DNA of 64,000 nucleotides from Enterococcus haemoperoxidus ATCC BAA-382 (lineage in GTDB: Bacteria; Bacillota; Bacilli; Lactobacillales; Enterococcaceae). The stretch is from positions 868,001 to 932,000 of the forward strand of contig NZ_KE136480.1 of NCBI RefSeq assembly GCF_000407165.1. The letters are read 5' to 3'. The position numbers were made by a program, and so were the translations under genes. Positions 1 through 64,000 of the stretch are shown piece by piece. Each line of letters begins with the position of its first letter. Position 1 is the stretch's first letter. The notes beneath the pieces are model-generated. The model did no database searches and had not been told where the DNA came from. It saw nothing but the letters and a program-made list of their open reading frames with translations.

Positions 1-1888
1 ATTTAGGTGTTCCATACCACCATTTACCTAGTGTACGTTGTACCCAAGGGATAACCCAGCGGTCTAAACCAAGTGCGCGCCCAGAACCATTCATCAAAGC
101 AAATGCTACAAAGATAAACCAAATGTTTACCCAGTAGAACATACCTGATAGACAGAATGCAATCGTTAAACCAATTGTAGCGGCACTACTTAACCAAGTA
201 AATAATCCAGCAATCAATGCTAAAGCGATCAACACTTCAACAATTGTCATGAATTTTTGCATGAACAAAGCAACTTCTTGGTTAGGCATCATAAATTTCA
301 TAACACTTTCAAACCATTTAGGCATATGATCAAATACTTGCATTGGCTCTTCACCATAGGCATAGCTTAAACCAAATTGAGCAGCTTTAGCTGTCGTTTC
401 AGTTGCCTCAGCGCCACCACCTGCAGCAGATGCACCAGTTGTTACTTGTTCTTGTAACCAAGGGAATGGGAAGGCAACTTTATCAGTGAACCATGACCCC
501 TCACCAAACCAAGTGCTTGGCTTCAAGTAATCGCCAGTCCCGACAATTTTCTTCATAGATTCGACTAACCAAACCATACCATAGAATACACGCAACGGAA
601 CGCTCCATAAAACATTACCATAACGAGATGAATGTCCACGTGTTACATTACGGTCGTCTTTAATATGGAAGAACTCGTGCATAATGTATTGGAACATGTA
701 ATAACCAGAACGGATATCAAAGAAATATTTCAAGTTAACGATGTGCTTCATAATGATTGCTAAGAAACCGCTAAGGTGAATTTTATCAAATAAGTTTGCC
801 ACACCCCATTTAGAGCCGACAGAAACCATGAACCCTTGATAATTTCCTTTGAATTTGTGTTTTTCGCTACCTTTGATGTCAGCTACGATATTTGCAGCGG
901 CTGTATGACCAGTTTGTTCAGCAGCTTGAACGATTTGTGGTGTTGGCGTTTCAGGAAATTCTTCGTAATATACCAAGTCACCGACGATATAAATATTTTT
1001 GTCTTCGTAGCCTTTCGCTTGCATGTATTCATTTGCAATCAAACGATTGCCACGAGCTGATTCTAAACCGAAGTCAGCAGCATCAGAAGTTGCTTTAACA
1101 CCAGCAGTCCAGATCAATGTGTGAGTTGCAACAGAAGAACCATCTTTTAATTTGATATGGTCCGCAGCTACTTCAACGATTGGTGCGTTAAGCAACAATT
1201 TCACATTTTTCTTTTCTAAATAACGTTCAGCTTTTGCTGCATCATTACGAGAAAGCATGTTTAAGATTGTTGGCATTGCTTCAACGACCATTAATGTAAA
1301 TTCATTAGGGTCAAGTTTAAATTCTTTTGCAAGACGATCTTTCCAGTCGATCAATTCGCCGACCATTTCGATACCAGTAAATCCTGAACCACAGACAACA
1401 AATGTCAGCATCGCTTTACGGACTTCTGGATCTGGCTCGATTGCAGCTTTTTCAACTGTTTCCAAGATATGTTCACGAATTTTCAGAGAGTTTTCAAAAG
1501 ACCATAAAGTAAATCCATGTTCTTTAACTCCAGGAGTACCAAAATCATTTGGCTCGCCACCCATACCGATGATCAATTGGTCAAATTCATAAGAACCTAA
1601 CTTCGTTTGAACGACTTTTTTGTCTTTATCGATACCAGTTACAGTGTCTGTTACAAGAGTAACATTCTTTTTACGTGAGAATAAACGTTGCAAGTCATAT
1701 TGAATCGCAGAAGGCTCAACACGTCCTCCAGCTACTTCATGCAACTCAGTCATCATGGTGTGGTAAGAATGACGATCAATTAAAGTAATCTCAACGTCAG
1801 AATCTTTTTTCAATTTTTTGGCTAAAAATTTAGTAGCTGAAACTCCAGCATAACCAGCTCCCACAACGACAATTTTTTGCTTTGTCAT
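1..1888 (-). CDS. ndh2: Type II NADH:quinone oxidoreductase, Ndh2 type (3' end cut by window edge)
   Basis: Single-subunit flavoprotein that moves electrons from NADH to membrane quinone. The ATG at 1888 gives MTKQKIVVVGAGYAG, an FAD-binding Rossmann GxGxxG. A second nucleotide-binding stretch (VVCGSGFTGIEM, near residue 165) fits NADH. Ordinary Ndh proteins are about 400 residues. This frame stays open for 629 codons to the window edge and has a C-terminal extension with hydrophobic segments such as ALALIAGLFTWLSS, as known for Ndh2 of the Listeria flavin-based EET locus. Divergent from pplA, which supports the EET role. It probably reduces demethylmenaquinone dedicated to EET; an aerobic respiratory role is the alternative. 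Confidence 0.88.
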   Translation of the reverse strand, partial: MTKQKIVVVGAGYAGVSATKFLAKKLKKDSDVEITLIDRHSYHTMMTELHEVAGGRVEPSAIQYDLQRLFSRKKNVTLVTDTVTGIDKDKKVVQTKLGSYEFDQLIIGMGGEPNDFGTPGVKEHGFTLWSFENSLKIREHILETVEKAAIEPDPEVRKAMLTFVVCGSGFTGIEMVGELIDWKDRLAKEFKLDPNEFTLMVVEAMPTILNMLSRNDAAKAERYLEKKNVKLLLNAPIVEVAADHIKLKDGSSVATHTLIWTAGVKATSDAADFGLESARGNRLIANEYMQAKGYEDKNIYIVGDLVYYEEFPETPTPQIVQAAEQTGHTAAANIVADIKGSEKHKFKGNYQGFMVSVGSKWGVANLFDKIHLSGFLAIIMKHIVNLKYFFDIRSGYYMFQYIMHEFFHIKDDRNVTRGHSSRYGNVLWSVPLRVFYGMVWLVESMKKIVGTGDYLKPSTWFGEGSWFTDKVAFPFPWLQEQVTTGASAAGGGAEATETTAKAAQFGLSYAYGEEPMQVFDHMPKWFESVMKFMMPNQEVALFMQKFMTIVEVLIALALIAGLFTWLSSAATIGLTIAFCLSGMFYWVNIWFIFVAFALMNGSGRALGLDRWVIPWVQRTLGKWWYGTPK

Positions 1889-1923
1889 TGATAATCCGCT
1901 CCTTAAAAAAATAAAATAGAAAA

Positions 1924-1977
1924 TGATAATAATTACACAATCGAATTCATTATATAGCGATATTCAGGTTTTGTCTA
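1924..1977 (-). promoter_or_regulatory. Promoter of ndh2 with a Fur/PerR-like half site
   Basis: Read on the minus strand, TAGACA (1977-1972) and TATAAT (1954-1949) are separated by 17 bp, a good sigma-A promoter. Just downstream, 1924-1938 reads TGATAAT-A-ATTACAC on the plus strand. That matches the 7-1-7 Fur/PerR-type box (TGATAAT-N-ATTATCA) fully in one arm and 4 of 7 in the other. The promoter is well supported; regulator binding is inferred. Confidence 0.6.
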
Positions 1978-2105
1978 ATAACAATTCTTAAATATAGGAA
2001 ATAAATTTTTATTATTAAAAAAGTGTGAAAAACGGGTAAAATTTTGTCTTTCTTTTATAACTTTAATTGACATAATTGAAATTTTCTATAGAATGTAAAT
2101 TATAT

Positions 2106-2122
2106 CACAAACTTAATTTGTG
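2106..2122. promoter_or_regulatory. Perfect inverted repeat upstream of pplA
   Basis: CACAAA-CTTAA-TTTGTG is a perfect 6-bp dyad with a 5-bp spacer, 32 bp before the pplA start and downstream of a TTGACA at 2069-2074. It could be an operator or a short hairpin near the 5' end of the transcript. The arms are in the reverse order of the CRP/FNR/Rex consensus (TTGTGA...TCACAA), so I do not assign a regulator. Confidence 0.4.
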
Positions 2123-2153
2123 AACGTTTAAGAAAAGGAAAAGGTGAACAAAA

Positions 2154-3083
2154 ATGAAAATGAACAAAATTGTAAAGGGCTTCACAGCTATCGCACTTTC
2201 ATCTCTTTTATTAGCAGCATGTGGATCAGATCAAAAGAAAGATACAGCAAAATCATCTGATTCAAGTACTGCAACATCAAAAACAGCTGAATCTTCTAAA
2301 GCAACAGAAAAAGAAGCTGGTGCAGATTTACAAGATGGTACTTATAAATTAGAAGAAAAAAATGAATCAAATGGTTACCGTGCAACATTCGAAATGACTG
2401 TTAAAGATGGTAAAATCACTGAATCTAACTATGACAATATCAACGCTGAAGGTAAATCAAAGGCGGATGATAAAGACTACAACAAAAATATGAAAGACAA
2501 ATCAGGCGTAGGCCCAGCTGAATACATCAAAGAATTAAACGATTCTTTTGTTAAAGCACAAAGCGCTGACGGTGTAGAAGTTGTAACTGGTGCGACTCAC
2601 TCTAGTGAATCATTCCAAAACTATGCACAACAATTGATCCAAGCAGCTCAAGCTGGAGATACTAAAACAATCGAAATCGACAATGGGGCTGACCTTAAAG
2701 ATGGTAAGTATTCATTGAAAGAAAAAAATAATTCAAACGGCTACCACACTGAATTTTCAATCGTTGTTAAAGACGGCAAAGTAACAGAATCTAACTACGA
2801 TAACGTTAATGATGAAGGCAAATCTAAAAAAGATGATGCTGACTACAACAAAAACATGAAAGACAAATCAGGCGTAGGTCCAGCTGAATATATTAAAACT
2901 TTAAACGAAGAATTAGTTAAAGCGATGAACGAAAAAGACGGCTCAGCTGCAAACGTAGAAGTCGTAACTGGCGCAACTCACAGCTCACATTCATTTGTAA
3001 CTTATGCAGAACAATTGATCAACGCTGCTGAAAAAGGCGATACTAACGAAATCGTTGTAGACAATATTGTAATGAAAAAATAA
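2154..3083 (+). CDS. pplA: FMN-binding extracellular electron-transfer lipoprotein, PplA type
   Basis: Secreted lipoprotein that carries covalently bound FMN and passes electrons out of the cell. The signal peptide ends in LLLAACGS (lipobox, Cys near residue 23). After a Ser/Thr/Lys-rich linker come two homologous FMN-binding domains of about 125 residues. Each begins GADL(Q/K)DG(T/K)Y and ends with VVTGATHSS. Thr148 and Thr275 in the TGATHS motifs are the expected FMN attachment sites for the ApbE enzyme encoded next. The 309-residue, two-domain layout matches Listeria PplA. The next gene of the set starts 540 bp downstream across a terminator and a tandem repeat. Confidence 0.92.
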   Translation: MKMNKIVKGFTAIALSSLLLAACGSDQKKDTAKSSDSSTATSKTAESSKATEKEAGADLQDGTYKLEEKNESNGYRATFEMTVKDGKITESNYDNINAEGKSKADDKDYNKNMKDKSGVGPAEYIKELNDSFVKAQSADGVEVVTGATHSSESFQNYAQQLIQAAQAGDTKTIEIDNGADLKDGKYSLKEKNNSNGYHTEFSIVVKDGKVTESNYDNVNDEGKSKKDDADYNKNMKDKSGVGPAEYIKTLNEELVKAMNEKDGSAANVEVVTGATHSSHSFVTYAEQLINAAEKGDTNEIVVDNIVMKK

Positions 3084-3116
3084 TTTTTCATAGTGTAAAT
3101 TGAAAGATAATGATGT

Positions 3117-3151
3117 GCAGAATTCAGATACTTATCTGGATTCTGCTTTTT
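3117..3151 (+). terminator. Terminator after pplA
   Basis: Hairpin with arms 3117-3130 (GCAGAATTCAGATA) and 3133-3146 with one mismatch, followed by TTTTT at 3147-3151. It implies pplA is mostly transcribed alone. Confidence 0.8.
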
Positions 3152-3173
3152 GCTGTGAATCACCACGATTGGC

Positions 3174-3502
3174 TTTGCCAGAGTGGATGATGAACAGTAC
3201 TTGGCGACCAAAGGGAGAGAAGTAACCATACTAGGAATCACCCAACGCCATAATCTCAAACACCCAAAGGTAATCTGGATTTAAAAAAAGTGATTTTATA
3301 AATACAAAGAATCACCCTGACAAGCTTTGCCAGAGTGGATGATGAACAGTACTTGGCGACCAAAGGGAGAGAAGTAACCATACTAGGAACCACCCAACGC
3401 CATAATCTCAAACACCAAAGGTAATCCGGGTTCAAAAAAAGTGATTTTATAAATACAAAGAACCACCCTGACGAGCTTTGCCAGAGTGGATGATGAACAG
3501 TA
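3174..3502. repeat. Tandem repeat of about 151 bp between pplA and apbE
   Basis: The phrase TTTGCCAGAGTGGATGATGA begins at 3174, 3326 and 3477, giving two nearly complete units and the start of a third. The units differ at only a few positions. Each contains TTGG-CGA-CCAA, which can form a short hairpin, and no convincing ORF on either strand. I do not recognise it as a known riboswitch or insertion sequence. It fills the 3.1-3.6 kb gap before apbE. Confidence 0.85.
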
Positions 3503-3621
3503 AAAGGTTAGTTACTCCCATTTATTTAAAAACACAATCAACAAATAGAAAATCCTTTCCATTCAAGAGAAAAAGCGCTACTATAAATAAGATAATTTTT
3601 CTATTTAGAAAGAGGGATACG

Positions 3622-4695
3622 ATGAAAAACAAAAAATCACTGATCATTTTAATAACAGCACTATTTTTAGTCATTCTAGCAGGATGTAACTCAAAAAATG
3701 AGGGATCAAAAATCAACAAAGAACCTTATTCAGATCAACAATCACTTCTAGGGACGTATGTACAAGTAAGAATCTATGATGATGGCAAAGAAGATGTCCT
3801 GAAAAAAGCCTTTGCTCGTGTCAAGGAACTAGGGGATAAAATCACTGTAAATGAAAAAGGTTCAGAAATCGATGAAATCAATGAACAAGCTGGTATAAAA
3901 CCCGTCAAAGTTTCTGATGATATTTATCCATTGTTGAAACGTGCATATGAATACAGTGAAGATTCTTCCGGCGGTTTTGATATGGCGATCGGGCCAATCA
4001 CCCAATTGTGGCATATTGGCTTTGACGATGCTCGTAAGCCTTCACAAGAAGAAATCGATCAAGCGCTAAAATTAGTTGATTATCATAAAGTAAAATTAAA
4101 TGATGAAGAAAAAACAGTTTATCTCGAAGAAAAGGGCATGCAGCTTGATTTAGGTGCGATTGCAAAAGGATTTATTACAGATGAAGTTGTGAAAGTCTTA
4201 AAAGACAATGGTGTAACGACTGCAATCGTGGATTTAGGTGGAAATGTCTATGTACTTGGACATAGTCCTCGCGGTAAGGATATGGATTGGAATGTCGGAA
4301 TTCAAGATCCTAACAAAGCACGTAATACCGTAATCGGAACGGTTCAAGAAAGTAATAAGACATTAGTAACTTCAGGTATCTATGAACGCTTTTTAGAAGT
4401 AGATGGGAAAAAATATCATCACTTATTTGATCCTAAAACAGGTTATCCTTTTGATAATGATATTGCTGGTGTGACAGTGATTACAAATGAATCGATCGAT
4501 GGTGATGGATTATCAACCGCTGTATTTTCTATGGGAGTCAAAAAAGGCTTGGAGTATGCTGAAGGTCTGAAAGATGTCGATGTGATTTTTGTTACAAAAG
4601 AGGATAAAGTATTTGTAAGTAAAGATATCGAAAAGATTTTTGAATTAGGAAAAGATTCAGGTTATACAATGGGTGATCGTAAAGACCTGAAATAA
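3622..4695 (+). CDS. apbE: FAD:protein FMN transferase (ApbE/FmnB), lipoprotein
   Basis: Transfers FMN from FAD to threonine of secreted flavoproteins, here most likely PplA. Acts outside the membrane, anchored by lipid at Cys of LAGCNS (residue 23). The open frame runs back to 3478, but the ATG at 3622 follows AGAAAGAGGG and begins the signal peptide MKNKKSLIILITALF. Family features: GTYVQVRIYD near the mature N-terminus, AIGPITQLWHIGF, LDLGAIAKGFITDEV, VDLGGNVYVLG, and the C-terminal DGDGLSTAVFSMG, which carries the metal- and FAD-binding acidic residues. 357 residues is normal. It is followed after 11 bp by the prenyltransferase gene, so they are probably co-transcribed. Confidence 0.93.
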   Translation: MKNKKSLIILITALFLVILAGCNSKNEGSKINKEPYSDQQSLLGTYVQVRIYDDGKEDVLKKAFARVKELGDKITVNEKGSEIDEINEQAGIKPVKVSDDIYPLLKRAYEYSEDSSGGFDMAIGPITQLWHIGFDDARKPSQEEIDQALKLVDYHKVKLNDEEKTVYLEEKGMQLDLGAIAKGFITDEVVKVLKDNGVTTAIVDLGGNVYVLGHSPRGKDMDWNVGIQDPNKARNTVIGTVQESNKTLVTSGIYERFLEVDGKKYHHLFDPKTGYPFDNDIAGVTVITNESIDGDGLSTAVFSMGVKKGLEYAEGLKDVDVIFVTKEDKVFVSKDIEKIFELGKDSGYTMGDRKDLK

Positions 4696-4706
4696 GGAGA
4701 ACGGAT

Positions 4707-5660
4707 ATGTCTTTGAAAGTGTTTTTGCAAGTTGTGGAAATTCAGACGAAATTAGCAAGTCTATTTCCCTTTGCAATTGGGGTGCTATTTTCGATAGCTT
4801 ATTTTAATCAGTTTCACGCAGGGTATACCCTGTTATTTTTCATTGGAATGGTTGTATTCGATATGGCGACGACCGCAATCAATAATTATATGGATTTTAA
4901 GAAAGCAAAATCGCAAGTATACAAATATGAAGAGAATATTATTGGCAGTTCAGGGATTGCGCCAGTTTTAGTTAGAAATATGATCTTTGGAATGATCGCT
5001 TTTGCAGCAGTTATCGGAATTTTTTTGACTGCTAAAACAGGTTGGTTATGTTTGGTAATAGGTGGAGTGTGCTGTTTTATTGGTATTTTTTACACATTTG
5101 GTCCGATTCCGCTCTCTCGTATGCCCTTAGGTGAAGTATTTAGCGGATTTACTATGGGACTTGGGATTTTTGCGCTGACGATTTATTTGAATGTACAAGT
5201 GAATCCTCCGTTTTATCTAATGCTTGATTGGAGTCGTGGAATATTCGCTTTGACTGGCAATCTGTGGGCAGTATTAGCGATCATTTGGGCCTCTTTACCG
5301 ATGGTGTTTACGATTGCGAATATCATGCTGGCAAATAATTTGAGAGATTTAGATACAGATATTGAGAATCACCGTTATACATTGGTTTATTATATTGGTA
5401 GAAAGCAAGGTTTGATTTTATTTCAACTATTGATGATGGCGTGTTATGTGGTTGTTTTGATTGGCTTGCCATTTGGCGTGTATCGCTGGCCGATTTTAAC
5501 TGTATTTTTATCTTTGCCAGTTATTTTGAACAATCTTCAGCTGTTCAAAAAGGAATTGCCGCATCCTAAAAGCTTTGGTTATTCGATAAAAAATTTGATG
5601 GTATTTAATGGAAGTTATTTATTAGGTCTATTACTGACGATTATTTTAGAAAAAATTTAA
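4707..5660 (+). CDS. UbiA-family prenyltransferase (MenA/DmkA-like)
   Basis: Polytopic membrane enzyme that joins a polyprenyl chain to an aromatic acceptor such as 1,4-dihydroxy-2-naphthoate, giving demethylmenaquinone. The sequence has about eight or nine hydrophobic helices. The first Asp-rich motif is NNYMDFKKAK (residues 54-63), and the second loop contains NNLRDLDTDIENH, typical of the family. 317 residues is close to MenA length. Its place directly after apbE matches the Listeria EET locus, where a second MenA-like enzyme supplies the quinone used by Ndh2. Substrate is inferred from family and context. Confidence 0.85.
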   Translation: MSLKVFLQVVEIQTKLASLFPFAIGVLFSIAYFNQFHAGYTLLFFIGMVVFDMATTAINNYMDFKKAKSQVYKYEENIIGSSGIAPVLVRNMIFGMIAFAAVIGIFLTAKTGWLCLVIGGVCCFIGIFYTFGPIPLSRMPLGEVFSGFTMGLGIFALTIYLNVQVNPPFYLMLDWSRGIFALTGNLWAVLAIIWASLPMVFTIANIMLANNLRDLDTDIENHRYTLVYYIGRKQGLILFQLLMMACYVVVLIGLPFGVYRWPILTVFLSLPVILNNLQLFKKELPHPKSFGYSIKNLMVFNGSYLLGLLLTIILEKI

Positions 5661-5661
5661 A

Positions 5662-5712
5662 TAAAAAAGAAGGAAGCAGTAACCAACAACGACTCTGCTT
5701 CCTTCTTTTTTA
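5662..5712. terminator. Bidirectional terminator between convergent genes
   Basis: Perfect 11-bp stem GAAGGAAGCAG (5669-5679) with CTGCTTCCTTC (5695-5705), A-rich before and TTTTTT after, so it can serve both the prenyltransferase gene and the convergent wall-protein gene. Confidence 0.88.
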
Positions 5713-5742
5713 CGCTCTATTTTAACAACCCTTTTTCAAACA

Positions 5743-6714
5743 CTACTTTTTATTTTTTTTACTCTTAATGAATAGAAATAGTATAGCTAGTAAAATAATG
5801 GCAATACCGACAATTGAAACGTAAACTGTTTTCTTTTCCCCTGTATTTGGAAATAGATCTTTTTTCTTTTCTTCTTTTTTCTCAGAAGAGGACTGTGTAC
5901 TTTCCACAGGGTTAGATGTGTCTGTAGTTGCAGAGACACCAGCGAAGGTTTTATCGTTCAATGTGTAGACAGGTGAATAGTCGTTAGTTTCACTGTTAAA
6001 AGCAAAGAAACTGTAATTGTCTTGGTAAGAAAGTGTAAAGTAACCTTCAGCATCTGTTGAAACAGGATTATTTAGATCAACAAATGGATAAAATAATGTT
6101 ATGTTTGCAGGTGCTGAATCATAGTTAGCAGTATTGTCTCCGTATATATGAACGTTACTTGCTGCTACGCCATCTACTGATGATACTTTTCCTTTAACTT
6201 GTTTGTTGTCAGAATCATAGGAGATAAACTGTATATTGTAAGTTGGGGCAGTTTTTACTACTGTATACGCCATATTTAGGATAACTTCTTGTTTTTCTCC
6301 TTGATCCTCTTCCCAAGGATAAAGCATGAAGCTAACGTTGACTAAATTTTTTCCTAGTTTATCTGTTGGAGCTTCGTCTAAAAGTTTAAGATCTCTAAAT
6401 GCAGCACCATGAAAACCTCCATCTTGGTAGAGCATTTCAGCCGTCACTTTTTCTCCTTGAAAGACAACGAGTGTTGTGTGGATAATGTCACCGTACAGAT
6501 TTCCAATAGTGTTGGATGTTTCGGAGGAACTTGAATCTAATGTGGAAGAAGAACTGTTCTCCACAATTTTCTCATCATTTTTTTCTGTGTCTTGTGTTGA
6601 GGCTGAAGAGCTTTCAACTTTTGAATCCTCAGTGGTAGATAATATTTCCTCTGCAAAACTTGTGATTGGAAGAGCAAGCGATAATGCAACCAAACAAAAA
6701 ACAATTCTTTTCAT
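5743..6714 (-). CDS. Sortase-anchored surface protein with FPNTG signal
   Basis: Secreted wall-anchored protein of unknown role. The signal peptide is MKRIVFCLVALSLALPITSFAEE. A Ser/Thr/Glu-rich stretch (residues 24-70) follows, then a central region of about 190 residues with no motif I recognise. It includes VKGKVSSVDGVAASNVHIYG and TDAEGYFTLSY, resembling a carboxypeptidase-regulatory or Ig-like beta fold. The C-terminus is a Lys/Glu-rich linker, the sorting motif LFPNTGE, a hydrophobic span (VSIVGIAIILLAILFLFI) and KSKKNKK. FPxTG in place of LPxTG is a known enterococcal sorting variant. Monocistronic, bounded by terminators. Confidence 0.85.
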   Translation of the reverse strand: MKRIVFCLVALSLALPITSFAEEILSTTEDSKVESSSASTQDTEKNDEKIVENSSSSTLDSSSSETSNTIGNLYGDIIHTTLVVFQGEKVTAEMLYQDGGFHGAAFRDLKLLDEAPTDKLGKNLVNVSFMLYPWEEDQGEKQEVILNMAYTVVKTAPTYNIQFISYDSDNKQVKGKVSSVDGVAASNVHIYGDNTANYDSAPANITLFYPFVDLNNPVSTDAEGYFTLSYQDNYSFFAFNSETNDYSPVYTLNDKTFAGVSATTDTSNPVESTQSSSEKKEEKKKDLFPNTGEKKTVYVSIVGIAIILLAILFLFIKSKKNKK

Positions 6715-6848
6715 AACTATTCTCCTTTTCGTAATATTTGTATCATTTGCAATACAAATGTAACATAACGGAAATATATAGCAAATAGGGGTAAGAAAAC
6801 TTTCGCGTTTCTTAAGGGAATCTTAAGGTTTATGTTTAGTTATGAATC

Positions 6849-7835
6849 CTAAAGTGTTGGATTTATACTGTTCAGGCTAATTTCTCCAGAAGAAAGTACT
6901 TTTTCTTTTTTATCTTGAAGTTGGACAACTAATTCACCATGATCGTTGATTGCTGTTGCGATCCCTTTATAGTCAATGCCAGTCTGCGTGAAAGAGACGG
7001 TCTTCCCAAGGACAAACGATTTTTGGCGATATTCTTCTAAAAAACTTTGTTCCGGTAGTTGATTTAGTATGGCATAAAATTGATTCCAAATTTCTCCAAT
7101 CAATTCGTTTCTTGTAATGATTGGTTCATCTTCTGGAAATAGAGAGGTTGCTTTTTCTCTTAATTCTTTTGGAAACTCATTTTGTTTTAAAGAAAAATTG
7201 ATTCCCATACCGATAATGACGTTTGAAATTTGTCCTGATTCTACATCACTCATGGCTTCTGATAAAATCCCACAGACTTTTTTGCCATTGATATAAATAT
7301 CGTTGACCCACTTGATTTTAGTTTGTACAGGTGTCAGATTGTCCATTGCTCGAGCAATCGCTACCGCCATGATCACAGTATATTGCGCCATTTCTTCAAA
7401 GTTTTGATTCGGTCTTAATAACATGCTCATGTAAATACCACTGCCTGCTTTTGAGAAGAACGGTCGGCCAAACCGTCCTTTTGGAGCTTCTTGGATATCC
7501 GCTACGATCAATGTATTATCTGGTTCTCCGTTTATTGCGGCCAGTTTAGCATCTTTCATTGTGGACTCTGAAGAGTTTAGAACCGTTATTGACAGGTTAG
7601 GAGTTGCAGAACCTAAAGCTAAACGAATTCCCTCCGCGGATAAAACGTCTGATTTATCATAGCGATAGCCCTTATTGCGGCTACTTGAAATAATATGACC
7701 TTCTTTTTTCAGTTCATTGATGGCTTTCCAAATCGCTGTACGTGATAAAGAAAGTTGTTGCGCCATTTCTTCTCCTGAAATAAACGCTGGCGCTTGTTTC
7801 ATTAATAAAGTTAACACCTGACTTTTTGTAGACAT
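6849..7835 (-). CDS. birA: Biotin-protein ligase / biotin repressor
   Basis: Joins biotin to the carboxylase carrier protein through biotinyl-AMP and, in this two-domain form, can repress biotin genes. N-terminal winged helix-turn-helix (SGEEMAQQLSLSRTAIWKAI, about residues 19-38). The catalytic domain has the biotinyl-AMP loop as KGRFGRPFFSKAGSGIYMSM (the family has GRGRxGR) and IKWVNDIYINGKKVCGIL, with the lysine that contacts biotin. 328 residues is the normal length of bifunctional BirA. Transcribed alone. No biotin gene is seen in the window. Confidence 0.93.
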   Translation of the reverse strand: MSTKSQVLTLLMKQAPAFISGEEMAQQLSLSRTAIWKAINELKKEGHIISSSRNKGYRYDKSDVLSAEGIRLALGSATPNLSITVLNSSESTMKDAKLAAINGEPDNTLIVADIQEAPKGRFGRPFFSKAGSGIYMSMLLRPNQNFEEMAQYTVIMAVAIARAMDNLTPVQTKIKWVNDIYINGKKVCGILSEAMSDVESGQISNVIIGMGINFSLKQNEFPKELREKATSLFPEDEPIITRNELIGEIWNQFYAILNQLPEQSFLEEYRQKSFVLGKTVSFTQTGIDYKGIATAINDHGELVVQLQDKKEKVLSSGEISLNSINPTL

Positions 7836-8030
7836 AGACCTCGCTCCTTTATAGTAGTTTCATTGTATCTGATGTGAGGAAGAGTGGTCAACTGCAATAC
7901 GTCTGAAAGAGGAGAGGAAAATCCTTCTAAAGATGTATGATTTCACCTTGAAAAATTGTTATAATCAAATGGTAGGAATGAGAAGCAAAGTATTGAACTA
8001 GAAAGTTAATAGAGAGATGGAGTTGGGAAA

Positions 8031-8243
8031 ATGGAAAAGCAACAATATATTTGTGATAAGTGTGGAAATGAGCACTATGTTTCCGATCAGTTTCAAGCAA
8101 CAGGAGGAAACTTCGCAAAAATATTTGACGTACAAAATAAAAAATTTATCACAGTCAGCTGTACGAGATGCGGCTTTACGGAATTATACCGTGGACAAAC
8201 ATCAGATGGTTGGAATGTTTTAGACTTTTTAATAGGTGGCTAA
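8031..8243 (+). CDS. Small zinc-ribbon protein
   Basis: 70 residues with two CxxC knuckles, CDKC (residues 8-11) and CTRC (residues 44-47), as in the YgzB/DUF2492-like zinc-ribbon nucleic-acid-binding proteins of Firmicutes. The ATG at 8031 lies after GGAGTTGGGAAA. A longer overlapping frame from 8017 destroys the CxxC pattern, so it is rejected. Function unknown. Single gene followed by a strong shared terminator. Confidence 0.82.
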   Translation: MEKQQYICDKCGNEHYVSDQFQATGGNFAKIFDVQNKKFITVSCTRCGFTELYRGQTSDGWNVLDFLIGG

Positions 8244-8261
8244 TCGCCAACTAAATAAATG

Positions 8262-8304
8262 AAAAAGGAAGTTCGAGTGTACGGATCACTTGAACTTCCT
8301 TTTT
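8262..8304. terminator. Bidirectional terminator
   Basis: AAAAAGGAAGTTC pairs with GAACTTCCTTTTT around a short loop that extends the stem (GAGTG/CACTT). It lies between the zinc-ribbon gene and the convergent ABC operon. Confidence 0.85.
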
Positions 8305-8306
8305 GT

Positions 8307-9110
8307 TTAAACTAATAATAACTGATCGTCTTTTAATTCAGTACCGCTATTTTTATGGAACATCTCCATCAATTCATTGACAGTTAAATCCTTTTTCTGC
8401 TCAGCAGGTACATCTACTACGACTTGACCTTGATGTAGCATGATCAAACGGTTGCCGTAACGAATCGCATCTTCCATATCGTGCGTCACCATAAATGCCG
8501 TTAGATTTTGCTCTTGGATCAATTTTTCTGTCAACTCCATGACAGTGATCGATGTTTTAGGATCAAGTGCTGCTGTGTGTTCATCTAGCAAAATCAATTC
8601 TGGGCGAATCAAGGTAGCCATTAGCAAGGTAATCGCCTGACGTTGTCCGCCAGATAGTAAACCAATTTCTGTACCTAAACGATTTTCCAATCCTAAATTC
8701 AAACTAGCTAATTGTTCTTTGAAGAAATTTCGGTCATTTTTGCGAACGCCATTGCCTAAACCACGTTTTTTTCCACGTTTCATAGCAAGTGCCATATTTT
8801 CTTCCACAGTTAAACGAACAGCCGTCCCCATCTTAGGGTCTTGAAAAACACGGCTGATTTGTTTTGAGCGGGCAACGACACGTTGTTTTGTGATGTCTTT
8901 ACCGTTTAAAGCTAACTGACCTTCTTCGATCGGCAATGTGCCAGCGATACTATTTAGTAAAGTAGATTTACCAGCGCCGTTTCCACCGATGATTGTAATG
9001 AACTCCCCTTGGTTGATGGTCAAATCAATTCCTTTTAATACGTGATTTTCATTAACTGTTCCGCGTTCAAAATATTGGTGTAAGTTTTTGATTGTTAATA
9101 CAGGCTCCAT
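8307..9110 (-). CDS. ABC importer ATPase, TrpZ-like family
   Basis: Energises the importer encoded with the next two genes. Walker A GGNGAGKST (about residue 42), signature LLSGGQRQAI, Walker B LILLDEHTAALD and the switch His in FMVTHDMEDA are all present. 267 residues. Its ATG shares one base with the permease stop (TAATG), so the pair is translationally coupled. The family (COG1101 type, partner of COG2984/COG4120 proteins) includes streptococcal TrpXYZ transporters for tryptophan or other aromatic compounds. The leader peptide upstream of the operon, rich in Tyr and Phe, supports an aromatic amino acid as substrate. Confidence 0.88.
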   Translation of the reverse strand: MEPVLTIKNLHQYFERGTVNENHVLKGIDLTINQGEFITIIGGNGAGKSTLLNSIAGTLPIEEGQLALNGKDITKQRVVARSKQISRVFQDPKMGTAVRLTVEENMALAMKRGKKRGLGNGVRKNDRNFFKEQLASLNLGLENRLGTEIGLLSGGQRQAITLLMATLIRPELILLDEHTAALDPKTSITVMELTEKLIQEQNLTAFMVTHDMEDAIRYGNRLIMLHQGQVVVDVPAEQKKDLTVNELMEMFHKNSGTELKDDQLLLV

Positions 9111-10060
9111 TAATTTGCTCCTCCTTTACGTTTTCCAAGCTTAGAAAATCCTAATTTTTTTTGAATCAGAGGTGAAGAGAGACAGATGACCAAAATGATT
9201 GCTGAGAATAATTTCAAATCCGCGGGATCAACGCGTAGCTCTAAAACACAAGCGAGGATAAAACGGTACAAGATGGCACCAATCACAATTGTAATCAAAC
9301 GCAGACCAAGTGATTTATTTTTAAAGAGAACCTCAGCAATGATGATCGAAGCAAGCCCGATAACGATCGTTCCAATACCAGAATTCAAATCAGCAAAGTT
9401 ATTATTTTGTACAAGTAAAGCACCTGATAGTGCAATACAACCATTAGATAGCATATATCCGATGATCTTCATATTGTCTGTTTTGATCCCATTGGCTTCA
9501 CTCATGTCGATGTTGTCACCAGTAGCTCGTGTGGCTAAGCCGATTTCAGTTTTAAAGAATAAGACAAGTAAGACAATAACCAAAAGTACAATGATCGAAC
9601 CGACAACTATCGCGCTGTTGACTTTAGTGAAACCTAACGACTGAGCGTGAGAGAAAATCGAATCTGTCCCAATCAAAGAAATATTTGGAGCGCCCATGAT
9701 CCGTGAGTTGATACTGTAAAGACCTGTCATTGTGATGATTCCTGCTAATAAAGCAGGGATTTTTAATTTTGTATGCAGTAGTCCCGAAACAAGACCTGCT
9801 AACATGCCAGCAATAAAAGCAAAAAGCAATGCCACGATTGGCGCTATCATATAATGGATATCAAATAAAGACTGGATAGGCGCCGGCCAAGTGGTCGGAT
9901 CTTTTGCTAAAATAACTGCGGCTACAGCGCCGCCTAAAGGAAAACTTCCTTCTGTCGTCAAATCAGCAATGTCTAAAATACGGTAAGTTAGAAAGACTCC
10001 AATGGCAAGTAACGACCAAAGAAGACCTTGAGAGGTTGAGGATAGTAGTATGTCTAACAA
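9110..10060 (-). CDS. ABC importer permease, TrpY-like family
   Basis: Integral membrane subunit of 316 residues with about eight to nine hydrophobic helices, related to BPD-type branched amino acid/sugar permeases. Typical stretches are LLWSLLAIGVFLTYRILDIADLTTEGSF trimmed to DLTTEGSFPLGGAV, and ATGDNIDMSEANGI. It sits between the substrate-binding lipoprotein gene (82 bp upstream) and the ATPase gene (1-base overlap). Substrate not readable from the permease itself. Confidence 0.87.
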   Translation of the reverse strand: MLDILLSSTSQGLLWSLLAIGVFLTYRILDIADLTTEGSFPLGGAVAAVILAKDPTTWPAPIQSLFDIHYMIAPIVALLFAFIAGMLAGLVSGLLHTKLKIPALLAGIITMTGLYSINSRIMGAPNISLIGTDSIFSHAQSLGFTKVNSAIVVGSIIVLLVIVLLVLFFKTEIGLATRATGDNIDMSEANGIKTDNMKIIGYMLSNGCIALSGALLVQNNNFADLNSGIGTIVIGLASIIIAEVLFKNKSLGLRLITIVIGAILYRFILACVLELRVDPADLKLFSAIILVICLSSPLIQKKLGFSKLGKRKGGAN

Positions 10061-10141
10061 TAAAATCAGCTTCTTTCAATAATTAGTATGTAACAGTTGA
10101 GAAAAAGCTAGTCGCTTATTTTCTCAACAATTGTTTAGATG

Positions 10142-11119
10142 TTAAGGTGCTTTTATAGTATCAGGATCGATGTCTAAGGCTTTCGCCATGTCTTTATTTA
10201 CAAAAAGTTCTAAGTCTTTCGCTTTTTCAACAGGCATGCCCTCAGGTTTTGCTTCACCTTTTAGAATTTTTGCAGCCATAACACCTGTTTGTTTACCTAG
10301 TGATTTATAATCGATTCCGACAGTTGCTAAGCCACCTTCTTCAACTTGTTCGATTGAACCTGCAATAACCGGGATCTTATGTTCTTTCGCTACTTCACCG
10401 ATAACAGCAGCTGCTGAGGCGAAAGTATTATCTGTTGGGATATAAATGGCATCAACATCTTTTGCTAAGCTTGTCGTTACTTGTTGTACGTCATTCGTTG
10501 AATTTGCCGTTAAAATTTTTGCTTTGATTCCAGCTTCTTTTAAGGCTTTTGCAGCCATATCAGCTTGAATTTTAGAATTCGCTTCCCCTGCGTTGTACAT
10601 AATCCCCACAATTTTAGCATCGGGCACAATGTTCAATAATAGGGCAATTTGTTTGTCGATTGGGACGATATCCGTAGTTCCTGTAACATTGCCGCCAGGT
10701 TTTTCATCGGATTTGACTAATTTAGCGCTGACTAAGTCAGTAACTGCTGTGACTAGAATCGGTATGTCTGTTGTTTCGTTCAATAAAGACTGAGCGGCAG
10801 GTGTTGCGATTCCTAAAAGTAGGTCTGGTTTTTCTTTGACTAGTTTTTCACTCATACTTTTTAATTGGGCTTGATCATTTTGGGCATTGCTGTATTCAAT
10901 CGTCAGATTTTCGCCATCCTTAAATCCGTTATCAGCTAAGCCTTCTTTGAATCCTTCAAATGCAGCATCTAGTGAGCCATGTTCAACAGGTTGTAACACA
11001 CCGATTTTTTTACTGTCACTATTTGTTCCGTTAGCTGCTTTTTTGCCATCGCCACATGCGCCAAGAGCCAATAATGCTACTGCCGACATGATGCTTAGTC
11101 CTACTAGTTTCTTTTTCAT
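10142..11119 (-). CDS. ABC importer substrate-binding lipoprotein, TrpX-like family
   Basis: Extracytoplasmic solute receptor anchored by the lipobox LLALGACGDG (Cys near residue 22). The body begins KKIGVLQPVEHGSLDAAFEGFKEGL and contains TTDIPILVTAVTDLVSAKLV and IYIPTDNTFASAAAVIGEVA, which fit the COG2984 (DUF534) binding-protein fold. 325 residues. First gene of the operon. Its ATG, with GGAGG upstream, lies only about 30 bp after a strong intrinsic terminator, so its expression must depend on readthrough. Assignment to aromatic amino acid uptake is inferred from the family and the leader peptide. Confidence 0.88.
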   Translation of the reverse strand: MKKKLVGLSIMSAVALLALGACGDGKKAANGTNSDSKKIGVLQPVEHGSLDAAFEGFKEGLADNGFKDGENLTIEYSNAQNDQAQLKSMSEKLVKEKPDLLLGIATPAAQSLLNETTDIPILVTAVTDLVSAKLVKSDEKPGGNVTGTTDIVPIDKQIALLLNIVPDAKIVGIMYNAGEANSKIQADMAAKALKEAGIKAKILTANSTNDVQQVTTSLAKDVDAIYIPTDNTFASAAAVIGEVAKEHKIPVIAGSIEQVEEGGLATVGIDYKSLGKQTGVMAAKILKGEAKPEGMPVEKAKDLELFVNKDMAKALDIDPDTIKAP

Positions 11120-11150
11120 CTTGATTCCTCCAATTATGATTGATGTTGAT

Positions 11151-11190
11151 AAAACAAAAAATCCATTTAGACAATATGCCTAAATGGATT
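11151..11190 (-). terminator. Leader terminator (probable attenuator) before the ABC importer operon
   Basis: Arms 11180-11190 and 11160-11170 form ATCCATTTAGG/CTAAATGGAT (one internal mismatch), followed on the minus strand by TTTTTTGTTTT. It lies between the promoter and the first gene with no other gene in between, so it must be conditional for the operon to be expressed. Confidence 0.8.
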
Positions 11191-11332
11191 GATAAAAGTC
11201 GTAGGTAAACACTTCTTTATTCGCCACTTAGGAATGTCTAGGTGGCTGTTTGTTCAATACAAAGCGCTCTAGCCATCATAGATACAAAAACAGGTTTTTG
11301 CTGTTTGTACCCACGATTGCATGAATACAAAA

Positions 11333-11389
11333 CTATCTAAAGTAGCTAAAGTAAGCTTTATTCAGTTGTGCGTTGATTGAGTATGTCAT
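11333..11389 (-). CDS. 18-codon leader peptide rich in Tyr/Phe
   Basis: The ATG at 11389 is preceded by GGAGGG with 7-bp spacing and encodes MTYSINAQLNKAYFSYFR. Tyr-Phe-Ser-Tyr-Phe near the end is the kind of clustered codon run used by ribosome-stalling leader peptides of amino-acid operons. It starts about 32 bp after the -10 box and lies about 140 bp upstream of the leader terminator. Seen: ORF, ribosome site, promoter, terminator. Inferred: that stalling or release at these codons controls termination. Confidence 0.6.
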   Translation of the reverse strand: MTYSINAQLNKAYFSYFR

Positions 11390-11420
11390 AAAAGATCCCT
11401 CCGCAAATTGAATTGTGTTT

Positions 11421-11450
11421 AGTATAAAGGAAAAGGAGGTCTACTGTCAA
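11421..11450 (-). promoter_or_regulatory. Promoter of leader and ABC importer operon
   Basis: On the minus strand, TTGACA (11450-11445) and TATACT (11426-11421) with an 18-bp spacer. The transcript would start near 11413, giving a leader of about 290 nt before the lipoprotein gene. No T-box core (AGGGTGGNACCGCG) is seen in it. Confidence 0.8.
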
Positions 11451-11611
11451 CTCATTTTTTAAATTTTCTGAACATTCATGTAATGAACATGAATTTGTGA
11501 AATTTTTAAATTAATTGTAATAAACCAAATAAAAATGGATATCTTTGTGAATTTAAACGATTTCATGCTACTATTTAACTGAATAAATAGTAAATTATTA
11601 GGAGGATGTAT

Positions 11612-12184
11612 ATGATTTCGAAAAAATTAATCACATTAGGAACATTAGCAGCAACTGTATTAGTATTGGGTGCATGTAACAGTGACAATAAAGCTTCTAA
11701 AGATAGTTCCTCTGATAGCAAAACAGAAACATCAATGAGTTCAAGTGTTGATGCAGTGAGTGGTGCTTCAATAAGTGACAAACCAGAAGTAATTGAAAAA
11801 GCGTTGAGTAAAGATGGTAACTGGATTGTTGCGGCAACAGCTGATCTGACTTTTGATAAAGATGTAACAGTAGCGGGTGAGTTCCACGATAAAGGGGAAG
11901 CTTCAAACGATATTTATAGAAAATTAGCATTATATGCACAAGACTCAGATAAAAAAGTGACAGCTGAGTATACAGTTACTGTTCCTAAACTAGTTGTTGA
12001 AACAGAAAACTTCAATATTGTGAATGGAACTGTTAAAGGGGATATCTTAGTTAAAGCCAATGGTTTTGTCTTAAATGGCACAAAAGTTGAAGGGAACGTA
12101 ACCTTCGAAAAAGAAGAATACAAAACTTCTGCTACTCTAGATAAAGAAGGCGCTGAAATTACTGGAGAAACTACAGTTCAATAA
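11612..12184 (+). CDS. Lipoprotein of unknown function
   Basis: 190 residues. AGGAGG at 11600-11605 favours the ATG at 11612 over the in-frame ATG at 11606. Signal peptide MISKKLITLGTLAATVLVLGACNS with a lipobox Cys, then a Ser/Asp-rich linker. The mature part (VAGEFHDKGEASNDIYRKLALYAQD, given here only in part, and later VKGDILVKANGFVLNGTKVEG) resembles the right-handed beta-repeat pattern of polymer-forming or pectin-lyase-like proteins. No enzyme motif is visible. Monocistronic, with an inverted-repeat-free 430-bp upstream gap that holds only the divergent ABC promoter. Confidence 0.75.
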   Translation: MISKKLITLGTLAATVLVLGACNSDNKASKDSSSDSKTETSMSSSVDAVSGASISDKPEVIEKALSKDGNWIVAATADLTFDKDVTVAGEFHDKGEASNDIYRKLALYAQDSDKKVTAEYTVTVPKLVVETENFNIVNGTVKGDILVKANGFVLNGTKVEGNVTFEKEEYKTSATLDKEGAEITGETTVQ

Positions 12185-12275
12185 GAAAAAATAGTAGAAT
12201 ATGTAAGAAGGCATTCGGTGTTTATCGAGTGTCTTTTTTTGTAGAAAGCAGGGCACTAGAAGCTTGCGAAAAACC

Positions 12276-12304
12276 TTGACTTTTATTATAGAAGGAAGTA
12301 CAAT
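12276..12304 (+). promoter_or_regulatory. rpoBC promoter
   Basis: TTGACT (12276-12281), 17-bp spacer, TACAAT (12299-12304). It leaves an untranslated leader of about 235 nt before rpoB. The leader (12312-12535) has a T-rich run near 12425-12440 but no ORF I would support. Confidence 0.75.
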
Positions 12305-12549
12305 GTATAGATGCAAAAACTATCTGAAAAATGACAAAGCAGGAGCGAAATATTGTCCGTTCCGGTTTTTAATAGGGAAACAAAAGTAGAGACGCACGAG
12401 AAATTTTCAAGAGCACATTCTATTTTTGGTTTTTTTTTGCCTAAAAACTGCAAAAAATGCTCAATATTACAGATATTTAATATTTGTAATATTAAAGAAA
12501 TATTTTCGGTTAGTGTTTTGATAGACTTTTAATTAGAGGAGTGAAGAGC

Positions 12550-15500
12550 TTGGCTGGACACGTAGTAAAATACGGAAAACACCGCGAACGTAGAAGTTTC
12601 GCCCGGATCAGTGAAGTGTTGGAATTACCCAACTTGATCGAGATTCAAACAGACTCTTACCAATGGTTTTTAGATGAAGGACTAAGAGAAATGTTTGAGG
12701 ACATTTTACCGATCGATGATTTTCAAGGAAACCTATCTTTGGAATTTGTGGATTATGAATTAAAAGAACCTAAGTATACGGTAGAAGAAGCGCGTGCACA
12801 TGACGCAAACTATTCTGCACCGTTACACGTTACTCTACGATTGACAAACCGTGAATCTGGAGAAATCAAATCACAAGAAGTATTCTTCGGTGATTTCCCT
12901 CTAATGACTGAAATGGGAACATTTATCATCAATGGTGCAGAACGTGTTATCGTTTCTCAATTGGTACGTTCACCAGGTGTTTATTTCCATGGAAAAGTAG
13001 ATAAAAATGGTAAAGAAGGCTTTGGTTCAACAGTGATCCCTAACCGTGGTGCATGGTTAGAAATGGAAACTGACGCAAAAGATATTTCTTACGTACGTAT
13101 TGACCGTACACGTAAAATTCCTTTGACTGTATTAGTTCGTGCCTTAGGTTTTGGCTCTGATGATACAATTTTTGAAATTTTCGGTGAAACATTAAGCTTA
13201 CGTAATACAATCGAAAAAGATTTACACAAAAACGCAAGCGACTCTCGTACTGAAGAAGGGTTAAAAGATATTTATGAGCGTCTTCGACCTGGTGAGCCGA
13301 AAACGGCTGACAGTTCTCGTAACTTACTGAACGCTCGTTTCTTCGATCCAAAACGTTATGACTTAGCGAACGTTGGTCGTTACAAAGTCAACAAAAAATT
13401 AGATTTAAAAACACGTCTATTGAACCTAACTTTAGGAGAAACATTGATCGATGCTGAAACTGGCGAAATCATCGTTGAAAAAGGAACAGTATTAACTCAC
13501 CAAGTAATGGAAACATTAGGTGAACATATCGATAACGGCTTAAACAGTGTAACGTATTACCCAAGCGAAGATGGTGTAGTTACTGAACCAATGACAGTTC
13601 AAGTGATCAAAGTTCTTTCTCCAAAAGATCCAGAACGCATCGTGAACGTCATCGGTAATGGGTATCCTGATACAAGTGTGAAGACTGTTCGTCCAGCAGA
13701 TATCGTGGCTTCAATGAGTTATTTCTTTAACTTACAAGAAGACATCGGCAATGTAGATGATATCGATCACTTAGGAAACCGTCGTATTCGTTCAGTTGGT
13801 GAATTACTACAAAACCAATTCCGTATTGGTTTAGCTCGTATGGAGCGTGTGGTTCGTGAAAGAATGTCTATTCAAGACACTGAAACACTAACACCACAAC
13901 AATTGATCAATATTCGTCCAGTTGTTGCAAGTATCAAAGAATTCTTTGGATCTTCTCAATTATCACAATTCATGGATCAAACAAATCCTCTAGGTGAGTT
14001 GACACACAAACGTCGTCTATCTGCCTTAGGACCTGGTGGTTTGACTCGTGACCGTGCTGGTTATGAAGTTCGAGACGTTCACTATTCCCACTATGGCCGT
14101 ATGTGTCCGATCGAAACACCTGAGGGACCAAATATTGGGTTGATCAACAGCTTGTCAAGTTATGCCAAAGTGAACAAATTTGGTTTTATTGAAACACCTT
14201 ATCGTCGTGTTGATCGTGCCACTGGCAGAGTAACAGATAAAGTAGATTACCTAACTGCTGACACAGAGGATCACTACATTGTAGCGCAAGCAAACTCACG
14301 CTTAAATGAAGATGGAACATTCGCTGAAGAATTAGTAATGGCTCGTCTGCAAAGTGAAAACTTGGAAGTGACGATCGATAGAGTCGATTACATGGACGTT
14401 TCACCTAAACAGGTAGTTGCTGTTGCGACGGCTTGTATTCCTTTCTTAGAAAACGATGACTCCAACCGTGCCTTGATGGGTGCCAACATGCAACGTCAAG
14501 CAGTGCCATTGATCCAACCTCGTTCACCACTTGTGGGAACTGGTATGGAATACAAATCAGCACATGACTCGGGTGCTGCTCTACTATGTAAACATGATGG
14601 TGTCGTTGAATATGTGGATGCATCAGAAGTACGCGTTCGCCGTGACAATGGCGCATTAGATAAATATATGGTAACAAAATTCCGTCGTTCAAATTCAGGA
14701 ACAAGTTACAACCAACGTCCAATCGTTCTTTTAGGCGAAAAAGTTGAAAAAGGCGATACATTAGCAGATGGACCTTCTATGGAAGAAGGCGAAATGGCTT
14801 TAGGGCAAAACGTACTTGTCGGATTCATGACTTGGGAAGGATACAACTACGAGGATGCAATCATCATGAGCCGTCGTTTGGTAAAAGATGATGTTTATAC
14901 TTCTATTCATATTGAAGAATACGAATCAGAAGCTCGTGATACAAAATTAGGACCTGAAGAAATCACGCGTGAAATTCCAAACGTCGGAGAAGATGCTTTG
15001 AAAGATCTTGACGAAATGGGCATTATCCGTATCGGTGCTGAAGTTAAAGATGGTGACCTATTAGTAGGTAAAGTAACGCCTAAAGGGGTAACTGAGTTAT
15101 CTGCTGAAGAACGTTTACTACATGCAATCTTTGGTGAAAAAGCCCGTGAAGTTCGTGATACATCTCTACGTGTGCCTCACGGTGGCGGCGGGATTGTTCA
15201 TGATGTGAAAATCTTTACTCGTGAAGCCGGAGACGAATTATCTCCAGGCGTAAACATGTTAGTTCGTGTGTATATCGTGCAAAAACGTAAAATCAACGAA
15301 GGCGATAAAATGGCCGGACGTCACGGTAATAAAGGGGTTGTATCCCGTATTATGCCGGAAGAGGATATGCCATTCTTACCAGACGGCACACCAATCGATG
15401 TCATGTTGAACCCGCTTGGGGTACCATCACGTATGAATATTGGACAAGTACTAGAATTGCACTTGGGTATGGCTGCTCGTCAGTTAGGTATCCACATTGC

Positions 15501-16167
15501 AACACCAGTATTCGATGGCGCCAATGATGATGACGTTTGGGAAACAGTTCGTGAAGCGGGTATGGCTCGTGATGCGAAAACTGTTCTTTATGACGGACGT
15601 ACTGGTGAACCATTTGATAACCGTATCTCTGTTGGTGTGATGTACATGATCAAATTGGCCCACATGGTCGATGATAAATTACATGCTCGTTCTATTGGAC
15701 CATACTCACTTGTTACCCAACAACCACTTGGAGGTAAAGCTCAATTTGGTGGACAACGTTTTGGGGAAATGGAAGTATGGGCACTGGAAGCATACGGTGC
15801 AGCTTACACATTACAAGAAATCTTAACGTACAAATCTGATGACGTAGTTGGTCGTGTGAAAACATACGAAGCGATCGTTAAGGGTGAACCAATTCCAAAA
15901 CCAGGCGTGCCAGAATCATTCCGCGTATTGGTAAAAGAATTACAATCACTTGGATTAGATATGCGCGTATTGGACATTGAAGAACAAGAAATCGAATTAC
16001 GTGATATGGATGACGATGATGATGACTTGATCACAGTTGATGCCCTAACAAAATTTGCCGAACAACAATCAGCGAAACAATTAGAAAAAGAAGCAGCTGA
16101 AGCGAAAGAAGCTGCAGATGCAGTTCTTGAACAAGAAATAGAAACTGCTGAAGATACAAAAGACTAA
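12550..16167 (+). CDS. rpoB: RNA polymerase beta subunit
   Basis: Catalytic beta subunit of RNA polymerase, 1205 residues from the TTG at 12550 ([17 protein letters not shown]). The GTG at 12541 directly abuts the GAGGA ribosome site and cannot be the start. The rifampicin region is intact and of wild-type form ([30 protein letters not shown], positions 13945-14034). Later come the NTP/active-site blocks [15 protein letters not shown] and [15 protein letters not shown]. The tail has the acidic run DMDDDDDDL and an Ala/Glu-rich helix. Co-transcribed with rpoC across a 159-bp gap. Confidence 0.98.
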
Positions 16168-16211
16168 TTGTTTGAAGTCTTATTAAAATTGTCAAGTTAG
16201 TTTTGTTTCAA

Positions 16212-16290
16212 TCTCTCTTTGTAGAAAGAGAGTTGATACAGTTGGTGGAAGAAAATGAGTGTTTAAAAGTACTGTATTTTTCTTCCCACC
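16212..16290 (+). other. Two hairpins in the rpoB-rpoC gap
   Basis: CTCTCTTT-GT-AGAAAGAGAG (about 16212-16231) and a larger stem pairing GGTGGAAGAAAA (16243-16254) with TTTTTCTTCCCACC (16277-16290). Neither has a terminal U run, so they look like RNA processing or stabilising structures within one transcript, not terminators. Confidence 0.5.
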
Positions 16291-16326
16291 CTAACTTTTC
16301 CTATCAAGAAATGGAGGGAATCCCTT

Positions 16327-19300
16327 TTGATCGATGTAAATAAATTCGAAAGTATGCAAATAGGTTTAGCTTCTCCAGAAAAGATCAGAAGCTGGTCTTA
16401 CGGTGAAGTAAAGAAACCCGAAACGATTAACTACCGTACGTTAAAACCTGAACGTGAAGGTTTGTTCTGTGAACGCATTTTCGGCCCAACTAAAGACTGG
16501 GAATGTGCCTGTGGAAAATATAAACGTATTCGTTATAAAGGTATCGTTTGTGACCGTTGTGGTGTAGAAGTAACTCGCTCTAAAGTTCGTCGTGAACGTA
16601 TGGGACATATCGAGTTAGCAGCACCCGTTTCACATATCTGGTATTTCAAAGGTATTCCATCTCGTATGGGTCTTGTTTTAGATATGAGTCCTCGTGCCTT
16701 AGAAGAGATTATTTACTTTGCATCTTATGTAGTAATTGATGCCGGAGATACATCTTTAGAGAAAAAACAATTATTAACAGAGCGCGAATACCGTGATAAA
16801 CGTGATCAATATGGTCAAGGTTTTACAGCGGCAATGGGTGCAGAAGCTGTTAAACAATTATTGGATAACGTTGATTTAGATGGCGAAGTTGCTGGCTTAA
16901 AAGAAGACTTAAAATCAGCTCAAGGTCAAAAAAGAACACGTGCAATCCGTCGTTTAGATATTTTAGAAGCATTCCGTGCTTCTGGAAACTTACCAAGCTG
17001 GATGGTTATGGATGTTATTCCTGTAATCCCACCTGATTTGCGCCCGATGGTTCAACTAGAAGGTGGACGTTTTGCAACAAGTGATTTGAATGACTTATAC
17101 CGTCGTGTAATCAACCGTAACAATCGTTTGAAACGTTTATTAGATTTAAACGCACCAAACATCATTGTTCAAAATGAAAAACGTATGCTGCAAGAAGCGG
17201 TTGATGCGTTGATCGATAATGGTCGTCGTGGCCGTCCTGTTACAGGACCAGGTAACCGTCCATTGAAATCTCTTTCTCATATGCTAAAAGGGAAACAAGG
17301 TCGTTTCCGTCAAAACTTATTAGGTAAACGTGTGGATTACTCTGGTCGTTCAGTTATCGTCGTAGGACCTAACCTTAAAATGTACCAATGTGGATTGCCA
17401 AAAGAAATGGCAATTGAATTATTCAAACCATTTGTAATGCGTGAATTAGTTCAACGCGAAATCGCAACAAACATCAAAAATGCAAAACGTAAAATCGAAC
17501 GCGGAGAAGATGAAGTTTGGGATATTCTAGAAGAAGTTATTCAAGAGCATCCAGTATTGCTTAACCGAGCACCTACATTACACAGACTTGGTATCCAAGC
17601 CTTTGAACCAGTGCTAGTTGAAGGTCGTGCAATACGTCTTCACCCATTAGTGTGTGAAGCCTACAATGCCGATTTTGATGGAGACCAAATGGCCGTTCAC
17701 GTTCCATTGAACGAAGAAGCACAAGCAGAAGCACGTATGCTAATGCTAGCTGCTCAAAACATTTTGAATCCAAAAGATGGTAAACCAGTTGTAACGCCTT
17801 CTCAAGATATGGTCTTAGGTAACTACTACCTAACTATGGAAGAAGAAGGACGTGAAGGGGAAGGCATGATCTTCCGCGACATGAATGAAGCTGTTTTAGC
17901 ATGGCGTAATGGATACGTGCATTTACACTCACGTATCGGTGTTCAAACAACCTTGCTTGGCGACAAACCGTTTACGGATTGGCAAAAAGAACGTATTTTG
18001 ATCACAACTGTAGGTAAGATTATCTTTAATGAAATCATGCCTGTAGAGTTTCCTTACTTGAATGAACCAACAGATTACAACTTAACGGTACAAACACCTG
18101 ACAAGTATTTTGTAGAAGCTGGTACAGATATTCCTGCGCACATTAAAGAGCAAGAATTAGTTTTACCATTCAAAAAGAAAAACTTAGGGAATATCATCGC
18201 TGAAGTCTTCAAGAGATTCCATATCACTGAAACTTCTAAGATGCTTGATAGAATGAAAGACTTAGGGTATAAACATTCTACTCATGCTGGTATGACCGTT
18301 GGTATCGCTGATATCATGGTATTGCATGAGAAACAAGAAATCATCGATGATGCCCATAAACAAGTCGAAAATATTACGAAACAATTCCGTCGAGGTCTGA
18401 TTACAGATGACGAACGTTATGAACGCGTTATTGCTGTTTGGAACAAAGCCAAAGATGAGATCCAACAAAAACTGATTGAAAGTATGGATGCTAAAAATCC
18501 AATCTTCATGATGTCAGATTCTGGGGCCCGTGGTAACATCTCCAACTTTACTCAGCTTGCTGGTATGCGTGGACTTATGGCCGCTCCAAACGGACGTATC
18601 ATGGAATTGCCGATCATCTCGAACTTCCGTGAAGGACTTTCTGTCTTGGAAATGTTTATCTCTACCCATGGAGCTCGTAAAGGGATGACCGATACAGCCT
18701 TGAAGACAGCCGATTCAGGTTACTTGACTCGTCGTTTAGTTGACGTAGCACAAGATGTTATTATTCGTGAAGACGATTGTGGAACTGACCGCGGTCTAGT
18801 AATCCAATCAATTCGTGAAGGTAATGAAATCATTGAACCGTTAGAAGAACGTCTACTTGGACGTTATACGCGTAAATCAGTGATGCATCCTGAAACTGGC
18901 AAAATGATTATTGGTGAAGATCAACTGATTTCAGAAGATCTTGCAAGAGAAATCGTTGACGCTGGTGTTGAAACTGTAACGATTCGTTCCGTATTTACAT
19001 GTAATACCAAACATGGTGTATGTAAACACTGTTACGGCCGTAACTTAGCAACTGGTTCAGGTGTTGAAGTTGGGGAGGCAGTTGGTACAATTGCTGCTCA
19101 ATCAATCGGAGAACCTGGTACTCAATTAACAATGCGTACGTTCCATACAGGTGGGGTTGCCGGAGATGATATTACTCAAGGTCTACCTCGTGTTCAAGAA
19201 ATTTTTGAAGCACGTAATCCTAAAGGACAAGCAGTCATTACAGAAGTAACAGGTGAAGTAATCGATATTTCTGAAGATCCTGCAACACGCCAAAAAGAAG

Positions 19301-19980
19301 TAACGATCAAAGGGAAAACTGATACACGTACGTATACAGTTCCTTATACAGCTCGTATGAAAGTCGCTGAAGGCGATACGATCCGTCGTGGTGAGCCGTT
19401 GACAGAAGGTTCGATCGATCCTAAGCAACTGCTACAAGTTCGCGATGTTTTATCTGTTGAAAACTACCTATTGCGTGAAGTACAACGTGTTTACCGTATG
19501 CAAGGGGTGGAAATTGGCGATAAACATATCGAGGTAATGGTTCGTCAAATGCTTCGTAAAGTTCGTGTCATGGATCCAGGTGATACTGAAATCTTACCAG
19601 GTACATTACTAGATATCGCTGAATTTAAAGATCGTAACTATGACACATTAGTAGCTGGTGGCGTTCCTGCAACAAGCCGTCCAGTCTTACTAGGAATCAC
19701 AAAAGCATCATTAGAAACAAACAGTTTCTTATCTGCTGCGTCATTCCAAGAAACAACTCGTGTGTTAACCGATGCTGCAATTCGCGGTAAAAAAGACCCA
19801 TTACTTGGTTTGAAAGAAAATGTTATCATTGGTAAGATCATCCCAGCTGGTACTGGTATGGCTCGTTACCGTAACATGGAACCAAAAGAAGTTGGCGTAG
19901 CGAGCGAAAATGTGTACAGTATCTCTGATATTGAAGCACAAATGGCTGCTGAAGATGCTTTGAATGAGTTGAATAAATAA
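16327..19980 (+). CDS. rpoC: RNA polymerase beta' subunit
   Basis: 1217 residues from a TTG start ([20 protein letters not shown]) with GGAGGG 8 bp upstream. N-terminal zinc site CACGKY...CDRCG, catalytic [12 protein letters not shown] at about residue 450 holding the three Mg-binding Asp, the trigger-loop/bridge region ([17 protein letters not shown]), and the second zinc site [13 protein letters not shown]. Full length for a Firmicute. A perfect terminator follows. Confidence 0.98.
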
Positions 19981-19984
19981 TAGT

Positions 19985-20025
19985 AAAAAAAAGGCTTGAA
20001 ATCATATGATTTCAAGCCTTTTTTA
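19985..20025. terminator. Terminator after rpoBC
   Basis: Perfect 15-bp stem AAGGCTTGAAATCAT (19991-20005) with its complement (20006-20020), A-run before and TTTTTT after; bidirectional with the convergent gene. Confidence 0.9.
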
Positions 20026-20026
20026 T

Positions 20027-20825
<799 letters not shown>

Positions 20826-20884
20826 TCAATGTCATTATTTTTTTGTTGGGCTTATGATAAGGAAAAAGATGAGGTGAAGTAAAT

Positions 20885-21424
20885 ATGGAACATCATTATT
20901 ACGAAAAAGCGATTTTTGCTGGCGGTTGTTTTTGGTGCATGGTTAAACCTTTTGATACTCAACCAGGTATTATTTCCGTGGTGTCAGGATATACAGGAGG
21001 GCATGTTGAATATCCAACCTATGAGCAAGTCACAACAGGCGCAACTGGTCATACAGAAGCAGTTGAAATAACGTATGATCCTGCAATCATTCCATACGAA
21101 AAATTAGTAGAAACTTATTGGCAGCAAACAGATCCAACAGATGCCTTAGGTCAATTTGCAGATCGTGGTGATTCCTATCGTCCTGTTATTTTTTATAGTA
21201 ATGAATCGCAAAAAAAGATCGCTGAAAAGTCAAAAGATGTATTACAAAAGAGTGGTCGCTTTACTCAACCAATTGTGACTAAAATTGAACCAGCTCAACC
21301 GTTCTATCCAGCGGAAGACTATCATCAAGAGTATTATAAGAAACATAGTATACATTATAATCTCTATCGAGAAGGATCAGGCAGAGCTAGTTTTATTCGG
21401 AAAAATTGGAAAGAAGATAAATAA
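20885..21424 (+). CDS. msrA: Peptide methionine sulfoxide reductase A
   Basis: Reduces methionine-S-sulfoxide in proteins using thioredoxin. The catalytic motif GGCFWCM is at residues 13-19. Also seen: [31 protein letters not shown] and the C-terminal YHQEYYKKH. 179 residues, cytoplasmic, no signal peptide. Single gene with its own terminator. No msrB domain is fused. Confidence 0.95.
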
Positions 21425-21481
21425 AAAAGTGAGTTGACATTACCAGCTATTTGAATAGTAGGTAATATCAACTCTTCTTTT
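21423..21481 (+). terminator. Terminator after msrA
   Basis: GAGTTGACATTACC (21431-21444) pairs with GGTAATATCAACTC (21461-21474) with one mismatch, followed by TTCTTTT. Confidence 0.82.
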
Positions 21482-21533
21482 AAGAGCATATAACTCGAGT
21501 TTGAAGATATCAAAGGCAGCAGGAGGAATGATA

Positions 21534-21578
21534 ATGTTATCAGTAGAATGTTGTAATTTCAATATTATTAATATATAA
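21534..21578 (+). CDS. Possible 14-codon ORF upstream of the ComR-like regulator
   Basis: ATG at 21534 preceded by AGGAGG with 7-bp spacing, an excellent ribosome site, encoding MLSVECCNFNIINI. It ends 44 bp before the regulator start. It could be a small peptide gene, a leader ORF or a relic of a longer gene. The only support is the ribosome site and its position, so confidence is low. Confidence 0.3.
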   Translation: MLSVECCNFNIINI

Positions 21579-21621
21579 TTAACATGATGATTGATATAAT
21601 TTTTATGCAGGACGGTGAAAA

Positions 21622-22533
21622 ATGGATATAAAATTAGAATTAGGAAAAAAAATACGCTTACTTCGTGAGCAAAAAGAAATGAGTAGAGAAGCTTTTTGTG
21701 ATGATGAGTTAGAATTAACAGTCAGACAGCTTTCAAGAATTGAGTCAGGAGAATCTTTACCTACGTTACCCAAGCTTACATACATATCTCAACGATTATT
21801 TGTTCCAATTTCACATTTGATAGATGAAAGTCAAATGACCTTACCTAAGAGGTATTTAGAATTAAAAATGAGTTTGTTTAGGCGGCCGCCTCAGTATAAT
21901 AAAGAGATGGAAGATAAAGTAGAATCTATTTTTAACGAAATCTATGAACAATTTTATGATATTTTACCTGAAGAGGAACAATTGTTAGTTGATGTTGATC
22001 AAGCAATCATTGATGTTCATCATTCAGAAAAAATAGACTTTGGTGAAGGGATTTTAAGTGATTACTTTTTTCAAGTAAAGAATAAAACAAAATATACAGA
22101 CAATGATTTGATCATTGCTAACCTTTACTTTCATTGCAGTAGGTATTCAGATGTGGATAGTAAGGAATTTGAACAGTTAGTTGAGAAGTGTCTTGATCAA
22201 GTTAATTATGCTTCAGATGTCGGTGTCTTGATTCTGGGTCAAATTTTAATCATTGTCATGGGGGTATATATCAGTATAGATGAGTACGGGAAAGTTATGA
22301 ATGTAATCAAGATTTTTAATACTATCATGAAGTCAACGCAAGATTTTCACAAAAAACCAGTTGTAGATATGCTAGAAGGAAAATGTTGGTTACAAAAGGG
22401 TGAAATTGAAAAAGCAAAACAAAAATATCAGGATGCTAGTTTATTAGCGAGGCTTCATCAAGAAGAGTTATTATCAAAAAAGATAGAAGAAGAATGGAAA
22501 TTGGATTTAAAAGAAAGTATATTTGAAGACTAG
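21622..22533 (+). CDS. ComR/Rgg-like peptide-responsive regulator
   Basis: 303 residues. N-terminal XRE helix-turn-helix (residues 5-65, with ELTVRQLSRIESGESLP, a stretch I recognise as close to streptococcal ComR). Then an all-helical region of about 230 residues fitting the TPR peptide-binding domain of the Rgg/ComR/PlcR group (ILPEEEQLLVDVDQAIIDV; C-terminal WLQKGEIEKAKQKYQDASLL). ComR proteins bind an imported short peptide, dimerise and activate promoters with a GACA/TGTC dyad. Such dyads and 11-codon genes ending LWWEI lie 350-650 bp downstream. Start ATG 21622 follows a weak site (GGACGG). Base use is more AT-rich than rpoBC, suggesting an accessory region. Confidence 0.8.
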   Translation: MDIKLELGKKIRLLREQKEMSREAFCDDELELTVRQLSRIESGESLPTLPKLTYISQRLFVPISHLIDESQMTLPKRYLELKMSLFRRPPQYNKEMEDKVESIFNEIYEQFYDILPEEEQLLVDVDQAIIDVHHSEKIDFGEGILSDYFFQVKNKTKYTDNDLIIANLYFHCSRYSDVDSKEFEQLVEKCLDQVNYASDVGVLILGQILIIVMGVYISIDEYGKVMNVIKIFNTIMKSTQDFHKKPVVDMLEGKCWLQKGEIEKAKQKYQDASLLARLHQEELLSKKIEEEWKLDLKESIFED

Positions 22534-22792
22534 ACAGGAAGAATTAATCAAGGTGCTTTATATATAATAACGTTCCTATACTTCATCATATACATAATTT
22601 AGATACTATTAATAGCATTTCAAATTTCTATAAACAGGTGAAACAATAGTGCTAAATGTAGGATCAAGAACAAATCCGATTACTAGCAAACCAAAATGGA
22701 TTACTACACAGTATCTGATAGGTGCAGTTTGAGTGAGCTCTCGTAAACAATAGATTGGCAATGGGAAGAAGAGTTTGTAAATAATTAAGTCA

Positions 22793-22833
22793 TAAACTAT
22801 TAAAGCATGAGTATGTTTTAATAGTTTATTTTT
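22793..22833 (+). terminator. Terminator after the ComR-like gene
   Basis: Perfect 12-bp stem TAAACTATTAAA (22793-22804) with TTTAATAGTTTA (22817-22828) and TTTTT. The rest of 22534-22884 holds no ORF I can support. The terminator separates the regulator from the pheromone-like repeats. Confidence 0.75.
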
Positions 22834-22883
22834 GTGCATAAAAATAGGCTATATAAGAATATATGAAACCAACAACAGATGCT

Positions 22884-22897
22884 GGACAAGAATGTCC
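22884..22897. promoter_or_regulatory. ComR-box-like dyad 1
   Basis: GGACA-AGAA-TGTCC, a perfect 5-bp dyad followed by TGT and an A-rich run. It is 101 bp upstream of the first short peptide gene. GACA/TGTC-centred dyads are the known binding form for ComR-type regulators; a ComR-like gene lies just upstream. No clean -10 box is seen between dyad and ORF. Confidence 0.6.
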
Positions 22898-22985
22898 TGT
22901 TGAAAAAATTGATCAAGCAGTAAAGTGAGACATGTAAACAAGAGGAGAAAAACTTATAAGAATCGAAAGAAAGCAGGTGAGTGAA

Positions 22986-23021
22986 ATGCTTGAATTGCTA
23001 GGGCTATGGTGGGAAATCTAA
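22986..23021 (+). CDS. Pheromone-like 11-residue peptide, copy 1
   Basis: ATG at 22986 behind AGGTGA with 5-bp spacing, the anti-SD complement. It encodes MLELLGLWWEI then TAA. Short hydrophobic peptides with a Trp-Trp pair near the C-terminus are the hallmark of one ComS/XIP class that binds ComR. 11 codons is shorter than known ComS precursors (about 15-30). Near-identity of two tandem copies and the ComR-like regulator nearby are the support. Too short for statistical proof. Confidence 0.6.
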   Translation: MLELLGLWWEI

Positions 23022-23027
23022 AAGGAT

Positions 23028-23039
23028 GACAAGAATGTC
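23028..23039. promoter_or_regulatory. ComR-box-like dyad 2
   Basis: GACA-AGAA-TGTC, at exactly the same distance (101 bp) from the second peptide gene as dyad 1 from the first. Confidence 0.58.
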
Positions 23040-23128
23040 CTGTTGAAAAAATTGATCAAGCAGTAAAGTAAGACATGTAAACAAGAGGAAAAAAACTTAT
23101 AAGAATCGAAAGAAAGCGGGTGAGTGAA

Positions 23129-23164
23129 ATGTTTGAATTGCTAGGATTATGGTGGGAAATCTAA
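23129..23164 (+). CDS. Pheromone-like 11-residue peptide, copy 2
   Basis: ATG at 23129 behind GGGTGAG. It encodes MFELLGLWWEI, differing from copy 1 only at residue 2 (Leu to Phe). Several DNA differences between the two ORFs are silent (GGG/GGA, CTA/TTA), which suggests the peptide is under selection. Same caveats as copy 1. Confidence 0.6.
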   Translation: MFELLGLWWEI

Positions 23165-23167
23165 AAA

Positions 23168-23179
23168 GATAAAAATATC
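23168..23179. promoter_or_regulatory. Degenerate third dyad before the peptide operon
   Basis: GATA-AAAA-TATC followed by CTGT, aligned with the other dyads but with G-C pairs changed to A-T symmetrically in both arms. It lies 89 bp upstream of the gene at 23257, nearly the same distance as dyads 1 and 2 from their ORFs. It could be a weaker operator that puts the export operon under the same regulator. TATTAA at about 23194 is a possible -10. Confidence 0.45.
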
Positions 23180-23256
23180 CTGTAAAGAAGACATATTAAG
23201 AAAAACAGAAAACAGGATCAATACATAAGCAAGTCAAAAGAAAGGAAGGAAAGGAA

Positions 23257-23463
23257 ATGTCTAATATAGAATATTTTATTGAAGATCAAACAGTTGTGCA
23301 TAGAAAATTAATCATTGTGAATAGTAGCAAAGAAGACAAATTGTTGAAGGTATTAAATCAAGGCGAATTATTAAAGATTGTGATGATTCCCAAAAAGACA
23401 GAGAAGGAATTGATTTTTGAACATTTAAAGGTAGAAGACCTCGAAATTTTAGAAATAAAATGA
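23257..23463 (+). CDS. Small protein of unknown function, first gene of the peptide operon
   Basis: 68 residues, no signal or membrane span, start ATG with AGGAAAGGAA upstream. Predicted mixed alpha/beta from pattern (VHRKLIIVNSSKEDKLLKVL; ELLKIVMIPKKTEKELIF). I do not recognise it. It is followed after 27 bp by the ABC ATPase gene. It could be an immunity or accessory protein; nothing in the sequence decides. Confidence 0.7.
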   Translation: MSNIEYFIEDQTVVHRKLIIVNSSKEDKLLKVLNQGELLKIVMIPKKTEKELIFEHLKVEDLEILEIK

Positions 23464-23490
23464 CAAATCCAAATAACGGGAGTGCTGAAA

Positions 23491-24393
23491 ATGGAATTAA
23501 TTGAAAAAAATAACTATCTATTAAAAACAAATGACTTGGTGAAGAAATATAAAGAGTATCAGGCTGTGAATGAAGTTTCAATGACTATCAATAAAGGGGA
23601 TATTTACGGGTTTATCGGGAAAAATGGTGCTGGAAAAACAACCTTTATTCGCTTAGCAACAAGATTGATTGAAAAAAGCTCAGGGTCATTGTCTTTCAAC
23701 TCAGAAAATGTGCTGAAGATGGGAGCGGTTATTGAAGGGCCGGCTTGTTATCCATATTTATCCGCCAAAGATAATTTAAATTATTATGCAATTCAAAAAA
23801 ATATTAAAGACAAAAAGCGTATTGACGAGGTACTAGCATTTGTAGGACTCGATAAAGTCGACAATAAGAAACTTTTTAAGGATTATTCGTTGGGAATGAA
23901 ACAACGACTTGGAATCGGCTTAGCTATTTTGGATCAACCAGAGTTTCTGATTTTAGATGAACCCATCAATGGATTAGATCCTCAAGGAATCGTTGAGATT
24001 AGGGAAATTATTCATCGATTGAATCAAGAGTATAGCACGACAATTTTGATCTCAAGTCATATTTTAACAGAGCTTTCATTGGTTGCCACTAGATACGGCA
24101 TTATAAATGAAGGAAAGTTAGTCAAAGAATTGACGAAAGAAGAATTGGAAAATGAGTGTGGTCAAAATATTGTGCTAACAAGCTCAGATAATCATCAAGC
24201 AAATAAGATTTTAGCTAGTCATGATTATTATGTAGAAGTTCATCAAAATGAACTGTATATCAAGGAAAAGAAGGAAAATATGGAAACAATCGCTCAACTC
24301 TTATTTGACCATGGTATTTATTTAACAAATTATTATTACAAAGAAGAAAACTTAGAAGAGTACTTCTTAAATTTAATTGAAGGAGGAGTTTAA
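23491..24393 (+). CDS. ABC exporter ATPase, LanF/BcrA-like (probable self-protection)
   Basis: 300 residues from the ATG at 23491, 8 bp after GGGAG. The in-frame GTG at 23482 overlaps that site. Walker A GKNGAGKTT, signature DYSLGMKQRLGIG, Walker B FLILDEPINGLDP and switch SSHILTEL are intact. The SLGMKQR signature and the E-loop region are typical of the bacteriocin-immunity/bacitracin-resistance exporters (LanFEG, BcrAB). Four bases separate its stop from the permease ATG next door. Probably pumps the cluster's own peptide from the membrane. Confidence 0.85.
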   Translation: MELIEKNNYLLKTNDLVKKYKEYQAVNEVSMTINKGDIYGFIGKNGAGKTTFIRLATRLIEKSSGSLSFNSENVLKMGAVIEGPACYPYLSAKDNLNYYAIQKNIKDKKRIDEVLAFVGLDKVDNKKLFKDYSLGMKQRLGIGLAILDQPEFLILDEPINGLDPQGIVEIREIIHRLNQEYSTTILISSHILTELSLVATRYGIINEGKLVKELTKEELENECGQNIVLTSSDNHQANKILASHDYYVEVHQNELYIKEKKENMETIAQLLFDHGIYLTNYYYKEENLEEYFLNLIEGGV

Positions 24394-24394
24394 A

Positions 24395-25123
24395 ATGATG
24401 CATTTACTAAAATCAGATATTTACAGAATTATCAAAAGTTCACTATGCTTTTACTCCATGGCAGGCTTGATTCTTTTAGGAGTATTCTTCGGATTTTTAG
24501 GCGCCTCAAGCACAGATACTGCTGAGGAGTTAATACAATCAGGGCTGTCAAATGGTTCTATGCTGATACCAGTATTTTTGACCAATGTTTTCATGGTTGC
24601 TTGGGGACATGAATTTAATTACCGAGTAGTCAACAATTCTTTAATTGCAGGAATGAGTAGAAAAACATTCTTTTTTAGTAAAACAGTCTTAACTTTTCTG
24701 CTAACTATTTTGTTTGTGACTGTTTACGCAGCAAGCTTAATCAGTGTAGCATTTATTTTAAAAGGAAGCTTTCCTTTGACTGTAGCTCTTAAGCCTGTAC
24801 TTGTTCAGCTACCTTTGTATTTAGCAGCGAGTTGTGTGGGAATTTTATTATTCAATGTGTTACAAGCTTCGTATACTTCTGTTGCAGCATTTATTGCCAT
24901 TGCATTTATTGGAGATACTATTTTATCTAATATCATTTCAAATTATCTTGAAAAGTTCGACTTTCTGTTGGATACATTGTTCTTTTCAAATTTACGCAAC
25001 ATTACAGATTTAGCAGTGATAACTAACGACCAGCTGCAGACAGCGTTAATCAGTAGTGTCATTTATGGAGTCATTGCATTACTTATTAGTTTTAACGTAT
25101 TTCGTAATAGAGAATTTAAATAA
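24395..25123 (+). CDS. ABC exporter permease, LanE-like
   Basis: 242 residues with six hydrophobic segments in the ABC-2 layout (MAGLILLGVFFGFLGA, MLIPVFLTNVFMVAWGHEF, TVLTFLLTILFVTVYAA, YLAASCVGILLFNVL, VAAFIAIAFIGDTIL, SSVIYGVIALLISFNVF). AAGGAGGAG precedes the ATG at 24395; an ATG at 24398 is equally placed. The GHEF(N)YRVVNNSLIAGMSR loop after the second helix is typical of lantibiotic-immunity permeases. Partner of the preceding ATPase. Confidence 0.83.
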   Translation: MMHLLKSDIYRIIKSSLCFYSMAGLILLGVFFGFLGASSTDTAEELIQSGLSNGSMLIPVFLTNVFMVAWGHEFNYRVVNNSLIAGMSRKTFFFSKTVLTFLLTILFVTVYAASLISVAFILKGSFPLTVALKPVLVQLPLYLAASCVGILLFNVLQASYTSVAAFIAIAFIGDTILSNIISNYLEKFDFLLDTLFFSNLRNITDLAVITNDQLQTALISSVIYGVIALLISFNVFRNREFK

Positions 25124-25136
25124 TGAGGTGGGAAAT

Positions 25137-25652
25137 ATGAAGAAAAAAGTTATTTACGGACTTCTTTTACTTGTCCTGTGTGCAAGCAGTTTATTCTCAG
25201 CTACAAAGGCATATTCATTAAATAATGAGATGGAGAAAAAAGAAGAAGAGTTAATCATTTCAAAAAATAACTATCCAGAAGTTTATGATTTTATCGATGC
25301 TATGACTGTGGAATCTTTTAAGAATAAAATTGAGAAACAAGAGGATTTCTATGTCTACGTTGGTCGCCCGACTTGTGGAGACTGTAATGCCTTTGAGCCA
25401 GAGTTGATCGAGTTGATTGAAAAATATGAAATTGAAAATCAACTCAAGTATTTAAATGTTGCAAAGTTGAGGACACAGGAAAATGAGTGGGAAACGTTCA
25501 AAAAAAACTATGATTTACTTTATACTCCTACTTTAGCAAAATTTGAACAAGGAAAGCTTGTTAGCAAAGTTGAGTGGTCACCAGAGTCAGGCATTTCAAT
25601 CAAGCAAGTAAAAAAATGGATTGAAAACAACATGGAAAAAGTTACTAATTAA
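25137..25652 (+). CDS. Membrane-anchored thioredoxin-like protein 1
   Basis: 171 residues from the ATG at 25137 (AGGTGGG upstream). The N-terminal anchor is VIYGLLLLVLCASSLFSA, then a short coiled region and a thioredoxin fold outside the membrane. Its active site is RPTCGDCNAFEPEL and the cis-Pro loop is LLYTPTLAKF. It matches the PedC/BrcD bacteriocin accessory family, which forms disulfides in two-cysteine bacteriocins. The product peptides of this cluster have exactly two cysteines, so oxidation of them is the likely job. Confidence 0.83.
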   Translation: MKKKVIYGLLLLVLCASSLFSATKAYSLNNEMEKKEEELIISKNNYPEVYDFIDAMTVESFKNKIEKQEDFYVYVGRPTCGDCNAFEPELIELIEKYEIENQLKYLNVAKLRTQENEWETFKKNYDLLYTPTLAKFEQGKLVSKVEWSPESGISIKQVKKWIENNMEKVTN

Positions 25653-25679
25653 ATACATCTGAAAATGGAGGAAAAACAA

Positions 25680-26225
25680 ATGAAAAAAAAGATAGCTATT
25701 CTTGTGATAGGTGTAGTCATTGCAGGTATTTTTTACCTGAATTACGTGAATGAAGAAAATACCAAGGTAAATAAAGAATGGGCATTGACGGATGAACAAG
25801 TATCTAATGTAGTGTTAAAAGGAATCAGTCAAGATTTAAATGTTATTTTGAAAAAAGGGGATACAAATACGGTGCAAGTTGCTGGGGAAATGCCTGTCTC
25901 TTTTGCAGATAAACTAAAAGAGATCCAACCAGAGAAAGATAAAATGTTGATTTCATTTGCAACAGAGATAGGTGTCAGTATTGCTAAAAATAGTAAGGAG
26001 AAATTAACAGTAACTATTCAGACTACAGACACTAAGCTGTTAAAAGAACTGAATATCAAGATGAACAAAGGAAATGTAGTTATTCAAGTTCCTAATGAGT
26101 TTGAACGAAGATATGAACTGGAAACGAATAAAGGAGAGGTAACAAATCCGAAATCAGTTAAAAATAATGCCGATGAGTTGATCAAAGTCGAATTAGGATT
26201 TGGCAATATCGATATTGTCGAGTAA
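25680..26225 (+). CDS. Membrane-anchored DUF4097-like protein
   Basis: 181 residues; ATG at 25680 follows GGAGG by 8 bp. N-terminal anchor IAILVIGVVIAGIFYLNYV, then an extracytoplasmic domain with short beta repeats (VVLKGISQDLNVILKKGDTNTV; ELNIKMNKGNVVIQVPN; YELETNKGEV; ELGFGNIDIVE) as in DUF4097/adhesin-like beta-helix domains. Such proteins sit beside ABC exporters in many bacteriocin loci, but their role is unclear. Immunity or an exporter helper are both possible. Stop is 17 bp before the C39 exporter ATG. Confidence 0.65.
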   Translation: MKKKIAILVIGVVIAGIFYLNYVNEENTKVNKEWALTDEQVSNVVLKGISQDLNVILKKGDTNTVQVAGEMPVSFADKLKEIQPEKDKMLISFATEIGVSIAKNSKEKLTVTIQTTDTKLLKELNIKMNKGNVVIQVPNEFERRYELETNKGEVTNPKSVKNNADELIKVELGFGNIDIVE

Positions 26226-26244
26226 GAAAGTGAGAGGGGAAACT

Positions 26245-28293
26245 ATGTACGCACATACTATGCAAAATATGGTCAATGATTGTGGTCTTGCTACAATTCA
26301 AACGCTATTCAAGCAGCTAAAAATAAAAAATGTTGCGATGGAAGTAGAACAACAAGTAGATACTATTGAACAAGGGTTATCTTTATTAGAAATCCAACAG
26401 ATATTAGAAAACAATGGTGTGATCAGCGAGGCTTATCAGGTAACAAATATTCGAGAATTATTAACACAACAATTTCCGTTGATTTGTGTTATACATCGAG
26501 ATGGCTTGCCTCATTATATTGTTGTTCATGCAATCAAAAATAATGCAATCACATTTTCTGATCCAGCAGAGCCCAAAATTTTGATAGAAGATATTGAAGA
26601 TTTTACGGAACGATTTATGGGCTATGCGATTTGCGTTGAGGAAATAAAAACTATAGATCGGGAAAAAAGTAATGGAGTCAAAGAGCTGTACAAAGAAATT
26701 ATTGGCAATGTCAAAGTGAAAGATCGATGTGAATTGTTTATCCTGACTGTTTTAAAATATATTTTACCGCTTAGTGTGACATTTTTTATGCAATATATTA
26801 TGATTTTTCAAATGGAAAACATGACGTTACCTTACTTTTTCGCATCGGTTGTCTTTTTCCTGACATTAATGGGCGGATACTACTATGTGAACCAAAAAGA
26901 TATCCAGTTGAAAACAGCGCTGGAAAATCAATTTCAACAGAAAGTATTGTTTGATTATTACCAGCAAAAAACCAATAATTTTGTCGAAAAGAGAAATATG
27001 GATAATATCATGGGGCACTTCTGGAATTTGCTTTTATCGGTGACAGGAATTCTTCATAAACTATATTTGAAATTTGATAGTGTATTCATCGTTTTCTTAT
27101 ATGGGATTTTGTTCAATATTAATGGATTCTTAGCAGTGATGATGATGTTTTGGTCAGTTGTTTACATGGTTCTAGTGATGAGAGAAGCAGAGAAAATCCA
27201 GAATTTTGAAAAAGCTTTAGTGACGAGTTCAAATAGTTTATCATCCACAATTGAAGAGCAAGTTAGTCACTCTTTAGATATCCGTTTATTTACGAAAGAT
27301 GGAGTCGCAGAAGAGAAAGTATTGGATAAAATGTCTGATTATTTCGATAAGAAATTGATCAGCTATGAATTGTCGGCTAGGATAGATTCTTTATTTGAAT
27401 TGATTAGTTCGTGTATGATGCTTAGTACATTCGGTTTATTTATCTATTCCTATATTTTTGGTGAAGATCAATCGATGTCAGAATTAATTCTCAGTGTATT
27501 TATTATTTCCATTGTGATATCGAAATTAAAGCCAATTGTGCAAACGTGGTTAAAAGTTCAGAAAAGTGAAATGGCTGTATCCTATATTCAAAATAATATT
27601 GAGCGTAGTGAAGTTGATCAAGAAACGAAACAGCTTGGGGTATCTAAAGATATTGAGAAAATTGAGTTGAAGAATATCTCATTTTCATATAACGAAGACA
27701 CTTCGGTTTTGTCTAATTTAAATTTGCGTTTCCGCAAGGGACATGTGACAGGAATATCAGGAGGAAATGGTTCAGGAAAAACAACGTTAACGAAGATATT
27801 ATTAGGAATTTTAGAACCGGACAGCGGTGAAGTAAGCTTAGATGATCATAGCTTTACTTCGCTATCACATACAAACATTGCCAAGTACACTAACGCTTAT
27901 TTTCCCGAAATGTCTGTATTCAAAAACTCAATCGGAAATAATATTCAATTTAATTTGAATGAAAAAATGGCTCATTCTAATAAAATGATTGAAAGTTATA
28001 AAAAACGTCTTAACTTTGATTTGCCAGACAATCATGTTGTTTTTTCTCAAGGCGGAAATCTATCTCAGGGGCAAATTCAAAAGATACTACTACTTCGAGC
28101 TTTAGAAGTAGAAAAATCAATTTATATCTTTGATGAACCTACTACAAATTTGGATAAAGAATCGGCGAAAGAGTTTCTTCAAATCATCAAAGAATTGTCA
28201 AAAAATAAGATAGTTATTTTAATTACACACGATCAACAGTTGTTAAATCAATGTGATGAAATTATTTTATTAGAAGAGGGAGGTGCGGCATGA
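26245..28293 (+). CDS. Peptidase-containing ABC exporter (C39), LagD type
   Basis: 682 residues from the ATG at 26245 (GAGAGGGGA upstream). Cuts leaders after a double-glycine-type site and exports the core. The C39 domain (1-135) has MQNMVNDCGLAT with the catalytic Cys13 of the mature frame, His in HYIVVHAI and Asp in FSDPAEP. The membrane domain (about 155-440) has five or six helices. The ATPase has GGNGSGKTT, LSQGQIQKI, SIYIFDEPTTNLD and LITHDQQ. All catalytic residues are present, so it should be active. It is the obvious processor of the seven tandem prepeptides 490 bp downstream. Confidence 0.92.
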   Translation: MYAHTMQNMVNDCGLATIQTLFKQLKIKNVAMEVEQQVDTIEQGLSLLEIQQILENNGVISEAYQVTNIRELLTQQFPLICVIHRDGLPHYIVVHAIKNNAITFSDPAEPKILIEDIEDFTERFMGYAICVEEIKTIDREKSNGVKELYKEIIGNVKVKDRCELFILTVLKYILPLSVTFFMQYIMIFQMENMTLPYFFASVVFFLTLMGGYYYVNQKDIQLKTALENQFQQKVLFDYYQQKTNNFVEKRNMDNIMGHFWNLLLSVTGILHKLYLKFDSVFIVFLYGILFNINGFLAVMMMFWSVVYMVLVMREAEKIQNFEKALVTSSNSLSSTIEEQVSHSLDIRLFTKDGVAEEKVLDKMSDYFDKKLISYELSARIDSLFELISSCMMLSTFGLFIYSYIFGEDQSMSELILSVFIISIVISKLKPIVQTWLKVQKSEMAVSYIQNNIERSEVDQETKQLGVSKDIEKIELKNISFSYNEDTSVLSNLNLRFRKGHVTGISGGNGSGKTTLTKILLGILEPDSGEVSLDDHSFTSLSHTNIAKYTNAYFPEMSVFKNSIGNNIQFNLNEKMAHSNKMIESYKKRLNFDLPDNHVVFSQGGNLSQGQIQKILLLRALEVEKSIYIFDEPTTNLDKESAKEFLQIIKELSKNKIVILITHDQQLLNQCDEIILLEEGGAA

Positions 28294-28694
28294 GAAAAAA
28301 AATATTGGGCATATTAATCATACTAGCAATGTTTGCAGCAGGAAGTTTCTGTTTTTCTCAACTTTCTTTTTCAAAAGGGAAAGAAGCGTTCATAAGTGTC
28401 AACGAGCAGGAGGTTGTGAAAGCAATCAAAGACAAACAGGATATGATTGTTTATTATGGGCAAGACTCGTGTGGTGCTTGCCGAGTATTTCAACCTACAT
28501 TAACAGAAGCGATTAAAACAACGAAGAAGAAAGTTTACTTTTTAGATGGGGATAACTTTTCAACAAAAAAATTTAGTGAAAAGTATAATATCACCGGAAC
28601 ACCTACAATGATCATTATTAAAAAAGGAGAGGTATTGCGTTTTGAGGGGGTGATGGAACTAGCAGAAACAATCGAAACCTTAGAATCGATTTAA
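28290..28694 (+). CDS. Membrane-anchored thioredoxin-like protein 2
   Basis: 134 residues; its ATG overlaps the exporter stop by 4 bases (ATGA), so translation is coupled. Anchor ILGILIILAMFAAGSFCF, then a compact thioredoxin fold with GQDSCGACRVFQP and cis-Pro ITGTPTMIIIKKGE. A second thioredoxin-like protein in one bacteriocin operon suggests an oxidase/isomerase pair acting on the exported two-cysteine core. It is distinct from the first in length and sequence. Confidence 0.85.
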   Translation: MRKKILGILIILAMFAAGSFCFSQLSFSKGKEAFISVNEQEVVKAIKDKQDMIVYYGQDSCGACRVFQPTLTEAIKTTKKKVYFLDGDNFSTKKFSEKYNITGTPTMIIIKKGEVLRFEGVMELAETIETLESI

Positions 28695-28781
28695 ATAACT
28701 AACCAAAGAAAAAAAACTTTAATACTATTGTGAAAAGAATTGGAAATATAAAAAATAACTATACCAGAGGAGAGAATGAAT

Positions 28782-28865
28782 ATGAAAAAATTAACGATGA
28801 AAGAAAAAAACGAAGTAAAAGCAGGCTGGGTTTGCGTATTATGGGGAGCCGTATGCTGGGGTTAA
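28782..28865 (+). CDS. Two-cysteine prepeptide, copy 1 (divergent leader)
   Basis: 27 residues. Leader MKKLTMKEKNEVKAG, core WVCVLWGAVCWG. Numbered from the cut site, Leu -12, Glu -8, Val -4, Ala -2 and Gly -1 fit the C39 double-glycine leader pattern, with AG in place of GG. The core has Cys at 3 and 10, three Trp and no charge. It is the only copy whose leader differs (Leu-Thr-Met-Lys versus Met-Thr-Lys-Gln). Preceded by AGAGGAGAG. Confidence 0.85.
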   Translation: MKKLTMKEKNEVKAGWVCVLWGAVCWG

Positions 28866-28885
28866 ATAAAAAAGGAGGAATAACC

Positions 28886-28969
28886 ATGAAAAAAATGACA
28901 AAACAAGAGAAGAATGAAGTAAAAGCAGGCTGGGTTTGTGTATTATGGGGAGCCGTATGCTGGGGTTAA
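28886..28969 (+). CDS. Two-cysteine prepeptide, copy 2
   Basis: Leader MKKMTKQEKNEVKAG, core WVCVLWGAVCWG. Preceded by AAAGGAGG. Same leader in copies 3-7. Confidence 0.85.
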   Translation: MKKMTKQEKNEVKAGWVCVLWGAVCWG

Positions 28970-28989
28970 ATAAAGAAGGAGGAACGACT

Positions 28990-29073
28990 ATGAAAAAAAT
29001 GACAAAACAAGAGAAGAATGAAGTAAAAGCGGGCTGGGTTTGCGTATTATGGGGAGCCGTATGCTGGGGCTAA
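28990..29073 (+). CDS. Two-cysteine prepeptide, copy 3
   Basis: Same 27-residue product as copy 2; GCG for Ala at -2 where copy 2 has GCA, a silent change. Confidence 0.85.
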   Translation: MKKMTKQEKNEVKAGWVCVLWGAVCWG

Positions 29074-29093
29074 ATAAAGAAGGAGGAACGACT

Positions 29094-29177
29094 ATGAAAA
29101 AAATGACAAAACAAGAGAAGAATGAAGTAAAAGCGGGCTGGGTTTGCGTATTATGGGGAGCCGTATGCTGGGGTTAA
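29094..29177 (+). CDS. Two-cysteine prepeptide, copy 4
   Basis: Same product as copy 2; nearly identical to copy 3 in DNA, suggesting recent duplication or gene conversion. Confidence 0.85.
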   Translation: MKKMTKQEKNEVKAGWVCVLWGAVCWG

Positions 29178-29197
29178 ATAAAGAAGGAGGAACGACT

Positions 29198-29281
29198 ATG
29201 AAAAAAATGACAAAACAAGAGAAGAATGAAGTAAAAGCAGGCTGGGTTTGTGTATTATGGGGAGCCGTATGCTGGGGCTAA
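29198..29281 (+). CDS. Two-cysteine prepeptide, copy 5
   Basis: Same product as copy 2; TGT for the first core Cys, silent. Confidence 0.85.
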   Translation: MKKMTKQEKNEVKAGWVCVLWGAVCWG

Positions 29282-29301
29282 ATAAAGAAGGAGGAACGAC
29301 T

Positions 29302-29385
29302 ATGAAAAAAATGACAAAACAAGAGAAAAACGAAGTAAAAGCAGGCTGGGTTTGCGTATTATGGGGAGCGGTATGTTGGGGCTAA
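29302..29385 (+). CDS. Two-cysteine prepeptide, copy 6
   Basis: Same product as copy 2; GCG for core Ala8 and TGT for Cys10, silent; AAAAAC in the leader shared with copies 1 and 7. Confidence 0.85.
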   Translation: MKKMTKQEKNEVKAGWVCVLWGAVCWG

Positions 29386-29405
29386 ATAAAGAAGGAGGAA
29401 CGACT

Positions 29406-29489
29406 ATGAAAAAAATGACAAAACAAGAGAAAAACGAAGTAAAAGCAGGCTGGGTTTGTGTATTATGGGGAGCCGTATGTTGGGGATAG
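29406..29489 (+). CDS. Two-cysteine prepeptide, copy 7
   Basis: Same product as copy 2, ending in TAG where the others use TAA; last unit before the terminator. Confidence 0.85.
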   Translation: MKKMTKQEKNEVKAGWVCVLWGAVCWG

Positions 29490-29504
29490 ACTAAAAATAG
29501 TTTA

Positions 29505-29540
29505 AAATGCGTCATCAAATTTTGATGACGCATTTACTTT
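29505..29540 (+). terminator. Hairpin ending the peptide operon
   Basis: AAATGCGTCATCAAA (29505-29519) and TTTGATGACGCATTT (29521-29535) form a long perfect dyad, with a short T-rich tail (TACTTT). Likely terminator, possibly bidirectional with the convergent prepilin peptidase gene. Confidence 0.75.
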
Positions 29541-29577
29541 GTAGTAATCAAGGAAGGACAAGTCTTTATGAAATAGT

Positions 29578-30267
29578 TTACATAATCCACACAAAAAACA
29601 AACCAAAACTAAGAAAAGGGACAAATGGAATCTCGTAAATTTCTTTCTTTAGTACATAGTTCGAGAAAATATAAAAAATCAGTCCGCTGCTGCTGGCAAT
29701 ACAAAGCATGAGTAATTGTGAATGGAGACCTAATAAAGTTCCCCAAATACTAATGAGTAAAACATCTCCACCGCCTAAACAGAATGTGTCTAATCGATTT
29801 AGGAGTGAGAGGCTCATAAAAGTAAGTAAACCCAATTGCCAATGAAAGATTTGAGCTAAATATAAATGGTTAATACATAGAAACAGGGAAAAGCTATAAA
29901 AAAGTTTCGGGTCAACAACAAAGTAGTAAATGTCAGTTAGCGAGAGAGAAAATGCCATCAGCAAAAAAAGCAAACGATAAATAGTGAAACTAGAGACTCC
30001 TTCAGAGAAATTATAGACAAATAATAACCCACAGATTCCCTCACTAAAGAGATAAAGACAAGACAACTGTTGTTTACAATGACGACAGCGAAATTGTAGA
30101 AATAAAATAGAAATGATCGGGATCAACTCAAAGTTCTTTAATTTAGTCTGGCAAAATGAACAGCGTGAGGCTGGGAAAAATATTGATCGGTTAATCGGCA
30201 CACGTTCTGCGACTAAACAAAGAAATGAACCGACTACACACCCAAGGATAAAATAAATAATCAGCAT
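29578..30267 (-). CDS. comC: Prepilin peptidase (ComC/PilD type, A24)
   Basis: Membrane aspartic peptidase that removes leader peptides of type IV prepilin-like proteins such as ComGC, needed for the DNA-uptake pseudopilus. 229 residues. N-terminal helix with GSFLCLVAERVP, the cytoplasmic zinc domain with two pairs CSFC and CRHC, catalytic Asp in LSLTDIYYFVVD and in the GGGDVLLI motif, and seven or eight helices in total. Single gene, divergent from the kinase and convergent with the peptide array. Whether competence is functional here cannot be seen. Confidence 0.88.
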   Translation of the reverse strand: MLIIYFILGCVVGSFLCLVAERVPINRSIFFPASRCSFCQTKLKNFELIPIISILFLQFRCRHCKQQLSCLYLFSEGICGLLFVYNFSEGVSSFTIYRLLFLLMAFSLSLTDIYYFVVDPKLFYSFSLFLCINHLYLAQIFHWQLGLLTFMSLSLLNRLDTFCLGGGDVLLISIWGTLLGLHSQLLMLCIASSSGLIFYIFSNYVLKKEIYEIPFVPFLSFGLFFVWIM

Positions 30268-30368
30268 ATAAAAACTCCTTTCATAAAAAAATACGCAAAT
30301 AAATGGCTTTTTAACTAGACAATTCTTTTTTTATTCGGAATAATGAAAGTGAGAATTGAGGCGAGAAT

Positions 30369-31898
30369 ATGGAAAAAATAGCAATTGGTGTAGATATTGG
30401 AACGACGCAAACAAAGGCTGTTGCTTTTAGGGAAGATGGAGTAGTTCAAGCATCTGCTTATATTCGTTATCCACTTATTCAAGAAGTAGAAGGAATGGCA
30501 GAACAAGATGTAGATCAGATTTTCCAAGCAGTGGTGACATGTATCGAACAAGTAGTGACTAAAGTGCGACCCTTAGACATTTCGGTGATATCTTTTTCTA
30601 CTGCGATGCATGGGTTGATTGTCATGGATAAAAATAATCAGCCTGTGACAAGAGTCATTACGTGGGCTGATAATCGTGCGGAAAAATATGCAGAAGAACT
30701 AAGAGATACTGCTCTTGGAAAAACTATTTATCAAAATACAGGATTGCCAATGCATCCGATGACGCCGTTTCATAAAATTCGTTGGCTAAAAGAAGAATTT
30801 CCTGATATTTATGAGCAAGCAGACAAGTTTATTGGAATGAAAGAGTATATTTTTTACCAGTTATTTGATCGATATATTATAGATATCAGTACTGCTTCGG
30901 GGACGGGATTTTTGAATATCTATGACTTGACTTGGGATCAGCTTGCTTTGGAAGAGATGGGTATTTCTGTGGAGCAGTTGCCGTTTCTAGTACCCCCTAC
31001 TTATCAAGTATCTGATTTAAAAGATAAGTGGGTAGAGCATCTGGGTTTGCCGGCTGAAACGATTTTTGTGTTAGGAGGAGCGGATGGTCCATTATCTAAT
31101 TTAGGTTTAGGCGCTGTGACAAAAGGAACGGCTACACTGACTGTTGGTACGAGTGGTGCTTTAAGGTATATCGTGGATCAACCTCAAGTCCATCCGCAAG
31201 CGGAGACTTTTTGCTGCGTGCTAGATGAGACGCATTGGGTGATTGGAGGAGCAACGAGTAATGGTGCTGGGATTTTTGATTGGGCTTGTGAAAACTTATT
31301 GACGGAAGTTCAGAGTGAAGCTCGTTCGGCTGAAAAAAATCCATATAATGCTGTGATGAATCTTGTAAAAGAAACGCCTGTTGGTGCTAAAGGATTATTG
31401 TTTCAGCCGTATTTGTTAGGAGAGCGCGCACCTTTATGGAATGCAGAAGCAACTGGCAGTTTTGTTGGATTGAAGCGAAACCACGATAGTAAGTTGATGA
31501 TGCGTGCAGTTGTTGAGGGGATTTGTTTGAACCTGAAGCGGATTTTGACCGAATTGGAAGACTTGGGCGGAGCAGTGAAAGAAATTCGCGCTACAGGTGG
31601 TTTTGCTGATTCAGAAGTCTTTAAAAAGGTGATGGCAGATGTTTTAGGTCAGCGCCTTTCATTAACAGAAAGTGTTGAAGCTTCGGCGTTAGGTGCTGTT
31701 TTATTAGGCTGGCAAAGTATAGGGAAAATTGCAGATTTAAATACAGCTAGTGAACAAGTAGAAATTTATAAAACAATCGAGCCAGATTTTAAAAATAATC
31801 AAATTTACCAACAGGTTTATCCTTTGTTTATAACAACGCAACAGCAATTATCTGCCAGTTATCATCAGTTAGCTAAACTAAGAGCAGATTTAGAATAA
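30369..31898 (+). CDS. FGGY carbohydrate kinase, gluconokinase-like
   Basis: Phosphorylates a sugar or sugar acid with ATP. 509 residues with two actin-like halves. N-terminal phosphate loop GVDIGTTQTKAVAF, substrate region FSTAMHGLIVMD and ITWADNRA, catalytic Asp in GGADGPLSNLG, and the C-terminal ATP-side motif IRATGGFADSEVFKKVMADVLGQ (shown only to GGFADSEV as key). STAMHGL favours gluconokinase over xylulokinase. No gluconate permease or 6-phosphogluconate dehydrogenase lies beside it, so the substrate is unproven. Confidence 0.82.
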   Translation: MEKIAIGVDIGTTQTKAVAFREDGVVQASAYIRYPLIQEVEGMAEQDVDQIFQAVVTCIEQVVTKVRPLDISVISFSTAMHGLIVMDKNNQPVTRVITWADNRAEKYAEELRDTALGKTIYQNTGLPMHPMTPFHKIRWLKEEFPDIYEQADKFIGMKEYIFYQLFDRYIIDISTASGTGFLNIYDLTWDQLALEEMGISVEQLPFLVPPTYQVSDLKDKWVEHLGLPAETIFVLGGADGPLSNLGLGAVTKGTATLTVGTSGALRYIVDQPQVHPQAETFCCVLDETHWVIGGATSNGAGIFDWACENLLTEVQSEARSAEKNPYNAVMNLVKETPVGAKGLLFQPYLLGERAPLWNAEATGSFVGLKRNHDSKLMMRAVVEGICLNLKRILTELEDLGGAVKEIRATGGFADSEVFKKVMADVLGQRLSLTESVEASALGAVLLGWQSIGKIADLNTASEQVEIYKTIEPDFKNNQIYQQVYPLFITTQQQLSASYHQLAKLRADLE

Positions 31899-31904
31899 AT
31901 TTTT

Positions 31905-31933
31905 TTGACAAATAAGGCTGAACTTGCTTTACT
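31905..31933 (+). promoter_or_regulatory. Promoter of the DUF5105-like lipoprotein gene
   Basis: TTGACA (31905-31910), 17-bp spacer, TTTACT (31928-31933); 27 bp before the ATG. Confidence 0.65.
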
Positions 31934-31959
31934 AGTAGTAAGAGAACGGAGGAAAGGAA

Positions 31960-32697
31960 ATGAAAAAGTTATGGATTATCTCTTTGCTTTTAGCAGGAGT
32001 TTTTCTGACAAGTTGTGGATCTAAAGGGATCTCGGCGGAGGATGCGGGTGCGTTGTTTGTCGATCGTTTGGTTTATCAAAAAGAAGAAAATAAATTTGCT
32101 AAAGAATTTCGCGATGGTGAGCAAGTCGGTAAAGAGCTAGATGAAAATAGCAAAACTTTCGAAGAAAATTTTGCCAAAGGATTATCCTCTACAGGAGCAA
32201 AAGTTCCAAAAAAAGAGGCAGATCAGTTGACCAACGAACTTTTACAGCAAGCAAGACAAAAAACAACTTATAAAATCGTTCAAATAGATGAAACAAAAAG
32301 CGGAGCAACAATCACTTATTATGTTACTGGACTTGATCTTGTAAGTGCAATGCAGGAAATGACGAGGCAGCTAGTGAAAGACACCTTGGCTGATCCGGAA
32401 ATAGCGAAGGACGAACAAAAAACACTAGAAGCAACTTTTTCTATCTTAGAAGAACGTGTCAAAGCAATCAAAATCAAAACAGACCCAGTTAAAATGACAT
32501 TGCACTTGGAGAAAGAAAAAGGGAAATGGTTTGTGCCAGATAATCAAAAAAAAGCAGTATCTAATTTGTTTATGGCATTCATTTCAGGTTCAAAAGATAT
32601 AGATACGATGAATAAAGAATTAGAGGAAGCATTGAATGAGGTTGCCAAAGAAATTATCAACTCATTGGATACTATAACGATACCTGATAGTGACTAA
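31960..32697 (+). CDS. DUF5105-like lipoprotein
   Basis: 245 residues, signal peptide ending VFLTSCGSKG (lipobox Cys near 19), followed by SAEDAGALFVDRLVYQKE, which resembles the start of the DUF5105 family of Firmicute lipoproteins. The rest is mostly helical and charged. Function unknown. GGAGGAAAGG ribosome site. Single gene with its own promoter. Confidence 0.72.
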   Translation: MKKLWIISLLLAGVFLTSCGSKGISAEDAGALFVDRLVYQKEENKFAKEFRDGEQVGKELDENSKTFEENFAKGLSSTGAKVPKKEADQLTNELLQQARQKTTYKIVQIDETKSGATITYYVTGLDLVSAMQEMTRQLVKDTLADPEIAKDEQKTLEATFSILEERVKAIKIKTDPVKMTLHLEKEKGKWFVPDNQKKAVSNLFMAFISGSKDIDTMNKELEEALNEVAKEIINSLDTITIPDSD

Positions 32698-32706
32698 GGA
32701 GTTAGT

Positions 32707-32721
32707 TTATAATTATTATTA
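32707..32721. promoter_or_regulatory. PerR/Fur-like box upstream of dps
   Basis: TTATAAT-T-ATTATTA, matching the PerR box TTATAAT-N-ATTATAA at 13 of 15 positions, 97 bp before the dps start. PerR control of dps is common in Firmicutes. Binding here is inferred. Confidence 0.55.
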
Positions 32722-32817
32722 AATGAGAAATGATATAAAAATGAAGATTTTAGTGTACTTTTCCATGATTTCGTACTACAATTGTATATAGATAAAAATT
32801 TAGGAGGATGATGTATA

Positions 32818-33306
32818 ATGAAATTTGAACAAACTAAAGAAGTATTGAACCAACTAGTTGCAGATCTAAGCCAGTTTTCAGTGGTAATCCACCAAACTCA
32901 CTGGTATATGCGTGGCCCAGAATTCTTGACATTACACCCTAAAATGGACGAATACATGGACCAAATCAATGATCAATTAGATGTTATTTCTGAACGCTTG
33001 ATCACATTAGATGGCGCTCCATACTCAACATTACAAGAATTTGCTGATCATACTGGTATTTCAGATGAAATCGGCACATATGAACGTACAATTCCTGAGC
33101 GTATGGAAAAATTAGTTGAAGGCTACCGTTATTTAGCTGACTTATACCAAAAAGGAATTGAAGTGTCTGGTGAAGAAGGCGACGATTCTACACAAGATAT
33201 TTTTATTGCAAACAAAACAGATATCGAGAAAAATATTTGGATGTTGCAAGCAAAATTAGGTAAAGCACCTGGTATTGATGCAGATTCACGTGCAAAAACT
33301 CGTTAA
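32818..33306 (+). CDS. dps: Dps-family ferritin-like protein
   Basis: Dodecameric iron-storing and peroxide-detoxifying protein. 162 residues, four-helix bundle. The ferroxidase ligands are visible: His in VIHQTHWYMRGPEF, Asp in HPKMDEYMDQI and Glu in DVISERLITLDGAP. Strong AGGAGG ribosome site. Codon use is of the highly expressed type, as in rpoBC. Followed by a perfect terminator. Confidence 0.93.
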   Translation: MKFEQTKEVLNQLVADLSQFSVVIHQTHWYMRGPEFLTLHPKMDEYMDQINDQLDVISERLITLDGAPYSTLQEFADHTGISDEIGTYERTIPERMEKLVEGYRYLADLYQKGIEVSGEEGDDSTQDIFIANKTDIEKNIWMLQAKLGKAPGIDADSRAKTR

Positions 33307-33315
33307 TCAAAAAAG

Positions 33316-33360
33316 TTAAATCTTCTGAAAGATAGCATACTATCTTTCAGAAGATTTTTT
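33316..33360. terminator. Bidirectional terminator between dps and argH
   Basis: AAATCTTCTGAAAGATAG (33318-33335) pairs with CTATCTTTCAGAAGATTT (33340-33357), with T-run after. It reaches into the argH stop codon. Confidence 0.88.
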
Positions 33361-34744
33361 AGTTTTCTTCGCTTTCTAATTTGCGCTTACTGCGTTCAAT
33401 TGCGGATTTGACTTGATCGAACCCAGTTCCGCCATACGAATGTCGACGCTCAATGGCGGTTTTTGACGATAGGGTTTGGTAGATATCAGATTGGATCAAA
33501 GGTGTAATTTTTTGGTATTGTTCTAATGGAACATCTTGTAAATAAATGCCTTGTTTTGTACAATCTAAAACTAATTTTCCAACAACTTCATGAGCTTGTC
33601 TAAAGGGCATTCCTTTGCTTGCTAGATAATCTGCTAGTTCTGTTGCATTTGAAAAATCTTTTTCAGTGGATTGTTCCATGATCTCTTGATTCAGTTTCAT
33701 CGTCGCTACCATGCCAGCCATGATCTCTAAACTAGTTAAAACTGTATGAGACGTATCAAACATGCCCTCTTTGTCTTCTTGCAGGTCTTTGTTATAAGCT
33801 AGCGGTAATCCTTTTAAAACCGTTAGAAGGCTGAATAAATTGCCATATACGCGACCTGACTTTCCCCGAATCAATTCTGCCATATCTGGATTCTTTTTTT
33901 GTGGCATGATCGAGCTGCCTGTAGAAAAAGTATCTGTTAGTTCAACAAATTGAAACTCATGACTGCACCATAAAATGAGTTCTTCGCAAAATCTGGAAAG
34001 ATGCATCATTAGAATGGAACTATTGCTAAGGAATTCTAAAATGAAATCCCGATCACTTACGCCGTCTAGACTATTTTCGTAAATGGAAGAAAAACCTAGT
34101 AATTCAGCTGAATAAGCACGATCGATTGGAAAAGTCGTGCCGGCAAGTGCTGCACAGCCTAAGGGGGAAATATCGATTCGCTTCAGACTTTCAGAAAAAC
34201 GTTCTTGATCACGTGTCAACATACCGTAATAAGCCATCATATGGTGAGCAAACGAAATCGGTTGTGCATGTTGTAAATGGGTGTAGCCAGGCATAATGGT
34301 CTCAATATTGTCTTCGGCTTTGTGGACTAAAACTTGGCGGAATAAGTGGATCTTGCTAATGACTTCTTGAACGATTTCTTTTAAATAAAGATGCATGTCT
34401 GTAGCGACTTGATCATTTCTACTGCGGCCTGTATGCAATTTTCCTGCAACTGGACCGATTTCATCATGGAGCAGTTTTTCAATATTTAAATGGATATCTT
34501 CATTTTCTATACTGAATGTCAGTTCACTGGCAAACAGTTTTTCTTGAATCGTCGTAAGTCCTGAACTGATTTGTTCGGCTTCATCTGCCGTTAAAATCCC
34601 TGTCTTAGCTAACATTTTTACATGAGCTAAGCTCCCGATAATATCTTGTTTGGCTAATTTTTGATCAAAAGGAATCGAAGCGCCGAACGCATCGATCCAT
34701 GCTTCACTTTTTCCTTCAAAACGTCCACCCCATAATTTTTCCAT
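33359..34744 (-). CDS. argH: Argininosuccinate lyase
   Basis: Cleaves argininosuccinate to arginine and fumarate, last step of arginine synthesis. ATG at 34744 is favoured (GAGGTG 6 bp upstream) over the in-frame ATG at 34753. 461 residues. Fumarase-superfamily signature [12 protein letters not shown] with the catalytic Ser; also [13 protein letters not shown] and [14 protein letters not shown] 290-bp gap separates it from argG, so the two may form one argGH unit. Confidence 0.95.
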
Positions 34745-35034
34745 GCTGTACACCTCATTTATGTATTATTATTCATTATGATAAGAAAGAAAGTTGGACA
34801 GAAGTGTTTTACTCCGAGAAAATAAGAAGTAGTGGTTTCTGTACCAACCGTTTGTTCTGATTTCTTGAGACTAAAATGAAGACGTATCGATTCCCTTATT
34901 TCGATCCGCAGACCAAAAAGAAATTCTCCTCGGATAAGTCATTTAAAATAGGTGAATCGGATAACCTTATTTACAACACTGTAAAAGTTAACTCACGTAT
35001 AGATTCAACCTAGAAAAAATAAGCGTATCAGTGA

Positions 35035-36237
35035 TTATTTTTTGTGTAGCGATGCTTGGACTTCTGCGTTGACTTTGGTTGGAAGCCCCCATAGTTTGAT
35101 AAATCCGACAGCAGCGTCTTGGTCAAAGGTATCGGCAGAAGTATAAGTCGCTAAGTTTTCGTTGTATAAACTGTTTTCAGACTTACGACCTTCAACGATT
35201 GCATGTCCTTTGAATAGTTTGACCCGTACTGTGCCATTTACGTATTTTTGGGTAGATTTTAAGAAAGCAATCAAGGCATCAGTTAATGGGTTGAACCATA
35301 ATCCGTCATAAATGATTTGTGATAATTGATTTTCAATAATTGGTTTGAAATGGGCTACTTCACGAACAAAGGTCAAGTCCTCCAACTCTTTATGCGCAGT
35401 CATTAGTGTGATCGCTGCTGGACACTCATAGACTTCACGTGATTTGATCCCAACCAAACGATTTTCCACATGATCGATCCGACCAATGCCGTGTTTACCA
35501 GCTAAATCATTCAAGTCTAAAATTAAATCGGATAACAGCATTTCTTTTCCGTTGATTGCTGTAGGAACGCCTTCAACAAAAGTTAATTCGATAATATCAG
35601 CTTCATCAGGCGCATTTTCTAAGCTAGCAGTTAGCTCATATGCACCTTCAGGAGGTGTTGCCCAAGGATCTTCTAAAATGCCACATTCATTGGCACGGCC
35701 CCAAAGGTTTTGGTCGACAGAATAAGGATTGTCCAAGTCCGCAGGGACAGGTACACCTTTTTCTTTGGCATAATTGATTTCTTCTTCACGTGACCATTTC
35801 CATTCACGAACTGGTGCAATCACATTTAACTCAGGTGCAAGGGCGTTGATCGCGACTTCAAAACGGACTTGATCATTCCCTTTTCCTGTACAGCCATGAG
35901 CGATTGTGGTTGCGCCAGTTTCGTGAGCTAATTCTACTAATTTCTTAGCAATCAGCGGGCGGGATAAAGCCGATACTAGTGGGTAAGATTGTTCATAAAA
36001 GGTATGACCTTGTAATGCAATCAAAGCGAATTCCTGTGCAAATTCTTCCTTAGCATCAATCGTATAAGAAGCAGAAGCACCAACTTCTAATGCCTTATTT
36101 TTGATAAAATCCAAATCTTTCTTTTCACCAACATCTAAACAGCAAGCGATAACATCATAGCCTTCATCCACTAACCATTTGACAGCAACAGAGGTATCTA
36201 GTCCTCCAGAATAGGCTAAAACAACTTTTTCTTTCAT
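35035..36237 (-). CDS. argG: Argininosuccinate synthase
   Basis: Joins citrulline and aspartate using ATP. ATG at 36237 follows AAGGAG with 8-bp spacing; an in-frame GTG at 36246 is too close to that site. 400 residues. PP-loop [15 protein letters not shown] at the N-terminus, [14 protein letters not shown], and the citrulline/aspartate-binding segments are present. The 34754-35034 stretch between argH and argG holds no gene. No argF, carA or argR is in the window. Confidence 0.96.
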
Positions 36238-36381
36238 GAGTAACACTCCTTATTTTCTAATTGTCTTTTTTGATTGTTCTCATCATATCACTTGAAAATG
36301 CAAAAATCAACACTTTTTATAAATAAATATACATAAAATTAAATATTTTAGGAATAATATACATTTTAGTTTTTAAAAGGC

Positions 36382-36399
36382 GCGTAATATACATTACGC
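36382..36399. promoter_or_regulatory. Inverted repeat in the argG upstream region
   Basis: GCGTAAT-ATAC-ATTACGC, a perfect 7-bp dyad 145 bp upstream of argG in a very AT-rich stretch. Nearby TATAAATAAATATACATAA (36317-36335) resembles ARG-box half-sites. ArgR-type control of argG is plausible; the dyad could equally serve the divergent ribosomal operon. Confidence 0.4.
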
Positions 36400-36490
36400 A
36401 TATTTAGGTATTTTCCATTTTGAAATTAGAAGTAAAATTTTTTAATCGTAAAAAATTAGAAGAAAAATAGTGGAAAACCTTAGAAATTCA

Positions 36491-36519
36491 TTGACTTTAC
36501 TAGTGATAGAAGGTATCAT
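36491..36519 (+). promoter_or_regulatory. Promoter of rplM-rpsI
   Basis: TTGACT (36491-36496), 17-bp spacer, TATCAT (36514-36519). Confidence 0.75.
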
Positions 36520-36525
36520 ATTAAA

Positions 36526-36600
36526 TGGTATTGTTTGCCCCACAATGAGCCCCGGAAACTCAAGTGAATGTCAAACATCGAATAGAAAATTGGAGGAAAG
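36526..36600 (+). ncRNA. Probable L13 leader RNA
   Basis: About 75 nt of GC-richer leader between the promoter and the rplM ribosome site, with GTTTGCCCC...CCCCGG and GTCAAACATC segments able to fold. Firmicutes carry an autoregulatory L13 leader at this place. I assign it by position and ability to fold, not by a covariance match. Confidence 0.5.
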
Positions 36601-36604
36601 AATC

Positions 36605-37048
36605 GTGCGTACAACATATATGGCCAAATCTGGCGAAGTAGAACGTAAATGGTATGTAGTAGATGCAACAGATATCCCAATGGGACGTCTTTCAACTGTA
36701 GTTGCTTCTATCTTACGTGGAAAAAATAAACCAACATTCACACCACATGTGGATACTGGAGATTTCGTAATTGTAATTAATGCTGATAAAATCAAATTAA
36801 CTGGTAACAAAGCAAGTGATAAAATTTACTACCGTCACAGCCAATACCCAGGTGGGTTGAAATCTGTTACTGCTGGTGAATTACGCGATAAAAACTCTCG
36901 TCGTTTAATCGAAACTTCTGTAAAAGGTATGCTTCCTAAAAACACTTTAGGCCGTAAACAATTTACTAAGTTAAACGTATACGGTGGAGCTGAGCATCCA
37001 CATGCTGCACAACAACCAGAAGTATTAGATATTACTAACCTAATTTAA
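36605..37048 (+). CDS. rplM: Ribosomal protein L13
   Basis: 147 residues from the GTG at 36605 (GGAGGAAAGAATC upstream), beginning [20 protein letters not shown]. The frame is open further upstream only because the leader lacks stops. [22 protein letters not shown] and the C-terminal [11 protein letters not shown] are typical. Followed after 13 bp by rpsI. Confidence 0.97.
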
Positions 37049-37061
37049 GGAGGGAAATTCA

Positions 37062-37454
37062 TTGGCTCAAGTACAATATATCGGCACTGGCCGTCGTAAA
37101 AATGCAGTTGCCCGCGTACGTTTAGTACCTGGTACTGGTAAAATTACTGTAAACAAAAAAGATGTTGAAGAATATATTCCACACGCTGACTTGCGTGAAG
37201 TTATCAACCAACCATTTGGCGTAACTGAAACTAAAGGCGCTTATGATGTAATGGTAAACGTTAATGGTGGAGGTTACTCTGGTCAATCAGGTGCGATCCG
37301 TCACGGAATCGCTCGTGCATTATTAGAAGTAGATCCTGATTTCCGTGCTGCTTTAAAACGCGCTGGACTTCTTACTCGTGATGCTCGTATGGTAGAACGT
37401 AAAAAACCAGGTCTTAAAAAAGCCCGTAAAGCTTCACAATTCTCTAAGCGTTAA
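37062..37454 (+). CDS. rpsI: Ribosomal protein S9
   Basis: 130 residues from a TTG start (AGGAGGG upstream). Ends [14 protein letters not shown], the conserved tail that enters the P site. Its 3' end served as integration site: a diverged copy of the last 16 codons lies at 41053. The tail in rpsI itself was probably supplied by the element. Confidence 0.97.
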
Positions 37455-37478
37455 TATTGCTTATATATCAACGTCTCA

Positions 37479-37513
37479 AGGCACTTTCCAAATTTTGGAG
37501 AGTGTCTTTTTTT
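37479..37513 (+). terminator. rpsI terminator
   Basis: AAGGCACTTTCCAAA pairs with TTTGGAGAGTGTC with two mismatches, then TTTTTTT. Confidence 0.75.
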
Positions 37514-37600
37514 ATGCCTTTGGGTACGAAAATGGGTACGACTTTTTCAAATCAATTATTCTCGTAAGCGAAAGGTGTGAAGTGTGCTATCTTAGACCTG

Positions 37601-38200
37601 TTATTTAATTTGTACATTGGCTTGTTGCAATCGCTGTTCAAATTTCTCATAAGTAGATAAATCAACAATATTTGGCGTATTCACATAAACCTCTGTTGTT
37701 TTGGTATCTGAATGTGTTAAAGCTCTTGAAATTTGTTCCGTTGAAGCCCCACCTTCATATGCTAAGGTACTAAAGGTATGTCGCAACTTGTGAGGTGTCG
37801 CATGAGCTAAATGTTGATGTCTACGCTTCACGGAATTGATACGATAATTGAGATAATCAATGTGAACAGGAACGTTGATATTGCCTTTTCTATCTGTATA
37901 AGTAAAAAGAAATTGGTCAGAAGTTTGCTTAATACAAACTTTTAATAATTCTTTTGCTTGCTCTTTTTTCCACCTTGTTAAAAGCTCAATCAGTGAAGTT
38001 GGTAAATGGAATTTAGTATTTTTTCGTCCTTTTGTAGCAGTTAAATTTCCGATTTTGTCTTTACTCTGAACAAGAAGAATTGTCCCTTCTTTTAAATCAA
38101 TGTGCTTCCACTGTAAGGCATAACTTTCACTTTTTCGGTCACCTAGATTCAATGTGAGTGTAAATAAAACATAATCTTGAAAAGTTAGAAAATATTTTAG
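37601..38200 (-). pseudogene. Truncated tyrosine recombinase (integrase)
   Basis: C-terminal catalytic half only. Reading upstream of the usual start guess, the same frame continues as KYFLTFQDYVLFTLTLNLGD until a stop at 38201-38203, with no start codon or ribosome site. The arm-binding and core-binding N-terminal domains are missing. Catalytic residues visible: Arg in GDRKSESYALQW, Lys in ATKGRKN, HKLRHTF (His, Arg), LTHSD (His) and Tyr in TTEVYVN. So the catalytic set is intact but the protein is not functional. It points to the rpsI end, the usual place for an integrase. Confidence 0.85.
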
Positions 38201-38324
38201 CTATGCTGAAATCATTGCAATAAAAAATACTCAAGTGATACTAAATTTGATTTTTAATCTTATCTTTGGTATGATGATTGTGCAAAACGATACTATATTT
38301 TTATCAATGAAGCACAAAAACCAC

Positions 38325-38360
38325 TCTATGGTGAATAGAGTGGTTTTCTTTTGCATTCTT
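38325..38360. terminator. Terminator of the secreted-protein gene
   Basis: AAAACCACTCTAT pairs with ATAGAGTGGTTTT around GGTGA; works in both directions. The rest of 38201-38450 shows no gene. Confidence 0.8.
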
Positions 38361-38450
38361 TGCGACTACGAATGAGTGGGCTAGAAGCAACTTGCTTTTA
38401 GCCATTGTCTTTCATTATTGAATTTTTTTAAACTTTCTAAATTTAAAGTA

Positions 38451-38849
38451 TTACCAGACTCTGTAGAAAAATTGCCAATAGTATGTTCTATTGTTAATAG
38501 GCCACCATCTTGATGGTTTTCGTTCATTATAAGTCCGGTTATAGTTGTTAGGAACTCTTATAGTTCTATACTGAACATTATACAGACCGCTCCAAGTATT
38601 ACTCCCATAACGATCTTGATCTGCAATGTTTGGAACTGTTTCAACCCAAGCTCTTGAAATTGGACCTTGTGATTTAGGGATTTTAAAATCGTTCATAGCT
38701 TCCTCTGGACTAGAATAGTTTTTTTCCAATGATGAGAGTTTGTTAGGTATTTCTGTAGAAGCATGTACTTCTGTCTGACTACATAATCCAAATAAGAATA
38801 CCCCGCCGTACATAGCTGATATTGCCAATGCATTTACCTTTTTTTTCAT
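38451..38849 (-). CDS. Secreted bacteriocin-like protein of unknown family
   Basis: 132 residues: signal peptide (VNALAISAMYGGVFLFGLCS, then EVHA-S as likely cut), an acidic propeptide-like part with PEEAMNDFKIPKSQGPISRAW, and a basic aromatic C-terminal half (YRTIRVPNNYNRTYNERK, WWPINNRTYYWQFFYRVW). The layout, with an aromatic Trp/Tyr-rich mature end and a divergent ABC exporter pair, recalls lactococcin 972-type bacteriocins with their exporter immunity. I see no clear family motif, so this is an analogy. AAGGAGG ribosome site. Very AT-rich. Confidence 0.6.
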   Translation of the reverse strand: MKKKVNALAISAMYGGVFLFGLCSQTEVHASTEIPNKLSSLEKNYSSPEEAMNDFKIPKSQGPISRAWVETVPNIADQDRYGSNTWSGLYNVQYRTIRVPNNYNRTYNERKPSRWWPINNRTYYWQFFYRVW

Positions 38850-39070
38850 TTTTTTTCCTCCTTAAAAATAGTTTAAGATTTTTCATCATATATGTTATTA
38901 TGTAAAGTATAACATATATAATGTTTTTATAAATAGCTTTTTGGCAAAAATGATTTTAAAGATATTTTTTTGAATGAAACTCTATTTTTTCTTTGCAACA
39001 TTTTTTTAAGTTTTCTTCATGTAGCTGTTTGGGTAGTTGTTTTATCTCTGTTTTAAGGAAGGAGGAAGTT

Positions 39071-39760
39071 ATGTTAAAAATAGAAAATTTATCTGTTGAA
39101 CTATCGAAAAATGAAATTATTTCTGGACTGAACTTAGAGGTTTTAAAAAACGAAGTGGTTGGTGTCATTGCACCTAATGGTACAGGAAAAACAACGCTTT
39201 TTAGATCAATTGCAACCCTTATTAACCATAGTAGAGGGAGTATAACGATTAATAATTTTAAAGTTACTAAAGAAAGAGTGAATTATTTAAAACAATTCTT
39301 TTATTTTGAGAGCGCTGAAAGTTTGTACCAAAATTTGACAGTTAATGAACATCTTTTTTATGTGAAGGAGGTATGGAAGAGTGACATCTCTGTCGAAACA
39401 ATCATTGATAAATTAAAAATGAGAGAGTATGCGAAAAAACGCATAAAGAATCTTTCTTTAGGCATGAAGCAACATCTTATTATTGCAATGTATTTGGTCA
39501 GTGATTGTCCCGTTCTTATTTTTGATGAACCCTTAAATGGACTTGACCCTTCTAGCGTCTCTATAATGATTAAGGTCATGAAGGAAATTCAAACAGAAGG
39601 GAAGATTATTTTGATTTCTTCACATGATTTGTACAATATAGAACAAATTTGTTCAAGAGTCGTTTTTATGAATGAGAAAAAGATTGTTTATGATACTGAA
39701 AATTTAGGTAATCTAAATTTGTTGTATAAACAAATTTTTGAAAAAGGAGGTCTTTTATAG
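39071..39760 (+). CDS. ABC exporter ATPase on the rpsI island
   Basis: 229 residues from the ATG at 39071 (AAGGAGGAAG upstream). Walker A APNGTGKTT, signature NLSLGMKQHL, Walker B VLIFDEPLNGLDP, switch SSHDLYN. Same broad class (LanF/BcrA-like) as the exporter at 23491 but clearly different in sequence. Divergent from the bacteriocin-like gene across a 221-bp gap that must hold both promoters. Likely producer immunity or export. Confidence 0.85.
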   Translation: MLKIENLSVELSKNEIISGLNLEVLKNEVVGVIAPNGTGKTTLFRSIATLINHSRGSITINNFKVTKERVNYLKQFFYFESAESLYQNLTVNEHLFYVKEVWKSDISVETIIDKLKMREYAKKRIKNLSLGMKQHLIIAMYLVSDCPVLIFDEPLNGLDPSSVSIMIKVMKEIQTEGKIILISSHDLYNIEQICSRVVFMNEKKIVYDTENLGNLNLLYKQIFEKGGLL

Positions 39761-39761
39761 A

Positions 39762-40859
39762 ATGATTAAATTTGAAATTATAAAAATTGTTAGGGAAAAA
39801 AGCCTCTATTTACTGTTTTTGTTATTATTAATAATCTTGATTGCTCCTATTTTTTTTATGAATGGTGATCAGTCTTTTAAAAATAGTCAGTACGAACAGC
39901 GATTACAAAACAATAAGGTATTTTTAGAACAAACAAAAAATGATCCCACAGCCCGTAAAGTTATTGCTGAAGCAAAGCAAGAAAATAGTTATTTTGAAGA
40001 AGCCTTAGGTGCATTAAAAAACAACGATAACGAAAAGCTGTTACAAGTAGAATATAAATTAGAGGTTGCTTTACTAAACTCAATGAAAGAAGGATCTGTA
40101 GTGGCTGCTCCCCAAATAGAGCAGGAAAAAAAGGTTAGTGAACTTGATTATTTGATTTCCCATAAAATTGAACAAGTTGATTATTCGCTTAATAAAATTC
40201 CAGCGATGAACTATCTATATTATGTATTTTCTGATTTACTGCCCTATATGTATTTTTTATTTGTATCTTTTATTATCATTGCCAATTTTTCAACATTTGA
40301 AAAAAGAAGAAAAACGATTGATTTTTTCAATGTTTCCCCACTCGCTACTTCAAAAAAATTGTTAGTAAAAATTGTAGGAACAATATTTAGCGCATTATTG
40401 TTGATTTATATTAGCTTAGCTATTTCTTTTGTTGTCTCGGCATTAAAGAATGGAATTGGTAATTTTAATTATCCAGTATCAAAAATTACTGAGACTGGAA
40501 ATGTTGAGATAATTTCGATTACAACGTTCATTTTCCAATGTGTTTTTCTTTTTTCTATATTGGTTATTTTCTTTTCCCTGGTTAGTTATTTCGTCTCGTT
40601 ATTCACTGGAAATCTTATAATCAATATATTTTTGCTGATTTCATTTGTTTTTATTTCAAACTTTAATATCACTTCAAGTAAGTACAGTCTGACAAATCTT
40701 ATGAACTTTCCTAATATAGTTATTGGAGGAACTGCGTATTCCCCGCTACCAAGTACAGAAATTACTTTTGGATTTTCTGTGATGAGTATTGTTTGTTATA
40801 TTGCTGTGGTTAGTGTTCTTATCGGTATTACTTTGAAATTAAGAAAAGAGACTGTCTAA
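39762..40859 (+). CDS. ABC exporter permease on the rpsI island
   Basis: 365 residues; ATG at 39762 follows the ATPase stop by one base, with AAAGGAGG upstream. ABC-2 layout: first helix (LYLLFLLLLIILIAPIFFM), a long extracytoplasmic loop of about 130 charged residues, then five helices (YMYFLFVSFIIIANF; IFSALLLIYISLAISFVVSA; FLFSILVIFFSLVSYFVSLF; IINIFLLISFVFISNF; MSIVCYIAVVSVLIGITL). The loop after helix 1 is typical of the BcrB/YhaP-like group. Confidence 0.82.
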   Translation: MIKFEIIKIVREKSLYLLFLLLLIILIAPIFFMNGDQSFKNSQYEQRLQNNKVFLEQTKNDPTARKVIAEAKQENSYFEEALGALKNNDNEKLLQVEYKLEVALLNSMKEGSVVAAPQIEQEKKVSELDYLISHKIEQVDYSLNKIPAMNYLYYVFSDLLPYMYFLFVSFIIIANFSTFEKRRKTIDFFNVSPLATSKKLLVKIVGTIFSALLLIYISLAISFVVSALKNGIGNFNYPVSKITETGNVEIISITTFIFQCVFLFSILVIFFSLVSYFVSLFTGNLIINIFLLISFVFISNFNITSSKYSLTNLMNFPNIVIGGTAYSPLPSTEITFGFSVMSIVCYIAVVSVLIGITLKLRKETV

Positions 40860-41052
40860 ATGTATTTTCAACGAGGATGAGGCATGATTATAAAAATAGT
40901 CTTGTTCTGATTCACGTGTATTTTTGGGTACGTCTTGAGGTACGAGAGTTTTAAAATGTGCTGAAATCCATTAAAACTGTACCTATTAAAATATTACTCA
41001 ATCCATTTCTACTAAAGGATTTTTCAACTCTGTCAAAATCTCTGACACACAA

Positions 41053-41160
41053 CCAGGTCTTAAAAAAGCTCGTAAAGCTTCACAGTTCTCTAAACGTTAA
41101 TATATCTTTATATATCAACATTTCAAGGCGCTTTCTCATTAAGAGAGGGTGCCTTTTTTT
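41053..41160 (+). repeat. Duplicated rpsI 3' end and terminator (right att side)
   Basis: From CCAGGTCTTAAAAAAGC on, it encodes [15 protein letters not shown]-stop, as does rpsI, with silent changes, and ends in a GGCGCTTTCTC/GAGAGGGTGCC terminator with T-run. This is probably the original chromosomal rpsI end displaced by the integration. Confidence 0.88.
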
Positions 41161-41278
41161 TATCATTTTAAGTTTATTGAATGCATAAAAAATGTAACTC
41201 TTCTAAATATCCATAAATTTTGCAAAATCATCCACTGTTTTTTTAGACTTTGTTTCAGTTACAGGAAGTTTATAGTGA

Positions 41279-41497
41279 AAGAAAAAAGATCAATGGGTTC
41301 AAGTAAGAGAGATTTTTTCAATTTTTAGCAAAAGAAAAGAAGACTTATTTTATTATATTCATACTGTTGGCATGACCTATGGGGAAGCTGCTAAAGAAAT
41401 GAAAATTGAAGTTGGAACTGTAAAATCTATGTCTCAAAGAATAAAAAATAAAATTGATCGGTATTTTGAATTCGGACATCAAATTTCACTTTTCTAA
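41279..41497 (+). pseudogene. C-terminal fragment of a sigma factor (region 4)
   Basis: A 72-codon open stretch without a start codon, bounded by TGA (41276-41278) and TAA. It contains FSKRKEDLFYYIHTVGM and TYGEAAKEMKIEVGTVKS, the helix-turn-helix of sigma region 4.2, then QRIKNKIDRYF. The region-2 half is absent, so it is a broken gene. It lies just outside the island, in what would have been the region downstream of rpsI. ECF, SigH or ComX type cannot be told from this piece. Confidence 0.65.
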
Positions 41498-41603
41498 AAA
41501 TCTGAAATCTTGTAAACCATTCCCGCTTGTCTACGAGAGGGTTAAAAAAGTTAGACTATTCACACAAAAATAATCGTCTATCTAATGTTTCTCTTGATAA
41601 TCA

Positions 41604-41673
41604 TAGCTAAGAGCGTAAACGGTAGCGCACGAGACTTTTAATCTGGGAATCAGGTTCAATCCTTGATCTTGTC
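41604..41673 (+). pseudogene. Degenerate tRNA-like sequence (Lys-UUU-like)
   Basis: A perfect T arm (TCAGG-TTCAATC-CTTGA), an anticodon arm CGAGA-CTTTTAA-TCTGG with UUU in the anticodon place and one mismatch, and a partial D arm (GAGC...GGTAGCGC). The 3' acceptor half TCTTGTC has no 5' partner, so it is not a working tRNA. It may be the 3' part of a tRNA left by an integration event. Function and identity uncertain. Confidence 0.4.
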
Positions 41674-41754
41674 TTTATGTCATCCTACGGTTTAAATAAA
41701 AAGCTGTTTTTATTCATGATAGCTCCTCCGAAAGGTTATTGTAATCGATTACAA
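41673..41754 (-). pseudogene. Decapitated gene start with a perfect cre operator
   Basis: On the minus strand, CGGAGGAGCT then ATG at 41716 encodes MNKNSFLFKP and stops. A strong ribosome site with no gene body indicates that the coding region was deleted. Upstream, TTGTAATCGATTACAA (41739-41754) is a perfect palindrome that also fits the CcpA cre consensus WTGNAANCGNWNNCW at every fixed position. It probably belonged to a sugar-use operon, like the genes at 43.9-46.8 kb. Confidence 0.5.
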
Positions 41755-41810
41755 GGAAAGGATATCACGAATTTACTCATTAAAAAGGGCGGAAGCTATC
41801 GGAAAAAAGG

Positions 41811-42680
41811 TCATTTTCTGCCATTTTGTTTTTTTCGATAGTCCAATTGATATTTTTTTGGTGTTTGATGAAAAACATCTTCGAAGGTTCTTCTGAATGA
41901 TTTCTCATTGGGGAACCCAACGATATCAGAAATCACATGAATTGGTTTGTCACTATGAAGTAATAGTTCTTGTCCTCGATTGATTCGAACCAACTGGACG
42001 TATTTCATAACACTTAATCCAAGACTTTTCTTAAAAAGTTTACTTAAGTAATTTGTCGATACGTGAAAATGATCAGCTAGGCTCCCGACAGATAATTCTT
42101 GCTGATAATTTTTTTGAATGAAAGAGATGATTGGCTGTATTTGACCTAAATGTTGCTGATAGACATTAGAATTGATCGGCATTTTTTCGCGGTGCATCCA
42201 ATCTTTTGCCATTAAATAGATTAATTCGTAAGTTAAACGGATCAATTGCAGCTCTAAAAACGCTTCCGGTTCCCGTCTGACCAGATGATAAAATTGACTG
42301 AGAACTTCCCGTAATTGATTGAGTTGTGCAAGTTTTCCTGAAGGTAGATGATCAAAACGCATATACTCAAAGTTAGAAATCAGCTTACTTAAAAACTCAT
42401 AAGGAATCTGGATCGTCAATGCTTCTAGATCAGCGCAATAACTGGAAACAGCACCGTGAACCTCTGCTGAATTAATGAATAAAATGGTGCCAGGTTCTGT
42501 TTGATATGTCACATTATTGATCGTATAGTTTTCGATTTTTCCAGAATAAGTGTAGGAGATTTCAAAAGAAGTATGCCAATGAGGTAACACCGTTCCTGCT
42601 GAATGATCCGCGCCATGAATAATCCAATTGACGGGGATCAATTCGTGTGTATATTCAATAAATTCATGCTCAAAAACCAT
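41811..42680 (-). CDS. AraC-family regulator 1
   Basis: 289 residues: N-terminal cupin-type sensor (VLPHWHTSFEISYTYSGKIE; PGTILFINSAEVHGA) and a C-terminal pair of helix-turn-helices (SVGSLADHFHVSTNYLSKLFKK and IHVISDIVGFPNEKSFRRTF, with KYQLDY). A sugar-sensing activator by family. Twelve bases separate its ATG from the stop of the next AraC gene, so they form a pair. It is divergent from the ROK operon, which is the likely target. Confidence 0.88.
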   Translation of the reverse strand: MVFEHEFIEYTHELIPVNWIIHGADHSAGTVLPHWHTSFEISYTYSGKIENYTINNVTYQTEPGTILFINSAEVHGAVSSYCADLEALTIQIPYEFLSKLISNFEYMRFDHLPSGKLAQLNQLREVLSQFYHLVRREPEAFLELQLIRLTYELIYLMAKDWMHREKMPINSNVYQQHLGQIQPIISFIQKNYQQELSVGSLADHFHVSTNYLSKLFKKSLGLSVMKYVQLVRINRGQELLLHSDKPIHVISDIVGFPNEKSFRRTFEDVFHQTPKKYQLDYRKKQNGRK

Positions 42681-42692
42681 AATTGCACCTCT

Positions 42693-43793
42693 TTAATTTT
42701 TTTCATGCCAATAGCTCTTTGGAGTCATATGTTCATATTTTTTGAATACTTTGATAAAATAACTCGCATCATTAAAGTGAAGCAAGGAACTGATCATATT
42801 TAAATCGTACTGTTTAAATTCCAATAGTCGTTTACTTTCTTCTATTTTCTGCTTCATCACATATTGATTGATAGAAAGCCCGACTTCTTTTTTAAACAAT
42901 TTAGATAAATGAGGGACAGAGTAATTGGTGTAAGCCGCAATCATCGGGACAGATAAATTCGAGTAGATATTTTTATGGATGAACTCACATGTTTTTTTGA
43001 CAGTGGTAGAGTACTTGATATAGTTGTATTTACGTACCTCTTTACAAAATAATAGGAGTATTTCTAATACGGGCGGTTGGGCTCCATGAAAGTGATTTTT
43101 TCGTTCAATGTCTTGAATCAAGTTGTCGCTTAAAGTATACGCTCGTTCATACGGAACGCCGCCTTTAATCGCATATCTTGTGGAAACCGCTACGGCTACA
43201 ATTAAGATGTTTTTTTGATTTCTCAATTCTGATTCAGTTGAAAGTATGCCTGTCTGGCTATTTTTTTGAAAAGCGTAATAGTATCTTTTTAATCCTTCTT
43301 CATTACCGTTCATGACTTCGATAAACATAGCCTCTTCGCTTTCGAAATCGTGATGATACAGTTGTTGTTCGATTTGCTCACTTAGCACTTTTTCAATGAT
43401 CGTTTCTCTTAGGTAGAGAATGTTTTGATTGAGAGACTGAACTTCTTTAGCTGTGAATTCTTTTTCCTTCATAAATAGATGAATGGTTTCAGAAATCTTC
43501 AATAACCGGTCGTTGTGAGAAATGAAATTGCCGACTTCATCATCAATGAATAGACAAACCAATTGATTTAACTCGTCGGTATCGTAAGCGAATAGCAGCA
43601 ATTTCTGCTCTTTGAAATAATAATTATGAATGACACTTGTTTGCGTGATTATTCGTTGAATTTGTTTAGCTGTCAACTGATGATTCGTAAGATTCTTCTG
43701 GTGGCTGATCTGTCCATTTGTTTTATCCACAACAATATAAGAAAAAATAGCGATATCGGATAGATGATTCAAAAATTTTATAAGCGCTATCAT
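42693..43793 (-). CDS. AraC-family regulator 2
   Basis: 366 residues from the ATG at 43793, which has AAGGAG 8 bp upstream; an in-frame ATG at 43832 lacks one. N-terminal 260 residues are a sensor of unknown type. C-terminal AraC domain: SVPMIAAYTNYSVPHLSKLFKK and LNMISSLLHFNDASYFIKVF, MTPKSYW. It reads toward regulator 1 and shares the upstream region with the ROK kinase gene. Confidence 0.87.
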   Translation of the reverse strand: MIALIKFLNHLSDIAIFSYIVVDKTNGQISHQKNLTNHQLTAKQIQRIITQTSVIHNYYFKEQKLLLFAYDTDELNQLVCLFIDDEVGNFISHNDRLLKISETIHLFMKEKEFTAKEVQSLNQNILYLRETIIEKVLSEQIEQQLYHHDFESEEAMFIEVMNGNEEGLKRYYYAFQKNSQTGILSTESELRNQKNILIVAVAVSTRYAIKGGVPYERAYTLSDNLIQDIERKNHFHGAQPPVLEILLLFCKEVRKYNYIKYSTTVKKTCEFIHKNIYSNLSVPMIAAYTNYSVPHLSKLFKKEVGLSINQYVMKQKIEESKRLLEFKQYDLNMISSLLHFNDASYFIKVFKKYEHMTPKSYWHEKN

Positions 43794-43874
43794 CGTTTTC
43801 AGCTCCTTTGATATAAAAATACCATTAATCATAAAATTATACTATTATTTCTCTCTGAAATGAGTAGAATACAA

Positions 43875-43889
43875 TTGAAAGCGCTGTTA
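43875..43889 (+). promoter_or_regulatory. cre-like site before the ROK operon
   Basis: TTGAAAGCGCTGTTA fits the cre consensus except at the C near the 3' end. It lies 35 bp before the ROK start, so CcpA binding would repress the operon. Inferred. Confidence 0.45.
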
Positions 43890-43923
43890 AAATCTTTTCA
43901 AGAGATAATAGGAGGAAACCCGA

Positions 43924-44841
43924 ATGACTGAATTAACCACTCATTTTTTAAGTATTGATATTGGAGGCACCTACATTAAGCATGCCTTAATTAATCGTAG
44001 TGGCCAAATTATTTTTGTGAAAAAAGAAGAGACACCAAAGAATATTGAAGAGTTCAAAAGCTGTTTAACTGGTATTCTTGATCAATACAAAGGACAAGTT
44101 AAAGCGGTAGCTGTTAGCTGTCCAGGTAAAATCGATTCAAAAGAAGGAGTTGTCTATCATGGTGGAGCGTTGGTTTACTTACATCAATTCCGTTTGAAAG
44201 AATTTATTGAATCTTATATGAACCTGCGATGTGCCATAATGAACGATGGCAAATCAGCTGCACTTGCTGAATTGTGGTTAGGACAATTAAAAGACATCGA
44301 AAATGGCGGTGTGATGACGCTTGGTACAGGCATTGGCGGCGGTCTTGTTTTAAATAAATCACTTCACTCGGGTAGCCATTTCCAAGCAGGGGAATTAAGC
44401 TTCATGCTCCTTTCAACCGATGCTCCAATCAGTTTAAAGACTGTGGCGGGAGCGAAAGGTTCGGCAGTAAATTTCATTCGACAAGCGTCAAACTTATTGA
44501 AGTTAGAAGACCCTTTAGATGGTAAAAAAGTATTCGAAGAATTAGAAAAGAAAAATGAATTGATTTATCCATTATTTGAAGAATTCTGTCGCAATGTGGT
44601 CATTGTCATCATGAATGTTCAATCAGTCGTTGATTTACAACGAATCGCTATTGGTGGCGGTATCAGCGCACAACCAATTCTTGTGGAAGAAATAAAGCAA
44701 CAATATCAACAATTACTTGCCTCTGCTCCAGTGTTAGAGACGATGTTGACGCCAGTAGAAATTGTTCCTTGTCATTTTAGAAATGAAGCTGGATTGTTGG
44801 GAGCTTTGTATCATTTACTTGAAGAATTAGAAGAAAATTAA
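43924..44841 (+). CDS. ROK-family sugar kinase
   Basis: 305 residues. ATP loop SIDIGGTYIKHALI, catalytic Asp in MNDGKSAALAELW, GTGIGGGLVLN, and RIAIGGGISAQP near the end. The ROK zinc motif CxCGxxGC is not present; the segment GELSFMLLSTDA replaces it, as in a subset of bacterial ROK kinases. AGGAGG ribosome site. First gene of an operon with an esterase and a PAP2 protein. Likely a glucose, mannose or allose-type kinase; substrate not known. Confidence 0.85.
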   Translation: MTELTTHFLSIDIGGTYIKHALINRSGQIIFVKKEETPKNIEEFKSCLTGILDQYKGQVKAVAVSCPGKIDSKEGVVYHGGALVYLHQFRLKEFIESYMNLRCAIMNDGKSAALAELWLGQLKDIENGGVMTLGTGIGGGLVLNKSLHSGSHFQAGELSFMLLSTDAPISLKTVAGAKGSAVNFIRQASNLLKLEDPLDGKKVFEELEKKNELIYPLFEEFCRNVVIVIMNVQSVVDLQRIAIGGGISAQPILVEEIKQQYQQLLASAPVLETMLTPVEIVPCHFRNEAGLLGALYHLLEELEEN

Positions 44842-44867
44842 TCATTTCACTTTTGGGAGGAATCATA

Positions 44868-45977
44868 ATGGCACGGGAATACGATCTAAAATTAGTAGAA
44901 GCGATTAAAAATAAGCAATATACAGAAATACGTCGTGATGTGTCGGTCATCGTAAAACCAATTCCAGATTGCGATATTGATGGTGCGATGGATCCACGGG
45001 TGTATAAAGGGGCTAAAAAAATGAGTCTACTGATGAAATTTATCCCCAAAAGTATGCTGAAAATGGATGGTAGTCCAAAATCGATCAAACGTTTGCGAAA
45101 AATGTTTAATAGCGTAGATTCAACACCAATGGTTGAAGCAGACATTAAAGAAATGACTTTTACGATTAAAGCGGAAGATGGTTTTGATATTCCCATGACT
45201 CGTTTTCAATCGGAAAAACCGATGACTCATTCACCTGTTCTCTATTTTATTCATGGCGGTGGTTTCTTTGCTGGCAGTACGGATGTTGTGAGAGAAGCCT
45301 TGAGGTTATTTGTTAGTCAAACCAATATGATTGCGGTCAGTATCGATTATCGTTTAGCACCTGAAAATCCTTTCCCAATTGGGCATACGGATTGTTACAC
45401 TGGCTTAAGGTGGTTAGCCGACCATGTGGAAGAATGGGAAGCTGATAAACGGAGTATTTTCGTCGCGGGAGATAGCGCTGGTGGGAACTTAACAGCCTAT
45501 TGTAGTAACCGAAATATTGAAGAAAATCGTGACGATGTCTGTGGTCAAATTTTACTTTATCCGACGCTTAACATGGGTGGGATTAAGGATCAATATACTG
45601 AATTTGATATTGATCAGGATGTAGCGATTTACGCGAAACAAGCCAATGTTATTCGTCCCGGTATTGAGATTTTTGGTGAAATGACGACCAGTTTATCCGA
45701 TATTTTAGGGACAAAAGATATTTTAAATAAATACTTAACACCCTATATGTCAGTCAGTGAAAAAATGCCAACAACGATGATCACTTCAGGAGAGCATGAT
45801 TTCTTAACCTTTGAAAGTTTAGCATATGCTAAAAAATTGGTTGATTTAGGAGTGGATACGACTTTTACTTTATACAAAGGTATGGGGCATGCATACATTG
45901 ATCACGTAGGAAATTATCCACAGGCAGAAGATTGCATGCAAGATATTAGTGAATTTATTAAGAAAAATAGGAGATAG
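44868..45977 (+). CDS. Alpha/beta hydrolase, HSL/acetyl-esterase family
   Basis: 369 residues from the ATG at 44868 (GGGAGG upstream). Oxyanion motif HGGGFFAGS, nucleophile GDSAGGN, acid in SGEHDFLTFES and His in GMGHAYIDH, a full catalytic set of the hormone-sensitive-lipase type. The N-terminal 120 residues form the cap. No signal peptide, so cytoplasmic. With the ROK kinase it may remove acyl groups from imported glycosides before phosphorylation; this is inference. Confidence 0.87.
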   Translation: MAREYDLKLVEAIKNKQYTEIRRDVSVIVKPIPDCDIDGAMDPRVYKGAKKMSLLMKFIPKSMLKMDGSPKSIKRLRKMFNSVDSTPMVEADIKEMTFTIKAEDGFDIPMTRFQSEKPMTHSPVLYFIHGGGFFAGSTDVVREALRLFVSQTNMIAVSIDYRLAPENPFPIGHTDCYTGLRWLADHVEEWEADKRSIFVAGDSAGGNLTAYCSNRNIEENRDDVCGQILLYPTLNMGGIKDQYTEFDIDQDVAIYAKQANVIRPGIEIFGEMTTSLSDILGTKDILNKYLTPYMSVSEKMPTTMITSGEHDFLTFESLAYAKKLVDLGVDTTFTLYKGMGHAYIDHVGNYPQAEDCMQDISEFIKKNRR

Positions 45978-45980
45978 AAG

Positions 45981-46790
45981 ATGAAAAAACAAACAAAAAT
46001 CTTTTTTGGTTTCGTTGCTTGTTTACTACTTATCTTTACTTTTACTGATTTACAGATTTCTGAAATGCTTTACAATCCAAAGAGCACGTTTGGTTGGTTC
46101 TTTGAATCGTTTGGAGAAGTGATTATCGCATTGATTGGTTGTTTTAGTACAGTTGGAATGATCAGAACAAGTGGGAAAAAATGGTCTGTTGGCACTATTC
46201 TATTAGGAACTCTATTTTTGTTTGATACCTTTATGGCAAGCTTTTTAATTACGCATTATTTAAAATTACCAACTTTTGCTATGGGGTTATTAGGAATTTG
46301 TTGCGTGATTATCTTCCCTTTAATTGGGTTTAACATTCAACCTGCTGATTTTGAAGTGGTTCGGCGAATAGCCAAAGCAGGTGTTGTGATTTCCCTTGCT
46401 CCGATCCTCATCGTGACGTTAGTCAAAATGCTGTGGGGACGGCAACGTTTCCGCTCAATGCTCGATCCAGCAGCCGAGTTTACGCCTTGGTATGTGATAA
46501 ACGGATTTACCATGAATGATGATTTTATGTCTTTTCCTTCGGGACATTCGGCCAATAGTGCTACCATCATTTGGATCACTTGGTTACCGTTATGGCTAGA
46601 AAGATTAAAAGGGAGAGAGACGCTGCTATCTCTTATTTCTGGTATATGGATCATCTGTGTGATGCTAAGTCGTGTCATTATGGGGGCTCACTTTGCTAGT
46701 GATGTGTTAATGGGAGCGGCGATCGTGTTGTTTTTAAATATGTATTTAAAGAAGAAATGGTATCCTTCTATTGAATTTGGGACGCATTAA
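45981..46790 (+). CDS. PAP2-family membrane phosphatase
   Basis: 269 residues, about six helices. Phosphatase motifs: KMLWGRQRF (KX6RP with Phe for Pro), SFPSGHSANS and SRVIMGAHFASD (SRX5HX3D). Dephosphorylates lipid phosphates such as undecaprenyl-PP or phosphatidate by family. It starts 3 bp after the esterase stop. Its link to the sugar genes is unexplained. Confidence 0.87.
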   Translation: MKKQTKIFFGFVACLLLIFTFTDLQISEMLYNPKSTFGWFFESFGEVIIALIGCFSTVGMIRTSGKKWSVGTILLGTLFLFDTFMASFLITHYLKLPTFAMGLLGICCVIIFPLIGFNIQPADFEVVRRIAKAGVVISLAPILIVTLVKMLWGRQRFRSMLDPAAEFTPWYVINGFTMNDDFMSFPSGHSANSATIIWITWLPLWLERLKGRETLLSLISGIWIICVMLSRVIMGAHFASDVLMGAAIVLFLNMYLKKKWYPSIEFGTH

Positions 46791-46800
46791 AAATTTGCAT

Positions 46801-46851
46801 GAAAACAGGCATACCTTTGCCCATTTCTCGCAAAGCCATACCTGTTTTCTT
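46801..46851 (+). terminator. Terminator after the ROK operon
   Basis: AAAACAGG and CCTGTTTT outer arms with an inner CTTTGC/GCAAAG stem. Confidence 0.7.
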
Positions 46852-46930
46852 TCGGTCAATGTAGACGGAACTCATAATGTATATTACTATGAGACTTATA
46901 ACGATATACAAAAGACTTGGAGGGTTTGGT

Positions 46931-47650
46931 GTGGAAAAAATGAAGAGAACTATTTTGTTAGGTTTGAGCCTGGTATTTCTGGGGGTGCTAGTAGGGTGTA
47001 ATAATTCCGGTAAATCAAGCGTGGATACGGCTACAACATCATCTAGCAGTAGAGAAACTACAGAGTTGACTACTAGTATTAAAGAAACCACAGAAACCAC
47101 AGAACGAACAACTACGCAATCTAGCATAGTTCAGGAGACAAAAGAAACAGATGCATCACAGGAACAAGCAGGAGAAGAGCAAACAAACGAAGTCATTGAA
47201 TCGATGGACCTTTCTCAAATTCAACAAGGTGATTTCACAAGCCTCAATGGAACTTGGGTAAATGGATTAGGGAATACAATTTTTGTGGAAAACGCTACAA
47301 TGAGTTTTACAGACATTTCTAACCAGAAGCAAGCAGGAGAAATAACAGGGCTAAACGTAGATATTCCCAATCTAAACTCAGCAGATGGAACACCTAATTT
47401 AGTATCATATATGGGCGATAGTAACAAAGTTAAGTCCTATGAACAGCAATTAGGACTTGAAGAAAATCAAGGATTTATTTCTTTAAGAAGTAATCTCCCT
47501 GGTGCAGTAATCTATGTATCATTTTTGCCCAAAGGTGTAATGGGCGATATAATAGAGGGAGATATAAGCAGGGATAAAATTGTTGCGGTGGGTACGCAAA
47601 ATACCGCGACATCAGTTCGAGCAGAGTATGTCTATTATAAAGCTGACTAA
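46931..47650 (+). CDS. DUF6287-like lipoprotein
   Basis: 239 residues from the GTG at 46931, 7 bp after GGAGG; the ATG at 46940 is too far. Signal peptide ILLGLSLVFLGVLVGCNN with lipobox, a Ser/Thr/Glu-rich linker (residues 30-85), then MDLSQIQQGDFTSLNGTWVN, the start pattern of DUF6287 domains in streptococcal and enterococcal lipoproteins. Function unknown. A terminator with AAGTGGGTGCTTTTTTT follows near 47710. Confidence 0.8.
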   Translation: MEKMKRTILLGLSLVFLGVLVGCNNSGKSSVDTATTSSSSRETTELTTSIKETTETTERTTTQSSIVQETKETDASQEQAGEEQTNEVIESMDLSQIQQGDFTSLNGTWVNGLGNTIFVENATMSFTDISNQKQAGEITGLNVDIPNLNSADGTPNLVSYMGDSNKVKSYEQQLGLEENQGFISLRSNLPGAVIYVSFLPKGVMGDIIEGDISRDKIVAVGTQNTATSVRAEYVYYKAD

Positions 47651-47816
47651 GTTGTTAGGATACCTTGATAACAAAACAGTGGGATATCTTATATGAAGTA
47701 CCTACAAAAAGTGGGTGCTTTTTTTATACTGTTTTTTTCGTACTTACTAAATCTCGGTAGTAAAAAAGAAAAAGCGCTCTATTTCTAGATGCGCTTAAAA
47801 CAACTATATAACCGTA

Positions 47817-48001
47817 TTATTCTGATAAAGGCTCATTTGGTTTCACTTTATAAAACGTCCCTAAAATCTCTCGCACTTTATCAAGAAATCAAAAATCCTG
47901 ATATCGAATTTCGATGGGATCAATTTGTGGATGACTTGTTCTTATTGCTGGATATGTATCAAATAATGATTCAACAAAAAGAAGCCAAATATGATTTTTA
48001 A
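47817..48001. pseudogene. Fused relic: dus 3' end (minus) joined to FMN-reductase 3' end (plus)
   Basis: Minus strand 47882-47817 encodes DKVREILGTFYKVKPNEPLS and stop, homologous to the end of the intact dus gene ([11 protein letters not shown]). Plus strand 47882-48001 encodes QEIKNPDIEFRWDQFVDD and a tail IQQKEAKYDF, close to the end of the FMN reductase at 53.2-53.8 kb. The intact genes lie 1 dus, marR, LLM, FMN reductase in that same order and orientation. So a copied block lost about 3.2 kb from its middle. Confidence 0.8.
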
Positions 48002-48096
48002 GAGGTACTGATAGAGTTTGTACTCTCTTCTTTTTGAAAGAATATATCTTTTATATAGTATAAAAATGGCAGCGAGAACACCTGTAAAATGGTATT

Positions 48097-48267
48097 ATGA
48101 GATTAATATTTCAACATCTTACTCAACTTATGACGGCTTTAGATAATTCTTTAGAAGAGGCTGCCTATTGTTATATCGACTATCTATTAAATCATGACAT
48201 TCAGGTAGTTCATCCATGGTTATGGAAAGCGTATTTGAAATTGCATAGTCATGTGAGGAATGGATAA
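48097..48267 (+). CDS. Possible 56-residue ORF, function unknown
   Basis: Encodes MRLIFQHLTQLMTALDNSLE and then an aromatic tail with HPWLWKAYLKLHSH. There is no clear ribosome site, and the neighbourhood is full of debris, so it may be a fragment. I do not recognise it. Confidence 0.35.
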   Translation: MRLIFQHLTQLMTALDNSLEEAAYCYIDYLLNHDIQVVHPWLWKAYLKLHSHVRNG

Positions 48268-48357
48268 AGAGCACAGTTGTTAGAATAAAAAGTAGTTATT
48301 CAATCAAACGAATAATATACTATTTCAGATAAATGCATCAAAATGAATGAGGAAAAT

Positions 48358-48392
48358 AAAAAGCCTTCAATTACTTGAAGGTTTTTTTGTCA
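48358..48392. terminator. Isolated terminator hairpin
   Basis: AAAGCCTTCAA-TTAC-TTGAAGGTTTTTTT. No gene directly before it on the plus strand except the possible ORF at 48097. 48393-48634 is extremely AT-rich and shows no gene. Confidence 0.65.
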
Positions 48393-48634
48393 GTTTTAAA
48401 ATCGAATAGCTTAGATTCCTTGTTGAGATAAGTTGTATAGAGAGATTATTATTTTTTTTAGAAAAAATTTTAAAAAAAAAGGATTTTTAAATAAAGAAAT
48501 GTTGTATCATGATAAATAAGTTTTTCAATAAAGTATTCTTAGAGTGAAAAAAAAGAAATTCGTTTAAAAATCTAATGTGTATATTTAGTATAGTGTGTTT
48601 GGAAAATGGATATAATAAAGAAGGTGACTAGAAA

Positions 48635-50125
48635 ATGAGATTATTTTTAGATGATATTTATGATAGAAAAATGAAAATACTTAGCATGATTAACAATAGT
48701 AAACAAGAAGTAAGCATTAAAGATATTGTAAATGAAACGGGTTTAGTGTCAAGAACGGTTTCAATGATAGTTAAGCAATTTGAACAAGAGCTGGATGAAG
48801 ATGTGTTTAAAGTTAACTACACGAATAACATAATTAAAAATGTTTACGCTACGAATATAGATATAAATGCGATAGGACGTAAGTACCTACTACAATCAAT
48901 AATGTACAAAATCATTGAACAAATATTTCTTTATGAAAAAATTGATGTTAGCAAATTTTGTGAGACAGAGTATATAAGTCAGCCAACTTTTTCAAGGCGT
49001 AGAAAAAAATTAAAAAAAATTCTTCAAGAGTGTGGATTAAATCTATCCAGGGAAAATAGAATTATCGGAGAGGAATTACGGATAAGAAATTTTTATTTTC
49101 AATTTTTTTCTAAAGCGTCAAACACATGGTTATTTAGGCCACAAGAGTTTCACGAATTAAATGATTACTTTTCTCAAAGAATTGTTGAATGGGAAAACAA
49201 AAGTGTGATTCAACAGTATCATATTAGTTTAATTACGTATATTAGTATTGTTCGATCCAAACAACGAAATTTTACGAATAATAAAAAATTAATAGAACTC
49301 TCAAAAAAAAGGATAAACTCTCCTAATTTAAAAACGCTATTTGATTATTTCTCAAAAAGTAAAAATAAAACGAATGAACAAATTTGGTCTGAAGCAAGTG
49401 CAACATTGTTTATTCTTTATAAGGAAAAAATTTTTAACGACCCTTTAGAAGTAGAGCAGTATGAAATGTTTTTTTCAAAAGAGCACTTTTCTTTCATAGA
49501 ACATAGTAATATTTTTGTCAAAAAAATTATAAATGCTTTTTTTGATGAATCGACTGATAGATATTTATATTTAAGAGTCAGGCAAGAGATCGATTTATAT
49601 CATCTGATTGTAAAAACTTGCTTTATCGACTCAAAAAAGTTTGATTATGTTTATGATGAAAGAGTATATACGAACATGGATCAATTTGAAAAAACAATAC
49701 GAGAAAAAACAATAAGGATTTTTCAGCAGTTAAAAAAAACACATTATAGTGAATTTTTTAAACAGATTCCTAAATATATCACAGAAACAGCTTTGATTGA
49801 TTACATATATTTTTCCATTTACGCATTGTTTGTTGAGTTGAAAAATTCAGAATCCCAGTCTATTAAAATTTTTGTTCAAGATGCAGATATTACTATGAGT
49901 AATTTGCTAAAACAAAAAATCAGCTGCTTTTTTGGGAGTAAAGTAAAGTGTGTAGATCGATTAGATTTAAATCCAGATCTTATAATTACAGATACAAATA
50001 TAGTCTTTGCTGACAAGCAAGTAGAACAAGTTTATATTAATAGGGTATCAGAATTTGATTTTTTGGTAGAAAATATAGAACGAAAGATACTAGAAAAACA
50101 TAGTAAGGAAAAGAGGGAACTTTAA
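48635..50125 (+). CDS. Mga-like transcription regulator
   Basis: 496 residues, very AT-rich and Lys/Asn/Phe-rich compared with core genes. Residues 10-60 form a winged helix (ILSMINNSKQEVSIKDIV; GLVSRTVSMIVKQFEQEL), a second one follows near 95-145 (YISQPTFSRRRKKLKKIL), then a long helical region and an end resembling the PTS EIIB-like domain of Mga/AtxA (IKIFVQDADITMSNLLKQ; NPDLIITDTNIVFA). Mga-type factors control virulence or surface genes. No obvious target adjoins it. GAAGGTGAC ribosome site. Confidence 0.75.
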   Translation: MRLFLDDIYDRKMKILSMINNSKQEVSIKDIVNETGLVSRTVSMIVKQFEQELDEDVFKVNYTNNIIKNVYATNIDINAIGRKYLLQSIMYKIIEQIFLYEKIDVSKFCETEYISQPTFSRRRKKLKKILQECGLNLSRENRIIGEELRIRNFYFQFFSKASNTWLFRPQEFHELNDYFSQRIVEWENKSVIQQYHISLITYISIVRSKQRNFTNNKKLIELSKKRINSPNLKTLFDYFSKSKNKTNEQIWSEASATLFILYKEKIFNDPLEVEQYEMFFSKEHFSFIEHSNIFVKKIINAFFDESTDRYLYLRVRQEIDLYHLIVKTCFIDSKKFDYVYDERVYTNMDQFEKTIREKTIRIFQQLKKTHYSEFFKQIPKYITETALIDYIYFSIYALFVELKNSESQSIKIFVQDADITMSNLLKQKISCFFGSKVKCVDRLDLNPDLIITDTNIVFADKQVEQVYINRVSEFDFLVENIERKILEKHSKEKREL

Positions 50126-50357
50126 AATACATAAGAAATGATCATTCATTTTTAAAAGAAATATAGTTCTTTATTGAGCCGTCGATTATTTTGAATTGTT
50201 AAATAAGTACAATGCAAGGAAAAAATTTATTTGAAGCGATCAAAATTAAATAGAGCAAGTTAGCTAAGTATGCCTGATAAAGAGAATCGTAAAAATTAAA
50301 TCAAGTATTATGATTGAACTTTGGACCAACTTATTCTTACTCTATATTTGTTTAATT

Positions 50358-50402
50358 CTATGCTTATCAAAAGTCCTTAAAGTCTTTTGATAAGCTTTTT
50401 TG
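50358..50402. terminator. Terminator in the gap after the Mga-like gene
   Basis: GCTTATCAAAAG pairs with CTTTTGATAAGC, then TTTTTT. The rest of 50126-50472 shows nothing I can support. Confidence 0.75.
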
Positions 50403-50472
50403 AATCAATCTATGTAGATAAAAAAACACTCTCCATTTCTGAAAAGTGTATGAACTTTCATCATAACAAGAA

Positions 50473-51468
50473 TTAATTCTCTAGTTGCTCGGGCAACGAA
50501 TCACTTGAGTCATCCATGTAAAATGCCCCCAAAATCTCACGAACTTCATCCGTCGATTTCGTCCCCATCAATTTAACACGCAAATCACTAGCGCCAGGAA
50601 ATCCCTTCACATAAATCTTAAAGAAACGGTGCAAACCAACGATCGAGCGTGGAACCATTTCTGCATAATGATCCTGTAAATCAAGTTGCATCTCTAATAA
50701 TCCAAGCAACTCTTTCGGCGAATGCTCTTTTGGTTCTTTTTCAAACGCATATGGATTCTTAAAAATTCCGCGGCCGATCATAATGCCATCTACACCATAT
50801 TGTTCTGCCAGCTTTAATCCTGTTCGACGATCAGGAATATCACCATTGATTGTAATCAGTGTTTGTGGCGCAATGCGATCACGGATTTCCATGATTTGAG
50901 GAATCAAGTCCCAATGGGCATCGACTTTACTCATTTCATTCCGTGTCCGTAAGTGAACAGAAAGATTGGCAATATCCTGCTTTAATAGGTGTGTGATCCA
51001 ATCCTCCATTTCAGCAATTTCCGCATAGCCGATCCGTGTTTTTACACTAACAGGTAATCCACCAGCTTTGGCTGCTTCAATCAGTTCAGCTGCTACTTCT
51101 GGTCGTAAAATAAGACCGCTCCCTTTTCCGCGTCCGGCTACATTAGGGACAGGACACCCCATATTGATGTCGACACCTTTAAAACCCATTTCGGCTAATC
51201 CAAGGCTCATCTCTCTAAAGAACTCAGGTTTGTCACCCCAAATATGAGCGACCATCGGCTGTTCATCTTCGGTAAAAATGAGACGTCCACGCACGCTCTC
51301 CTTACCATCTGGGTGGCAATAACTATCCGAATTCGTAAATTCAGTAAAAAAGACATCAGGTGCGCCTGCTTCTTTGACAACATGGCGAAAGACAACGTCG
51401 GTCACATCTTCCATCGGTGCTAAAATAAAAAAAGGCTTTGGTAGTTCTGCCCAAAAATTATTCATCAT
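50473..51468 (-). CDS. dus: tRNA-dihydrouridine synthase
   Basis: FMN enzyme reducing uridines in tRNA. 331 residues. [15 protein letters not shown] at the N-terminus, FMN/active-site block [21 protein letters not shown] with the catalytic Cys, SVKTRIGY, and [11 protein letters not shown] plus [15 protein letters not shown]. The start could be either of two adjacent ATGs (51468 or 51465). The first is 7 bp from GGAGA. Convergent with nothing; a diverged 3' fragment of a dus gene lies at 47.8 kb. Confidence 0.93.
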
Positions 51469-51619
51469 TCTATACTCTCCACTCTATTGCTTTCGGTTAT
51501 GTTCTGAAAAACATACTCATTATACTAATAATACTAGAAAGAATCAAAGGGAAGAACTGTACTTCAGCTAAGGTTAGTGTTAGTCGTAATACAAGTTAAA
51601 GATAGAAAGTAAAAATAGT

Positions 51620-51648
51620 TTGCTTATTTTTAGTAAGTATATTATACT
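51620..51648 (+). promoter_or_regulatory. Promoter of the MarR operon
   Basis: TTGCTT (51620-51625), 17-bp spacer, TATACT (51643-51648). Confidence 0.7.
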
Positions 51649-51657
51649 AGCGTTATC

Positions 51658-51673
51658 AGTTTAGTTCTAAACT
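51658..51673. promoter_or_regulatory. Operator-like dyad of the MarR operon
   Basis: AGTTTAG-TT-CTAAACT, perfect 7-bp arms, right after the promoter and 18 bp before the marR start: the usual place for MarR autoregulation. Confidence 0.6.
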
Positions 51674-51691
51674 AAAGAGAGGTTCAGAAAA

Positions 51692-52117
51692 ATGGAAAAA
51701 CTATCACTTACAGAAAAAGTAAAATTAAGTTGTTGGATGTCCATCTTGCAGTTTGTTCAAAAGAGTAATCTTCAGTCCAATGAGTTTCTAAAACAATATG
51801 ACCTAAATGCTTCAAAATTCGATATGCTTCATCAGATTCAGGAAAATCAACCAATCACGCAAAAGGAGCTAGGAGAGAAATTACTTATCTCCAAGGGTGG
51901 TGTTTCGCAAATGATCAAACAGTTTGAAGCGGATGGCTGGATCACACGCCAACAGGAGTGGAAGGAAAAATACATTTCCTTGACCGCTAGAGGGCAAGAA
52001 CAACTAGATAATTGTTTTATTGCCCAAAGTAAGCTGCAAGCATCCGCATTTGATAATTTAACGAAACAAGAAGTCCTTCAATTAGCAAAAATCAGTAAAA
52101 AATTGATGAAATCATAA
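51692..52117 (+). CDS. MarR-family regulator
   Basis: 141 residues with the winged helix ITQKELGEKLLISKGGVSQMIKQFEADGWI and wing WKEKYISLTARG. GAGAGG ribosome site. No cysteine placed as in OhrR-type peroxide sensors (the only Cys are near residues 16 and 110). It heads an operon with a flavin-dependent oxidoreductase and an FMN reductase, so it probably represses them until a quinone-like or electrophilic compound appears. Confidence 0.88.
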   Translation: MEKLSLTEKVKLSCWMSILQFVQKSNLQSNEFLKQYDLNASKFDMLHQIQENQPITQKELGEKLLISKGGVSQMIKQFEADGWITRQQEWKEKYISLTARGQEQLDNCFIAQSKLQASAFDNLTKQEVLQLAKISKKLMKS

Positions 52118-52151
52118 CAATAGTTAGAGAATAAAAAAGGAGTGTAGGAAA

Positions 52152-53231
52152 ATGAATAAAAAAATGAACGAAAAATTCGGAATCGATTCTTCAAAAGGCA
52201 TGGAAATCGGGTTATATTCATTAGGAGATCACGTTAAAAATCCAATGACAGGGAAGCTGATCAGCGAGCAACAACGAATCAATGACATTATCGAAGCGGC
52301 AAAATTTGCTGATGAAGCAGGTATCGACGTGTTTGGTGTTGGCGAAAGTCATCAAAGTCATTTTATCGGACAAGCGAACCAAGTGATTTTATCGGCAATC
52401 GCAGCGCAAACAAAAGATATTAAAATTTCTAGCTCAGTGACAGTTTTAAGTACTAACGATCCAGTCCGAGTGTATGAAGAATATGCCACGCTAGATTTAA
52501 TTTCAAATGGTCGCGCTGAAATCGTGGCTGGTCGTGGTTCACGTGTGGGTGTTTATGAACTTCTTGGATTTGATTTAAAAGATTATGAAGAATTGTTTGA
52601 AGAAAAAATGCACTTGTTAAAATTATTGAATGAAGCGGCACCAAATGAACGAATGAACTGGGAAGGTGCATTTCGTGCGCCGCTACAAAATGCAGAAATT
52701 TTACCTCAACCGCTTCGTGGCCAATTACCTGTTTGGCGTGCAGTGGGTGGTCCAGCAGATAGTGCTATCAAGGCTGGATTAGATGGTATTCCAATGATGT
52801 TGACGACATTAGCAGGACCTGCACCGATTTTCAAGCGGGCAGTGGATGCGTATCGTTTATCTCTAACAGAAGCAGGGTATGATGAAAAAGAATTTCCACT
52901 TGCAACAACAAGTTTATTTTATGTTGCAGAGACTGGTAGCCAAGCGCGGAAAGAAATGTATCCATTCTTAAATGCCGGTTGGTCAGCGATTCGTGGTGGA
53001 ACGTATCCAAAACAACATTTTGCTCAATCACAAGATACCAGAGATACGCTAATGGTTGGAGGCGTCAATGAAATTATCGAGAAGATGCTTTATCAATACG
53101 AGTTATACGGACATCAACGTTTTATGGCGCAAATCGATTTTGGTGGTGTGCCGCTTGATCTAGTGAAGAAAAATATTGAATTGATTGCGACAAAAGTGAT
53201 GCCGGAAGTTAAAAAGTATACCAAAGAATAA
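52152..53231 (+). CDS. LLM-class flavin-dependent oxidoreductase
   Basis: Bacterial-luciferase-like monooxygenase or reductase of 359 residues. Features: MEIGLYSLGDH at the N-terminus, GVGESHQSHFIGQANQVILS, SSSVTVLSTNDPVRVYEEYATLD (only in part here), GRAEIVAGRGSRVGVYELLG, and the C-terminal RFMAQIDFGGVP. AAGGAG ribosome site. Works with reduced flavin, which the next gene can supply. Substrate unknown. Confidence 0.88.
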   Translation: MNKKMNEKFGIDSSKGMEIGLYSLGDHVKNPMTGKLISEQQRINDIIEAAKFADEAGIDVFGVGESHQSHFIGQANQVILSAIAAQTKDIKISSSVTVLSTNDPVRVYEEYATLDLISNGRAEIVAGRGSRVGVYELLGFDLKDYEELFEEKMHLLKLLNEAAPNERMNWEGAFRAPLQNAEILPQPLRGQLPVWRAVGGPADSAIKAGLDGIPMMLTTLAGPAPIFKRAVDAYRLSLTEAGYDEKEFPLATTSLFYVAETGSQARKEMYPFLNAGWSAIRGGTYPKQHFAQSQDTRDTLMVGGVNEIIEKMLYQYELYGHQRFMAQIDFGGVPLDLVKKNIELIATKVMPEVKKYTKE

Positions 53232-53243
53232 GGTGGGATTTTT

Positions 53244-53810
53244 ATGAAAATCGTTGCAATAATCGGATCCGCTTTTGGTAGTAAATCAAGAGTGGCTGTT
53301 AATTATACGGTCAATAAAATAAAAGAAGTGCGCAAAGAGGCTGTTGTGGATGTTATTGATTTTTCAGAAATACAATTTCCTTTCGCTGACGGACGGGAAT
53401 ACCTTCAGCATGAAGGCGAAGTTGGGGCAGCCTTGAAAAAAATCATGGAGGCAGATGGCTTGATCATTGGCACGCCGATTTTCCAAGCATCGATGCCAGG
53501 AACATTGAAGAATTTGTTTGATATATTGCCAGTTAACGCTTTCCGAAATAAGGTAGCAGGAATGATCGTCACTGCGGGGTCTGAGAAACATTTTTTGATT
53601 CCTGAGCAACAAATCCGTCCTGTACTAAGCTATATGAAAGCTAATTTAGTGCCAAATTATGTGTTTATTACCGATCAAGATATTATTCGCCAAGAAATCA
53701 AGAATCCCGATATTGAATTTCGATTGGATCGATTTGTGGATGACTTTTTCTTATTGCTGGATACGTATCAAACAATGATTCAGCAAAAAGAAGTAGCGTA
53801 TGATTTTTAA
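53244..53810 (+). CDS. NAD(P)H-dependent FMN reductase
   Basis: 188 residues, flavodoxin-like fold: AIIGSAFGSKSRVAVNY (phosphate loop), ADGLIIGTPIFQASMPGTLKN and IVTAGSEKHF. SsuE/YwqN-type, giving FMNH2 to the LLM enzyme 12 bp upstream. Its last 40 codons are duplicated, diverged, at 47.88-48.0 kb. Confidence 0.88.
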   Translation: MKIVAIIGSAFGSKSRVAVNYTVNKIKEVRKEAVVDVIDFSEIQFPFADGREYLQHEGEVGAALKKIMEADGLIIGTPIFQASMPGTLKNLFDILPVNAFRNKVAGMIVTAGSEKHFLIPEQQIRPVLSYMKANLVPNYVFITDQDIIRQEIKNPDIEFRLDRFVDDFFLLLDTYQTMIQQKEVAYDF

Positions 53811-53833
53811 AATCATACGCTACTTCTTTTTAA

Positions 53834-54445
53834 TTAAAGAGTTGGTGTTGAGTCATTTATTTCTGCTAACGTTGCTTGAACGTCGTCTAGTTCCTGTGGA
53901 GAAAGTTGATGTCCACCGTCTACAAGAAGAAGTTTTACCCAAGTAAATGCTGTTTCGAGTTGGTAAGATAGTTTTAAGACGTCCCCAGCAATGCTTAGCG
54001 TGTCTTGGGCACCTGTTGTTAAGATCAGTTTTGTGTCAGCTGAAGCTTGTGTATATTGGTAGATTAAGTTACTTGGATGAAGTAGAATAACTGTATCTGC
54101 TATGGTAGGTTGTTGCTCTAAAAGCCCTAAAATAAAATTGGCTCCATTTGAATAGCCGAGAAAGATGATTTCTTCATACTCGTGTGTAACAACCGTTGCC
54201 CAATCTTCTGTTAGAAAACTTGAGACCGCTTGATCAAATGCCTCTCTATTTAGTTTCCCGTTTTCTAACGGTGGGAAAAATCGTCTATTTTTATCTGTTC
54301 CAATTGAACCTAGATAGCTTAGTAAACTTGCTGCAGGAAACAATTTTGCAACAGTTGTAAGTAACTGATATTCATTTCCACCAGTACCGTGAAAAGCCAC
54401 AATTAATTGTTTTGAGTCTGCTCCTTTTTGAAAAAAATACTTCAT
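53834..54445 (-). CDS. Alpha/beta hydrolase, MhqD-like esterase
   Basis: 203 residues, cytoplasmic. FHGTGGNEYQL (oxyanion loop), nucleophile FLGYSNGANFILG, acid in GAQDTLSIAG and His in VDGGHQLSPQE. Phospholipase/carboxylesterase family. Divergent from a ring-cleaving dioxygenase gene, as in mhqD/mhqO pairs that defend against methylhydroquinone and catechol. Only 40 bp separate the two start codons. Confidence 0.82.
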   Translation of the reverse strand: MKYFFQKGADSKQLIVAFHGTGGNEYQLLTTVAKLFPAASLLSYLGSIGTDKNRRFFPPLENGKLNREAFDQAVSSFLTEDWATVVTHEYEEIIFLGYSNGANFILGLLEQQPTIADTVILLHPSNLIYQYTQASADTKLILTTGAQDTLSIAGDVLKLSYQLETAFTWVKLLLVDGGHQLSPQELDDVQATLAEINDSTPTL

Positions 54446-54485
54446 TAAAAAACCTCCGATTATGTAATAGAAAGGAAAATAATCT

Positions 54486-55466
54486 ATGCCTGCACGTATT
54501 CATCATATTTCGATTATAAACCGTTATATCGAGCCAACATTTAACTTTTATCATAATATACTTGGATTGAAATTACTATTAAAAACGATCAATCAAGATG
54601 ACCATAAGATGTATCACTTATTTTTTTCAGATGACCGTCAAAGAGTAGGTACAGAACTGACCTTTTTTGAAATCAGAGAAGGTGTAGAGCAGACATTTGG
54701 AACGAATACGATTGAACGAACAGTTTTAAAAGTACCAACGGTGGAATCTCTTGATTTTTGGCAAGTCTATTTGGAAGAAAAGGGGATTTGTCAATATGGG
54801 ATCGAGCTGTTTAATGGGCGACCGATTCTTCGATTTGAGGCACCAGATAATACGCAACTAGCCTTAACGCCACTAAGATCATTTGAGAACATAGAAGATT
54901 ATTTTCCCTACGTACAAGAGACTGTTCCAGCTGAACATGCTATTTTAGGCATTGATGCAATTCAGTTGAGAGTTCAATATGCGGACGCTAGTGAAAAAGA
55001 ATTATTGACCCTAGACTGGCAAGTGAAAGGTCAAACATCATTTTTTACGAGTGATAATCAAGTGACGATATTGGATAATCAAGATGATCGATTTTATCAA
55101 GAAGTCCATATTATTCAAGATCGAATAAATCCAATTGCCGAACCAGGGATTGGCGGCGTTCATCATGTTGCGTTCGGGGTACATTCTATTGAACGGTTAA
55201 GAGAAGTCGACCAAGCGTTAGAGCAGCGGAATTTTATCAATTCAGGTATTAAAAATAGAGAGTTTTTCCAGTCGCTTTATTATCGTGAACCAAATCAATT
55301 ACTGTTTGAGGTAGCGACAGAAGAGGGTCATTTATCATCTGAAGTTTATGCAAATCAAAGCCATGATTTTCAAAAAATCCCACTGTATCTTCCAAATTAT
55401 TTAAATGATCAACGTGAGAAGATCGAACAACTATTGAGCGTCCAAAAACATACTGATAGTAAATGA
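54486..55466 (+). CDS. Ring-cleaving dioxygenase, MhqO-like (VOC fold)
   Basis: 326 residues with two vicinal-oxygen-chelate halves: IHHISIINRYIEPTFNFYHNILGL (in part) at the start and GGVHHVAFGVHSIERL in the second half. Metal ligands are the His of each HHxxF/S and a Glu in LLFEVATEEGH. Family role is cleavage of hydroquinone- or catechol-type rings. With the esterase and the MarR operon it suggests a quinone-detoxifying neighbourhood, fitting an organism with quinone-based EET, though that link is inference. Confidence 0.85.
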   Translation: MPARIHHISIINRYIEPTFNFYHNILGLKLLLKTINQDDHKMYHLFFSDDRQRVGTELTFFEIREGVEQTFGTNTIERTVLKVPTVESLDFWQVYLEEKGICQYGIELFNGRPILRFEAPDNTQLALTPLRSFENIEDYFPYVQETVPAEHAILGIDAIQLRVQYADASEKELLTLDWQVKGQTSFFTSDNQVTILDNQDDRFYQEVHIIQDRINPIAEPGIGGVHHVAFGVHSIERLREVDQALEQRNFINSGIKNREFFQSLYYREPNQLLFEVATEEGHLSSEVYANQSHDFQKIPLYLPNYLNDQREKIEQLLSVQKHTDSK

Positions 55467-55472
55467 TAGAAA

Positions 55473-55523
55473 AACTAGGAGCCATGTCTTTTATTGGGTT
55501 AAAGACATGGTTCCTAGTTTTTT
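55473..55523. terminator. Bidirectional terminator
   Basis: AAAAACTAGGAGCCATGTCTTT pairs with AAAGACATGGTTCCTAGTTTTT (arms about 55472-55493 and 55502-55523), one mismatch. Confidence 0.85.
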
Positions 55524-55524
55524 A

Positions 55525-56328
55525 TTAAACAACTGTCCATTCATTAAGTGTTTTACCGTTGGCATCGACGAGTTCTAGCCAGCTATTTGTTCCGCCAAAA
55601 TACAAAAACAAGCCCACTTCATTGACACTTTTTAAAATGATATCTTCAGTTGTAACGAAATTTTTCACTTTATCTTGATGATCTTCTCGAATTCTTTGTC
55701 CCATTTTTGCGGAAAATCCTAGAGAGCCATCTTTATTAAGTGGCGGTTCTGCCATCATTGTTGCGCCAGCTTTTAGAAGCATTTCATTACGCTTATGCCA
55801 AAGTGCGGTGGCTTTGCTTTCCCTAGTATCGATAGAAAATTCAATTTGGCTGACTTCCTTTGTCCACTTGTGACGCGCTTTTGCAGGTTTTGACTTGGCT
55901 TTTTTAGGTTCCTCATGATGTTTTAGGTGATAACCAAATGTTTCAAGTACCAAAAGAACTTGGTCTTTATAAGCTGTGACTGTTTTTTCATAACTTGTTG
56001 GAATTTTTGTTTCTAGCTCAGGTATAGTAGCAAGTTTGATGTCGTTCTCAATTGCTTCTGTGATGAATTGTTGGACTAAATAGTTTAGCTCGATGTCCCA
56101 TGATGGAGCGATCGTGATGATTTTATGGAAATCTAATTCGCTTTTGAATGTGCCTACGGAAGATTTTCCTATTGAAGTAATGATGTTATTTTTTAGTAAA
56201 ATATAAACTACAGGTCGATCTAGTGTGATTGATTCGCTGTTGTCCAATATATTAATAACGTCTTGGTGGTCATTAAATGCAATGGTTGTTTTGTTCTCTG
56301 CGATAAGGACAGATAATTTGATTTCCAT
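55525..56328 (-). CDS. GIY-YIG-like / DUF4357-like protein
   Basis: 267 residues. N-terminal part has VVYILLKNNIITSIGKSSVG, weakly like a GIY-YIG nuclease core, with SWDIELNYLVQQFITEAIEN. After a Lys-rich linker (KKAKSKPAKARHK) comes a domain with ALWHKRNEMLLKAGATMM and SLGFSAKMGQRIREDH, like DUF4357. Such proteins are of unknown function. Own gene, with a terminator shared with the dioxygenase gene near 55475-55520 (AACTAGGAGCCATGTCTTT dyad). Confidence 0.6.
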   Translation of the reverse strand: MEIKLSVLIAENKTTIAFNDHQDVINILDNSESITLDRPVVYILLKNNIITSIGKSSVGTFKSELDFHKIITIAPSWDIELNYLVQQFITEAIENDIKLATIPELETKIPTSYEKTVTAYKDQVLLVLETFGYHLKHHEEPKKAKSKPAKARHKWTKEVSQIEFSIDTRESKATALWHKRNEMLLKAGATMMAEPPLNKDGSLGFSAKMGQRIREDHQDKVKNFVTTEDIILKSVNEVGLFLYFGGTNSWLELVDANGKTLNEWTVV

Positions 56329-56480
56329 GTTAAGCTCCTTTAGAAACTAGATTTATAGGTAGTATTTATTTTCTTTATTGAAGTATTACTTATGTTTGAT
56401 TTTAGCATGAAAATAAAAATAAATCTTTTGACAGAAGTTTATCCATTGACAATTTTAAATAATCGCAGTATGATTTAAAT

Positions 56481-56497
56481 GTAACTTAATTTGTTAC
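56481..56497. promoter_or_regulatory. Rrf2 operator-like dyad, site 1
   Basis: GTAAC-TTAATTT-GTTAC, perfect 5-bp arms with a 7-bp spacer, 20 bp before the Rrf2 start. Repeated with the same spacing before the partner gene. Confidence 0.65.
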
Positions 56498-56517
56498 TAA
56501 GAGTTGGAGTGATAGAC

Positions 56518-56940
56518 ATGGCCATGTCGACGAAATTAAGTGTCGCAATCCACATTCTCAGTTTGATTGAGATCGGGCCACCCGATCGTGTCAATTCTGA
56601 ATTGATTGCATCAAGTGTAAATACTAATCCGGTTGTCGTCAGAAGGTTGATGAGTAAGCTAAAAAAAGCTGGACTTATCCACACAAGCAGAGGCGCAACT
56701 CAAACCTATTTGTTGAAAAAACCAGAAGATATTTCTCTGTATGATGTTTATGAAGCGGTCGAGTTAGATCATGAAGTATTCAACATTCATCAAAATCCTA
56801 ATCCGAACTGCCTTGTTGGAGCGAATATCCAATCTGCTTTAGAAGAACAATATAGTAGAGTGCAGCAAAGTATGGAAGCCGAATTAAAAGAAATTACCTT
56901 AGCTGATGTGATTCATCAAATTAAGCAACAAGAGACTTAA
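56518..56940 (+). CDS. Rrf2-family regulator, YwnA-like
   Basis: 140 residues from the ATG at 56518, 8 bp after GGAG. Winged helix STKLSVAIHILSLIEIG and NPVVVRRLMSKLKKAGLI, wing SRGATQTYLL. There is one Cys (NCLVG) and not the three-Cys cluster of IscR/NsrR, so it is probably not an Fe-S sensor. It precedes an NAD(P)-binding protein gene and both have the same dyad upstream. Confidence 0.86.
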   Translation: MAMSTKLSVAIHILSLIEIGPPDRVNSELIASSVNTNPVVVRRLMSKLKKAGLIHTSRGATQTYLLKKPEDISLYDVYEAVELDHEVFNIHQNPNPNCLVGANIQSALEEQYSRVQQSMEAELKEITLADVIHQIKQQET

Positions 56941-56969
56941 ACGTGTCTCTTCTCTTTTTAAGAGTAAAT

Positions 56970-56986
56970 GTAACAAAAAAAGTTTC
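56970..56986. promoter_or_regulatory. Rrf2 operator-like dyad, site 2
   Basis: GTAAC-AAAAAAA-GTTTC: same half sites and 12-bp repeat distance as site 1, one mismatch; 25 bp before the reductase-like gene. Confidence 0.55.
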
Positions 56987-57010
56987 ATTATAAGAAAGGA
57001 AGAATAAAAC

Positions 57011-57634
57011 ATGAAAGTAGCAATTTTAGGAGCAAACGGTAAAGCAGGTTCAGCAATTTTGAAAGAAGCAAAAAAACGAGGACTAGTTGTGACAGCCATC
57101 GTTCGTGATGCTGCCAAAATCACAGATGGTACGCCTGTTATCGAAAAAGATGTGTATAATTTAACAACAGAAGATGTGAAGGACTTTGATGTTTTAGTCA
57201 GTGCTTTAGGGTTCTGGGGCGACGTTAGTGAATTTTCTGGCTCCACACAACATTTGATCGACATTTTAACGAATCAAACAACACGTTTGTTCGTTGTCGG
57301 TGGCGCTGGAAGTTTATTTGTAAATCCAGAACACACTGTACGTTTAAGTGAAACACCAGATTTTCCAGAAGCATTTAAACCATTAGCGACTGCAATGGGT
57401 AAAGGGTTAGAGTTGTTAGAAGATGCAAAAAATGTTAATTGGACGTATATTAGCCCAGCTGCAGAATTTGATGCAGAAGGGGTAGAAACTGGTAAATATG
57501 TTACGGCTGGCGAAGAGTTAGAAGTTGATAGCGAGGGTAAAAGCTATATCTCATACGCTGATTATGCGATTGCAATGGTAGATGAAATTGAGAAAAATGC
57601 ACATCCAAACCAACGTTTTAGTGTTCATCAATAG
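57011..57634 (+). CDS. NAD(P)-binding protein, YwnB-like (atypical SDR)
   Basis: 207 residues. Rossmann start VAILGANGKAGSAILKEAKK, then VTAIVRD, VLVSALGFWG and FVVGGAGSLFVNPE. NAD(P)H-binding family related to flavin reductases and NmrA-like sensors. Pairs with the Rrf2 regulator as ywnA-ywnB do in Bacillus. AAGGAAG ribosome site. Confidence 0.85.
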   Translation: MKVAILGANGKAGSAILKEAKKRGLVVTAIVRDAAKITDGTPVIEKDVYNLTTEDVKDFDVLVSALGFWGDVSEFSGSTQHLIDILTNQTTRLFVVGGAGSLFVNPEHTVRLSETPDFPEAFKPLATAMGKGLELLEDAKNVNWTYISPAAEFDAEGVETGKYVTAGEELEVDSEGKSYISYADYAIAMVDEIEKNAHPNQRFSVHQ

Positions 57635-57811
57635 AAAAATATTTGAGGAGTTAAGACAAAGCTGTGAAAGGTTTTGTTTTAACTGCTTTTTTATTTTGAA
57701 CCGAAATTCCCTGAATGACAAAATTGATAGATTCCTGCAAGATGATTCTAAGGTAAAAAAAGATCCTTTATTTTATAATACGTTAGGTTCATAAGTGAGG
57801 AGTGTATAATA

Positions 57812-58600
57812 ATGGATAATTTAACAACAAGTAAGTTTAAGGGGTTTACGACTTTTGATTTAAAAATAATGGGGATCGTTCTGATGTTTATCGATCATAT
57901 CCATCAAATGTTTGTTCCAATGGGTGCACCGAATTGGTTGGATTGGTTTGGCCGGCCGGTTGCGACACTTTTTTTCTTTGTCAGTGTGGTTGGGTTTAGT
58001 CATACAAGAAGCAAGGAAAAATACATGCTGCGTTTGTATTTAGGTATGGTGATCATGACATTGGGAAGCTTTGCTTTACAGAAGATTGTTGGATATGAAG
58101 AAGTTCAGCTGATGAATAATATTTTTCGTGACCTTTTAGTCGGAGCAATAATGATGTATGGAATCGATAAAATTTCTGAAGGTCGTTCAAGTAAAAAAAT
58201 TGTGAAAATTTTAGTAGGGATTGCTATTATACTATTTCCAATTATCTCTTCGGTAATTTTGATGTCGCTTATGTCAAATCCAAGCACGATCATGGCGGCT
58301 GTCTGGGGTGCTAATTTTATTCCAGCATTACTGTTTGCAGAAAATAGTGTGATGGTCTTGTTGATTCCGTTGATGTATTTGGCAAAAAATCAGCGTTGGT
58401 TGCAATGTGTGCTGATAGCTTCAGTAGCAGTGATGTTCTTTTTCCAAGGGTCAACACAATGGATGATGATTTTTGCCGTGATTCCTATTATGTTGTTTAA
58501 TGGTGAAAAAGGAAGAGGAATGAAGAATTTCTTTTATTTCTTCTATCCGTTGCATATTTGGATTTTGTATTTGATTTCAGCTTATATGTTTATGCATTGA
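57812..58600 (+). CDS. TraX-family membrane protein
   Basis: 262 residues, seven or eight helices. FDLKIMGIVLMFIDHIHQMF near the start and FYFFYPLHIWILYLISAYMF at the end are typical of the TraX/acyltransferase-like family. TraX acetylates pilin in F plasmids; chromosomal Firmicute members have unknown substrates. Start ATG 57812 follows GTGAGGAG. Confidence 0.82.
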   Translation: MDNLTTSKFKGFTTFDLKIMGIVLMFIDHIHQMFVPMGAPNWLDWFGRPVATLFFFVSVVGFSHTRSKEKYMLRLYLGMVIMTLGSFALQKIVGYEEVQLMNNIFRDLLVGAIMMYGIDKISEGRSSKKIVKILVGIAIILFPIISSVILMSLMSNPSTIMAAVWGANFIPALLFAENSVMVLLIPLMYLAKNQRWLQCVLIASVAVMFFFQGSTQWMMIFAVIPIMLFNGEKGRGMKNFFYFFYPLHIWILYLISAYMFMH

Positions 58601-58653
58601 TAGAGAAAAAAATAGGCACTTCCAATCGTAGGAAGGCCTATTTTTTCTATAAT

Positions 58654-59829
58654 TTAATAGCATTTAGAGCAAGGTGTTAGACCGCGTGCTTGTGCCTCTT
58701 CTAGTGTTGCAGGAGTGTAGGTTCCATTGCCGCACTTGCGATTATGATATTTTTCTCCCGTCCGAGTAACTAGGACCATTTCTCCAGTTCCTTGTGTATC
58801 GGGTGCAGGAGTTTCTGGTGTTTGAGCGGCAGTAGCTTGTGCTTGTTGTTGTTCTGCAGCAGCTTTTTGGGCGTCTTGCTCCGCTTTCTTTTGTGCTTCA
58901 GCCACTTTTTTTGCTTCTTCTTTTTGAGCTGTAAGTGTTTGTTTTACACTGTTGGCTCGATTTGTTAATTCAGCATTGCCATTTGGCAGTTCTTTGATTC
59001 TCGCGATTGCTTGGTTGTAATGATCGTCTGTCGGTTCTTGTTCGGCTTTCTCTACAGCTTCACGAGCCGAGGCGATTTGTTTTTCTGTCTTTTCTTTTTC
59101 AGTAATTTTTTGTTGAACAGTTGTTAAACGCTTTAGTAAAGAGTCTTTATTTAGAGTTGCTTTTGCTACTAAGGCAGTTGCTGAATCGACCTGTTCTTTT
59201 GTTTGTTTTGTTTCCGCCAGTTCAACAGCCTCGTAAATCGGTACATTTTCTTTTACGATTGCTAAACGTTTTGTGAAGTCTTCTTTTTCCTTTGTTAATG
59301 AAGTGATGCGTGTTGCAGCTTCATCGTAATTTTTTTGCGTAGGCTTACTTTCGGCTAAAACTAAAGCGGTTTCCGCTTTTTTCAGGGTTTCTTGATCTTG
59401 TTTTTCTTCATTTAAAAAAGCAACGAAGGCCTTTGATGGTTTGACTTCGATTGTTTCGGCTTTGTCCTTATCACCGATGGAAGCTACAAATGTTAGTTTT
59501 TGAGGTTGATTATCTTTTAAGGTAACTTTGTAAGAAAATTCACCGTTTTTTGTTTCGATTTTTTCTCCATCCAGCGTGATTTTACTTTGATCATTCGTTT
59601 TTCCTTCAATGATTGCGGTTCCTTGATTGTTTGTTTCTATTGTTTTATCGGTGAGGGCAATATGTGGCGACGATGTAGGTGTTAAAGCTGCACCAATCAT
59701 TACGGCAAAACTAGCCCCAGTTAAAATTAAAGCCTTCTTTTTCGGTTGTTTTTTGAAAACTGCTTTTAATGAGAGAAATCCTCCAATTACTATACCTAAA
59801 AAACTTAATAATCCAATAAGTGCTGTCAT
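58654..59829 (-). CDS. Membrane-anchored coiled-coil protein with a C-terminal Cys/His domain
   Basis: 391 residues. Two N-terminal helices (LIGLLSFLGIVIGGFLSL; ALILTGASFAVMIGAALT), a beta domain (ITLDGEKIETKNGEFSYKV, bacterial Ig-like), a coiled-coil of about 200 residues with repeats of A-x-A-L-x-x-A-E/K-x-x-P-T, an Ala/Gln/Lys-rich stretch, and a small end domain GEKYHNRKCGN...LTPCSKC. The last has one Cys, His and CxxC, a zinc-binding pattern seen at the end of secreted nucleases and ComEC-like proteins. A TGATAAT-T-ATTTTCC near 59887 resembles a Fur-type box. Function unknown. Confidence 0.72.
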   Translation of the reverse strand: MTALIGLLSFLGIVIGGFLSLKAVFKKQPKKKALILTGASFAVMIGAALTPTSSPHIALTDKTIETNNQGTAIIEGKTNDQSKITLDGEKIETKNGEFSYKVTLKDNQPQKLTFVASIGDKDKAETIEVKPSKAFVAFLNEEKQDQETLKKAETALVLAESKPTQKNYDEAATRITSLTKEKEDFTKRLAIVKENVPIYEAVELAETKQTKEQVDSATALVAKATLNKDSLLKRLTTVQQKITEKEKTEKQIASAREAVEKAEQEPTDDHYNQAIARIKELPNGNAELTNRANSVKQTLTAQKEEAKKVAEAQKKAEQDAQKAAAEQQQAQATAAQTPETPAPDTQGTGEMVLVTRTGEKYHNRKCGNGTYTPATLEEAQARGLTPCSKCY

Positions 59830-60010
59830 TTTGATATGTATCCTCCTTTTTTATCAATATACAAATTGTATCATATTATTATATAAATGATAATTATTTT
59901 CCTGTTTTAAACTATAAAGTAAATAAAGCCGTTTCATAGTAACAAAAAAATTTCCTGTGATAAAATGAAATCAGAATCGTTTACGTATCTTATTAGAGAA
60001 GAGGAGAAAA

Positions 60011-61258
60011 ATGAAAGCTGAGATCATTGCAGTTGGTACAGAGTTGTTACTAGGACAAGTCGTCAATACAAATGCGACGTTTCTATCAAAAGAATTAGCA
60101 GATTTAGGAATCGAGGTGTATTATCATACCGTTGTAGGAGACAATCCGCAGCGTCTAGAGCAATTGTTGGGTGAAGCTGAGGATCGTAGTGATTTGATCG
60201 TGTTGTGCGGTGGATTAGGGCCGACAGATGACGATTTGACCAAAGATACTGTGGCTGAACATATCCAACATGCTTTAGTTCAGGATGAGTTGGCACTTAC
60301 TCGTCTTCATGAATTTTTTGAGTTTTCAAAAAACAAAATGACCGAAAACAATTTAAGGCAGACTTTGATGATCGAAGGAGGAATCGCTGTTCAAAATCCT
60401 ACAGGGTTGGCAGTGGGAACATTGATCACTGAAAACGAGACGACTTATTTGTTATTACCGGGACCTCCCAATGAGTTGAAGCCTATGTTTCAGCAACATG
60501 CTCGTCCATTATTAGAAGAACTTTTTCCACAAGCAGACCAATTGATGTCTAGAGTTCTGAGATTTTATGGGATTGGTGAATCACAATTAGTGACAGAATT
60601 AAAAGAATTGATCGACACTCAAACAAACCCGACGATCGCACCATATGCCAAACCAAATGAAGTAACATTACGCTTAACAGCTAAGATTTCGGATGAAACA
60701 GAAGGTAAGAAGTTATTAGACAATCTTGAAGCAAAAGTCATGAATAAAGTTGGCGAGTATTTCTATGGATATGGTGATGAGAACAGTTTAGTAAAAGTCA
60801 CAGTTGAGGCATTAAAGAAAGCTGGGAAAACGGTAACGGCTGCAGAAAGTCTGACAGCAGGCCTTTTTCAAAGTACTTTGGGAGATATATCAGGTGTTTC
60901 GAAAGTATTTAAAGGCGGATTCGTCACTTATTCTGCTGAGACAAAAGCACGATTTTTAGATATCGATCCTCTATTGCTTGAAAAGGAAGGGACAGTTAGC
61001 GAGGCTTGTGCAATCGCGATGGCCGAACAAGCAAGAAAATTAGCAGATGCAGATTTTGCAGTATCATTTACAGGTGTAGCAGGCCCAGATGAATTAGAAA
61101 GGCAACCTGCTGGAACCGTCTGGATTGGTTTAGCAGAAAAAGGTCAGCCGACGATTGCTGTACTCCAGCATTTTAATCGTGATCGAAGTTATATTCGTCA
61201 AAGCGCTGTAATGAAAGGATTAGACCTGATTCGAAGAGCAGTTGATAAGAAAAAATAA
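60011..61258 (+). CDS. cinA: CinA, competence/damage-inducible protein (NMN deamidase type)
   Basis: 415 residues. N-terminal MoeA-like domain ([39 protein letters not shown]) with ADP-ribose pyrophosphatase role in the family, and a C-terminal NMN-amidohydrolase domain ([31 protein letters not shown]). Upstream of recA as in many Firmicutes, where the two can be co-expressed in competence. GAGGAG ribosome site. Confidence 0.94.
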
Positions 61259-61263
61259 AAAGG

Positions 61264-61277
61264 CGAATGTTTGTTCG
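61264..61277. promoter_or_regulatory. LexA-like box before recA
   Basis: CGAAT-GTTT-GTTCG fits the Gram-positive SOS dyad CGAAC-N4-GTTCG with one mismatch. It lies 9 bp before the recA -35 box. Confidence 0.65.
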
Positions 61278-61285
61278 TTTTTCTC

Positions 61286-61314
61286 TTGCTTTTTTTAAAT
61301 AAACCAGTTATGAT
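61286..61314 (+). promoter_or_regulatory. recA promoter
   Basis: TTGCTT (61286-61291), 17-bp spacer, TATGAT (61309-61314). Confidence 0.7.
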
Positions 61315-61365
61315 ATATTTATTGAAAAGGAATTTAAATCGTTTATATATAAGGAGGATTATCGA

Positions 61366-62415
61366 TTGGCAGATGATCGTAAAGTGGCCTTAGATGCCGC
61401 ACTAAAAAAAATCGAAAAGAACTTTGGTAAAGGTTCAGTAATGAAATTAGGGGAAAAGATCGATCAACAAATCTCGACTATTCCTAGTGGTTCACTGGCC
61501 TTGGATGTTGCATTGGGTGTCGGCGGATATCCTCGTGGACGGATTGTAGAAGTCTATGGACCAGAAAGTTCTGGTAAGACAACTGTTGCATTGCACGCAA
61601 TTGCTTCTGTACAACAACAAGGCGGAACAGCTGCATTTATCGATGCAGAGCATGCATTAGATCCTCAATATGCACAAGCATTAGGTGTAAATATCGATGA
61701 ATTACTTCTTTCACAACCAGATACTGGTGAACAAGGATTAGAAATTGCTGATGCATTAGTTTCCAGTGGTGCGATCGATATCGTTGTTATTGACTCTGTA
61801 GCGGCGCTAGTACCTCGTGCAGAGATCGATGGCGAAATGGGTGCAAGTCACGTTGGTTTGCAAGCACGTTTGATGTCACAGGCCTTACGTAAGCTTTCAG
61901 GTTCAATCAATAAGACGAAGACGATTGCGATTTTTATTAACCAAATTCGTGAAAAAGTCGGCGTAATGTTCGGTAATCCTGAAACGACACCTGGTGGTCG
62001 TGCCTTAAAATTCTATGCAACTGTTCGTTTGGAAGTAAGACGCGCAGAACAATTGAAGCAAGGAACAGATATTATCGGTAACCGTACAAAAATTAAAGTT
62101 GTCAAAAACAAAGTAGCACCACCATTTAAAGTCGCTGAAGTAGATATCATGTACGGTCAAGGGATTTCTCAAGAAGGAGAATTACTTGATATGGCTGTCG
62201 AAAAAGATATTGTCGATAAGAGCGGAGCTTGGTATAGCTATAAAGAAGAACGTATCGGTCAAGGTCGCGAGAACGTTAAAGTCTATATGACGGAACATCC
62301 AGAAATGGTTGAAGAAGTCTCGAAACGTGTTCGTGATGCATTTGGTATTGGTGATGGAACGGCTATCGTTGAGGAAGAACAAGCACAAGAAGAACTTCCA
62401 CTTGACGAAGAATAA
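61366..62415 (+). CDS. recA: Recombinase RecA
   Basis: 349 residues from a TTG start (AAGGAGG 6 bp upstream), beginning [21 protein letters not shown]. Walker [10 protein letters not shown], Walker [17 protein letters not shown]-binding loops L1 ([12 protein letters not shown]) and L2 ([17 protein letters not shown]). Acidic tail [14 protein letters not shown]. Strand exchange and LexA cleavage. Followed by a terminator. Confidence 0.97.
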
Positions 62416-62429
62416 TATAGAGTACAAAG

Positions 62430-62478
62430 TAAACCAATGAGAGCTGTCAAAAGCATTTCATTGGTTTGTTTTTTTGTG
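62430..62478 (+). terminator. recA terminator
   Basis: AAACCAATGA pairs with TCATTGGTTT, then a T-rich run (GTTTTTTTG). A second small hairpin, CCTTTC-AGCG-GGAAAGG then TTTTTT, lies at about 62506-62531. Confidence 0.78.
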
Positions 62479-62534
62479 TATCGCAAATTCTTTTTCCCAT
62501 TGAAGACCTTTCAGCGGGAAAGGGCTTTTTTAAG

Positions 62535-62563
62535 TTGACACACTGGTGTACAAACATTAGAAT
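62535..62563 (+). promoter_or_regulatory. rny promoter
   Basis: TTGACA (62535-62540), 17-bp spacer, TAGAAT (62558-62563). Confidence 0.75.
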
Positions 62564-62673
62564 AAAGTTGTGTGCAAAACACGTATGCAAGTAGGCATAT
62601 TGATAATTGATTATAGTTTATCAGAAAACTACATGAATATTGAAAAATTGAAGATAGTACGGAGGTGGAAACA

Positions 62674-64000
62674 ATGGTTTTAGGAATTCTCCTCGCTATC
62701 ATCGGTTTAGTTGTCGGTCTTGGTTTAGGGTTAGTCGTTGCAAAATCACGTCATGAAAAGGCTATAGATGGTGCAAAGTCCTCTGCAGAAGGTATAATTG
62801 AAAGTGCCAGTAAAGAAGCAGAGACTCTGAAAAAAGAAGCTTTATTAAAAGCTATGGAAGAAAACCAGAAGTATCGGTCAGAAATTGAAAGTGAGTTGAA
62901 AGAAAGCAAAGTAGAACTTAAATCTCAAGAAAATCGTTTATTACAAAGAGAACAAACGTTAGATCGTAAAGATGATTCTCTTGAAAAACGTGAAAACTCA
63001 CTGGAAGAAAAAGAAGAGAAACTTGGTGCTAGACAGCAATTAATTGATGAGCGAGAAAAAGATGTAGAGAAACTAGTTGAAAAGCAACACCAAGAAATAG
63101 AACGTATTGCTTCACTATCTAAAGATGAAGCGAAAGATATTATCATGAAATCAACAGAAGAAGAATTAAGTCATGAATTAACAGTAATGGTTAAAGAGTC
63201 CGAACAACGGGCTAAAGAAGAGTCGGATCGGAAAGCCAAAAATTTACTTTCTCTGGCGATTCAACGCTGTGCTGCGGATTCAGTTTCCGAAACAACTGTC
63301 TCTGTTGTTAGTTTACCAAACGATGAGATGAAAGGAAGAATCATTGGCCGTGAAGGTCGTAACATTCGTACATTAGAAACCTTAACAGGAATCGACTTGA
63401 TTATTGATGATACGCCGGAAGCTGTGGTACTTTCAGGATTTGATCCGATTCGTAGAGAAATCGCTCGTATGACTCTTGAAAAATTGATTCAAGATGGACG
63501 GATTCACCCAGCTCGTATTGAGGAAATGGTTGAAAAATCTCGTAAAGAAATGGATGAACGTATTCGCGAATACGGTGAACAAGCAGCTTTTGAAGTTGGT
63601 GCGCACACATTACATCCAGATTTGATCAAGATTTTAGGTCGTTTACGTTTCCGTACAAGTTATGGTCAAAACGTATTGAACCACTCAATTGAAGTAGCTA
63701 AATTAACTGGTGTCTTAGCCGCAGAAATAGGCGAAGATATCCAATTAGCAAAACGTGCCGGATTATTACATGATATCGGTAAAGCGCTGGATCATGAAAT
63801 CGAGGGCTCGCACGTTGAGATCGGTGCAGAATTAGCTGCTAAATACAAAGAAAATTCAACAGTTATCAATGCTATTGCATCCCATCATGGCGATGTAGAA
63901 GCAACCTCTGTTATTTCTGTATTGGTTGCTGCAGCAGATGCGTTATCAGCTGCTAGACCTGGCGCTCGCAGCGAGTCAATGGAAAATTATATTCGACGCT
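62674..64000 (+). CDS. rny: Ribonuclease Y (3' end beyond window)
   Basis: Membrane-anchored endoribonuclease that starts mRNA decay. ATG at 62674 with GGAGGTGG upstream. Anchor [21 protein letters not shown], a coiled-coil of about 180 residues, KH domain ([27 protein letters not shown] in part), and an HD domain with [12 protein letters not shown] holding the metal His-Asp and later ASHHGD. 442 codons are present to the window edge; the family has about 518-520 residues, so some 75 are missing. Confidence 0.96.

Follow-up and report, generated by a model that had tools for sequence, protein, structure and literature searches.

In streptococci, the usual role of ComRS is to drive comX and competence. 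ComR is also described as directly driving bacteriocin promoters in S. salivarius, under ComR/ScuR control (PMC6703854, PMC5131891). The window, which is the whole 64,000-nucleotide stretch of Enterococcus haemoperoxidus DNA analysed here, contains a cassette that resembles the streptococcal ComRS in having a ComR receptor, the conserved box with GACA, a XIP of the WW type (type II) and a putative positive loop (PMC6703854, PMC5131891), but differs in having no competence target by box pattern, mini-genes of just 11-14 codons and an Enterococcus host.

In the pneumococcal rtg locus, the Rgg/ComR-family regulator RtgR, paired with the short Trp-motif pheromone RtgS, drives the peptidase-containing ABC exporter RtgAB and co-regulated double-glycine peptides; the locus has two nearly identical promoters containing an inverted repeat, and its bacteriocin function is only suspected (PMC7018657). 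The window cassette is similar in regulator type, Trp pheromone, paired promoters, peptidase exporter and double-glycine peptides, whereas the motif of RtgS is Trp-Gly-Trp, its gene is transcribed divergently, its active forms derive from the C-terminus of a longer product, RtgR falls outside the ComR cluster, and the cited parts of that report mention neither a thioredoxin pair nor a tandem two-cysteine array (PMC7018657). The leaderless communication peptides, which also occur in enterococci, are likewise very short and have no obvious leader; however, they are mostly 8-10 aa long and act on RopB-clan receptors, while the window has a ComR-like receptor and peptides ending in WWxx (PMC10518010).

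Class II double-glycine bacteriocins share with the window a C39 exporter, a double-glycine-type leader and a thioredoxin-fold helper. Those of the pediocin/BrcD type use thiol-disulfide helpers. The disulfide of gallocin A is described as required for activity (PMC10100652). The family to which the window cassette belongs differs from class II in its cores of 12-22 residues, mostly 15-residue leaders, tandem genes, two helpers and the lack of a match reaching any family profile.

Organisation of the cassette

The elements reported in the initial annotation, from the ComR homologue through the prepeptide array, are all present on the plus strand within 8 kb, together with a LiaG-like protein and a terminator (Table 1), and all cassette ORFs are open in the window genome. 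Two of its labels need revision. The claim of three dyads is only partly right since the third is degenerate and found with a relaxed pattern only, and the name exporter pair for the ABC proteins is doubtful because the best profile of the ATPase is a lantibiotic-protection ABC model, although below cut-off (TIGR03740, 213 bits against 309.75).

Table 1. Features of the cassette in window coordinates.
Feature	Position	Strand	Evidence
comR-like gene, HTH and ComR_TPR pheromone receptor/activator, 303 aa	21622..22533	+	PF18710, PDB 5fd4
17-nt inverted repeat after comR, then T-rich tract; likely comR terminator	22792..22829	+	inverted-repeat search
ComR box 1, GACA N4 TGTCCTG, with -10-like TAAAGT	22885..22926	+	pattern search
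comS-like mini-gene 1, MLELLGLWWEI	22986..23021	+	ORF, shuffle control
ComR box 2 with -10-like TAAAGT	23028..23069	+	pattern search
comS-like mini-gene 2, MFELLGLWWEI	23129..23164	+	ORF
Third ComR-box-like dyad, degenerate, before orf68	23168..23183	+	relaxed pattern only
orf68, small protein conserved beside ComR	23257..23463	+	homologues in 7 other loci
ABC ATPase, LanF/lantibiotic-protection-like; probable immunity	23491..24393	+	TIGR03740
ABC permease partner, 241 aa	24398..25123	+	ORF; homologues in relatives
Thioredoxin-fold protein, CGDC, N-terminal hydrophobic segment, PedC/BrcD-like	25137..25652	+	TIGR01295, PF00085, DUF6568
LiaG/DUF4097-like protein, N-terminal hydrophobic segment	25680..26225	+	weak NF049997, PF13349
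C39 peptidase-containing ABC exporter	26245..28293	+	PF03412, PF00005
Second thioredoxin-fold protein, CGAC, N-terminal hydrophobic segment, PedC/BrcD-like	28290..28694	+	PF00085, TIGR01295
Seven tandem prepeptide genes (104-nt spacing), leader end VKAG, core WVCVLWGAVCWG	28782..29489	+	ORFs, repeat comparison
Intrinsic-terminator-like hairpin, 14 bp; probably operon end	29505..29535	+	terminator search

The C39 exporter adjoins the prepeptide array and matches both the peptidase and ABC profiles (PF03412, 9.7e-21; PF00005, 6e-25), with Cys13 and His90 invariant in all 10 aligned proteins. Both thioredoxin-fold proteins are likewise matched by PF00085, the upstream one at 1.8e-7 (TIGR01295 E 1.9e-13, DUF6568 4e-10) and the downstream one at 2.7e-14 (TIGR01295 2.1e-13); with 50.5 and 50.4 bits neither reaches the cut-off of 120 for the PedC/BrcD model TIGR01295, but as the CxxC motif is present a PedC/BrcD-like function is possible. 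The permease has no Pfam family, but all 12 further cassettes in the comparison carry a homologue, at identities from 26% (G021) to 81% (G010). The LiaG-like protein, with weak sub-cut-off matches to NF049997 and PF13349, also has homologues in relatives. Between 21400 and 29700 there are six terminator-like sites against a shuffled mean of 2.4; the inverted repeat at the comR end is absent from that search list, and several relatives have, as judged by eye, a hairpin-like sequence at the same place.

The ComR-like regulator and its boxes

The identification of the regulator as ComR-like holds firmly. Its ComR_TPR domain scores 200.4 bits with PF18710 (cut-off 26.5, E 4e-59), the only match in the genome at E up to 1e-20, and its best solved relatives are the ComR entries 5fd4 (E 1.6e-58), 6hu8 and 5jub. 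The DNA-contact residues R35 and R39 are conserved, while the S. thermophilus ComR pocket residues T90, Y91 and K100 are unmatched in an ungapped alignment, where by eye a one-residue shift sets QY against TY. A RopB-clan Rgg receptor is not indicated, RGG_Cterm scoring 14.1 bits against a cut-off of 36.9 with ComR_TPR present instead, and in PADLOC the regulator has weak matches only, of which those to HTH models score best.

The published streptococcal ComR-box pattern, searched with the spacer widened to N19-22 and without its upstream AAAG part, has two hits in the 3.58 Mb genome, each of them within the cassette, and none in the reversed control. The two boxes match GACA N4 TGTCCTG exactly and lie 21 nt from the TA, compared with 20 nt in the S. 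suis search pattern (PMC4072589). A looser pattern retrieves the same two sites only, but its reversed control has one match; the third dyad does not match the published pattern. Among the strict boxes of eight loci, a set that excludes the degenerate third boxes and G068, the spacing to the TAAAGT-like element is identical in 17 of 17. Since the pattern search finds no box elsewhere in the window genome, no competence target is seen. The system is classed here as of the ComRS type and not as a competence system; the bacteriocin control in S. salivarius, which shows ComR use beyond competence, allows such a classification despite the missing target.

Pheromone-like mini-genes

The two 11-codon WW genes are present as annotated and lie within a 143-nt tandem duplication whose copies are 95% identical. 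They are comS-like, being located just downstream of comR and ending in WW-E-I, and WW mini-ORFs are found in seven other genomes, so that all eight genomes having a close ComR cassette carry a mini-ORF with WW plus two residues. Of 2000 dinucleotide shuffles of the window intergenic region, 2 produced a mini-ORF with WW-x-x behind a ribosome-binding-like site, while the real region holds two. Over all regions of this control, which left out G001 (masked run in the region), seven of eight real regions have a WW mini-ORF, and outside the window the shuffles gave 0 of 2000. G068 has ComR and a box and no WW mini-ORF. The window genome encodes ten SBP_bac_5 proteins, none tied to a mini-gene peptide.

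The neighbouring orf68 has homologues of 62-71% identity beside ComR in seven other loci; it has no NCBIfam or PADLOC family and nothing above cut-off in Pfam, and its predicted fold (mean pLDDT 43.7) is too poor for use.

Prepeptides and their cores

The seven annotated prepeptide genes indeed share one core. The prepeptides are 27 residues long, six of seven are identical and the first deviates in the leader, and in all seven a leader ending in VKAG precedes the 12-residue core WVCVLWGAVCWG with two cysteines. The core codons differ only synonymously among the seven copies, and likewise against the five E. termitis copies compared. Over 35 copy pairs between the window genome (G000) and G010, the cores have no non-synonymous differences and the leaders three to four, the core conservation resting on 2-4 synonymous changes per pair over 12 codons. 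The core is identical in two species and has a single amino-acid substitution in a third (G021). A further peptide sequence named alongside WVCVLWGAVCWG is LRFCFFYWKGWGFFCK. None of the side chains in the window core is charged, which is unusual for a membrane-active peptide.

The 12-residue core is not a one-off but a member of a family. Beside or near homologous exporters, 79 prepeptides, mostly in tandem arrays, contain 30 distinct two-cysteine cores, mostly longer than that of the window; they were counted by a regular expression demanding [AG]G and two Cys (five of six G010 matches counted), and because of the required [AG]G the wider leader count is blind to exceptions from GG, AG and GA. 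The cores are 12-22 residues long after leaders of mostly 15 residues, 23 of 30 have 10 residues between the cysteines, and arrays reach nine tandem genes, with several different cores within one array. A central Gly between the cysteines occurs in 9 of 12 core clusters and is absent from three (shuffled mean 3.0, p 0.0002), a statistic chosen post hoc on cores already seen and computed for 29 of the 30; the remaining core is the same as another except that it lacks the last Ser, a position that the test did not cover. The window prepeptide has no Pfam or NCBIfam match and ten others have none above cut-off, so none of the 11 reaches a known bacteriocin family profile there; tblastn of the prepeptide against plasmids gave no match, and none of four core strings turned up in the paper collection searched.

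Exchange of modules among related enterococci

A profile search of genome contigs with the C39 alignment found three Enterococcus loci, in E. termitis, E. sp. BWB1-3 and E. moraviensis, while the other 77 of 80 matches have at most 36% identity, largely confined to the ABC part. One chromosomal site retains its ComR portion, whereas the portion with exporter, thioredoxin and peptide genes is swapped for another: the ComR of G010 is 78% identical to that of G018 and 63% to that of G000, whereas its C39 exporter is 36% and 75% identical, respectively, an incongruence judged from identity matrices. Homologous exporters also occur with AgrB and LytTR genes (G017) or with HK and GerE genes (G021). 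As far as such comparisons tell, the regulator is an exchangeable part of the cassette. Because the cassettes of related species are similar but differ in their small peptides and in their switches, they look like a family of very small bacteriocin-like peptides in enterococci that is undescribed among the literature matches listed. The products are probably very small single-disulfide bacteriocins of beta-hairpin shape. The exporter relatives G195 and G366 from outside the family, and G015 and G020, have no short two-Cys array by filter and are excluded from the core counts.

The ABC pair is present in all 13 cassettes compared, and in G021, G017, G011 and G014 it accompanies the exporter without an adjacent close ComR. 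In G012, G013 (second locus), G003 (second locus), G015 and G020, the exporter locus has ABC genes other than the LanF-like pair. The G013 site has kept comR, boxes, mini-ORF, orf68, the ABC pair and the LiaG-like gene, and has no exporter, thioredoxins or peptides. Such a remnant fits an immunity role for the ABC pair and the LiaG-like gene, which supports the built-in immunity proposed at the outset, although the protective function itself is a prediction.

Proposed function and alternatives

The comparisons give good support to a peptide loop of the ComR type that drives the export of a short double-glycine-type peptide with two cysteines. Of the quorum-sensing loop for a 12-residue disulfide peptide originally suggested, the ComR box, WW gene, C39 exporter, thioredoxin pair and conserved core are borne out, whereas the dependence on quorum, the cleavage after AG and the disulfide are only inferred. 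We consider it probable that the system is a ComRS-controlled, cell-density-sensing bacteriocin cassette. The two WW mini-genes would yield XIP-like pheromones that are released, taken up again through an oligopeptide permease and sensed by ComR, which, once activated, would bind the two boxes and amplify the mini-genes, with presumed read-through into the operon. The C39 exporter would cut the prepeptide after the leader Gly and export the core. Outside the membrane, the two thioredoxin-fold proteins may join Cys3 and Cys10 in a disulfide, so that the core forms a small beta-hairpin turning at W6-G7. The peptide would kill or inhibit related bacteria, the ABC pair and LiaG-like protein would protect the producer, and the seven gene copies would provide dosage. 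The module of exporter, thioredoxins and peptides appears to move among enterococci independently of the switch, be it ComRS, agr-like or a two-component system.

Short C39-exported peptides can also serve as signals, and the product could be a pheromone, closed by its disulfide, that a histidine kinase elsewhere senses, while ComRS acts as the trigger upstream. The agr-like loci of G017 and G014 have two kinase-sized ORFs (one scanned) and one AgrD-like gene seen, so one kinase may be free there; however, the window cassette has no kinase gene, several different cores share arrays of up to nine genes, an ABC pair is constant in the cassettes compared, while some of the remoter exporter loci lack it, and G013 keeps it after peptide loss, which makes a signal rather than a weapon unlikely. 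It is slightly less plausible still that the ABC pair serves to export the WW mini-peptide or some of the product, with self-protection left to the LiaG-like protein or orf68: no dedicated mini-peptide exporter was identified, orf68 is tied to ComR and G013 retains the pair together with comR and the mini-gene, but the lantibiotic-protection profile and the loci where the pair stands beside the exporter without a close ComR (permease only 26% in G021) argue otherwise.

The uncharged core would suit peptides that act on the producer's surface, on biofilm or on the host, roles also mentioned for double-glycine peptides (PMC7018657), yet conflict among bacteria better explains why related species have diverged in their cores at one site and why a remnant resembling an immunity-only locus exists, and a non-antibacterial function seems improbable. 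A relic array, decayed or silent, at which the degenerate third dyad might hint, is highly improbable given the open ORFs, the purely synonymous changes among the core copies and the same core in another species.

The chances appear about even that the cassettes constitute a new class of minimal bacteriocins in enterococci, namely single-disulfide beta-hairpins of 12-22 residues with a central x-Gly turn, encoded in tandem and served by a C39/two-thioredoxin module on interchangeable quorum-sensing switches, including the first competence-free ComRS circuit outside Streptococcus with near-leaderless 11-14-residue pheromones. If so, they would be, in our judgement, among the smallest double-glycine peptides, with a complete and compact export and oxidation module, and would offer peptides that are readily synthesised and tested and a natural set of 30 variants for structure-activity work. 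A streptococcal competence-type signal circuit would then exist in enterococci without visible competence target, and signal switch and product would be exchanged separately at a single chromosomal site, which would make it possible to test directly how pherotype and product type evolve.

A selenoprotein candidate, the second MsrA with an in-frame TGA in 10 of 15 genomes, was rejected, the TGA being the stop codon at the gene end in the three copies read.

The cassette and its genomic setting

The cassette occupies one strand between msrA and a gene that we take to be prepilin-peptidase-like in the 3.58 Mb genome of Enterococcus haemoperoxidus ATCC BAA-382 (G000; window at 868,001-932,000 of contig NZ_KE136480.1), whose same-genus relatives include Enterococcus termitis (G010), E. 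sp. BWB1-3 (G021) and E. moraviensis (G020). The gene set listed in the initial annotation was found again in full, including seven prepeptides with one core, whereas of its three dyads two match the published ComR box pattern and the third is degenerate. The window prepeptides are 27 residues long and share the core WVCVLWGAVCWG; six of the seven are identical and the first one deviates in the leader. Beside msrA, a presumably sugar-phosphate-isomerase-like gene is apparently split into two overlapping frames, and its apparent counterpart in G008 and G013 is a single ORF of 242 or 239 aa; the split may reflect decay or a sequencing error.

Features of the cassette and of related loci (G, genomes; L, loci of those genomes; positions refer to the window or the respective locus)
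Locus	Feature	Position (strand)	Description
Window (G000)	Split gene	20027-20801 (-)	
Window	Cassette	21622-29535 (+)	comR-like gene to terminator
Window	Part 1		comR-like gene, then hairpin
Window	Part 2		143-nt tandem duplication, units 95% identical, each with box, -10-like TAAAGT, ribosome-binding-like site and 11-codon gene (MLELLGLWWEI, MFELLGLWWEI)
Window	Part 3		Third, degenerate box, then orf68
Window	orf68	23257-23463	Small ORF
Window	Part 4		ABC ATPase, permease, thioredoxin-like protein A (CGDC), LiaG-like protein
Window	Part 5		C39 exporter, thioredoxin-like protein B (CGAC)
Window	Part 6		Seven prepeptide genes, 104-nt spacing, then terminator
L030 (G003)	Intergenic region	6063-6500	Mini-gene copy 1 intact; stop codon ahead of WW motif in copy 2
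L167 (G013)	Cassette remnant at msrA site	3811-7571	
L169 (G017)	comR genes	6454-9234	Three in tandem
L146 (G015)	Peptide	4539-4727	Longer, Cys-containing, double-glycine-like; near related exporter
L178 (G195)	Peptide	14077-14301	As in L146

The regulator and its putative promoters

The window regulator scores 200 bits against the ComR_TPR profile and matches the ComR structures 5fd4, 6hu8 and 5jub, and its gene is the sole PF18710 match in the genome at E up to 1e-20. In Streptococcus thermophilus ComR, R35 and R39 touch the GACA motif (PMC5131891); both are kept in the window regulator, as is LPEEE, while R51 is replaced by Lys and the pheromone-pocket residues T90, Y91 and K100 have no match when aligned without a gap. 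A survey of RRNPPA regulators in complete genomes assigns ComR to Lactobacillales, chiefly Streptococcus, and its table of key genera gives Enterococcus only PrgX (PMC9765709). Among the matches listed in the literature searched, none describes an enterococcal ComRS circuit. Further enterococcal ComR genes adjoin, as judged by eye, an orf68-like ORF in G021, G017, G012 and G022 (L168, L170, L172 and L173, with L169 belonging to G017); some have dyads, and that of G021 has a WW mini-ORF. The orf68 product, without known family or usable fold, occurs together with ComR in each of the eight compared loci with a close ComR, and possibly modulates it.

The core part of the ComR-box search pattern for S. 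suis is GACA N4 TGTCCTG N20 TA (PMC4072589). With the spacer widened to 19-22, it matches the whole window genome twice, both times in the cassette with a spacer of 21, and the reversed control not at all; a looser pattern returns the same two matches and one in its reversed control. The box start lies 36 nt from the -10-like element in all 17 strict boxes of the eight genomes with a close ComR cassette (G000, G010, G003, G008, G018, G001, G019 and G013), each of which has at least one mini-gene of 11-14 codons ending in WW plus two residues. A shuffle control covered these genomes other than G001, together with G068; the mini-gene is present in seven of the eight real regions, that of G068 having a box and no WW mini-gene, and arose in 2 of 2000 shuffles of the window and 0 of 2000 of every other region. 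Type II XIPs contain WW (PMC5131891).

A family of two-cysteine peptides

Of 196 genomes searched, three contain the 12-residue core: G000 (seven copies), G010 (six matches) and G021 (seven copies with one V to I change). The initial annotation had proposed looking for the core and gene order elsewhere and had counted a core not conserved among related strains against its reading; homologous cassettes do occur in relatives, and the core is kept in two of them, with only synonymous changes in G010 and the one substitution in G021. The C39 profile at E up to 1e-90 matched 18 of 105 genomes of the family, and 16 of 22 of the same genus including G000. Both searches led to more short prepeptides with two cysteines, encoded next to homologous exporters or in their vicinity; those at the second locus of G013 and of G003 lie about 6 kb from the exporter. 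The 17 stretches read contain 79 prepeptides. Among these there are 30 different cores, and in 23 of the cores ten residues separate the cysteines.

Further peptide types and the genomes holding them
Core or type	Genomes
KFCVVDAWGFKLFCWY-like cores and partners	G017, G011, G014, G007
LRFCFFYWKGWGFFCK	G018, G001, G019
WKCVVVIGKIGLICWS	G003
KFCVIMVGKVGIFCWS	G068
Two types with longer leader	G008
Single or paired two-Cys peptides	G012, G060, second loci of G013 and G003

Eleven peptides, that of the window and ten more (one being of another type), were scanned without any of them reaching a Pfam or NCBIfam cut-off, and a sequence filter for short two-Cys prepeptides returned none for the exporter relatives G015, G020, G195 and G366. 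At L142 (G003), L143 (G013) and L034 (G012), a related exporter and thioredoxin-like pair lies close to ABC genes that we take to be MacA/MacB-like, and these loci also hold aromatic-rich two-Cys peptides.

Between the seven copies of G000 and five of the six of G010, core differences are purely synonymous (2-4) in 35 of 35 pairs, and the leaders differ by 3-4 amino acids. The 21 copy pairs within the window show no amino-acid change in the core, and every G000-G021 pair has one core and five leader changes. These differences, though small in number, indicate tighter conservation of the core than of the leader; within one genome, gene conversion could contribute to the likeness of the copies. 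A Gly sits centrally between the cysteines (as NG, KG, WG, FG or GK) in 9 of the 12 core clusters, where shuffling gives a mean of 3.0 (p 0.0002; 29 of 30 cores used), which would fit a disulfide-closed beta-hairpin and is suggestive only, since the test was devised after viewing the cores.

Proposed mechanism

The cassette is probably best explained as a ComRS-controlled, bacteriocin-type system. A pheromone would be exported, brought in by Opp and activate ComR; the prepeptides would be cleaved at AG|W, the core closed by a Cys3-Cys10 disulfide, and the exported peptide would kill, with the ABC pair providing immunity. Ten SBP_bac_5 proteins and one M50 protease of the window genome pass the cut-off, none of them tied to the pheromone. 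The ABC pair (LanF-like ATPase and permease) is present in 13 of 13 cassettes compared, but other ABC genes stand at the exporters of G012, G015 and G020 and at the second loci of G013 and G003, and our confidence in this explanation is slightly lower because the pair is not universal among exporter loci. The parts are of known kinds, and the product class and combination are undescribed as far as searched. Among described systems the pneumococcal rtg locus comes closest, and its peptides are likewise without proven function (PMC7018657); S. salivarius ComR and ScuR set a precedent for bacteriocin control of the ComR type (PMC6703854). Several of these Enterococcus species served as strains in a study whose available part mentions no such peptide (PMC10134562).

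Exchange of modules between loci

The sequences show the gene content, the box and its spacing, the mini-genes, the conservation of the core and the exchange of modules. Of 15 relatives in which msrA was located, seven were read at the rpoC-msrA-xylB site, and none of the seven has the cassette there. The cassette stands after msrA in G000, G010 and G008 and before it in G018, G001, G019 and G013. At this site, ComR and orf68 differ from the exporter part in their pattern of relatedness: the G010 ComR is 78% identical to that of G018 and 63% to that of G000, whereas its C39 exporter is 36% and 75% identical, respectively. Elsewhere, a homologous exporter is accompanied in G017 by AgrB, a 39-residue AgrD-like peptide, a GHKL kinase and a LytTR regulator (profile-scanned), with similar ORFs in the same order in G011 and G014, and in G021 by a kinase and a GerE-type regulator. 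The initial interpretation is largely right as a hypothesis. With the comparison, the single odd locus becomes a family with exchangeable switches.

The G013 cassette at the msrA site retains comR, boxes, a WW mini-gene, orf68, the ABC pair and the LiaG-like gene; exporter, thioredoxins and peptides are all absent from it, and the only protein that the C39 profile matches in this genome at E up to 1e-90 belongs to a distant exporter located elsewhere. Provided that the ABC pair is the immunity, this cassette would be an immunity-only form.
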